NCBI GenBank assembly: GCA_031285345.1
Contig: JAITWI010000005.1
Coordinates: 1-35,365 of the forward strand
Origin: Alistipes sp.
GTDB lineage: Bacteria; Bacteroidota; Bacteroidia; Bacteroidales; Rikenellaceae
Length of the DNA: 35,365 bases
Direction: 5' to 3'
Shown here: piece after piece, positions 1-35,365 of the stretch
Position numbering within the stretch: the stretch's first letter is position 1
How the letters are laid out: each line of letters opens with the position of its first letter
The notes under the pieces: model-generated
Told to the model about the DNA's origin: nothing
Seen by the model: the letters and a program-made list of their open reading frames with translations, nothing else
The model's database searches: none
Translations under genes and position numbers: made by a program

Positions 1-3000
1 CGCGGCGGGGGGTGGGGGGGGTCCGTGTTCGATCGTCAGGAGGGTGGTGGTGGGTAGGGGGGCGGGGCACTCGGTGCTTGTGTTGTCGGTTCCTCTTTCG
101 GCGCTTGCTGCGGGGGCGAGTCCCGTGTCGGAGTGCGTTGCGGGTTTGGGGTCGGGGTTTGCGGTTGCGCGGCGGGAGAGCTCGATCAGGGTTCGTTTTG
201 GGCCGCTTTTGGGGGTCGAATGGACGACGGTGAGGCGCGAAGGTGCGAATCCGTGGCGCGCCGCGATTGCGATCATCGAGTCGGTTTCGCGTCCGGAGGG
301 GAGGATGATGGAGATTAGTCCGTGGGGCTTTAACAGCCTGTCACACACCATGATGAAGTCTTCGTGGGAGAGTGTTTCGGTGTGGCGCGCCATGGTTTTC
401 GGCGCGTCGGGCGAGGTGAGCGAGCCGCTGAAATATGGCGGGTTGGAGACGATGTGGTCGTAGCGGGGGGTGGGGGTTGGTGTTGCCGCCGGGGTTTCGG
501 TTTCGGTTTGCGGGGGCGGGATGGGGGTTGGCAGGGTTGCGTTTGAGTGGGTGGTGGGCGTCGTTGCTTCTGCTTTGGTTTCGGTTTTTGTTTGAGGTTG
601 GGTTTGCATTTGCGTTTGTCGAGAAGTAATGGGGCTCGGAAACTGCCTGCATGCGAGTAAGTTAGAGCGGGTGGTGGTTGCAATGAGGGCCTGTTGTGTT
701 CTGATTGAGGATGAATTCGATGGCGTGAATGTGGATTTTGTTATTGCTTCAGTTTCGATTTTTGTTTGTCGAGATGCTGCCGGGGTTGGCGGTGGTGGTG
801 TGGTAGAGATGTATCTTGGATACGTTCTGATTGCCAATGAGTTAGATGGCATGAAGGTGACAATGTGTTTCGGCGGCGTTGCGTTTGAGGGTAGGTTTGG
901 GTGGGTGGCGGGCGTTTGTTGGGATTCGACGGAGATCGGCGGGGTTCTGATTGCGAATAAATTAGAGCGAGTGGCAATAGCAATGTATTTCGGCCGCGTT
1001 GCGTTTGCGGGTAGGTTTGAGTGGGTGGTGGGGGTGTTTGCTTCGGTTTTGGTTTTGGTTTGGGCTTGCGTTTCGGTTTCAGTTTGCGGGGGCGAAATGT
1101 GCCTCGGCGGCGTTGTTGCGTTTGAGGGTGGGTTTGAGTGGGTTGTGGTTGTGGTTGATTTAGTTGCTTCGGTTTTGGCTTGCGTTTCGGTTTGCGGGAA
1201 TGAAATGGGGCTCAATGGTGTTGTTCCGCTTGAGGATAAGCCTGAGTGTGAGGTGGTTGCGGTTGATTTAGTTGCTTCGGTTTTCGTTTGGGTTATTTCG
1301 GTTTTTAGGGGCGGGATGGGGGTTGGCGGGGTTGTTGCGTTTGCGGATAAGCCTGAGTGTGAGGTAGTTGTGGTTGATTTAGTTGCTTTGGTTTTGGTTT
1401 GGGCTTGCGTTTCGGTTTCAGTTTCTGTTTCCGGAGAGGAAATGGGGCTGTATTTGTGGTGGAAATCACCGTAAATACCTTGATTATTAGCAATATATGT
1501 GTATGGGGCTTCGCTATGATTGTCGAGGTGCGAGGGTTCGGGGGTGTTTGGGTGGTGTTTGGAGGAGAGGCGTGGGGATTTTTGGGCGTTCATATGGTAT
1601 TTGTAGCTGTTATCACTGCGAACACGCTGATTATCAGTAATATATGTGCGGGATATTTTGCGATGATAGTTGCACGGTGTGCTCACAGAATAGGGGTTGC
1701 CGCGTTGTTTGGGGTCGTTTGGGTTGTATTCGGGGGCGAGGTTTTCAGGACGAGAATCGAGATGTGGAGGCGTTGGGTTGTGTGAGGAGTGTGAGGGGTC
1801 ATTGGTCGGGTGTTGCAGTGGCAATTCTCTGTGTATCAAGTGATTATCCGTATCGCGGTGGAAGATTTGATCGAGTGGAGCGTGTGCTGGATTATGGGTT
1901 GGATGTTGTGTAGATATTCCACTGTATGTCAGACGATTGGCTATGTCGCGGTGGGTGATTAGGTCGAATGGTGAGCGGTCGGGGTTGGGGCGGCGGAGGG
2001 TGTGTGCGGGTGCGTTGGCTGGATGCTGCGCGTGTATTTCACTGCATATCAGGAGATTGACTATGCAGCGGCGGGTGATTGGTGAGTGGTCGGGGTTGGG
2101 GCGGCGGAGGGGGTGTTCGGGTGGGTTGGCTGGATGTTGTACGGGCATTTCACTGGGTATCAGGCGGTTAGCTGTGACGTTACGGGTGATTAGGTTGAAT
2201 GCCGGGCAATTGGGGGATATTTTGGTGAATGTCGGGTGTTTGGACGTGTCAAGGTCGTTGGTTGGGTGCTGTATGTGTATTTTACTAACAATCATGAAGT
2301 TAGGCTGCTTAGTGGTGTCGCGACTGGCGATTAGGTTGAATGGTGAGCGGTCGGGGTTGGGGCGGCGGAGGGTGTGTTCGGGTGCGTTGGCTGGATGTTG
2401 CACGGGCATCTCGCTTGTTATCAAGCGGTTAGCTGTGACATTACGGGTGATTAGGTTGAATGCTGGGCAATTTGGGGATATTTTGGTGTGTGTCGGATGT
2501 TTGATCGTGTCGGGGTTGGGGCGGTATGGTGGGTGTGTGGAATCAACGGTTAGTTTTTGTATGTGTATTTTACTGACAGTAAGGTAATTATCTGCATTAA
2601 TGCATGGGTGGTGCGTGTGTTGATTGGCCTGGTGCCGCACGGATACTTCACTGAATGTCAGGTGATTGGCTATGTCGCAGCGGTTGGGGTTGGCTGGATG
2701 TTGTATGTGTATTTTACTAACAATCATGAAGTTAGAGTGTCTCGTGGTGTCGCGACTGGCGATTAGGTTGAATGGTGAGCGGTCGGGGTTGGGGCGGCGG
2801 AGGGTGTGTGCGGGCACGTGGTGGCATGGAGTATGTGCGGGTTCGTTCGCCAGATTCTGCGCGGGCATATCGTACAGTGTCAAGCGGTTAGCCCATTCGC
2901 TCGCGTCGAAGTTGCATCGAGCGCGGCGGGCGGCAGCGGGATCTATCTCGACCGTCTCTATCTGTGCATCCCAACTATCGGTTCTCTGGGCTAACTGCAA

Positions 3001-3165
3001 GGCAATCACCCCAGTACCAGTGCCTATATCAAGTATCACATTATCTTGTTGCGGTCTTAGTCGACACCACGCTCCCAATAGGACCCCGTCGGTGCCAACC
3101 TTCATTGCGCAACCTGTTTGATTTATTGTAAATCGCTTGAATTTGAAGATGTTGCATCCTATCAT
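1..3165 (-). CDS. trmN6: tRNA1(Val) (adenine37-N6)-methyltransferase with a giant in-frame repeat insertion (partial, 3' end outside window)
   Basis: Translating the minus strand from the ATG at 3165 gives 1055 codons without a stop, running off the left edge. Residues 1-95 are a normal TrmN6 start: FKFKRFTINQ, then CAMKVGTDGVLLGAW, SAM motif I VILDIGTGTG (43-52), VEID (72-75) and SEWANRL (89-95). The catalytic motif SNPPYF lies at residues 907-912 (about 447-430), followed by the normal C-terminal half (MARHTETLSHEDF, LLKPHGLISIILP, KRTLIELSRR). Relatives have roughly 20 residues between these halves; here there are about 800, rich in T, P, S, N, Q, H and K. A second insertion (~1000-1040) and a proline run precede the window edge. 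The start is 24 nt after the DUF2400 stop codon, so cotranscription is likely. The family methylates A37 of tRNA-Val(UAC) using SAM. Whether this version is active is unknown. Confidence 0.85.
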   Translation of the reverse strand, partial: MIGCNIFKFKRFTINQTGCAMKVGTDGVLLGAWCRLRPQQDNVILDIGTGTGVIALQLAQRTDSWDAQIETVEIDPAAARRARCNFDASEWANRLTLYDMPAQNLANEPAHTPCHHVPAHTLRRPNPDRSPFNLIASRDTTRHSNFMIVSKIHIQHPANPNRCDIANHLTFSEVSVRHQANQHTHHPCINADNYLTVSKIHIQKLTVDSTHPPYRPNPDTIKHPTHTKISPNCPAFNLITRNVTANRLITSEMPVQHPANAPEHTLRRPNPDRSPFNLIASRDTTKQPNFMIVSKIHIQHPTNDLDTSKHPTFTKISPNCPAFNLITRNVTANRLIPSEMPVQHPANPPEHPLRRPNPDHSPITRRCIVNLLICSEIHAQHPANAPAHTLRRPNPDRSPFDLITHRDIANRLTYSGISTQHPTHNPAHAPLDQIFHRDTDNHLIHRELPLQHPTNDPSHSSHNPTPPHLDSRPENLAPEYNPNDPKQRGNPYSVSTPCNYHRKISRTYITDNQRVRSDNSYKYHMNAQKSPRLSSKHHPNTPEPSHLDNHSEAPYTYIANNQGIYGDFHHKYSPISSPETETETETQAQTKTKATKSTTTTSHSGLSANATTPPTPIPPLKTEITQTKTEATKSTATTSHSGLSSSGTTPLSPISFPQTETQAKTEATKSTTTTTHSNPPSNATTPPRHISPPQTETETQAQTKTKTEANTPTTHSNLPANATRPKYIAIATRSNLFAIRTPPISVESQQTPATHPNLPSNATPPKHIVTFMPSNSLAIRTYPRYISTTPPPPTPAASRQTKIETEAITKSTFTPSNSSSIRTQQALIATTTRSNLLACRQFPSPITSRQTQMQTQPQTKTETKAEATTPTTHSNATLPTPIPPPQTETETPAATPTPTPRYDHIVSNPPYFSGSLTSPDAPKTMARHTETLSHEDFIMVCDRLLKPHGLISIILPSGRETDSMIAIAARHGFAPSRLTVVHSTPKSGPKRTLIELSRRATANPDPKPATHSDTGLAPAASAERGTDNTSTECPAPLPTTTLLTIEHGPPPPPAA
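466..2850 (-). repeat. Degenerate nested repeat array forming the insertion inside trmN6
   Basis: Two zones are visible. The promoter-proximal zone (about 1600-2850) is built from recurring pieces such as LRRPNPDRSPFNLI (four versions), (A/V)NxLxxSE and VSKIHIQ. It includes a near-identical pair at 2271-2382 and 2703-2814 (about six differences in 112 bp) and a second pair at 2164-2242 and 2425-2503. The distal zone (about 480-1480) repeats units such as TETETQAQTKTK, HSNLPSNAT and TKSTTTTSHSGLS. The plus strand is strongly G+T rich. No stop occurs in the trmN6 frame, whereas the other two minus frames are interrupted. Confidence 0.85.
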
Positions 3166-3189
3166 ATCGACTGTTACTTTAAGTTGTCG

Positions 3190-4215
3190 CTATCGGTTCA
3201 CGGGCGCGTCCCTGAATTCGCCGGCGATACCTGCTCCAAAGAGTGCGAAATCGAATTTTGCGGGGTCCGATGCGTCGAATTTGCGCAGGTTTGCAGTCGC
3301 CTCTTCCACTGAGCGCCAGTCATTTACGCGGCGCGACAGTAGTCCGAGAGAGCGAGCGGTATTTGCGCTGTGGAGGTCTAACGGGAGGTAGAGTGCCGAC
3401 GGCGGAATGCCCCTCCAGAGGCCAAAATCGACACCGCGGTCGTCGCGGCGGATCATCCACCTGAGGAACATGCATAGCCGTTTGCAGGCTGCCCCGCGAT
3501 CTATCGAGGAGAGGTGTTTTTCGCATCTTTGGGCGTGCGGCGGGGTGAAAAATTCTTGTCGAAAGCGAGACATTACGACCCTCAAATCGCCGTTTTGGTC
3601 GGGTTTTGGGTCGCTGATATTTCGTGCAAAATTGCTGACATTTCGTTCAGGGTCGTTGATATTCAATAATATACGACTGCTGTTTTTGCTCTTTTCGCTG
3701 TTTTCGGCGACGGTGCGGGCATATTCCGTTTCGAAGAAAGCACCCATGGATCCGAACTTGGAATAGATGTGACGCAGGGAGAGCAAGAATGCACGGAAGT
3801 CGGCGCCATTGAAAGTGCGGTGTACGTAGCTGTGGATGCGATTTAGCTCGTTTTGTGACGAATTTGCAACAAAATCGTACGGGGCGTTGTCGAGCAAATC
3901 CATCATTTTTGACGCACTTTTGACGATCGCCTTGCGGTTGCCCCAGGCGATGGTCGCGGAGAGGAAACCCGCTATTTCGATGTCGTTTTGGCGAGGGTGA
4001 TGCTCAGGGTGTATTTGGAGGTAAGTGTTTGATTGTGAGGTTTTTATGGTCTTGTTGGAGGTATGGAAGTTTGCGGTGCCGAAGAAGCGATGCGGAATGG
4101 AAATGGGGTCGTCGGCAATGAATTCCGGGGTATTATAGCGGTCGTGAAGTCTGTGGAGCAGGTCGTTCAGCCTCTCGAACGAAGCGGGATCGGAGATTGG
4201 GGCATCGGTAATCAT
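3190..4215 (-). CDS. TIGR02757/DUF2400 family protein with two low-complexity insertions
   Basis: The protein shows the family core: DPISIPHRF, DIEIAGFLSATIAWGNRKAI, LRHIYSKFGSM, then CKRLCMFLRWMIRRDDRGVDFGLW and PLDLHSANTARSLGLLSRR near the C-terminus. The biochemical role of this family is not established; a resemblance to helix-hairpin-helix DNA-repair proteins has been suggested. It is 341 residues long against roughly 250-260 usual for the family. The excess sits in two places: about residues 48-76, between PHRF and DIEIAGF, and about 165-205, where the DNA repeats pieces such as gggtcgctgatatt and gggtcgttgatatt. The trmN6 gene starts 24 nt downstream, in the same frame. Confidence 0.85.
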   Translation of the reverse strand: MITDAPISDPASFERLNDLLHRLHDRYNTPEFIADDPISIPHRFFGTANFHTSNKTIKTSQSNTYLQIHPEHHPRQNDIEIAGFLSATIAWGNRKAIVKSASKMMDLLDNAPYDFVANSSQNELNRIHSYVHRTFNGADFRAFLLSLRHIYSKFGSMGAFFETEYARTVAENSEKSKNSSRILLNINDPERNVSNFARNISDPKPDQNGDLRVVMSRFRQEFFTPPHAQRCEKHLSSIDRGAACKRLCMFLRWMIRRDDRGVDFGLWRGIPPSALYLPLDLHSANTARSLGLLSRRVNDWRSVEEATANLRKFDASDPAKFDFALFGAGIAGEFRDAPVNR

Positions 4216-4269
4216 TCGGGAAATTATATAAAGTAAAAGATTAGATGCTGATTGATTTTATCCACTGTA

Positions 4270-4920
4270 TCAGATGATTATGCCGTCTACCATTGTTATT
4301 TTTCGGTCGGCCATGGCGGCGAGATTTTCGTCGTGGGTTACGATTATTATGGTCTGCCCGAAACGGTCGCGAAGGGAGAGGAACAGCCGGTGTATTTCGT
4401 CGCGATTTCGGGAATCGAGGTTGCCGGAGGGTTCGTCGGCGAGGAGTACGGCGGGTGAATTGACGAGTGCGCGAGCAATCGCAACTCGTTGAGCCTCACC
4501 GCCTGAGAGTTCGGCCGGTTTGTGGTTTCGCCGCTCGGAAAGACCAAGCAGTTCAAGTAATTCCTCTGCCCGTTTTTCGACTTCGCGGCGGTCGCGGCCG
4601 GCGATGTGGCCCGGAATGCAGACATTTTCGAAGGCGGTGAATTCGGGAAGCAGGTTGTGGAATTGGAAGACGAAGCCTATTTTGCCGCCGCGAAATGCAG
4701 ATAACTCATTGTCACTGAGTTTATTGACCTCCACACCGTCGATGGTGACGCTACCGCTGTCGGGGCGGCTGAGCGTGCCGATAATCTGCAATAAAGTGGT
4801 TTTTCCGGCGCCGCTCGGGCCGACGATCGAGACGATCTCTCCCCTCTTGACGTTCAGTGTAACGCCCTTGAGGACAGTGAGTTGATCGAAACTTTTGCGG
4901 AGGTTTTTAATTGCTATCAT
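4270..4920 (-). CDS. lolD: LolD-like ABC transporter ATP-binding protein
   Basis: A complete 216-residue ABC ATPase. Walker A GPSGAGKT is at residues 34-41, the Q-loop at [16 protein letters not shown] (~86-100), signature LSGGE at 138-142, Walker B VLLADEP at 158-164 followed by SGNLD, and the H-loop in THDENLA. The sequence type is the MacB/LolD/FtsE group. The usual assignment in Bacteroidota is the ATPase that powers LolCE release of lipoproteins from the inner membrane. No permease gene is adjacent, so the partner must be encoded elsewhere and the LolD assignment rests on family resemblance. Unlike its neighbours it has no insertion. Confidence 0.85.
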
Positions 4921-5235
4921 ATGTTATTCGTCTTGTGAAACAATCTTGTCCCGGAACATGTCGCGGTCGGAATAGTGGTGTGTGGCGCGGCGTGGGATTG
5001 GGATTCGGGGCGATGACGGAATCCTGGTGCAGGGCGGCGGCGGTAATTGAATCTACATGATTAATCACTTGATATGATTGAGTGTAAGTTGCGGAAAATC
5101 AATGGCATGGTAATCGAGGTGGTTTTAATAGCTGGAGTCGTTTTGGACTCGTGGCAAATTTTGTTAATTGCATTTTCGAACGCGCCGCTACACATGATTA
5201 ATTACTTGATATGATCGAGCGTAAATTGCAGAAAA
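4921..5235. repeat. Intergenic spacer with a duplicated ~47-bp segment matching the folP 3' end
   Basis: This 315-bp spacer between lolD and folP contains no convincing gene. A segment at 5055-5101 recurs at 5192-5238 (acatgattaat, then acttgatatgat, then gaaaatca), with only a few differences. The second copy overlaps the folP stop codon (5236-5238). Weaker similarity continues to the right of both copies (tttaatagctggag versus tataatagttgtggag), which suggests a partial, decayed duplication of the folP 3' end. Confidence 0.6.
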
Positions 5236-6066
5236 TCAGCCGTTAACATTTTTATAATAGTTGTGGAGTTTTATCACTTCGACGGCGGCGAGGGTGTCGT
5301 GCACGCGCAAAATATTGGCGCCACCCTGCAAACAGGCCCAATTGAGCGCCGCGGTTCCCGAAAGAGCCTCCACGGGCGTGCTCTCCAATACGTTGTAAAT
5401 CATTGATTTGCGTGAAATTCCGGCCAAAATGGGCAGCTCGAATTTTTGCAACTGACGCAGCTGAGCAAGCAGGCGGAAATTTTGCGGCGTGGTTTTCGCG
5501 AATCCGAAGCCCGGATCGAGAATAATATCGTCCACCCCGCGGCTGCGCAAAAACTCGATCTTTTCGGCAAAAAAATCCTTAACGTCGGCTACAATATCTT
5601 GATAATCAGTCATTTCCTGCATCGTCTTGGGCGTGCCGCGCATGTGCATCAAAATGTACGGCACGCGAAATTTGGCCGCCACGTCGAAAATTTCGGGGTC
5701 GATTTGGCCGCCCGAAATGTCGTTTATGATGCACGCGCCGAAGCGTTTGATGACCTTGGCGGCCACCTCGGAGCGGAACGTGTCGAGCGAAACCACGACC
5801 CCGGGCGCCTTCGCCCGAACCACCTCGACGCCCGTCATCACGCGGTCAACCTCCTCATCCACAGATACATCCTCGGCTCCGGGGCGGGACGAATAGCCGC
5901 CCACGTCGATGATTTTGGCGCCCCACCCGACCGCCTCCTCGACCCGCATCGTGATCTCGTCGATGTGCATGCTGCGGCTGCCCGCAAAAAAAGAGTCGGG
6001 CGTGACGTTGACGATGGTCATCGCCACCGGGCGTGACAGGTCGAGTGTTTGTTCTCCAACTTTCAT
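5236..6066 (-). CDS. folP: Dihydropteroate synthase
   Basis: 276 residues, normal length. It joins 6-hydroxymethyl-7,8-dihydropterin diphosphate and p-aminobenzoate to make dihydropteroate in folate synthesis. Signature blocks are IVNVTPDSFF (18-27), KIIDVGGYSSRPGA (~51-64), VSLDTFRSEVA, IINDISGG, ILDPGFGFAKT and GISRKSMI near the C-terminus. The start codon lies 20 nt after the coaE stop, so ybbR, coaE and folP probably form one transcript. No insertion disturbs this enzyme, in contrast to coaE just upstream. Confidence 0.95.
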   Translation of the reverse strand: MKVGEQTLDLSRPVAMTIVNVTPDSFFAGSRSMHIDEITMRVEEAVGWGAKIIDVGGYSSRPGAEDVSVDEEVDRVMTGVEVVRAKAPGVVVSLDTFRSEVAAKVIKRFGACIINDISGGQIDPEIFDVAAKFRVPYILMHMRGTPKTMQEMTDYQDIVADVKDFFAEKIEFLRSRGVDDIILDPGFGFAKTTPQNFRLLAQLRQLQKFELPILAGISRKSMIYNVLESTPVEALSGTAALNWACLQGGANILRVHDTLAAVEVIKLHNYYKNVNG

Positions 6067-6086
6067 TGTATCAATCGTTTATCAAG

Positions 6087-7370
6087 TTATTTTTGCTTTT
6101 TTGGCTGCGGCGGCGAGTTCTTTTTTGCGTCGCCGAGGCGCAATAGTTTGTCGAGTTCGCTGACCCGAGCGGCGAGTTGCATGAGGTCGCCGCCGTTGTA
6201 GATCGTGTAATCTGCGCGAGCGATTAATTCGCTTTCGCTCAGCTGGTTAGACATTCTTTTTATCACATCGTCGCGCGACGGGCCGCGGCCGCTTGCCATG
6301 CCCGGGACGCGGGCAGTTTCGGGGTTGCGCGTCGAGTTCGAGCCCGATGGCGTTGCGGAGCTGCGGGCAGTTGCGGGGTTGTTCGGCTCTGTTGCGGAGC
6401 TGCGGGCCATCACCCGGGCGATGCGTAACTCCTCGGGTGCCGATACTGCTATGACCTTATCCACCAGGTGATTAAACCCGCTCTCGAAAAGTATCGCGCT
6501 CTCCATTATAAGGTATGGAGGTGTTCCTGCTTCGGCTTTCGACGTGGTTTTTGGGTCGGTTTTTTGAGACGCTATTGTGGGGGGGGTGGGTGCCGGCGGG
6601 GATTCGAGCGCCATTGCGGCAACATTCGCACGTTCCTTCATGCCGCGCGCCGGGGATTCGAGCGTCGTCGCCCACGCTTCGAAATCTTGCGCCACGATGG
6701 GGTGAACTATCGCATTAAGTGAGGCGAGTAACGACTTGTCACTAAATACTTTAGCTGCAATAAACTCGCGATTCAAAGAGCCATTGCACCACGCCTCGGC
6801 GCCAAGCAACTCGACGATCGCGCGGCGGAGATTTGCGCCACGTTCGTTAGTTCCAGCTGCGACGCTTTGTTCGCTGTCGCGGTCGCACTCATCACGATAG
6901 GTTCCAGCTGCGCCGTAACGTTCGCTCCCCCTCACTGTGTCGCCGGCAACCACACTTTGTTCGCTGCCATGCCCGCGGGCATCGCCATTATCACAGCCAA
7001 ACTCGGGGTCGAATCCGGCTTCGACGAGGTTATTATCGCCCATTTCACCCCTGGTCCCGAATTCGGCGCGTATGCTTTCGCCGACCGCGACCTCGAATTT
7101 GGTGCGTATGCTTTCGCCTCGGCCGTTTCCGGCCTCCGCGACGCAGACCGCGCCTACCGAGACGTCAGGTTCGTTTTCGCCAATCGCGCCGCTGTGTTCA
7201 CCGCCTTCCGCCGTGTTGTCGCGAGCTGAGGTGCCGAACATTTCGGCGCCGGACATAAGTTCGCGCGCGCGAAGGTCGGTGTTGTAAACAGGTATGCCGA
7301 GAGCCGCAAATATCTCACACACAGTGCTTTTTCCACTGCCGATACCCCCCGTGACGCCGATGCGAATCAT
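6087..7370 (-). CDS. coaE: Dephospho-CoA kinase with three low-complexity insertions
   Basis: CoaE phosphorylates dephospho-CoA with ATP, the last step of CoA synthesis. P-loop GGIGSGKST is at 8-16, followed by [10 protein letters not shown] (30-39); [11 protein letters not shown] with LNAIVHP (~199-224) and [14 protein letters not shown] (~286-299) follow, and the lid/C-terminal part is [26 protein letters not shown]. The protein is 427 residues against about 200 usual. The excess is three in-frame blocks: about 41-180 (with repeated GESIR and SEQSV motifs), about 235-283 and about 323-362 (ARSSAT twice). All lie between conserved motifs, so a folded kinase with disordered loops is plausible. 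Loss of function cannot be excluded, although no second coaE is in the window. Confidence 0.9.
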
Positions 7371-7395
7371 CTTTCACACACAAATTTGAGCCCGA

Positions 7396-7989
7396 TCATT
7401 CGGCGCCGTCGGCCTTTGGTTTCGCTTTCGCCGCCTCGGCCTCCTCCCGTTCCTTGGCGGCTTTGGCCTCGGCCTCCTCCGCGGCGCGCTTATCGCGCCT
7501 CTCCTGCCGTTCGCGTTTGCGTTTTTCGCGCGCGGTTTCGCCGTCATCATTCCCATCCCCGTCGGCGTCCGCGGCGACCTCCTTGGGGGCGGGCACGAAC
7601 TCGGGTGCCTCGACTATCTGCTCCACCTTCAGCTCGTTGACCGCGTCGTTGATGGCGCGCTGCAACGAGGCGGGGGTGATGGTGAGCGCGCCCTTGGTTT
7701 GGCGCGAGGAGCGGCTCGAAAGGTCGTCCAGAGAGAGGTCGAGCGGGCTTTTGAGCGACAGTCGTTGGGCCAGGATCGTGGAGCCGCGACCCGTGACGAG
7801 GGCGGTGACTTTGTATTTTTGGCCGTCGATGCGCACCTTGAGCGGCATCTGAGAGGTGTATTCGTAGCCCAACTTGGTGGTGAACCACAACAGGCACGAG
7901 ACCAGCAAGATGAGCAAAAACGCGGGCGAAAGCGCCTGACGCAGCACCCCGATCACCCGTTCGCGATTTATGTTGAACCCTTTGAGCAT
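7396..7989 (-). CDS. YbbR-like (CdaR-type) single-pass membrane protein
   Basis: The start at 7989 (MLKGFNINRERVIG) is chosen over a longer frame because a TAnnTTTG promoter box lies 7 nt before it and the upstream sequence looks non-coding. The 197-residue product has one N-terminal membrane segment (about 17-35), a YbbR-like extracytoplasmic region (MPLKVRIDGQ, LVTGRGSTIL), and a highly charged alanine/lysine/glutamate tail from about residue 130 that looks coiled or disordered. In other bacteria YbbR/CdaR proteins pair with a diadenylate cyclase; none is visible here. It appears to be the first gene of a ybbR-coaE-folP unit (25-nt gap to coaE). Confidence 0.75.
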   Translation of the reverse strand: MLKGFNINRERVIGVLRQALSPAFLLILLVSCLLWFTTKLGYEYTSQMPLKVRIDGQKYKVTALVTGRGSTILAQRLSLKSPLDLSLDDLSSRSSRQTKGALTITPASLQRAINDAVNELKVEQIVEAPEFVPAPKEVAADADGDGNDDGETAREKRKRERQERRDKRAAEEAEAKAAKEREEAEAAKAKPKADGAE

Positions 7990-7994
7990 AATGA

Positions 7995-8281
7995 GACAAA
8001 TGTACGAAATTTTTGACGAACTGAGTGGAAATGCAAGCTTCGCTTGCAATTTCCCGAAGTGAGGATTAAAATGCGTGAAGCGAAAGCCGAGCGCAGACGC
8101 AAATTTATTTGACGATGTTCTCCTGCACTTCGTGCCTCCTCGTCCTTGCGAGGCGACCTCTGCTCCCGCTTCGTTCCCCCGGTTCGCACCTCGGCTATTC
8201 GAGCGAGGCTCGATAGCGCTCGGTTTGTCGTCGGTTGCAGATTGCCCTGGCGCGGTGCGTAAGGCGAAGACAAATGTACGA
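7995..8281. repeat. Palindrome-rich intergenic segment bounded by 13-bp direct repeats
   Basis: gacaaatgtacga occurs at 7995-8007 and again at 8269-8281. The 261 bp between contain a hairpin at 8027-8054 (ggaaatgcaagc paired with gcttgcaatttcc) and several short palindromes (gcacttcgtgc). No believable gene is present. It resembles a small non-autonomous intergenic repeat that inserted into the ybbR promoter with target duplication, but a simple promoter duplication would look similar. Confidence 0.45.
7997..8004 (-). promoter_or_regulatory. Bacteroidota -7 promoter box for ybbR
   Basis: TACATTTG on the minus strand matches TAnnTTTG and ends 7 nt before the ybbR ATG. The transcript would therefore start at or next to the start codon, leaving almost no leader. 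The same octamer recurs at 8271-8278. Confidence 0.55.
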
Positions 8282-8291
8282 CTATTTCCAC

Positions 8292-8335
8292 AAAATAAGA
8301 CAGGGGCTTGAAAAATCAAACCCCTGTCTTATTTT
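8292..8335. terminator. Bidirectional hairpin terminator after secG
   Basis: A perfect 15-bp stem (aaaataagacagggg paired with cccctgtcttatttt) with a 14-nt loop and A/T flanks on both sides. It closes the secG operon on the minus strand. Confidence 0.8.
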
Positions 8336-8396
8336 ATAGTCGATTATGGCCTACTATGGCCGACGGAGATGGCAGAACCAATAGAACCGGCCGTAA

Positions 8397-8810
8397 CTAT
8401 TCGGCGGCTTGCTCGGTTGCCGGAACTGCCGTTTCTCCCGTCGCTTCCGCGGCGGGGGTGGCTTCAGTCGGAGTTTCTGCTTCGGCTTCGGCGGGAACGT
8501 CCACCTGGTTGGGGATAACTTCCTGACCGCTGGTCTCGACCTGGTCGATGATGGCGTTTTCAACCCCGGTGCGGCTGCGTTCGACGCGATCTTTGGGCAT
8601 CGTCATCGTTGCGACAAGGCTCAGCAGAAGAATCGCGATGGCGAGCCCCCACGTCGATTTTTCGAGAAAATCGGCGGTTTGCCTAACGCCCATCACGGCG
8701 TTGGAGGCTCCGAAGTTGGCGGCCATTCCGCCCTTGGGACTTTGAGACAGCACGGCAAGGATAAGCAGTATACTTGCGATGAAAATCAGTACGATACAAG
8801 CTATGTACAT
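8397..8810 (-). CDS. secG: Preprotein translocase subunit SecG
   Basis: Start chosen at MYIACIVLIF (8810), where the first membrane helix begins. The product is 137 residues. TM1 is at about 3-22, followed by the SecG loop QSPKGGMAANFGASNAVMGVRQTADFLEKSTW and TM2 at about 54-70. SecG assists SecYE in protein export across the inner membrane. The tail from about residue 100 is an alanine/glutamate/threonine-rich low-complexity stretch, as in several proteins of this window. It is the last gene of the operon, 35 nt after the TPR gene. Confidence 0.9.
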   Translation of the reverse strand: MYIACIVLIFIASILLILAVLSQSPKGGMAANFGASNAVMGVRQTADFLEKSTWGLAIAILLLSLVATMTMPKDRVERSRTGVENAIIDQVETSGQEVIPNQVDVPAEAEAETPTEATPAAEATGETAVPATEQAAE

Positions 8811-8845
8811 TTCAGTTGTATATTTTAATTGTTTGTTTTTTCTAT

Positions 8846-9409
8846 TTAAACTTCGCACCTCGTTACGGCCGCCTGTTCGGCGTCGATGCGCGAAATAACG
8901 CCCGCAAAGTAAACACTTTTTTCGGGATTGTGCAAGCTAAGGCGGCGATATATTTCTTTCGCCTCAGCGTGGAGGCCCTGTTTGAGGTATATTTCGGCCA
9001 GTTGTTCGGTCACCAGATCGGGGTCGAGGTCGAAATCGCGGCCCGCCGACGCAGCCGCACCGCCCACCTCTCCCTCCGACGGCACTATCCGGTGGCCGCC
9101 GTGGCTGAGGAAACGGTCGATTATGCGGTCGGAATCGGTATCGGCTTCGGCTGCCGCGCTATCGGGAGTCGAGGAGGTCGAGAGGGCTTGGGGAGTTAAG
9201 GAGGCCTTCGTCCGGTCGGGCGCCGCCAAAGGTGCGGCGGTGGCCCAAAAGCCCGCGGGAAGGATCAGCGCCGGATCGGGATCGCCGGTCACGAGCGCAC
9301 GGGCGCGGCGGGCGGTGGTGAACCACTCGTGGCGCTCTATCAGCCGGTTGATATCCCTGCGGCCGGGGGGCTCTCCCCTGCCCCTCAGATATTCGTTGAG
9401 CGGGTGCAT
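8846..9409 (-). CDS. Tetratricopeptide-like protein of the LptE-SecG operon
   Basis: 187 residues. The C-terminal part (about 128-175: LVTEQLAEIYLKQGLHAEAKEIYRRLSLHNPEKSVYFAGVI) is a TPR-like helical pair typical of the Bacteroidota protein encoded between lptE and secG. The N-terminal half has a short conserved helix (HPLNEYLRG) followed by alanine/serine/threonine-rich low complexity (about 60-115). The ATG is 2 nt after the lptE stop, indicating translational coupling. The function is unknown; the operon suggests an envelope role. Confidence 0.75.
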   Translation of the reverse strand: MHPLNEYLRGRGEPPGRRDINRLIERHEWFTTARRARALVTGDPDPALILPAGFWATAAPLAAPDRTKASLTPQALSTSSTPDSAAAEADTDSDRIIDRFLSHGGHRIVPSEGEVGGAAASAGRDFDLDPDLVTEQLAEIYLKQGLHAEAKEIYRRLSLHNPEKSVYFAGVISRIDAEQAAVTRCEV

Positions 9410-9411
9410 GG

Positions 9412-9948
9412 CTACCAGTTGGCGACGGTGGCGTTGAAAATTTGGTCGACCAGCGTGGTGACGATCTCCTCCTCAAGGCCGGCGGCAACATCCTGCAACA
9501 TGGCGGTGCCCGGATAGTCGGCGTAGGCGGTGAACGACTTGCCGCCCGGGGGGAAGTTCCACTCCGGCTCCAGGACGTTGACGAAACGCACCTGCACCGT
9601 GATGGTGAGGCGGTTCATGGCCGCCCCCTCGAACTGGCTGTCGGCGGTGATGGCCGACGGGGCGGTCATGTAGCCCGTGATCTCGCCCTCGATGGCAAGG
9701 TCGCCCGACTCGGAGGCCTGGTCGAGCCTCGTTTGGCGCGTGAAGCGGTCGATGATCGCCTCGGTGAGGGTGTTGCTAAGCATGGGCGACACCATGGGCG
9801 AGTTGTTGGGGAAGTAGGCCACGCTGAAAGTCGTCGCGGCGACCGGAATGTTGGCCTCGGTGAACGAGAGCGTGATGCGGCAGCTGCCCGTCATGGCCGC
9901 CGCGCCGAGGAGCGTGAGCGCCATCAATATTTTATGTAGTCTGTTCAT
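9412..9948 (-). CDS. lptE: LptE-family outer-membrane lipoprotein
   Basis: Start chosen at MNRLHKILM (9948), giving a standard lipoprotein signal with lipobox MTGSC (Cys23). The 178-residue product contains the Bacteroidota LptE pattern FTEANIPVAATTFSVAYFPNN, SNTLTEAIIDRFTRQTRL and a C-terminal EEEIVTTLVDQIFNATVANW. LptE plugs LptD and assists lipopolysaccharide insertion in the outer membrane. Its position after the sigma54 activator is the conserved order in Bacteroidota. Confidence 0.85.
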   Translation of the reverse strand: MNRLHKILMALTLLGAAAMTGSCRITLSFTEANIPVAATTFSVAYFPNNSPMVSPMLSNTLTEAIIDRFTRQTRLDQASESGDLAIEGEITGYMTAPSAITADSQFEGAAMNRLTITVQVRFVNVLEPEWNFPPGGKSFTAYADYPGTAMLQDVAAGLEEEIVTTLVDQIFNATVANW

Positions 9949-9996
9949 TTCTGTTTTAGAATCATGAATCAATGGTGTGCTGCGCACGGTTTTGGT

Positions 9997-11415
9997 TTAC
10001 ACTTCTATTTCTAACTCCTTGATCTTTCGGTAGAGCGTGCGCTCGGAGATGAAAAGCATCGCGGCGGCCTCTTTGCGGCGACCACCGGTTTTTTGCAAGG
10101 CTTGGATTATGTTTTCGCGCTCGACCTCCACCTTGGTCGGCTCCCGATCCGGGGTCACCTCCTCGCTCTGGGCGAAGGGAGTGTGCGATCGGGTGGAGAA
10201 AGGGTCGTGCGCGCCTTCGGTCTGGGGAGCACGCGCCATCGCCGAGGCCGGAAGAAGCCCCGCCACCGGGACTATCCGCCCGGGTTCGAAGTCGCCTTTA
10301 CCGCCCGGCCCCTCCTCGCCGGGGAAGGGTTCGTAGATCTCGCTCCGGCGGCACAGTTCGTCGAGCGTGCGGCGCATGTCGGCGATCTCAGCGCGCATGT
10401 CGAACAGGATGCGGTAGAGAATCTCCCGCTCGTCGGCGAACGATCGCCCGGCTCCCGCGGCTCCCGTGGCTCCGGCGGAAAATATCATGGCTCCGGTCGG
10501 GGATTGCTCCGCGGGGAGGTATTTGAGTAGTATCGAGGCCGTTATCTGGCGCGTGGCCTCGACGGCGGAGATCTGTTCGGCCACGTTTTTGAGTTGGCGC
10601 ACGTTGCCCGGCCACGAGTAGCTTTCGAGAACCTCGCGCGCCCCCTCGTCGAGCGACACCATCGGCATGCGGTAGCGGTTGGCGATGTCGGAGGCGAAGC
10701 GGCGGAACAGAAGGTAGATGTCGCCCCGACGCTCGCGCAAAGGGGGCACCGCGATCGGCACCGTGTTGAGCCGATAGTATAAGTCCTCGCGGAAACGACC
10801 CGCGGCGGTGGCGTCGGTGAGCGGTTTGTTGGTGGCCGCCACAACCCTCACGTCGGTCTTCTGCGGTTTGGACGAGCCGACGCGGATGAACTCGCCCGTT
10901 TGGAGCACCCGCAGCAGCCGCACCTGAGTCGAGAGGGGAAGCTCGGCCACCTCGTCGAGAAAAATCGTTCCACCGTTAGCCTCCTCGAAGTAGCCCTTGC
11001 GCGCCTCGATGGCTCCGGTGAACGCCCCCTTCTCGTGGCCGAAGAGCTCGGAGTCGATAGTCCCCTCGGGGATGGCGCCGCAGTTGACCGCCACGTATTT
11101 GCCATGCTTGCGGGGGCTGTGGTCGTGGATCACGCGCGGGAAGAACTCCTTGCCCACCCCGCTTTCGCCCGTCACAAGCACCGTCAAATCCGTAGGGGCG
11201 ACCCTGAGAGCCACCTCCAGCGCCGAGTTCATCTTTTCGCTCGTGCCGATGATGCCGAAGCGCTGTTTGACGGACTGAATGTTCTGCATGCCGATTCCGG
11301 ATACGGAGGGTGCGTCCGCCGCGCCTGCGCCTGAGCTTGAGCCTGCGCCGAATTTGGGGCCAAGATGCGCCGCCTTGCGGTCGAACCGGCCGCGATGTGT
11401 GTCGAACTCCGCCAT
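9997..11415 (-). CDS. Sigma54-dependent Fis-family transcriptional activator lacking a receiver domain
   Basis: 472 residues. The AAA+ domain has Walker A GESGVGKE (83-90), the sigma54-contacting loop GAFTGA (130-135) and Walker B GGTIFLDE (148-155), followed by PPLRERRGDIYLL and WPGNVRQL. The C-terminal Fis-type helix-turn-helix (GRRKEAAAMLFISERTLYRKI) binds enhancer DNA. There is no REC domain: the N-terminus is a glycine/alanine/serine-rich extension, and an alternative start at 11289 (MQNIQSVK) would remove it. The start at 11415 abuts the upstream stop, suggesting coupling. The first linker (about 322-340) and second linker (about 380-425) are low-complexity. It probably controls this envelope operon or related genes. 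Confidence 0.9.
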   Translation of the reverse strand: MAEFDTHRGRFDRKAAHLGPKFGAGSSSGAGAADAPSVSGIGMQNIQSVKQRFGIIGTSEKMNSALEVALRVAPTDLTVLVTGESGVGKEFFPRVIHDHSPRKHGKYVAVNCGAIPEGTIDSELFGHEKGAFTGAIEARKGYFEEANGGTIFLDEVAELPLSTQVRLLRVLQTGEFIRVGSSKPQKTDVRVVAATNKPLTDATAAGRFREDLYYRLNTVPIAVPPLRERRGDIYLLFRRFASDIANRYRMPMVSLDEGAREVLESYSWPGNVRQLKNVAEQISAVEATRQITASILLKYLPAEQSPTGAMIFSAGATGAAGAGRSFADEREILYRILFDMRAEIADMRRTLDELCRRSEIYEPFPGEEGPGGKGDFEPGRIVPVAGLLPASAMARAPQTEGAHDPFSTRSHTPFAQSEEVTPDREPTKVEVERENIIQALQKTGGRRKEAAAMLFISERTLYRKIKELEIEV

Positions 11416-12159
11416 CTATCTGTTTAAAAAGGGCATGTTGCCCGACGAGGCGCCGAACACCAGCACGGCCACGGCCACCACGGCCGCCGCTATGGCGACA
11501 AGGATGATGGCGTCGGGCTTTAGTTTTCTCTTCTTTACGTTCGACACCTTGTGGGTGCGCGGCTGCGGCTGCGGTCTTTGGACGGGTCGGGGTGTTGCGC
11601 GTTCGGGACTGGCCGCGCGGCTGTTTGTGGCGAGGTGGTCGACCGCGTCGCCATCGTTGACTTCGTTGTCTTCGTCCGGCGGGCCGAACAGTCGCTCCTG
11701 CACGGCGCGCTGGTCTTTGCGCGGCCGGTAGCGGGGCGAGTGGTCGAAGACGTAGAGTCCGTTGTGGTCGAGGGTCATGGTGCCGAAGCCGGCGATCGCG
11801 CAACTGCCGGTGCGTTCGATAGCCGTGCGGGTCTCGAATATGAAGCGGTCGATCATGGCCATGGCCTCGACACCCGAGTAGGGCCCGTAATCCTCCACCA
11901 ACTCGGTCAACACCCCGTCGTCGCTACGCAACAGGTCGACGAAGATCACATCGCCGCCCGAAGCGTTTTTTTTGCCGCTATGAGTCTCTTGGGAGTCGCC
12001 GCCGCTTCTTCGGGCTTCGGCGGAGCTGGGATTTCGGTCGTTGCGGGCTTCGGCGGGGTCGCCATCGCGCCCGTCGCGCCGCATGAACGTGCCGAAGCCG
12101 GGGACGGTGAGCTTCCTCGCCCCGCCCTCCATGTAGTCGCGTATCACCCTGCCGATCAT
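11416..12159 (-). CDS. HU/IHF-like domain membrane protein with loop insertion
   Basis: The start at 12159 (MIGRVIRDYMEGG) is preferred because the promoter box TATCTTTG at 12189-12182 lies inside the longer frame beginning at 12204. Two HU-like halves are seen (VIRDYMEGGARKLTVPGFGTFMRR, then GGDVIFVDLLRSDDGVLTELVEDY through CAIAGFGTM). They are followed by a proline/arginine-rich linker and a single C-terminal membrane helix (AIILVAIAAAVVAVAVLVF). Relatives run directly from GFGTF to the IFVDLL strand; here about 35-40 charged, low-complexity residues intervene. This is a Bacteroidota family of HU-type proteins anchored in the envelope; its DNA or peptidoglycan target is not known. It is the first gene of the operon. 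Confidence 0.75.
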   Translation of the reverse strand: MIGRVIRDYMEGGARKLTVPGFGTFMRRDGRDGDPAEARNDRNPSSAEARRSGGDSQETHSGKKNASGGDVIFVDLLRSDDGVLTELVEDYGPYSGVEAMAMIDRFIFETRTAIERTGSCAIAGFGTMTLDHNGLYVFDHSPRYRPRKDQRAVQERLFGPPDEDNEVNDGDAVDHLATNSRAASPERATPRPVQRPQPQPRTHKVSNVKKRKLKPDAIILVAIAAAVVAVAVLVFGASSGNMPFLNR

Positions 12160-12181
12160 TTTTTGGTGCGTTTTTGTGTCC

Positions 12182-12189
12182 CAAAGATA
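12182..12189 (-). promoter_or_regulatory. -7 box for the HU-like/sigma54 activator/lptE/secG operon
   Basis: TATCTTTG on the minus strand matches TAnnTTTG and places transcription start a few bases downstream, so translation should begin at the ATG at 12159. Confidence 0.65.
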
Positions 12190-12220
12190 CGACATTTCGC
12201 ACATATATCAAAATTTAGCG

Positions 12221-12228
12221 TACCTTTG
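12221..12228 (+). promoter_or_regulatory. -7 box for the arginine-decarboxylase-like gene
   Basis: TACCTTTG on the plus strand matches TAnnTTTG. It lies 32 bp from the divergent box at 12182-12189, so the two operons share one compact promoter region. The leader to the ATG at 12320 is about 85 nt. Confidence 0.65.
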
Positions 12229-12319
12229 CGCTCGCCGCATGGAAAAATCCGCGCGCGCCGAATCGTCCGACGCCTGGCGAAGTAGCCGAGACGGATAGCC
12301 CGCAAAAGAGAAAACCGAA

Positions 12320-13714
12320 ATGAAAAACAAGTACATCGACCTGATCGAACAGACGTTCGAGTTCCCGACGGACGAGTTCGCCGTGGAGGACGGAGAGCTC
12401 AACTTTCACGACGTGCCGCTGATGGACATCATCAAGCAGTACGGCACTCCGCTCAAGATAACATACCTGCCAAAGATATCGCAGCAGATAAACAAAGCCA
12501 AGCGGCTGTTCAACGTGGCGATGGCTAAGGTGGACTATCGCGGCTCGTATAACTACTCGTACTGCACCAAAAGCTCGCACTTTTCGTTCGTCTTAGAGGA
12601 GGCGCTCAAGAACGACATACATCTGGAGACCTCGTCGGCGTACGACATTCCGCTGCTCAACTCGCTATACGACGACGGGTTGATAGACAAGAACACCTTT
12701 ATTATATGCAACGGGTTCAAGCGGCCGCAGTATGTCGAAAACATAGTGTCGCTGGTGAACGACGGCTTTCAGAACACCATACCCATTTTGGACAACAAGG
12801 AGGAGATAGACCTGTTCAACGACGCCGGGTTGACCAAAAAGTGCAAGATCGGGATGCGTATCGCCGCCGAGGAGGAGCCCAAGTTCGACTTCTACACCTC
12901 GCGCCTGGGTATTCGCTACAACGAGGTGCTGGAGCTGTATAAGCAGAAGATCAAGCCCAACAAAAAGTATGAGATGAAGATGTTGCACTTTTTCATCAAC
13001 ACCGGAATAAAGGACACGGCATACTACTGGAACGAGTTGAACCGATGCGTGAACCTATACTGCGAGCTCAAGAAGATCTGCCCGGAGCTCGATTCGCTCA
13101 ACATCGGCGGAGGGTTTCCGATTCGCACATCGCTCGCCTCGGAGTTCGACTACGAGTATATGGCCGAGGAGATTGTGGCTCAGATTAAGAACATCTGCAA
13201 CCTGAACGAAGTGGAGGAGCCGCATCTGTTCACCGAGTTCGGATCGTTCACCGTGGGCGAAAGCGGCGCGGTGTTGTACTCCATAGTCAACCAGAAGCAG
13301 CAGAACGACCGTGAGTTTTGGTACATGATCGACTCCTCGTTCATCACCACCCTGCCCGACACGTGGGGGATCCATCAGCGCTATATCATGATGGCGGTCA
13401 ACAATTGGGATAAGGAGTATCAGAGGGTGTTTTTGGGCGGGCTGACGTGCGACAGCGAGGACTATTACAGCGGCGAGGCGCACACCAACGCCATATTCCT
13501 GCCAAAGCTCAACGGCGAGCCGCAGTATATCGGATTCTTCCACACGGGCGCCTATCAGGAGTCGTTGGGAGGATTCGGCGGAATTCAGCACTGTCTGATC
13601 CCCGCCCCGAAGCACATAATCATAGACCGCGACAAGGTTTCGGGAGAGTACTACACCCGCCTGTTCGCAAAGGAGCAGAGCTATCGGTCGATGATGAGGA
13701 TACTCGGGTATTAG
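12320..13714 (+). CDS. speA: Arginine/ornithine/diaminopimelate-type PLP decarboxylase, probable arginine decarboxylase
   Basis: A 464-residue fold-type III PLP enzyme. The likely PLP lysine is K84 in YCTKSSH; the phosphate-binding glycine loop is NIGGGFP, and the second active-site block is CDSEDYYSG. In Bacteroidota this group is annotated as arginine decarboxylase (arginine to agmatine, the first step of polyamine synthesis). The protein is much shorter than E. coli SpeA (about 650 residues), so the substrate is inferred. A palindromic terminator follows immediately. No insertions are present. Confidence 0.8.
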   Translation: MKNKYIDLIEQTFEFPTDEFAVEDGELNFHDVPLMDIIKQYGTPLKITYLPKISQQINKAKRLFNVAMAKVDYRGSYNYSYCTKSSHFSFVLEEALKNDIHLETSSAYDIPLLNSLYDDGLIDKNTFIICNGFKRPQYVENIVSLVNDGFQNTIPILDNKEEIDLFNDAGLTKKCKIGMRIAAEEEPKFDFYTSRLGIRYNEVLELYKQKIKPNKKYEMKMLHFFINTGIKDTAYYWNELNRCVNLYCELKKICPELDSLNIGGGFPIRTSLASEFDYEYMAEEIVAQIKNICNLNEVEEPHLFTEFGSFTVGESGAVLYSIVNQKQQNDREFWYMIDSSFITTLPDTWGIHQRYIMMAVNNWDKEYQRVFLGGLTCDSEDYYSGEAHTNAIFLPKLNGEPQYIGFFHTGAYQESLGGFGGIQHCLIPAPKHIIIDRDKVSGEYYTRLFAKEQSYRSMMRILGY

Positions 13715-13730
13715 GGGGCGCGATTTTGAC

Positions 13731-13756
13731 AAAAGGCCGGAAATTTCCGGCCTTTT
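13731..13756. terminator. Palindromic terminator
   Basis: The perfect palindrome aaaaggccggaaa/tttccggcctttt lies between the convergent decarboxylase and DUF486 genes, so it can serve both. Confidence 0.8.
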
Positions 13757-13786
13757 GCATGATAAGAACCCACTTTTGAAGGCTAA

Positions 13787-14185
13787 CTATTTTTTGAAGG
13801 CGAAAAAGACTGCCGCGATGAGCAGCGCGAACGAGATGAGGTGGTTGACGCGGAAGGTCTCGGTGCGGAACACCACCAGCGTGAACACAGTGAAGACCGC
13901 GAGCGACAGCACCTCCTGGATGATTTTGAGCTGGATGAGCGAGAACGGCCCTCCGTTGCCGGCGAATCCGATGCGGTTGGCGGGAATCTGCACGGTGTAC
14001 TCGAAAAACGCGATGCCCCAACTGATGAGGATGATGGCGATGAGCGGCAGGTGGGAACGGCCCGGGGCGGCGGTGGAGGCGGCGTTTGATGCGGCCGAGG
14101 CGCCGAACTTAAGGTGGCCGTACCACGCGACGGTCATGAATACGTTTGCGACCAGCAGAAGGCCGACGGTGAGGAGTGATTTCAT
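13787..14185 (-). CDS. DMT/DUF486 family four-helix membrane protein
   Basis: Start chosen at MKSLLTVGLLL (14185), the first hydrophobic helix. The 132-residue product has four predicted membrane segments and the family block ISWGIAFFEYTVQIPANRIG. An alanine/serine-rich expansion (GASAASNAASTAAPG) is seen in the first loop. The family resembles small drug/metabolite transporters; the substrate is unknown. A promoter box lies upstream at 14246-14253. Confidence 0.8.
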   Translation of the reverse strand: MKSLLTVGLLLVANVFMTVAWYGHLKFGASAASNAASTAAPGRSHLPLIAIILISWGIAFFEYTVQIPANRIGFAGNGGPFSLIQLKIIQEVLSLAVFTVFTLVVFRTETFRVNHLISFALLIAAVFFAFKK

Positions 14186-14245
14186 GGTTCTTTGTTTTTT
14201 TTCTGGCCAAACCCTCCGCCGGGATTTTCGTTCCGGGGAGAGGCG

Positions 14246-14253
14246 CAAAGGTA
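14246..14253 (-). promoter_or_regulatory. -7 box for the DUF486 gene
   Basis: TACCTTTG on the minus strand, 60 bp before the chosen ATG. Confidence 0.5.
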
Positions 14254-14284
14254 GTTTTCTTTTGGGGAAGTTGTCGGGATTTTT

Positions 14285-14350
14285 GGCCGCGGGGCAATAT
14301 CGTCGCGCAATTTTAGGCGCTGATTTTCGGCCGCGGGGCAATATCGTCGC
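14285..14350. repeat. Exact 22-bp direct repeat in a divergent promoter region
   Basis: ggccgcggggcaatatcgtc plus gc occurs at 14285-14306 and identically at 14329-14350, spaced 44 bp start to start. The copies lie just upstream of the creatininase promoter and could be operators or a local duplication. Confidence 0.6.
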
Positions 14351-14355
14351 CCGGT

Positions 14356-14387
14356 TTTGCGTATATCTTTAAAAATAGCTATCTTCG
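14356..14387 (+). promoter_or_regulatory. Probable promoter of the creatininase-family gene
   Basis: TTTG (14356-14359), a 20-bp spacer, then TATCTTCG (14380-14387), one mismatch from TAnnTTTG. It lies 50 bp before the ATG at 14438. Confidence 0.5.
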
Positions 14388-14437
14388 CCTTGGTAAATTT
14401 TGTAAAATTGGCAAATTCACTCAAAAACAAATCCGAT

Positions 14438-15337
14438 ATGAAAAAACTGTTTTTAATCGCGGCGGCGGTGTCGATGACGGCCGTTTCCGCTTTCGCTCAG
14501 GCTCAGGCCGGAGCCGACCGGCAACTGCCCGCAGGATGGGACGAACTGACCGGACCCGACTTTAAATTGGCCGTAGAACAGGCCGAGGGTGTGTGTGTGA
14601 TCCCGATGGGCGTGGTGGAAAAGCACGGCCCGCACATGCCGTTAGGTACCGACGTGTTTTCGGCTCGCGAAGTGGCCCGTCGCGCCGTGGCGGACGAGTA
14701 CGCCGTGGTCTATCCGTTCTACTTCGTGGGGCAGATTCACGAGGCCAAGCAGCAGCCCGGAACGATAGCTTACAGTCCCGAGCTGGTCTACCGAATGTTG
14801 GAGGAGACGTGCGAAGAGATTTCGCGCAACGGCATGAAAAAGATTATCCTCAACAACTCCCACGGCGGCAACACGACCTTTCTGGAGTATTTCTGCCAGA
14901 GTCAGTTGGCCGCACGCAAGGACTATGTGGTGTATCTGTTTCAGCCGTCGGTCGATAGGGAGACCGCTCAGCGGATCCGTGAACTGCGCAAGAGTGAAAC
15001 CGGCGGTCACGCCGACGAGGTGGAGACCAGCACCCTGATAGTGGCAAAGCCCGACCTGATGAGGATGGAGACGGTGAACGACGAGTCGGGCGAGGACCTG
15101 AACCGCCTCGACGTGCCCAACCTCTACACCGGAATATGGTGGTACGCAAAGTATCCCAACCACTACGCCGGCGAGTCGTCGGGTGCGAGCGTAGAGTTGG
15201 GCGAGGTTGCCCTCGCGCAGAAGAGCGCACAGCTGGCCGAGGTGATCCGCACGGTGAAGCGCGACGCCGACGCCTTGAAGTTGCAGGACGAGTTCTTTCG
15301 CCAGAGCGACGAGCCGCTGAAGACGCCGATTTGGTAG
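14438..15337 (+). CDS. Secreted creatininase-family amidohydrolase
   Basis: Start chosen at MKKLFLIAAA (14438), giving a clear signal peptide with cleavage near AFAQA (about 20). The 299-residue product has the creatininase metal-binding pattern: EKHGPHMPLGTD (E61, H63, H66, D72), then NNSHGGN, then GHADEVETS. Family members are metal-dependent hydrolases of cyclic amides such as creatinine, or related enzymes of cofactor or polysaccharide metabolism; the substrate here cannot be told. The signal peptide puts it in the periplasm. The stop codon lies inside the first copy of a repeat that recurs downstream. Confidence 0.85.
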   Translation: MKKLFLIAAAVSMTAVSAFAQAQAGADRQLPAGWDELTGPDFKLAVEQAEGVCVIPMGVVEKHGPHMPLGTDVFSAREVARRAVADEYAVVYPFYFVGQIHEAKQQPGTIAYSPELVYRMLEETCEEISRNGMKKIILNNSHGGNTTFLEYFCQSQLAARKDYVVYLFQPSVDRETAQRIRELRKSETGGHADEVETSTLIVAKPDLMRMETVNDESGEDLNRLDVPNLYTGIWWYAKYPNHYAGESSGASVELGEVALAQKSAQLAEVIRTVKRDADALKLQDEFFRQSDEPLKTPIW

Positions 15338-15411
15338 GTCGTCGCGCTTCGATCCGGTAAGTTGTCTCCGGTAGGTCGTCGCGCTTCGATCCGGTAGGTC
15401 GTCGCGCTTCG
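15333..15411. repeat. Three tandem copies of a sequence spanning a gene 3' end
   Basis: ggtaggtcgtcgcgcttcg recurs at 15333, 15370 and 15393; the first two copies continue with atcc. The first copy includes the creatininase stop codon. Confidence 0.8.
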
Positions 15412-15437
15412 GCGAGGGAAATGCCTGATTATAAACG

Positions 15438-15464
15438 AAACCGCCTCCTGTTGGGGGCGGTTTT
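15438..15464. terminator. Hairpin terminator after the creatininase gene
   Basis: aaaccgcctcc / gggggcggttt with a short loop, followed by tgttttt. Confidence 0.75.
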
Positions 15465-15598
15465 GTTTTTACGCAGGTATCTTTACGCTGGTCGCGAGAC
15501 CGGGCGTTACCGGCGGGTGGGTGGCGCTTCGGTCGCCACTCGGGTGGGTGGAGTCATTTGCATGTAGCGGCGGGCGACTGCACCGGGTGGATGGTGCG

Positions 15599-16114
15599 CT
15601 AAAACCGTTTGACGTGGGGGGCGCAGACGTTGCGGCCCGTCTTTTCGGAGTAGTTTTGGTGGTACTCCTCGGCGCGGTGGAACTTGGGGGCGCGGGTCAG
15701 GCGGGTGACCACCATGTAGCCTCGCCGGCGAAGCGCCTCGATGAGCATCTCGGCCGTCTCGCGCTGCCGGGGCGACGTGTAAAATATCTCGGAGCGGTAT
15801 TGCGAGCCGATGTCGGCCCCCTGGCGGTCGACCTGGGTGGGATCGTGGATCTCGAAAAACAGGCGGGCGAGCTCCTCGTAGGAGACCTCGTCGGGATTGA
15901 ATTTGACGCGTACCGCCTCGGCGTGACCCGTGGCGTCGGTGCAAACCTCCTCGTAGGTTGGGTCTTCGGTGTGTCCGCCGATGTAGCCCGACTCGGTCGA
16001 CGTCACCCCGCGAACCTTGCGGAACGAACTTTCGACTCCCCAAAAACAGCCTCCCGAAAAGATGGCGGTTTCGACGCTCTTGTTTTTTTCCATAATGTTC
16101 GGATTGTTACTCAT
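15599..16114 (-). CDS. msrA: Peptide-methionine (S)-S-oxide reductase
   Basis: 171 residues, normal length. The catalytic motif GGCFWGVESSF (Cys23) is followed by GYIGG, TGHAEAVRV, FFEIHDPTQVDRQGADIGSQYRS and a C-terminal FHRAEEYHQNY. It reduces methionine-S-sulfoxide in free or protein form, using thioredoxin for recycling. There is no signal peptide, so it is cytosolic. The start at 16114 could be replaced by the internal Met at residue 8. It stands alone, with a G/T-rich spacer upstream. Confidence 0.95.
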   Translation of the reverse strand: MSNNPNIMEKNKSVETAIFSGGCFWGVESSFRKVRGVTSTESGYIGGHTEDPTYEEVCTDATGHAEAVRVKFNPDEVSYEELARLFFEIHDPTQVDRQGADIGSQYRSEIFYTSPRQRETAEMLIEALRRRGYMVVTRLTRAPKFHRAEEYHQNYSEKTGRNVCAPHVKRF

Positions 16115-16179
16115 GCTGTTACAAATTTCGTGCTGGAAACGCCGGAAGTTCGAAAAAGTTTTGCGGAATTTTTTCGGGG

Positions 16180-16390
16180 CGGGATTGGTGGCGGGAGGCG
16201 GGGATTGGGTCTTTGGGGCGAGTGTGTTGGGTTTTGGGGTGAGGGCTGGCTGGGTTCGGGGTCGAGGGTCTTCTGCGGGCGGTGGGGTTTTGGGGATTCG
16301 GGGCGAGTGTGTTGGGTGTTGAAGGGTGAGGGTTGGGTGGCGGTGGGATTTCAGAGGCCGATGTTGGGATTTTGGGGCGTCGACCGCGGT
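16180..16390. repeat. G/T-rich degenerate repeat region upstream of msrA
   Basis: The plus strand is dominated by runs of three to four G separated by T/A. ggggcgagtgtgttggg occurs at 16215-16231 and 16300-16316. No gene is supported: the minus-strand frame here is proline-rich and is not in frame with msrA. Composition and strand bias resemble the insertion in trmN6. Confidence 0.6.
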
Positions 16391-16436
16391 AGGCGCGTGT
16401 TTGTGCGCAAAAAAATTGCAAAAATGTCGCGGAAAA

Positions 16437-16467
16437 TTTGGAGAAACGAAAATTTGCCTTACCTTTG
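16437..16467 (+). promoter_or_regulatory. Promoter of tRNA-Val
   Basis: TTTG (16437-16440), a 19-bp spacer and TACCTTTG (16460-16467) match the Bacteroidota -33/-7 consensus. The tRNA lies about 135 bp downstream. Confidence 0.65.
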
Positions 16468-16600
16468 CACTCGCTTTTGAAACGGAATACTTGTTTTTGA
16501 GGGCGCGGCGCTCGATTTGTCGTTAAGCGCTTGCCCGGAGACGAAACGACGATTGTCGAAACGAAGCGCTTGATTGAGAGTCTGTTTTAAGACTACCGAC

Positions 16601-16675
16601 GGGAGTTTAGCTCAGCTGGTTCAGAGCATCTGCCTTACAAGCAGAGGGTCGGGGGTTCGAATCCCTCAACTCCCA
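16601..16675 (+). tRNA. tRNA-Val (anticodon TAC)
   Basis: The acceptor stem GGGAGTT pairs with AACTCCC, the D arm contains AGCTCAGCTGGTTCAGAGC, the anticodon stem is TCTGC/GCAGA with loop CTTACAA (anticodon at 16636-16638), and the T arm is GGGGGTTCGAATCCCTC. CCA is not encoded. Position 37 is A (16639), the base methylated by TrmN6 in tRNA1(Val). An integrase island begins just after it. Confidence 0.97.
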
Positions 16676-16686
16676 CACTAAAAATC

Positions 16687-16717
16687 AAAGGGTTATGGCT
16701 TTTCGCTATAACCCTTT
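16687..16717 (+). terminator. Terminator after tRNA-Val
   Basis: aaagggttat / ataacccttt hairpin followed by ttcttttg. Confidence 0.75.
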
Positions 16718-16917
16718 TTCTTTTGCGTACACACAATTTGCACACAAGTGGGGCGAACGGATTTCGATCCGGTGGGATTTGTTTTCGGAGTTTGAACTTG
16801 TTTGTTTACGATGGATGTGCCGCGATTTACGAAAATCACATTGCATTTTGAACGAATCGTACCATACCCACCTATTTGCCGGTTCGCTCGCAGAGCCGTT
16901 GCCACACCACTTCATTC

Positions 16918-17349
16918 TCATTTGGTAGCGACCAGCAAAGGTTGAAAAAGTAAATCCGCAAGGTTTTCGGAGAAACCATGTAGTGGTTCACCGACTACAG
17001 GGAGGTAAACCACTACAGGCCACGACCTTGCGGATTTAGCTTTTGCAACGTTACCTTTGCGAACAAAGGGGGATGGGACTCTACATATTATTACAAGTGG
17101 TTCCGCTTGTCGGAGGATTGCCCCCTCGACAATTAGTACAATAGCTTTATGCTGAAGTAAATACCTTAACTTTATCAATATGGTGGTGCTGTCCGAAAAC
17201 CACTGTAATACCTCGCAATAGTAGGCTCGTTTAATTTCATATTTACGAACTCTTATCTGCCGTACGCTTATAACAAGAGCAACAGTTGCTGCCAAGAAAG
17301 ACCCTATTGACGCTATCGCGACGGCTAAATTTGAAGACATAATATTCAA
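16918..17349 (-). CDS. Small membrane protein of unknown function
   Basis: 143 residues, not recognised. One N-terminal membrane helix (about 9-30, AVAIASIGSFLAATVALVISV) is followed by a basic stretch (RQIRVRKYEIKRAYY). The C-terminal third (from about residue 95) is encoded by one side of a large inverted repeat (16934-17060) and looks unlike natural protein, so the original end may have been replaced. The start is 26 nt after the stop of the DUF4062/ATPase gene, suggesting one transcript. An alternative start is Met4 (17340). The 240 bp between this gene and the tRNA terminator hold no gene. Confidence 0.55.
   Translation of the reverse strand: MNIMSSNLAVAIASIGSFLAATVALVISVRQIRVRKYEIKRAYYCEVLQWFSDSTTILIKLRYLLQHKAIVLIVEGAILRQAEPLVIICRVPSPFVRKGNVAKAKSARSWPVVVYLPVVGEPLHGFSENLADLLFQPLLVATK
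16934..17060. repeat. Large imperfect inverted repeat
   Basis: The arms at about 16934-16992 and 17001-17060 are nearly complementary. A perfect 14-bp core (16951-16964 with 17025-17038), a 9-bp inner core (16980-16988 with 17008-17016) and gcaaaggt at the outer ends with matching acctttgc are visible. The loop is about 10 bp. As RNA or single-stranded DNA it would form a long hairpin. Confidence 0.8.
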
Positions 17350-17375
17350 AACTTATGATACGAGAATAGTAGTTG

Positions 17376-18203
17376 CTATTTTATCATCCTCCCCTTTTCG
17401 GTCAGCGAATAGGTCTGATCGGGATGATTCGGGTTGTCGGGATGCGACGGAATCACAAACCCACCCACGATGGCCGGGCGCAGATACTCGTACAGCAAGT
17501 GTGGACGGTGTTTAAGCCCCAACTCCGCCATAATTTCCGACATTTTCTTCGGAGTATCAAGTATTTGTATTAACTTCACAACCTTTGGATCGGGTTGTTC
17601 GGTAGGTTGTTCGGTAGGTTGTTCGGTAGGTTGTTCGGTAGGTTGTTCGGTAGGTTGTTCGGTAGGTTGTTCGGTAGGTTGTTCGGTTTCGTCCTCCGGT
17701 CGCCACAAAGTAACCTTAAAATCCTCCTCTTGGGCGAAGATCGGAGTGCGCAAACCCGCCGCCTCGCACTTGGTGATTATATCGCCCGTACCCGTTCCCA
17801 TCCGCTCGATGCTTCCGGCGAGATACATCGGATTAGCCAACAGCGGATTGACAGGTATAGAAGTATGTGGATGACGGAGTTTCTCGACGGTCAGACCGAC
17901 GGGCAATCTTCCGGGATTCCAAATTTCGAGGCGGTTTTTGAACAGCATCACCTGCACGCTCCCGTTGCTCGAATAGTCGCGGTGGGCAATGGCGTTCACA
18001 ATCGCCTCGGTCACAGCGGCCAACGGAAGCTCGTAATCGACATCGACCCGAACATCCGTGTCGCGAGTGCCAACCCGCGCGTCGATGCGCGACATCACGA
18101 AATCGACCGCCTGCGTAATCAACTGAAACACATCGCCCCGATACACCTGATAGGACGGAATCGGTTTCGCCACCTCGTTGCCATAGAATTGGGCGCACTT
18201 CAC
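17376..18203 (-). CDS. C-terminal fragment of a DUF4062/ATP-binding protein (HATPase and winged helix)
   Basis: 275 residues readable from an internal ATG (MKCAQFYG). It contains the AlbA-type transcriptional regulator/ATP-binding module: ELPLAAVTEAIVNAIAHRDYSS (N-box), NRLEIWNPGRLP and GSIERMGTGTGDIITKCEAAGL. An EQPT repeat and a winged-helix-like tail (VVKLIQILDTPKKMSEIMAELGLK) follow. The conserved sequence preceding it (RLTNAAILLFGRQPQRFF) is present in the DNA at about 18230-18275 in this frame. The N-terminal domain is in another frame because of a 4-bp slip at 18267-18278. The fragment could be made as a separate protein only by internal initiation. Restored, the gene would encode about 508 residues. 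Confidence 0.75.
   Translation of the reverse strand: MKCAQFYGNEVAKPIPSYQVYRGDVFQLITQAVDFVMSRIDARVGTRDTDVRVDVDYELPLAAVTEAIVNAIAHRDYSSNGSVQVMLFKNRLEIWNPGRLPVGLTVEKLRHPHTSIPVNPLLANPMYLAGSIERMGTGTGDIITKCEAAGLRTPIFAQEEDFKVTLWRPEDETEQPTEQPTEQPTEQPTEQPTEQPTEQPTEQPDPKVVKLIQILDTPKKMSEIMAELGLKHRPHLLYEYLRPAIVGGFVIPSHPDNPNHPDQTYSLTEKGRMIK
17593..17688 (-). repeat. 12-bp tandem repeat encoding EQPT units
   Basis: Seven copies of ggttgttcggta plus one partly changed copy encode Thr-Glu-Gln-Pro repeats linking the ATPase and winged-helix parts. Identical units indicate recent slippage. Because the unit is a multiple of three, copy changes alter linker length and not frame. Confidence 0.9.
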
Positions 18204-18906
18204 CTCCGACGAGATAAAAAATCGTTGCGGCTGACGACCGAAAAGCAGGATCGCCGCATTGGTCAGCCGTCCGTCCGTCTGGAGCGATTAGGTCGAGGTG
18301 TGTCAAAATCCGCTCTGTGCTCGCGTCGGCGGATAGAGGGAGACCTCTGCGCTTGCCCGCGATATGCACGAATTCGCGAACCTTTTCCTCGTCGATGTCG
18401 GCCATCGTTGCCCGGCTCAATGTCGCGTCGAACGGCAGAATCCGTAGATACTCCTTTTGTTCGAGGTAGTGAACGAGCGCGGCATAGACCCCGGCACGCA
18501 ACTCCTCGTAATCGACGAACGACTTGCGCACGACCGCACTCTCGGCTTTGGCGACGAATTTTTGTTGCTTAGGATCGCGGTCACCGCTCCCCGTTTTGTG
18601 AATGAAAATCAGCCTGTATTTCGATTCGGCGGTCGCCTTGTCGTATTCCCGCTCTGTCGGCGAAATCCCGGAAGCATCCTCGAAACCATAGCTGTCGCCC
18701 AAAATACCGATGTAAATATCGCTATGCCCGACCTCAGACAGGTACGCCTCCTGCACAGAGAGGTCGGCGGCGGGCAACTCCTCGAACAGGAACGGGTCGA
18801 AGAATTTACCCAACAGCGCATCTTGCCGGATGTAATCGCACAACCATCGCCGCTCTCCTGCGAACTCGCGCTGAACACTGCTTATGAATATCTTAATAGG
18901 CTTCAT
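17833..18906 (-). CDS. N-terminal fragment of a DUF4062/ATP-binding protein (frameshifted)
   Basis: Starting at MKPIKIFISS (18906), the first ~210 residues are a DUF4062 domain: KIFISSVQREFAGERRWL, FLFEELPAADLSVQEAYLSEV, DIYIGILGDSYG and GISPTEREYDKA. This is a TIR-like fold common at the N-terminus of STAND and other conflict-related proteins. A linker then reaches LIAPDGR, where the frame is lost. The remaining ~145 residues to the stop at 17833 are out of frame and meaningless. The intact reading continues as LTNAAILLFGRQ in the frame of the downstream fragment. A promoter box lies only 6 nt upstream of the ATG. Confidence 0.75.
   Translation of the reverse strand: MKPIKIFISSVQREFAGERRWLCDYIRQDALLGKFFDPFLFEELPAADLSVQEAYLSEVGHSDIYIGILGDSYGFEDASGISPTEREYDKATAESKYRLIFIHKTGSGDRDPKQQKFVAKAESAVVRKSFVDYEELRAGVYAALVHYLEQKEYLRILPFDATLSRATMADIDEEKVREFVHIAGKRRGLPLSADASTERILTHLDLIAPDGRTADQCGDPAFRSSAATIFYLVGGEVRPILWQRGGETDSVLSGVSGRCVSVDYAGGRFRDVAHRRAGWHSRHGCSGRCRLRASVGRCDRGDCERHCPPRLFEQRERAGDAVQKPPRNLESRKIARRSDRRETPSSTYFYTCQSAVG
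18267..18278 (-). repeat. Tetranucleotide (CCGT)3 frameshift site
   Basis: Three tandem ccgt units on the plus strand (gacg on the coding strand). Two units would join APDGR directly to LTNAAILLFG in frame; three units shift the frame. Either the gene is broken or expression is switched by slippage. Confidence 0.75.
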
Positions 18907-18912
18907 CGAGAA

Positions 18913-18920
18913 CAAAGATA
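18913..18920 (-). promoter_or_regulatory. -7 box of the DUF4062 gene
   Basis: TATCTTTG on the minus strand, 6 nt before the ATG at 18906, so the mRNA may be leaderless. Confidence 0.5.
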
Positions 18921-18924
18921 ATTA

Positions 18925-20073
18925 TTATTGATGGAATTGCGTGAGCAAGGCGGCGTTTTTCTGCCGTTCCTCTTTCTCGAACGAGGCGAGGTAGGTTTCG
19001 GTGGTTTGTAGGCTGTTGTGGCCGAGGCTTTCGGAAATGTAGGCGATATTCGCCCCGCTACGCTTAAGCACGGTCGCGTAGCTGTGCCGGGCTGTATAGG
19101 TCGAGATGTGGCTGATTCCCAACTGCTCGCCTATCGCCGCCATACGCTTGTTGATGGCACGGGTGGTGTATTGTGTCTTCTTTTTCGCCGTCACCGCATC
19201 CTCGCCGCCTTTCAAAATCGGAAAAATATAGCTGTCGGGCGAGGGTGGATTGCCCCAACGGTCGAGAATCGCCTGCATCTCCGGGGTTACAATGGCGCGA
19301 ATCTCTCGCCGCATACGGTTGGTTCGCTCGGTCTTCTGTCGCACGAAATAGATCTCGCCGTCTTCAATGTTGGCGAATTTCAGTTTCACGAAATCAGCCA
19401 TATTGATCCCGTTGCAAAGATAAAGGAACAGCCAATAGTCGCGATACCTGGCAGTCGCATCGCTCCCGTCATCGTACCGGACTATCTGCCCAATCTGTTC
19501 CAATGTAAGAGCCATTTTTCGCCCCTCGGATGCTTTTACCTCGTACTTATCGCGCCCGAATGGGTAGGCCGATTCTTTGATGACCCCAATCCGCCGAGCG
19601 TCGTTCAGTACCGCCCGAAGCGTCCGCATATGAATCCCGATGGTGCTATAACTCTTGCTCTCGGACAGCAGGAATTTCTCGTAACGGTTGAGCCAGTCGG
19701 CGGTGATGGCGTGGTAGGCGATGTTGCTCCCCGCGAACCGCTCCAAGCCTTTCAAAACATTGTCGTAAACAATGCTATTGCCAATCATATCTCCGGCTTT
19801 AAGTGCGGCAATTTTCGCTTGAAAAGCTGTATTTACCGTATCGTTCGCGCCTTTACTTAGCCGCTTATTTAAGGAATCGAAAGAAAATTCACCGTCTAAG
19901 GCAACAGTCACGACACACCCCTTGATAATGTTGAAACTATTTTCAACATCGGTTTTAATATCCGTTGCCGCTCGGCTTTTATTAGCGGGCAATTTCTCCC
20001 ACGCTTCGGGCGACAATTCCTTCCCCGTGGAGTAATACTTTCTGTCGCGAAGATAAGTTACCCTTATCTTCAC
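18925..20073 (-). CDS. Bacteroidota tyrosine recombinase (integrase)
   Basis: 382 residues from a GTG start at 20073, with an in-frame stop 21 nt upstream. The N-terminal Arm-type region (VTYLRDRKYYSTG) is followed by a SAM-like core-binding domain (about 85-185) and the catalytic domain (about 210-375). Catalytic residues seen are the Lys in RQKTERTNR, the ARHSYATVLKR box and LGHNSLQTTETYLASF with the nucleophilic tyrosine. The usual first catalytic Arg position reads CNGINMADF, that is, not Arg. A missing first arginine is known from IntDOT-type recombinases of this phylum. With tRNA-Val at the other end it defines a small island. A few N-terminal residues may be lost. Confidence 0.9.
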   Translation of the reverse strand: MKIRVTYLRDRKYYSTGKELSPEAWEKLPANKSRAATDIKTDVENSFNIIKGCVVTVALDGEFSFDSLNKRLSKGANDTVNTAFQAKIAALKAGDMIGNSIVYDNVLKGLERFAGSNIAYHAITADWLNRYEKFLLSESKSYSTIGIHMRTLRAVLNDARRIGVIKESAYPFGRDKYEVKASEGRKMALTLEQIGQIVRYDDGSDATARYRDYWLFLYLCNGINMADFVKLKFANIEDGEIYFVRQKTERTNRMRREIRAIVTPEMQAILDRWGNPPSPDSYIFPILKGGEDAVTAKKKTQYTTRAINKRMAAIGEQLGISHISTYTARHSYATVLKRSGANIAYISESLGHNSLQTTETYLASFEKEERQKNAALLTQFHQ

Positions 20074-20178
20074 GGGAAATAAACCGCTTTGTTTTTATCG
20101 CGTTGTCGTCGCCCGCGGCAGCGACGCATGGCGGCACGAGAAAAGATGAGGGAGGTGGGCAAAACCGCGGGAAATTTC

Positions 20179-20186
20179 TAATTTTG
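20179..20186 (+). promoter_or_regulatory. -7 box for the SPOUT methyltransferase gene
   Basis: TAATTTTG on the plus strand, 41 nt before the ATG. Confidence 0.5.
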
Positions 20187-20227
20187 CGGGCAAAAACAGC
20201 ACTCTTTGCAGGCAAAACAGTAAAAAA

Positions 20228-20878
20228 ATGCGAAAACTCAGCAGCGGCGAACTCGGCCGACCGACAGCCGAACAGGCTCTCGAAACGGCGAAAATGCCCG
20301 TCACGGTGGTGTTGGACAATGTGCGGAGCCTCAATAACGTGGGGTCGTTTTTTCGAACATGCGACGCGTTCGCCGTCCGGCGGCTGGTGCTGTGCGGCAT
20401 TACCGGTACCCCACCCGACCGCGAGATCCATAAAACCGCCCTGGGCGCCGAGTTGACAGTCGAGTGGAGCTACTGCGCGAAGACCGAGGAGGCCGTGGCA
20501 GGGTTGCGCGACGAGGGCTGCACCGTTTTGGCCGTCGAGCAGGTGGAGGGGGCGGCGACGCTGGGCGAATTCGTGCCATTCGGAACCGGAGCCCGGGTTA
20601 CTGCGTCGGCTGAGATCGAGGCGGGCGGGAACGGCGAGACTGAAGCCCTGGCGGCTGAAGTCAAAACCGAGGCGGGCGGGAGCGGCGCGAAATACGCCCT
20701 CGTGTTCGGCAACGAGGTGGAGGGGGTGGCGCAAAACGTGGTGGACATGTGCGACGGGGCGATCGAGATTCCGCAGGCCGGCGCCAAACATTCGCTCAAC
20801 GTGGCGGTGAGCGGCGGGGTGGTTTTGTGGCATTTCTTCGCCGAATACTTGCGGCTGTCGAAAATGGTAGTAACTTAG
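20228..20878 (+). CDS. SpoU/TrmH-type RNA 2'-O-methyltransferase with a short insertion
   Basis: 216 residues. The SPOUT motifs are VVLDNVRSLNNVGSFFRTCDAF (motif 1), YALVFGNEVEGV (motif 2) and AIEIPQAGAKHSLNVAVSGGVVLW (motif 3, trefoil knot binding SAM). Family members methylate ribose in tRNA or rRNA; the target is not clear. Between about residues 120 and 155 there is a Gly/Ala/Glu-rich block in which cgaggcgggcgggaacggcg (20617-20636) recurs with one change at 20668-20687, encoding EAGGNG and EAGGSG. panB follows after 42 nt, probably on the same transcript. Confidence 0.85.
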   Translation: MRKLSSGELGRPTAEQALETAKMPVTVVLDNVRSLNNVGSFFRTCDAFAVRRLVLCGITGTPPDREIHKTALGAELTVEWSYCAKTEEAVAGLRDEGCTVLAVEQVEGAATLGEFVPFGTGARVTASAEIEAGGNGETEALAAEVKTEAGGSGAKYALVFGNEVEGVAQNVVDMCDGAIEIPQAGAKHSLNVAVSGGVVLWHFFAEYLRLSKMVVT

Positions 20879-20920
20879 CCGGGCAAAAACAAGAAACAAT
20901 TAAACGAAAACAGCGCAACA

Positions 20921-21736
20921 ATGTCTACTGAAGGAAAAACCCGCCCCGTGACCACCCACCGTCTGGTCGAGATGAAGCAGAGGGGCGAAAAGATAACCAT
21001 GCTCACCGCCTACGACTACTCCACCGCCCGCATTATGGACGAGGCGGGAATGGACGTGATTTTGGTGGGCGACTCGGCGGCCAACGTCATGGCGGGATTC
21101 AACTCGACCCTGCCCATCACACTCGACCACATGATATATCACGCCCAGAGCGTGGTGAGGGCGGTCAAACGGGCCCTTGTGGTGGTCGATCTGCCGTTCG
21201 GCACCTATCAGGGCAACTCGAAGGAGGCGCTCGCGTCGGCGGTGCGCATAATGACGGAGACCGAGGCCAACGCCATAAAATTGGAGGGAGGGGTGGAGAT
21301 CATCGAGTCGGTGCAGAGGATTCTGTCGGCCGGCATTCCCATCATGGGCCACCTGGGGCTCACGCCGCAGTCGATCAACAAGTTCGGAACGTACAGCGTG
21401 AGGGCAAAGGAGGAGGCCGAGGCGGAGAAACTGCTCAGGGACGCGCAGCTGCTGGAGAAGACGGGTTGCTTCGGCGTGGTGGTGGAGAAGATTCCCGCCG
21501 CGCTCGGCACCAAAGTGGCGCAAAGCCTCGAAATTCCGGTGATAAGCATCGGTGCGGGGGGCGGTTGCGACGGGCAGGTGCTGGTGGTGCACGACATGTT
21601 GGGCATAACCAACGAGTTTTCGCCGCGGTTTCTGCGCCGATACGCCGACCTGTACGGGGTGATGACCGACGCCTTCACCCACTATATAGAGGATGTGAAG
21701 AGCGGCGACTTTCCGAACGACGAGGAGCAGTATTAG
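20921..21736 (+). CDS. panB: 3-methyl-2-oxobutanoate hydroxymethyltransferase
   Basis: 271 residues, normal length. It makes ketopantoate from ketoisovalerate and methylene-tetrahydrofolate, the first committed step to pantothenate. Motifs are [68 protein letters not shown] and [21 protein letters not shown]. The folate supply (folP) and the CoA end product (coaE) are also represented in the window, though not in the same operon. Confidence 0.96.
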
Positions 21737-21799
21737 CAAGCATTTGCCGTCCAGGGGTCGAGCCCGCCTATTGCCAGCACGCCATAACACCGCCGCAAG

Positions 21800-22375
21800 A
21801 TGGAAACTTTGAAATCGCAAATGAACAGCGAGAGCCTCTACAAACTCCCGGGGCCGCTGTTGGATACGCTTCTGGCCTCCTCGACCGAGATAACGGTGAA
21901 GCCGCGCCATCCGCTGATCGACTACGGGCGGATGGACGACAACGTGTACATACTCAAGGAGGGAATCGTGCGCTACTCGTGGTTCGACGGCACCAACGAG
22001 CGCACCTACGGATTCGCGATGCCGGGCACGATGATGATCTCGTACCACTGCTACTACATGCGCCGGCCGTCGTTCTTCAGGCTTGAGGCGTGTCGGCGGG
22101 AGATGGTGGCGCTCAGGCTGTCGAAAAAGGATCTCGACGCGCTGATAGACGCCCATCCCGAGGTGGCGAAATGGATGTTGAACCTGTCGCTCGGCCAGCT
22201 GCACATAAACGAGGTGAAGATGTCGGTGATAAACGGCACGGCGCGCGAACGGTTCGAGGCGATGATCAAAAACCGCCCCGATATCATGTCAGAGGTGTCG
22301 ATGCGCGCCATAGCCTCGTATCTGGGCGTGACACCCGCCTATCTCAGCCGATTGAAAAAGGGGCTCTCGGCGTAG
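21800..22375 (+). CDS. Crp/Fnr-family transcriptional regulator
   Basis: 191 residues. The N-terminal half is a cyclic-nucleotide-binding-like beta barrel (LIDYGRMDDNVYILKEGIVRYSWFDGTNERTYGFAMPGTM). A dimerisation helix (WMLNLSLGQLHINEVKMSVI) leads to a C-terminal helix-turn-helix (MRAIASYLGVTPAYLSRLKKG). The typical cAMP phosphate-binding cassette is not evident, so the ligand is unknown. It lies 63 nt after panB, possibly cotranscribed. Confidence 0.85.
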   Translation: METLKSQMNSESLYKLPGPLLDTLLASSTEITVKPRHPLIDYGRMDDNVYILKEGIVRYSWFDGTNERTYGFAMPGTMMISYHCYYMRRPSFFRLEACRREMVALRLSKKDLDALIDAHPEVAKWMLNLSLGQLHINEVKMSVINGTARERFEAMIKNRPDIMSEVSMRAIASYLGVTPAYLSRLKKGLSA

Positions 22376-22470
22376 AAAGAGCGCTCGGCGTGGGCGGCGT
22401 TCTTGGGGGGCCGTTTCGGTGCCGACAAACATACCGTAAAATAAATACGATGGTGAAAACGTTGACATAG

Positions 22471-22506
22471 TACAACGTTTTTTGTTGTATGGTGTCCATA
22501 TCTTTG
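22471..22506 (+). promoter_or_regulatory. Promoter with upstream inverted repeat for the BACON lipoprotein gene
   Basis: TATCTTTG at 22499-22506 matches the -7 box. Just upstream is tacaac-gtttttt-gttgta (22471-22489), a dyad that could bind a regulator; the neighbouring Crp-family protein is a candidate by position only. Confidence 0.5.
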
Positions 22507-22540
22507 CGTTTGACATCACTAAACCTTAATTTTTACGAGT

Positions 22541-24499
22541 ATGAAGATTTCGAAGAGACTTATTTTGGCCCTTACCGCACCGGCGTTTTTGTTCGCCTCG
22601 TGTAAGGATGACGGAGGGGATCAGAATCCCGGCACAAAGGCCACGCTTTCGACCGACGCTCCGGCGACGATCACTTTCAACGCCGACGGTACGGGCGGAA
22701 TGGCCGCCATCACCGTCACTACCGACCAGCCCGAGTGGAGCTTCGAGCTCTCACCCGAGGATAGCTGGTTGAGCGCCACCAAGGAGGGCGACAAACTCAA
22801 CCTTGTGGCCGAGCCCAACACCGCGGAAGAGGCTGCCGCTCCGGTGACCATCACCTTCAGCGCGGGCGACGCGACCGAGGTGACGGTAATCGCCAACCAA
22901 TTGGGCACCGACGGCCCCGTTCGCCAGGCCGGATTCTACGCCGTGGACGACCTGTGGCCCGACAGCGAAAACCCCGAGGGTATCGTCTACTGGATCGACC
23001 CGGAGACCAGCACCGACGGCGGTCTGACCGGCTCCTACGGCTATGTGATGAGCCTCAAGCAGTCTCCCGAGGTGGCTTGGTGCCTCAACCGCTTGCAGGT
23101 AGACTTCGGCACCAATTCCGACGTCGACGGCCGCCTGAACTGGAGCGCCGTTTGGGCTTTCGACGCGGCAAACGAAGAGTACACCGGCTCGTTCGAGGCG
23201 TTCAACTGGGTGAAGGACAACTACGACGAAAATTGGTATCTCCCCTCGTTGCAGGAGCTGCGCCGGTTCCTGTCGGTGTACACCGGCATGACCCCCGAGC
23301 AGACCGAAAAGTATATGAGCGGTCGCAGGCAGTATAACGTCAATCAGGTGTTCGGCGACGGCGAGGATTTTTGGAACTCCGAGGCCGCGATGGCCCACCG
23401 CGAGGCATACAACGAGATGTTGGCCGCGGCCGGCGGCGACCCGATGTTCGTACTCAACGAGACCAACGACCCTCAGATGTGGTCGTCGACACACTACGAC
23501 GAGACGCACCCCGCCATCGAGCAGCTTCCGTGGTACACCGGCTTCTTAGGCGGCTGGGGCAGCAGCAGCACCCACGAACAGCATAACGTACACTATGCAC
23601 GCGCAATGCGCCGATTCTCGGCCGACGGCTACGTTCCCGTTATCGACGAGCTGACCGCAACTCCGACGACGCTCAACTTCTTAACCGTAGACGAGTCGGT
23701 GAAGAGCGTCACCGTGACCACCACCGCCGACGACTTCGAGGTACACACCGCCACTCCGTGGGTGCACATCGTGACGTCGGACGATTCGTTCACCGTGAGC
23801 GTCGACGAGTATACCGAAGCGGAGGCCGCGCCTATCAACTACTCGAACCGCCAGGCCTTCATCACCGTCGTTTCGGGCAACGCTCCGATGGTGACCGTGA
23901 CCGTCAATCAGGAATCGCCCGCCAAACCGGGGCTTGAGGAGCTCGATTTTGAGGGCGAATGGAGCTGGACGGGGGAATCTTGGAGCTTCGGCAGCTTTAC
24001 GTCTATGTCGGGAACTTTGGAAGCCACCTACAACGAGGCTCTCGGTTACTGGATATTCTCGAATCTGCCGGATGTCATGGCGAATTCGACTTTATTTGGC
24101 GATCCTCAAACGGATGGCGGTATTGCGCTGCATGTGAGCACTTCCAACGAGGTTAGTTTCGTGGTGGGCGACGATCTGGGTATGTATCACTCCTTGGGCG
24201 GTTTCATGTGGAGATGGTACTTGAACTACGCGACTTTCTTCGACAAGTCGGGAGCCAACGTTACCGGAGCCGCAGGTTTCGCGCGCGAAAGTTCAATATC
24301 CGTGGATGTGAGCGAGGACGGAAACACGCTGACGTTCCAGGCCTTCGGTTTCGACACCGATGAAGAAGGTACCGAATTGGACTATGGGTTCGGCTTCGGC
24401 TATGTGGATGTTTATACCGATGGAGATCCGATGCCGACAACAGATATGAGTGCCGGTGCCATCTTCCGCAACCTTGTCTTCACCCGCGTGGTCGAATAA
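22541..24499 (+). CDS. BACON-domain surface lipoprotein with DUF1566-like region
   Basis: 652 residues with a lipoprotein signal (LFASC, Cys21). Domains in order: a BACON domain (about 35-125, ending VTVIANQLG); a DUF1566/FISUMP-like region (about 130-365: NWYLPSLQELRRFL, MWSSTHYDE, HYARAMRRF); a second BACON domain (about 370-465, SVTVTTTADDFEVHTATPWVHI to VTVTVNQ); and an unrecognised beta-rich C-terminal domain (about 475-652). BACON domains are thought to bind carbohydrate or mucin at the cell surface. It is not part of the minus-strand fimbrial operon but shares its DUF1566 module. A strong terminator follows. Confidence 0.8.
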   Translation: MKISKRLILALTAPAFLFASCKDDGGDQNPGTKATLSTDAPATITFNADGTGGMAAITVTTDQPEWSFELSPEDSWLSATKEGDKLNLVAEPNTAEEAAAPVTITFSAGDATEVTVIANQLGTDGPVRQAGFYAVDDLWPDSENPEGIVYWIDPETSTDGGLTGSYGYVMSLKQSPEVAWCLNRLQVDFGTNSDVDGRLNWSAVWAFDAANEEYTGSFEAFNWVKDNYDENWYLPSLQELRRFLSVYTGMTPEQTEKYMSGRRQYNVNQVFGDGEDFWNSEAAMAHREAYNEMLAAAGGDPMFVLNETNDPQMWSSTHYDETHPAIEQLPWYTGFLGGWGSSSTHEQHNVHYARAMRRFSADGYVPVIDELTATPTTLNFLTVDESVKSVTVTTTADDFEVHTATPWVHIVTSDDSFTVSVDEYTEAEAAPINYSNRQAFITVVSGNAPMVTVTVNQESPAKPGLEELDFEGEWSWTGESWSFGSFTSMSGTLEATYNEALGYWIFSNLPDVMANSTLFGDPQTDGGIALHVSTSNEVSFVVGDDLGMYHSLGGFMWRWYLNYATFFDKSGANVTGAAGFARESSISVDVSEDGNTLTFQAFGFDTDEEGTELDYGFGFGYVDVYTDGDPMPTTDMSAGAIFRNLVFTRVVE

Positions 24500-24525
24500 C
24501 GGCGGCTGACAGACCTGAAATAATT

Positions 24526-24556
24526 AAGGCCGGAGAGTTTTCGATTCTCCGGCCTT
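24526..24556 (+). terminator. Hairpin terminator after the BACON lipoprotein gene
   Basis: aaggccggaga / tctccggcctt hairpin followed by a T run. Confidence 0.85.
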
Positions 24557-24673
24557 TTTTTTGTGTGTTGGGGGGGGGCTTGGCGGCGAATGCGGTGAGA
24601 TTTTCGCGCGGATGCCGCCCCTCGATCGGGGGGTTAGAAATCGGCGACGGGCTCAAGCCGCTTCCGTCCGTAC

Positions 24674-26575
24674 TCAAAAATCGGCGACGGCGCGGGCGGC
24701 GTAGTAGCGACTCTTAAAAGTAGTAACAGAACTGTAATAGCTATATCGAAAATAGGCGAAATAAGCATGATCGGGGCCGTATTCCGAAGATGACCAATAT
24801 CCCTGTTCATCACGGAGTGCTATGCCGTTCGCGTCGGTGAGACACTGATTGAAGATGTCGAATCCCAGTTCCCTCCATGCATTGTACAAAGTCGGCAGAT
24901 CGCCCTGACTTGGCAAATACCAGTTTTCGGTTTCCGTCTTTTTAGCATCGACCCATGCCATAACGTCCCACCAATTACCACTCCCTTCATCCAGGCTCAC
25001 GATCTTGCCGTGCTGTCCGCTGCCGGTGGCGGGATTGTAGCCCGCGGCGTTGGGGTTGAGCTCGTAGACCACGCCCAACGGCTCGCCATCGGCGGGATAG
25101 ACGTCGCCCACACGGTAGAACCGTTGCACGCAGCGGACGGGTAACTCGTTGGTGACTATAGAGCTTGTATCGAAATACGCATGGTCTGCGTTGAAGTGTA
25201 TGATGTGACCGTAGGTACCATAATCAGGAATCTCGATGTGCACATCAGACCAGTAGTAGCCGTCAGCACCGTCAAAATCACCACCTGCGGCGGGCAAAAA
25301 AACAGAGTTTTCGCCGCTGCCGAACCGGCGGCCGCTCGCACCCTCTTCGGTAGTCCACCGGCTGCCGGCGGCTATGAGCCTCTCAAACTCCGCCGGCGTC
25401 GGCACCCGCCAACCTTCGGGGCAGGCGGTTTGGGCCTCGTCGAAGTTATAGTAGCCGCCGCCGTCCCAAGGATCGGAGGCGAACTTACCGGGAGTGGCGC
25501 CCACGTTGCGCGATGCCCACCTCAGACCGTCCATCTCGACATACTCCGGAAACGGGGGCGAGGTGGTGATGGGCGCTCTGGGCACTTCGTCCCACGGGGT
25601 GATGCGGCCGGTGGCGGTGACGCCCGTGCGCGATATCACAACGTCGTAGGTGTATTGCGTGTTGGCGGCGAACGAGGCCTGGGCGGCGGTGAGCGTCCAG
25701 ACGAAGGTTTCGTTCGCGGGGCCGATGCGCGGAAACTCGACCCGCAACTCGCCGTCTTCGTAGTCGTAGGGGGCGAGGGGGATTCGTAAAATCCCGTCTT
25801 CTGTACGGAATTCGTAATCAATCTCGGGAAGATCAGGGATATCAATCGCCGAAAGCGTGCCTGTCGCGGGGTGGAATGAGATGCCATTTTTCAACCCGTA
25901 AATCGTCGGGAACGACCTATCGCCGATATCTTCGGCCGTTATACCGGCGCCGGGGATGAGGTTAAACACAATCTGCGAGTGCACACGGCGGAAATCGAGC
26001 TCCACAGGGCCGCTCTTGCGGTTGTATCCCGCGCCCCCGTTGTCGGCCCCGACCCAAAATATACCATGGTCGATCAAGGGCGCGTATTCAACCATATAGC
26101 CCCGAAACAGTTCGTCGAATGGGATAGTGTCACCCCACCATGAATGCATGGCTATAAAATCGACCTCTCCGAGCTGCGGATAGTAGATCACATCTTCCGG
26201 GGAGGCCATCACAAAACCGTTCTCTTCGTCGTAAACGTATTGGCACCCTTCCGCGCCGTCCACGATGTCGGTGGTGCCGTGCTCGACCATGTACACGTAT
26301 ATTTTGTCGCCGGCCTCCCACTCGTTGCCCGTGACGCGGGTCGAGGGGGTGACTGCGCCGTCGATTTTAGTCGTAAATCGCACCTCGACGCGGTCGCCCT
26401 CGCCTGTCGCATCGTCGGGGCCTTCCGGAGCGCAACCCGTCAAACCGGCGAAGCCCGCCAAAAGCGTCAGCCCAGCCGCTGCCGACAACATCCTCGCCGC
26501 GAATCCGGTGCGTTCCGCCGCCGCCCGAGCCGCATAGGCTCCGAAGCGCGCAGTCGTCCAAATTATATTTTTCAT
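24674..26575 (-). CDS. Fimbrillin-family lipoprotein with FISUMP and DUF1566 adhesin-like domains
   Basis: Start chosen at MKNIIWTTARFG (26575), 20 nt after the preceding stop. The 633-residue product has an unusually long signal ending in GLTGC. The fimbrillin-like N-terminal domain (about 50-325) shows EVRFTTKIDG, TRVTGNEWEAGDKIYVYM and FDFRRVHSQIVFNLIPGAG-type sequence. A FISUMP block follows (about 340-480: MDGLRWASRNVGATPGKF, CPEGWRVPTPAEFERL), then a DUF1566 block (about 485-633: GKIVSLDEG, NWYLPSQGDLPTLYNAW, YWSSSEYG). This is the last gene of the fimbrial operon. The layout suggests a minor or tip subunit of a Mfa-type fimbria with a terminal adhesin. Confidence 0.75.
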   Translation of the reverse strand: MKNIIWTTARFGAYAARAAAERTGFAARMLSAAAGLTLLAGFAGLTGCAPEGPDDATGEGDRVEVRFTTKIDGAVTPSTRVTGNEWEAGDKIYVYMVEHGTTDIVDGAEGCQYVYDEENGFVMASPEDVIYYPQLGEVDFIAMHSWWGDTIPFDELFRGYMVEYAPLIDHGIFWVGADNGGAGYNRKSGPVELDFRRVHSQIVFNLIPGAGITAEDIGDRSFPTIYGLKNGISFHPATGTLSAIDIPDLPEIDYEFRTEDGILRIPLAPYDYEDGELRVEFPRIGPANETFVWTLTAAQASFAANTQYTYDVVISRTGVTATGRITPWDEVPRAPITTSPPFPEYVEMDGLRWASRNVGATPGKFASDPWDGGGYYNFDEAQTACPEGWRVPTPAEFERLIAAGSRWTTEEGASGRRFGSGENSVFLPAAGGDFDGADGYYWSDVHIEIPDYGTYGHIIHFNADHAYFDTSSIVTNELPVRCVQRFYRVGDVYPADGEPLGVVYELNPNAAGYNPATGSGQHGKIVSLDEGSGNWWDVMAWVDAKKTETENWYLPSQGDLPTLYNAWRELGFDIFNQCLTDANGIALRDEQGYWSSSEYGPDHAYFAYFRYSYYSSVTTFKSRYYAARAVADF

Positions 26576-26594
26576 TGTTGTAATTCTGCTAAAG

Positions 26595-28802
26595 TTAAAA
26601 AGACATGACGGCGCGAACATTGACCGGTCTGTTTTGGAGATTCTTTTTCTCCGGACCCGATTTCATCTGACGGTGATCATACACCATGGCATCCCCTGTT
26701 TGGGAGGCTTGTTGAGACGACCAGTATATGGTGGTCGAGTGTTCGAATCTGTCCGAATTGGCTATCCGTCTCAACCCCTCGATGACGGTGGCCTTCGCCC
26801 TGAACAGCACATTTAACTCCTCTTCGGTAGGCAGATACCACACGCCGGGTTTCCATTGGGAATAGGTCGTTCCGGCAGGGTTTCTATCGTGACACCACTT
26901 GAAGGCGGGATAGTTTGCGAAGTTGCCGCCTTTCAGACCGATAATCCGCATGTTCTCGCAACCATTGGAGGTAACGGTATTCTCCCTCACATTGTAAGTC
27001 CCCCACGGCACGCCTCTCGCCTCGTCGAGACTCACTATGTTGCCGTTTCGACCATTGGCGGAGACCTCGAACACCACACCTATGGGGGTGCCGCTATGGG
27101 GATAGATGTCGCCCACGGCATAGAAGGCGTCGATAGAGTCGAACTGATCCGCCCACGGCGAAGAGACGTAGGTGTTGTAGCTCCCTGCCGGGACGTAGAG
27201 CACGTCCGCCTTATCGGGGAAGTATGGATCGCGTTCGAAACAGTCGGGGTGGATTTCGGGCGGCGAGGTCGCCAAAACGGTTACCTCTTCGAGTTTGAGG
27301 CAGTAGCCGAACGCTCCATCCGGCATGCTCTCCACATCCTTGCCGATAGTCACGCTCTCAAGGCCGAGACAGTTGTAGAAGGCAAAAAAGCCGAGGGTTC
27401 TGATGCTGCTAAGATCGACCGCGGTGAGGTCTTCGCTATTGAAGAAAGCCTCGTCTCCGATGACCGTCACGCCGCTCAGGTCAATATCCACAAGTCTGGG
27501 GCATGATTCGAAGGCATCCGATTCGATCTCCTTCACCCCTCCTAAATCGACCTCCGTCAGGCTTACGCAAGCCCAAAATGCAGAATTGCCCACCTTCGTC
27601 ACACTTTGGGCGAGCCGGACGCTCTCAAGTGACGCAAAATTAATAAAAGCCGAGTATCCCACACTTGTCACCCCCTCCTCGACGATCACTTTTTTGACCC
27701 GGTCCACGTATTCCTCCCACGGTCTTTCTATTACCGAATAGCTGGGCATAGCTCCGGTGCCCGAGATTATCAGGGTGCCGTCGGCGGTGATGCGCCAGAA
27801 GATGTTGCCATCCACGCCGCTATCGAGAAGGTCTTCGACCCCGCCCTCGATCGGAGCGTCGTCCGTGCCCTCCCACGGGGCGATGTCGGGCGAGCCGAAC
27901 TTGATTTGGGTGCCGTCGATGGTCACGGGGTATATGTAGTGCTCGCCAGGCTCGAACGATTCGCCCCCGGGGAAGCCTGCGGTGCGCAGTTCACCGCCCA
28001 CATTGAACGTTATCGTAGCTTCTTCCATATCCCTCCCGTCGTCCGGAACGACAAGGGCGGTGAAGGTGGCGTCGGCTCCCGTGCGGGTGGCGATCCGGCG
28101 GGCGTCGAAGTCGCCGAAGTTGATACTCGGAAAGGAACCGGGATAAAAAATTGCAAGAAGCGCCTCTCTGAGGATGTTGCCCAGCGTGACCGACTCCACG
28201 TCGGCGCCCGTGAGCCCCTCCATCCCCTCGCCCAACGTGATGTCGAACGACACCCTGCTCAACGCGTGCGAAAAGATAAACTCCACCGTCTCGCCTTTGG
28301 AGTAAGCATTCCAATTGGCAGGCATATCCGGCCAGCTCCACATAAAATCGACATGGTCGGCAAGGTCGAACAAAATATGACCCGGGCGTTCGAACTGATC
28401 GGTGGGGCAATATGGGTAGTATGCCACGAAATAAAACTCTCCCGTTTGCGAGTAGTAGAGCGTTTCGGCGGCCGAGGCCGGGGCGAAAGAGGCCGTAGTG
28501 GGATCCTGTCCCGGGGTGGCGATATATTTCGCGTTTTCGACCATCAGGCCGCCGTCCGCCGTAAGCATATAGATGCCTATCGCGTCGCCAGCCACCCAAC
28601 TGTTGCCGTCCGCCGAGGTGCGGGTGGCCTCTCCGTTTAAGCGGGTCTTGAGGCTCTCTATTCCGGCGGTGAAGCGTACTTCGGTAAGGCTGTCGGAGCC
28701 CTTATCCTTTTCGCCGTCGGGCGCGCAACTCACCAACCCGGCCGCAAAACTCGCGAAAAGCAACATCGCTGCTGCAACACATATATATTTAATAGTTTTC
28801 AT
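26595..28802 (-). CDS. Fimbrillin-LRR-DUF1566 fusion lipoprotein
   Basis: 735 residues, lipobox LVSC (Cys26). The N-terminal fimbrillin-like domain (about 38-310) has VRFTAGIESL, SWVAGDAIGIYM, FVAYYPY and FIFSHALSRVSFDITLGEG. A BspA-type leucine-rich repeat (LRR_5) block follows (about 330-545: VTSVGYSAFINFASLESV, KVGNSAFWACVSLTEVDL, VIGDEAFFNSEDLTAVDL, MPDGAFGYCLKLEEV), then a DUF1566 C-terminal module (about 565-735: GNIVSLDEARGVPWG, NPAGTTYSQWKPGVWYLPTEEEL, YWSSQQ). BspA-like repeats mediate attachment to host matrix proteins or other bacteria in oral and gut anaerobes. The three-part fusion suggests a fimbrial tip adhesin. Confidence 0.8.
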   Translation of the reverse strand: MKTIKYICVAAAMLLFASFAAGLVSCAPDGEKDKGSDSLTEVRFTAGIESLKTRLNGEATRTSADGNSWVAGDAIGIYMLTADGGLMVENAKYIATPGQDPTTASFAPASAAETLYYSQTGEFYFVAYYPYCPTDQFERPGHILFDLADHVDFMWSWPDMPANWNAYSKGETVEFIFSHALSRVSFDITLGEGMEGLTGADVESVTLGNILREALLAIFYPGSFPSINFGDFDARRIATRTGADATFTALVVPDDGRDMEEATITFNVGGELRTAGFPGGESFEPGEHYIYPVTIDGTQIKFGSPDIAPWEGTDDAPIEGGVEDLLDSGVDGNIFWRITADGTLIISGTGAMPSYSVIERPWEEYVDRVKKVIVEEGVTSVGYSAFINFASLESVRLAQSVTKVGNSAFWACVSLTEVDLGGVKEIESDAFESCPRLVDIDLSGVTVIGDEAFFNSEDLTAVDLSSIRTLGFFAFYNCLGLESVTIGKDVESMPDGAFGYCLKLEEVTVLATSPPEIHPDCFERDPYFPDKADVLYVPAGSYNTYVSSPWADQFDSIDAFYAVGDIYPHSGTPIGVVFEVSANGRNGNIVSLDEARGVPWGTYNVRENTVTSNGCENMRIIGLKGGNFANYPAFKWCHDRNPAGTTYSQWKPGVWYLPTEEELNVLFRAKATVIEGLRRIANSDRFEHSTTIYWSSQQASQTGDAMVYDHRQMKSGPEKKNLQNRPVNVRAVMSF

Positions 28803-28829
28803 CTTACCTGAATTTTTTAAGCCACAACG

Positions 28830-30185
28830 TTAAAAGGCCATCACGGCGCGGACGCGGTTGTTACCATATTTATTTATTGTACTGTCAGTACTAATTTTTA
28901 TCGATTCGGCATAGCTTTCATCTATCTCCGTCGACGACCAGTATCGGGTATCCATGGCCTGTCCTCCTGCGTCGGCGAGTTTTTCTCTGAATCTATCCGG
29001 ATCGGCAAGCCACACGTCGCACAAAGTCTGCAACTCATTGATGGCGGGCAGATACCACACACCCTTTTGTCCCGCCGAGTAGGTAGTGCCCGCCGGGTTT
29101 CTGCCGTGACAACGCTCAAAAGCCGGATAATTCCCAAAACCGCCGCCGTTGAATGCGTAAACCGTCGCCATATTCGCCGCGCCGTCATTCAAATCGTTGG
29201 CACCGGTAACAACAGCTTCCCCGGACCATGGCATTCCTCCGGTCTGATCGAGCGCCAATATCTTGCCGTGACGGCCCTCGTCGGAGACCTCGAACACCAC
29301 GCCCGAAACCGGCCCCGCGTGGGGGTATGGGTCGCCCACGGCGTATTGATGGTCGGGGTCGACGCCCCACCCCACTATTATGTTCCATTTTTTGACCGTT
29401 CCTTCGTCTAAACGCACCTCCGCGGGGTTGGTGTGGGTGAGCGCCCACCCGTCCTGCGCGATGACGAAAAGATCTCCCGGCATGAGGGTCTGCGGCAGAA
29501 TCAGCGCGCGAAATATAACCCTCTCAGCCCCCGGCACGCGGTACATCTTGACGTCTTTCAGTTCATTCGAGCCGCCGTCTATCCGCACATTTTTAAGCGT
29601 CACGCTCAACCCGTCGTTGTACACCGCGCCCGGCTCCCTGTCCGTGATGTCGACCTGCACCAGCGAACGTTCATGATGAAACTCCAGGTTCACCGTTTCG
29701 CCTTTTCTGCAGCCAGCCTGGGCGAAAAGAGAATTCGAGCGGTTATGATTCTCCTCGGTGCTCTGGTCGGCTTGCAACGCACTTTCCATATCATACGGGT
29801 AAAAGGCCTGAAAAGTAAGCGACCCCACCGCATCCCCGGGCCAATATATGTCGTCGCCCACCCACTCGCCGTTACTGTAAGTAAGCGGCATGTTGTCGAA
29901 AAACGGTTCGAACCCTAAGGCATCGTACGCGCGAATGCCTATCACGTCGCCCTCTTGCCAAGTGGTGTTGAAAGCCTCGTCGGTCGCCACGCGGGTCGGC
30001 CCGCCGCCCGCCGCTTCGGCGGCGCTCACGCGAGAGGTCGGGGCGAAACTTATGTTGAACACAATCCGGTCGGAGCCGCCGTCGTTTCGGTCGCCGGGCA
30101 GTCGTTGCTCCGAACCCCCGTCGGGCGAGCACCCCGCCGCCGACAGCGGCAGAGCCAAGAGCGCAAAAAGTTTTATTGATTTCAT
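28830..30185 (-). CDS. Fimbrillin-family lipoprotein with C-terminal DUF1566 module
   Basis: Start chosen at MKSIKLFALLALP (30185), giving lipobox SAAGC (Cys19). The 451-residue product has a fimbrillin-like N-terminal domain (about 38-280: RIVFNISFAPTSRV, TWQEGDVIGIRAYD, FQAFYPYD, VNLEFHHERSLVQVDI). The DUF1566 module (about 288-451) carries GKILALDQTGGMPW, NPAGTTYSAGQKGVWYLP, RYWSSTEI and NRVRAVMAF. That module is closely similar to the end of the downstream 735-residue protein, indicating duplication. Gap to the upstream fimbrillin gene: 14 nt. Confidence 0.8.
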   Translation of the reverse strand: MKSIKLFALLALPLSAAGCSPDGGSEQRLPGDRNDGGSDRIVFNISFAPTSRVSAAEAAGGGPTRVATDEAFNTTWQEGDVIGIRAYDALGFEPFFDNMPLTYSNGEWVGDDIYWPGDAVGSLTFQAFYPYDMESALQADQSTEENHNRSNSLFAQAGCRKGETVNLEFHHERSLVQVDITDREPGAVYNDGLSVTLKNVRIDGGSNELKDVKMYRVPGAERVIFRALILPQTLMPGDLFVIAQDGWALTHTNPAEVRLDEGTVKKWNIIVGWGVDPDHQYAVGDPYPHAGPVSGVVFEVSDEGRHGKILALDQTGGMPWSGEAVVTGANDLNDGAANMATVYAFNGGGFGNYPAFERCHGRNPAGTTYSAGQKGVWYLPAINELQTLCDVWLADPDRFREKLADAGGQAMDTRYWSSTEIDESYAESIKISTDSTINKYGNNRVRAVMAF

Positions 30186-30199
30186 GGCGTTCTTCTGTT

Positions 30200-31138
30200 T
30201 TAGTCGGCTATAACGCTTCCGCCGTCGACCTTGTTCCAATCGGAGATCGTGCCGGTGACGTCGGCCGCGGTGCGGTTCAACGTGGCGTTGAAGGTGTATT
30301 TGGTGCCCGGGGCGAGCGTTTGGTTCATCGTCCAGTTGAACGGTTCGTCAGCGCCGTTGTTGAGGTTGAAGGTGACCTCGTAAGTCGAAAATTCGCTGTA
30401 CGGCATTAGGATGGCCTCGTAGAGTACGCCGGGGTCGGTGGCTTTCGTCGTAATCGTAATTGTAGCGGTTCCTCTATCGAACATACCCTCGTTCAAAAGG
30501 AATACTTGTTGAAATCCGGCCCGGGCGATCGTGACGACGAGGTTGTCGAGATCGTCCTGCGTAAGTCCCTCGCCAGGGGTGATGTTGAAGACGATCTTGC
30601 TGAGCATGTGCTTGAACTCTAACTCAACCGCGGGTTGCGATTTGTCCTTGCCCGTGGTCTTGGCGTACATGAAGTCTATCGCCTCCTGATCGCTCTGATC
30701 CGTAAGGTCGACAAGGTAGCGATAGCCGACAGCCGATGTGTAAAGTGCATTGCCATGCGGGTAGTAGGCCACGAAATCGACGCTCCCCTCGATCGGATAG
30801 TAGATGGTGGTTTCGCCCTCGGACGGCACGAACGCGCCCGTTCCGTCGGTGGCGTAGATCACGTCTTCGACCTCTTCGGCGATGTTTTCGGGGGTGAGCG
30901 GCTGGCCGGCCTTCACCATGTATATGCCTATTTGGTCGCCGTCGGACCATTGCGCATCTACCGCGCGGGTTTTGGCGCCGTTCGTCTTATCGCTGGACAC
31001 CTCGGCGCTTATATTGGCGTCGAAGCGCACCGCGACGCGGTTTTCGGTAGTAGGTTTTTCTTCGGCCGAGCACGAGCTCATAGCCGCGACCACTACGGCG
31101 GCCGCAAGCATGCTTGAGTAGGAAAGTCTATTTTTCAT
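30200..31138 (-). CDS. Fimbrillin-family lipoprotein, probable shaft subunit
   Basis: 312 residues, lipobox MSSC (Cys23). It is a single fimbrillin-like two-domain protein without an added adhesin module: VAVRFDANISAEV, TRAVDAQWSDGDQIGIYM, VDFVAYYPHG, ELEFKHMLSKIVFNITPGEGL and a C-terminal TGTISDWNKVDGG. Mfa1/FimA-type subunits are exported as lipoproteins, cleaved by an Arg-specific or similar protease, and polymerise by donor-strand exchange. Lacking an adhesin domain, it is the best candidate for the main stalk. A long hairpin precedes it at 31157-31319. Confidence 0.8.
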   Translation of the reverse strand: MKNRLSYSSMLAAAVVVAAMSSCSAEEKPTTENRVAVRFDANISAEVSSDKTNGAKTRAVDAQWSDGDQIGIYMVKAGQPLTPENIAEEVEDVIYATDGTGAFVPSEGETTIYYPIEGSVDFVAYYPHGNALYTSAVGYRYLVDLTDQSDQEAIDFMYAKTTGKDKSQPAVELEFKHMLSKIVFNITPGEGLTQDDLDNLVVTIARAGFQQVFLLNEGMFDRGTATITITTKATDPGVLYEAILMPYSEFSTYEVTFNLNNGADEPFNWTMNQTLAPGTKYTFNATLNRTAADVTGTISDWNKVDGGSVIAD

Positions 31139-31156
31139 GTTGTTTGGTTTTTCTTT

Positions 31157-31319
31157 AGAAGTCGTTTGAAATTTTCCGCCGAAGCTATTTTGCCGCGGTT
31201 TTTGTTCTGTTTTTTGCCCGAAAACAGGCGCATAGCGGGACTATGTAACGATTTTTCGGGCAAAAAACAGGGCGAAAAGAGCAAAAAAGAGCGAGAGTGG
31301 AAATTTTCAAACGACTTCT
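31157..31319. repeat. 163-bp imperfect palindrome between fimbrial genes
   Basis: Outer arms of 21 bp (31157-31177 and 31299-31319) and inner arms of 18 bp (31207-31224 and 31253-31270) are perfectly complementary. A small catag/ctatg dyad sits at the tip (31230-31244). It fills the gap between the FimB/Mfa2-like gene and the fimbrillin gene. A promoter, attenuator or partial terminator role is possible. Confidence 0.85.
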
Positions 31320-32275
31320 TAGTTGATATCAATTTGTTCTGTGACTTCGTTCCAGTCGGTGATGGTGGCGGTGATATCGACACCGTTGGGGGTTTCGGCG
31401 GTGGTGCCGCCCAGCGTCAAAGGGGTTTTCTTGTCGGCGTTGAAGTCGACAAGGGCAGTCGAAAGATCGCTCTCCAGAGCTATGCTCAGAGGGGTGCCGT
31501 CCTCGAAAACTATCGTGCCCGTCAACTTTTGCTCCGCCCCGGCTATGCCCAATAGCTTCATCGTGGCCGTCCATTTGCCGTCCGTGCCCTTGGTGAAATC
31601 GAGCGCCACATGGGACGGCGAGCCGTGATGGTGTGTGTCGATGTCGAGCGTTCCGGCCACGCCCGAGAGCGTCGCCGAGATGCTCTCCACACGCTCCGCC
31701 GCGTCGCCCGTCGGTTCCACAACGAGGGTCAGCCGCCGCACCTGCTGGTGCATGGTGACGGTCAGTTCGTGCACCTTGTCTTTTTCGATCTCGATGCCGA
31801 CGGCGTCGCTGAAAAACCAACCCGGGTCGGCCGAGACGGTACGCGGAGCCGCGCGATTCAGGATCACGGCCTCCACCGAGGCCACGTTGCCAGACATCGT
31901 TATCCCGGGGGCGTCGTGCCACAGGTGCAGGCGATGGGTTTCGGGCGCGAACAGGTCGGGAAGCTCGACGCTGGCCCGGGCGAAGGTTTGCCTCGTCGCA
32001 TCGTCGCCGTTCACGCGGACGTGCCAGGCATCCGGAATTTCGACATCCTCTCCCCTTTCCGACCAGTCGGTGGTGAGGGTGACGCGCCCGTGGTCGGGGT
32101 GCGGAGTGTCGTATATCGGTTCGAAAAAATTGCAGCCCGCAAGCAGAGCCACCACCGTAGCGGCCGCCGTAGTCTTCACTGAGGCCTGCACCGTAGCGGC
32201 CGCCTTCGCCGATGCCGTAGTCTTCATCGCAGTCGCTGTCGTCGCGCGAAATATCTTTGTCTTCATGTTGTTCAT
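31319..32275 (-). CDS. FimB/Mfa2-family fimbrial anchor lipoprotein
   Basis: 318 residues, lipobox LLAGC (Cys48). The signal region is oddly long and carries an internal duplication: KTTASAKAAATV and then KTTAAATV, mirrored by repeated accgtagcggccgcc in the plus-strand DNA. After it come YDTPHPDHGRVTLTTDWSERG and the beta-rich FimB/Mfa2 pattern (HELTVTMHQQVRRLTLVVEP, ISATLSGVAGTLDI, ITDWNEV). This family anchors and limits the length of Mfa/Fim fimbriae in the outer membrane. An alternative start is Met4. The stop codon lies at the edge of the palindrome. Confidence 0.8.
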   Translation of the reverse strand: MNNMKTKIFRATTATAMKTTASAKAAATVQASVKTTAAATVVALLAGCNFFEPIYDTPHPDHGRVTLTTDWSERGEDVEIPDAWHVRVNGDDATRQTFARASVELPDLFAPETHRLHLWHDAPGITMSGNVASVEAVILNRAAPRTVSADPGWFFSDAVGIEIEKDKVHELTVTMHQQVRRLTLVVEPTGDAAERVESISATLSGVAGTLDIDTHHHGSPSHVALDFTKGTDGKWTATMKLLGIAGAEQKLTGTIVFEDGTPLSIALESDLSTALVDFNADKKTPLTLGGTTAETPNGVDITATITDWNEVTEQIDIN

Positions 32276-32293
32276 CTTTTACCTGATGCTTTT

Positions 32294-33523
32294 TTATCTT
32301 TTGCCGATCGTCCAAACGAGGTTCACGCCCGCCTGCGTGGGGCCCCAGAAGTTTTTGGAGCGCCCCATGGCTTCGGCCACGCGCACGCCGTTCGTCATGC
32401 GGAAACTGTCGTATTTGCTCGACGTGTAGCCCAATCCGAGGTTGAAATCGAGCGAAAACGCGCGCGTGAGCTTCAGCTGATAGCCCACCGTGGCGCCCGC
32501 GTTCCACAGGCGCCCCTGATAGCCGACCTCCTTGGAGAACAGGCCGCCCACCATACCTTTGTATATATTGTATTCGCCCACTGCGGCCGCCGCGCCGACA
32601 TATAACCGCTTGTTGTCCAGTAGGTACCAGCGAACTTCGGGGTTCACGAACCAGATTTTTTGAGTCCGGTCGCCGTTGTTGTTTTTCGCGTTGCCGCCCC
32701 AGTAGCTCACGCCGCCGTCCAGTTTGATGCCCAGGCTGCGGGTCGCGCGCCACTCCACACCCAGGGTCGGCAGCAGAAACGCGTCGTACAACAGGTTGGT
32801 GCGAATCGCGATGCAGTAGGGTTTGGAGGGTTTTTCGAGCTTTTCGGGCTGCGTCTGGGGTTGGGGTTGGGGTTGGGGTTCGACCACGCCGACGAACTCC
32901 GAGGGGGTCTCGACGATCGTGTCCTCGGGGCGATTTTCGCCCGTCGGTTCCGCCGGTTTTTCGGGTTCCGGGGTCGGTTTTGCGGCGGGCGCGGGCTTGG
33001 CGGGAATGCGCAGCGTCACGGTCACGGCGTCTCTGTACGAAAGGCCGTCAGGTGCAACGTAAGCCTCTATGTGAGTGGTGGTTATGAAGTGATTTTCGAG
33101 CAGGTCGCCGTTCGATATCAGCTCCGACTTCACGCGGTTGGCTCTCACCGCGGCGAGTTCGATATCGCGCTCGTCGAGCCGCATCGAGGCGCTGTATCCA
33201 TCGACGTAGATGGGCATCTCACCCGAAACTATCGCCGCGCGATGTTCGTCCACCAGCGTGCGAAGCCGGCTCAGCTCCGCCTCGTTGCCGCCCCACGGAA
33301 CGTAAAACATGTCGCGACCCGGCACGAAACGAAAAGTCACGATTCGGGGTTCGGGCGTTTGAGAGGTTTCGGATGTTCGGGCCGCTTCGGGGGTTTCAGG
33401 CGTTTTGGGTGTTGGGGATTCGACGCGGTGAGTTTGGAGCGTTGCGGCAGCCGTCGCAGTGGTCGCCACGGCAACCGCCGCACCCAGCATCACGCCGTAC
33501 AGTAGTTTGTTGATCGTTTCCAT
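32294..33523 (-). CDS. DUF3575 outer-membrane protein with OmpA-like N-terminal region
   Basis: 409 residues with an N-terminal signal peptide (about 1-27). Residues about 55-175 resemble an OmpA-type peptidoglycan-binding fold (VTFRFVPGRDMFYVPWGGN, IYVDGYSASM, LAAVRANRVKSEL). A proline/glutamine/lysine-rich linker (about 175-238, with PQPQPQPQ) follows. Then comes DUF3575, a beta-barrel-like domain (IRTNLLYDAFLLPTLGVEW, GVSYWGGN, NPEVRWYLL, GYQGRLWNAGATVGYQL). DUF3575 genes regularly accompany fimbrillin loci in Bacteroidota. It is the first gene of this operon, 18 nt before the anchor gene. Confidence 0.8.
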   Translation of the reverse strand: METINKLLYGVMLGAAVAVATTATAAATLQTHRVESPTPKTPETPEAARTSETSQTPEPRIVTFRFVPGRDMFYVPWGGNEAELSRLRTLVDEHRAAIVSGEMPIYVDGYSASMRLDERDIELAAVRANRVKSELISNGDLLENHFITTTHIEAYVAPDGLSYRDAVTVTLRIPAKPAPAAKPTPEPEKPAEPTGENRPEDTIVETPSEFVGVVEPQPQPQPQTQPEKLEKPSKPYCIAIRTNLLYDAFLLPTLGVEWRATRSLGIKLDGGVSYWGGNAKNNNGDRTQKIWFVNPEVRWYLLDNKRLYVGAAAAVGEYNIYKGMVGGLFSKEVGYQGRLWNAGATVGYQLKLTRAFSLDFNLGLGYTSSKYDSFRMTNGVRVAEAMGRSKNFWGPTQAGVNLVWTIGKR

Positions 33524-33594
33524 TTACAATATGTGGATTTGGGTATAATATTTCGCCATTCCGCCGGCTTCGGGTAAGTTGGCCGTACTTCGCG

Positions 33595-33602
33595 CAAAGC
33601 TA
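33595..33602 (-). promoter_or_regulatory. -7 box of the fimbrial operon
   Basis: TAGCTTTG on the minus strand, about 70 bp before the DUF3575 start. No good -33 TTTG at the expected spacing was found, so regulation by another factor is possible. Confidence 0.45.
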
Positions 33603-33717
33603 CACACAAAAAACGAGACACACAAGGCGACCGGCACAAATCGTCGGGGCGACTGTCTTAACTTTTCGGGTGCGGGTGACTTCGCGTTCCGTGGAATCGG
33701 AGGTCGAGCATAAAACA

Positions 33718-33754
33718 AGCCCCGACAATCAAGACTCTCTTGATCGTCGGGGCT
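33718..33754. terminator. Hairpin terminator
   Basis: agccccgacaatcaaga / tcttgatcgtcggggct with a 3-nt loop and a single mismatch. It lies 20 bp downstream of the pseudogene remnant on the minus strand. Confidence 0.8.
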
Positions 33755-33773
33755 CGAAGCGGAAGTGCAGAAC

Positions 33774-33908
33774 CTATTCCGCAACGAGTCGGACGCTCAG
33801 TCCGTAGTTGCGATATTCGTGGGCTATGACGGAGACGCTATTGGTCGTGAATCCGAAAACGGCGACGCTGGAAAGGTATGATTTTGAGCGCCACCCATCG
33901 CTTGTCGT
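33774..33908 (-). pseudogene. Remnant C-terminus of a FISUMP/DUF1566 adhesin gene
   Basis: The minus strand reads DGWRSKSYLSSVAVFGFTT, then HEYRNYGLSVRLVAE and a stop at 33774-33776. The ending NYGLSVRLV is the characteristic terminus of FISUMP/DUF1566 surface proteins. An in-frame stop lies at 33909-33911 and no start codon exists, so only about 45 codons survive, followed by an intact terminator. Another adhesin gene once preceded this fimbrial operon. Confidence 0.7.
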
Positions 33909-33976
33909 TCAGCGCGACATCGACGAACAGATGAAACGAGAGCTCGTCGATTCGTTGAAACATAAAAAATTAGTAC

Positions 33977-33984
33977 TATCTTTG
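33977..33984 (+). promoter_or_regulatory. -7 box for the secreted protein gene at 34010
   Basis: TATCTTTG on the plus strand, 25 nt before the ATG at 34010. Confidence 0.6.
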
Positions 33985-34009
33985 TATTAACTAAACCATA
34001 TTGCTTATT

Positions 34010-35086
34010 ATGATCAAAAGAAATTTTATAGTCATCTCTCTGGTTCTAAGCACTGTAAGTTATGTGCAAGCGAGTGCTGAAGACGATCGCACTCCGACGA
34101 CATGCGAAGTCGCCGCTACTCAGGCAAGTGTCGATACCACCCGGAGCGTCAGAAAAGTGCCGATAGTGGTCTACTCCCCCTTTGATTTTTACGGACAACT
34201 TATGGATGCGTTCAAATGCACCGAGACACAAGATTATTATCTCGTTACTCGCGACAGCATATGCATATACAACAACAGAGACGCCCGTTTGGGTAGATAC
34301 ATGGAACGCGATTTGCGAAAATTGAGCGGCCTTGGAAATCTCAGGACTTTTCGAGAAAGAATACTCACTACCGACAGTTGCTTCCTGTTTTCACCCATTC
34401 AGTTCACCAAGTATGACAATCGCTATCTCGGTATAAAAGAGGGCCACGATCTGCATTTTATTGACGGGGAGGGCAATCGGTTCGATTCACTGGAAGAGTT
34501 GTTGCTGGATTTTACGAATGCCGAATTCCTGGACACCTATTTCGATGCGTACATAGATGAGGTGAAAGATAAGATATACAATTGGAATTATAGTATCGAA
34601 AATGAGGATGAGGCTGTGTCGATTCTTAAAAACGACTATAATTTCAGATTTTTTTACGATCGGGATGAGCAACGTGCCATAGATATGTTTCTCGGCCACA
34701 TTTCTTCCTTCATTGATATTGATAATAATGTGCTTGCCGCCATCAAAGCGGATTTAGAGTCGTTTTTTGCTGACAAGATCATACCGGACACGGCTGACAG
34801 GGATGAGTTCAATACCGTATTCGGGCAGTTCGTGAGGGAGGCCGATATGGAGTATGTGCCGTTAATGCTGAACGATGTTTCGGAGATATTGCGCAATAAC
34901 CTGTCCGAGGATGAGTTTCAATTATTTGTCAAGCGACATAGAATTAACAGGAATAAGACAAGGGCGGCATTCCTCTTTTTACGACGCACATATCGTTCAT
35001 ACGTTTATGGGGATGTAGCCATGTCCTCTGTTATTCCTTATGGCAAATTTGTAGAGTATTTCAATCAAATGATTTTTATGCAGTAG
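34010..35086 (+). CDS. Secreted or periplasmic protein of unknown function
   Basis: Start chosen at MIKRNFIVISLVLS (34010), the first ATG after the promoter box. The 358-residue product has a signal peptide (about 1-24, cleavage near QASA). The remainder is hydrophilic and rich in aromatic and acidic residues (VVYSPFDFYGQLMDAF, DFTNAEFLDTYFDAYIDEVKD, NVLAAIKADLESFFADKI, DEFQLFVKRHRINRNKTRAAFLFL) and probably mostly helical. No family was recognised. Base composition is lower in GC than its neighbours, which suggests recent acquisition. A hairpin terminator lies about 115 bp downstream. Confidence 0.7.
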   Translation: MIKRNFIVISLVLSTVSYVQASAEDDRTPTTCEVAATQASVDTTRSVRKVPIVVYSPFDFYGQLMDAFKCTETQDYYLVTRDSICIYNNRDARLGRYMERDLRKLSGLGNLRTFRERILTTDSCFLFSPIQFTKYDNRYLGIKEGHDLHFIDGEGNRFDSLEELLLDFTNAEFLDTYFDAYIDEVKDKIYNWNYSIENEDEAVSILKNDYNFRFFYDRDEQRAIDMFLGHISSFIDIDNNVLAAIKADLESFFADKIIPDTADRDEFNTVFGQFVREADMEYVPLMLNDVSEILRNNLSEDEFQLFVKRHRINRNKTRAAFLFLRRTYRSYVYGDVAMSSVIPYGKFVEYFNQMIFMQ

Positions 35087-35201
35087 AATTTGAAACCTAT
35101 TGTCGACATTTTCTTATTCGAAGGGTAATGCTTTTGTTCTCGCGTCAGTAGGTTTCTGCAAAATGACGACAGGGAGCAATTTGGGAACAACACCTTAAAT
35201 G

Positions 35202-35244
35202 AAAAATCGCTAACTTCTGGTTTGACAGAAAGTTAGCGATTTTT
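35202..35244. terminator. Hairpin terminator
   Basis: aaaaatcgctaactt / aagttagcgattttt, a 15-bp perfect stem ending in T residues. The remaining bases at 35087-35201 and 35245-35365 show no gene. Confidence 0.8.
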
Positions 35245-35365
35245 GCAGTACCCGGAGCCGTTGCGGTATTGTCGAAAACGACCCAAATATACACGGCGGG
35301 AAACAGTCTCAAACAAGCTATATGTCAATGATTTACGTTCGTTTTTGATTGAATGTGTTTTGATT

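Follow-up and report, generated by a model that had tools for sequence, protein, structure and literature searches.

In-frame repeat insertion makes trmN6 about four times as long as usual in an Alistipes genome with many interrupted housekeeping genes

The window analysed here (35,365 nt, the entire contig C59 of a metagenome-assembled Alistipes genome) ends inside a gene for TrmN6, the tRNA m6A37 methyltransferase, whose two halves are linked in one unbroken frame across about 790 extra residues. Owing to an in-frame repeat insertion, this gene is about four times as long as usual. We examined the enzyme core and the inserted DNA itself and compared them with other genes and genomes.

The trmN6 frame and the enzyme core

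The trmN6 open frame occupies positions 1..3165 of the minus strand and comprises 1055 codons, beginning with an ATG start and free of stops up to the contig end. The earlier note had described this frame as joining GTGTG (residues 48-52) to NPPYF (residues 908-912), and both positions were confirmed. The N-terminal half (residues 1-104; 2854..3165, minus strand) shares 57-67% identity with same-genus relatives and contains the SAM-binding motif I, DIGTGTG (residues 46-52; 3010..3030, minus strand). The C-terminal half (residues 901-1055; 1..465, minus strand) carries the catalytic motif IV, NPPYF (430..444, minus strand), and is cut off before the native end (...YRALTRDFYL). In an alignment of 35 sequences the N, P, and P of this motif were invariant, and the conserved residues were retained in both halves. 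By alignment, a smaller second expansion of about 15 and 20 residues lies near the C-terminus (approximate limits 46..177, minus strand); the same-genus genome G008 is expanded at the same position, too.

Motif I and NPPYF were both found with the flanks specific to the TrmN6 family. The NCBIfam TrmN profile (NF047853) matched the protein in two separate stretches with an E value of 8e-48, and its whole-protein score of 163 bits lies below the cut-off of 350 because the insert breaks the match and the contig end removes the C-terminus. The assignment to TrmN6 is therefore based on the motifs, on the gene neighbourhood, which is common to congeners, and on the fold. No second trmN6 copy was detected in the assembled genome, where a normal one would have counted against the interpretation put forward in the earlier note. 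A search with a degenerate pattern for the missing C-terminus (YRALTRDFYL) gave no match elsewhere in the genome.

In an AlphaFold model of the protein, both halves were largely predicted with pLDDT values above 90 (mostly so in the N-terminal half) and the insert with values of about 28-45. When the disordered stretches were left out of the model, the two halves together matched TrmM of Mycoplasma capricolum (7wm6) with a Z score of 28.6 over 225 of 240 residues at 2.2 Å. This result was obtained with a second aligner that covered both halves; Foldseek aligned the N-terminal half only. As the alignment used by AlphaFold held relatives, folding of the core was expected and is no independent test: the TrmM-like fold is predicted from a model guided by relatives and indicates compatibility rather than folding in the cell. 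The protein thus resembles TrmN6/TrmM (YfiC) in motif I, NPPYF, the C-terminal core and the predicted fold of 7wm6, but differs in the predicted disordered loop of about 790 residues between alpha-C and the NPPYF strand and in a native C-terminal end that lies outside the assembly.

Frame, repeats and origin of the trmN6 insertion

The insertion extends over residues 105-900 (466..2853, minus strand), between a helix at residues 102-107 and a strand at residues 902-907. Its length is 796 codons by the cut chosen here and 785 by pairwise alignment, in agreement with the roughly 800 repetitive residues between the core motifs that had been noticed before. It contains no stop in frame versus 24 and 40 stops in the other two forward frames, and Markov simulations of the insert (order 1-3) gave an expectation of about 20 stops per frame, with a probability below 0.001 of finding none. 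The earlier note had proposed, as one of two options, that the insert is translated as a disordered loop; this proposal is supported by a frame kept far beyond chance, by the intact halves and by the disorder predicted in the model.

Two parts can be distinguished within the insertion. Part A (1435..2853, minus strand) is rich in H, P, N, and T and harbors the repeat families D1-D4, whose spacings of 111, 261, 372, and 432 nt are all multiples of three; it appears to consist partly of copies of native codons 92-107. Part B (466..1434, minus strand) is rich in T, P, S, A, Q, and E and is built of units of about 108-111 nt. Repeat copies inside the insert were 60-92% identical, and the longest exact repeat in the open frame measured 66 nt. 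Judged by its DNA, the insert is unique, as the only match elsewhere in the genome was 30 nt long, and neither inverted repeats nor palindromes were detected in it.

A native origin of part of the insert is suggested by the alignment of the native trmN6 segment ANRLTLYDMPAQNLAN with ANRLITSEMPVQHPAN of the insert, which reached a DNA score of 23 compared to a maximum of 15 in 500 shuffles and covers one segment of part A only. The signal was obtained with the genome's own native segment and with that of G003, and the G005 sequence gave none (P 0.94). The match argues that the insert arose, in part at least, by duplication of native sequence. Based on few sites, the dN/dS ratios between insert copies lay between about 0.3 and 1; the two longest pairs gave 0.31 and 0.33. 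Given this spread, selection acting on the sequence of the insert is either weak or not demonstrated, and the values are compatible with weak constraint.

We also analyzed trmN6 in relatives. In a family survey of 200 genomes, 195 gave a trmN6 match. Among the matches listed, which do not include the weakest ones, relatives showed a single contiguous match of about 690-790 nt, and a kilobase-scale split was present only in the genome studied here. The distance from motif I to NPPY in relatives compared at full length was mostly about 70-82 residues and at most 112. The alignment across relatives proposed in the earlier note for a comparison of insertion lengths thus yielded contiguous genes in those listed, and in G008 a small unrelated insert at the same loop.

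Insertions in other genes and in related genomes

The trait is not specific to trmN6, which carries the largest of more than 100 similar insertions in housekeeping proteins. Next to it, a DUF2400/TIGR02757 gene (3190..4215, minus strand), recognized by profile matches, has insertions of 29 and 34 residues in the alignment. Four genes from trmN6, the dephospho-CoA kinase gene coaE (6087..7370, minus strand) comprises 427 codons versus about 195 and has insertions of 52, 92, 32, and 37 residues. Region 1 of these corresponds to residues 45-173 (6852..7238, minus strand; a few native residues included), and alignment and model place region 2 at about residues 240-285 (6516..6653, minus strand) and region 3 at about residues 327-362 (6285..6392, minus strand). 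The Pfam match of CoaE is split into three stretches here and contiguous in each of 36 relatives with a match. In the CoaE model the core reached pLDDT values above 90 and the inserts mostly values below 50, and the target-normalized TM score to solved CoaE structures was about 0.7-0.85.

A second CoaE start was found on contig C7 (L079, 3172 bp) and considered as a paralogue. The proteins of this contig, which ends inside an uninterrupted coaE start, show about 77-79% identity to G005/G001. The paralogue was rejected, since the contig derives from a co-binned relative.

Elsewhere in the genome, the RNase R frame encodes 1097 amino acids compared to 694-759 in nine same-genus genomes, and LpxB has 756 amino acids compared to 380-435 in relatives where it is complete. 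Together with CoaE, these lengths settle for several genes that the change was an insertion in this genome. Further interrupted genes encode MurF-Alr (alanine racemase), Tgt, RsmG, MutS, the large subunit of exonuclease VII, an acetylornithine-type transaminase and a menaquinone enzyme. Duplicated native units are visible as LLRGM-RSDQNEM in a hydrolase and as VVPTA units in Tgt.

To quantify the insertions, we compared 577 kb of this genome (34%) with 1.47 Mb of the same-genus genome G003, the sole full comparator. Among 267 orthologue pairs with an identity of at least 40%, internal insertions of at least 20 residues numbered 141 (in 92 genes) here and 15 in G003 (binomial p 7e-27). For insertions of at least 50 residues the counts were 30 and 0, and for those of at least 100 residues 6 and 0. 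As trmN6 is absent from the listed orthologue set, these counts do not rest on it. The insertions were spread over nearly all sampled contigs, often at several sites per gene; S, G, A, and P were overrepresented in them, and W, M, Y, L, and I were underrepresented. Highly conserved proteins were largely spared: an insert was present in 2 of 23 genes above 85% identity and in 38 of 93 genes at 65-75% identity. The survey was based on open reading frames, which favours in-frame insertions, and a split-gene test for out-of-frame ones was weak, since its candidates were mostly apparent antisense shadow ORFs (4-nt gaps), with about two plausible real splits.

The density of tandem arrays was 291 per Mb here versus 26.5 in G003 (about 11-fold), 382 in a small G008 sample, 0 in a G005 sample and 78 in assorted other loci. 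Inside orthologous genes 70 arrays were found here versus 7 in G003, and 67 of the 70 had a period divisible by three. Outside orthologous genes this was the case for 60 of 98, part of which DNA still holds genes outside the orthologue set. This difference is as predicted by mutation everywhere combined with selection for the frame inside genes.

When other genomes of the genus were compared with G003, no insertion asymmetry was found for G005, G001, and G006. For G008 it was milder, with 12 versus 1 insertions of at least 20 residues in about 34 kb. Among the genes examined, the loops expanded here in trmN6, TIGR02757, the hydrolase and CoaE also hold inserts in G008, which are small and unrelated in sequence, and another lies near one LpxB site, suggesting that certain loops are repeatedly permissive.

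Competing explanations and known counterparts

We consider it likely that the insertions arose by lineage-specific tandem duplication, with selection on the host enzyme preserving the frame and the copies translated as disordered loops at permissive sites. Coding DNA of this gut-type, Alistipes-like Bacteroidales lineage would undergo unusually frequent short tandem duplication, by replication slippage or short-repeat recombination. In-frame copies in surface loops would be tolerated and, as they diverge, turn into disordered segments of biased composition, and out-of-frame copies within genes would be purged. In trmN6, the loop between the helix at residues 102-107 (alpha-C) and the strand preceding NPPYF would have grown from about 10-25 to about 800 residues. 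TrmN6 is most likely translated whole, and its halves may fold into a normal, presumably active methyltransferase around the disordered loop.

A further-reaching version, inflation of the whole proteome by in-frame tandem duplication that might reinforce itself through an insert-bearing MutS weakening the control of slippage, is conceivable but doubtful. MutS comprises 1195 codons stop to stop versus about 880-910 (contig C23, L108:689-4273, minus strand), and its ATPase domain V is interrupted by about 104 residues that include an alanine-glycine repeat. A simple loss of mismatch repair was rejected, as MutS and MutL are both present.

It is improbable that the loops are adaptive, i.e., that the lineage gains from disordered segments, for instance in condensates or tethering, beyond merely tolerating them. 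The scale of the trait, its recurrence at the same loops in G008 and the biased composition could be read in this way, but insert sequences differ between genes and species without a common motif, and the most conserved proteins have few inserts. Moreover, the density of tandem repeats outside orthologous genes is no lower than inside them, which points to mutation bias.

An artefact of the metagenome, either a chimeric contig or mis-stacked repeats, appears very unlikely. The source is a metagenome-assembled genome of 1.72 Mb in 82 contigs with 81% completeness and 2.5% contamination, contig C7 clearly is a co-binned relative, and the contig break falls inside trmN6. However, the longest exact repeat is within short-read length, the repeat copies are diverged yet in frame, and similar insertions are present in nearly all sampled stretches and, more weakly, in the independent genome G008. 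There is similarly little probability that trmN6 is a decaying pseudogene whose frame is open by chance or because the decay is recent. The tRNA m6A37 modification is dispensable in laboratory E. coli, and the repeat copies differ at many amino acids, but 1055 codons contain neither stop nor frameshift although the copies have diverged to 75-92% identity, the conserved residues are kept, and the same pattern occurs in genes whose products are presumably essential or important (coaE, lpxB, mutS, RNase R).

Removal of the insert after transcription or translation, by an intron, bypass or protein splicing, would yield an enzyme of normal size, and the earlier note had offered a process of removal not yet described as its alternative. 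An insert of 800 residues in an enzyme core is extreme, and the halves are intact; nevertheless, we regard removal as highly improbable. No Rfam family, and thus no known self-splicing intron, was matched in positions 1-9000 of the window, a removed intron would not need a frame open throughout, no dispersed or palindromic element was found, and the more than 100 insertions in other genes have unrelated sequences, often several per gene. Least likely is a mobile element inserted in frame: Rickettsia palindromic elements, which are dispersed, palindromic, about 150 bp long and grouped in families, are indeed found as in-frame additions to metabolic genes (PMC10969869), but the inserts of the present genome are each unique, lack a palindrome and derive at least in part from tandem repeats, with short matches confined to 5 of about 10,000 insert pairs, no inverted-repeat ends across the surveyed proteins and neither one element shared by several genes nor a palindromic structure.

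Tandem duplication translated as loops, the reading preferred here, also has partial counterparts in known systems. Bacterial surface and contingency genes carry intragenic in-frame tandem repeats with periods in threes; the units described here are similar in both respects, but affect cytosolic housekeeping enzymes genome-wide. Malaria parasites, more than bacteria, are known for this pattern. Most Plasmodium falciparum orthologues owe a greater length to lineage-specific insertions that lie chiefly in loops and leave the cores in place (PMC4456382). Many orthologues of the present genome are likewise lengthened by lineage-specific loop insertions around conserved cores, but in a bacterium whose G+C content of about 56-60% is not AT-rich and whose inserts favour S, G, A, and P. 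A literature search, which covered few subscription papers, found no bacterial precedent of such an expansion. If confirmed, this genome of moderate G+C content would be a bacterial equivalent of malaria parasites, whose proteomes are laden with insertions. It would allow tests of the tolerance of core enzymes for disorder, of permissive loops and of the mutational or repair change that started the expansion, all the more as a same-genus series is available in which expansion is slight in G003 and G005, present to some degree in G008 and extreme in this genome. In genomes of this kind, annotation by length filters or profile cut-offs will overlook genes or give them wrong names.

Some further features of the window were noted. 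Within 17376-18915 on the minus strand, two coding parts lie in different frames, which suggests a frameshifted gene; judged by eye, the N-terminal one (17833-18915) is DUF4062-like and the C-terminal one (17376-18203) ATP-binding-like. The ATP-binding-like part contains TEQP about eight times, with a perfect 12-bp array at 17593-17687. An intergenic tandem repeat at 15333-15411 has units of 37 and 23 bp, not a multiple of three. At 24674-31138 (minus strand), a run of adjoining fimbrillin-like lipoprotein genes was recognized by eye.
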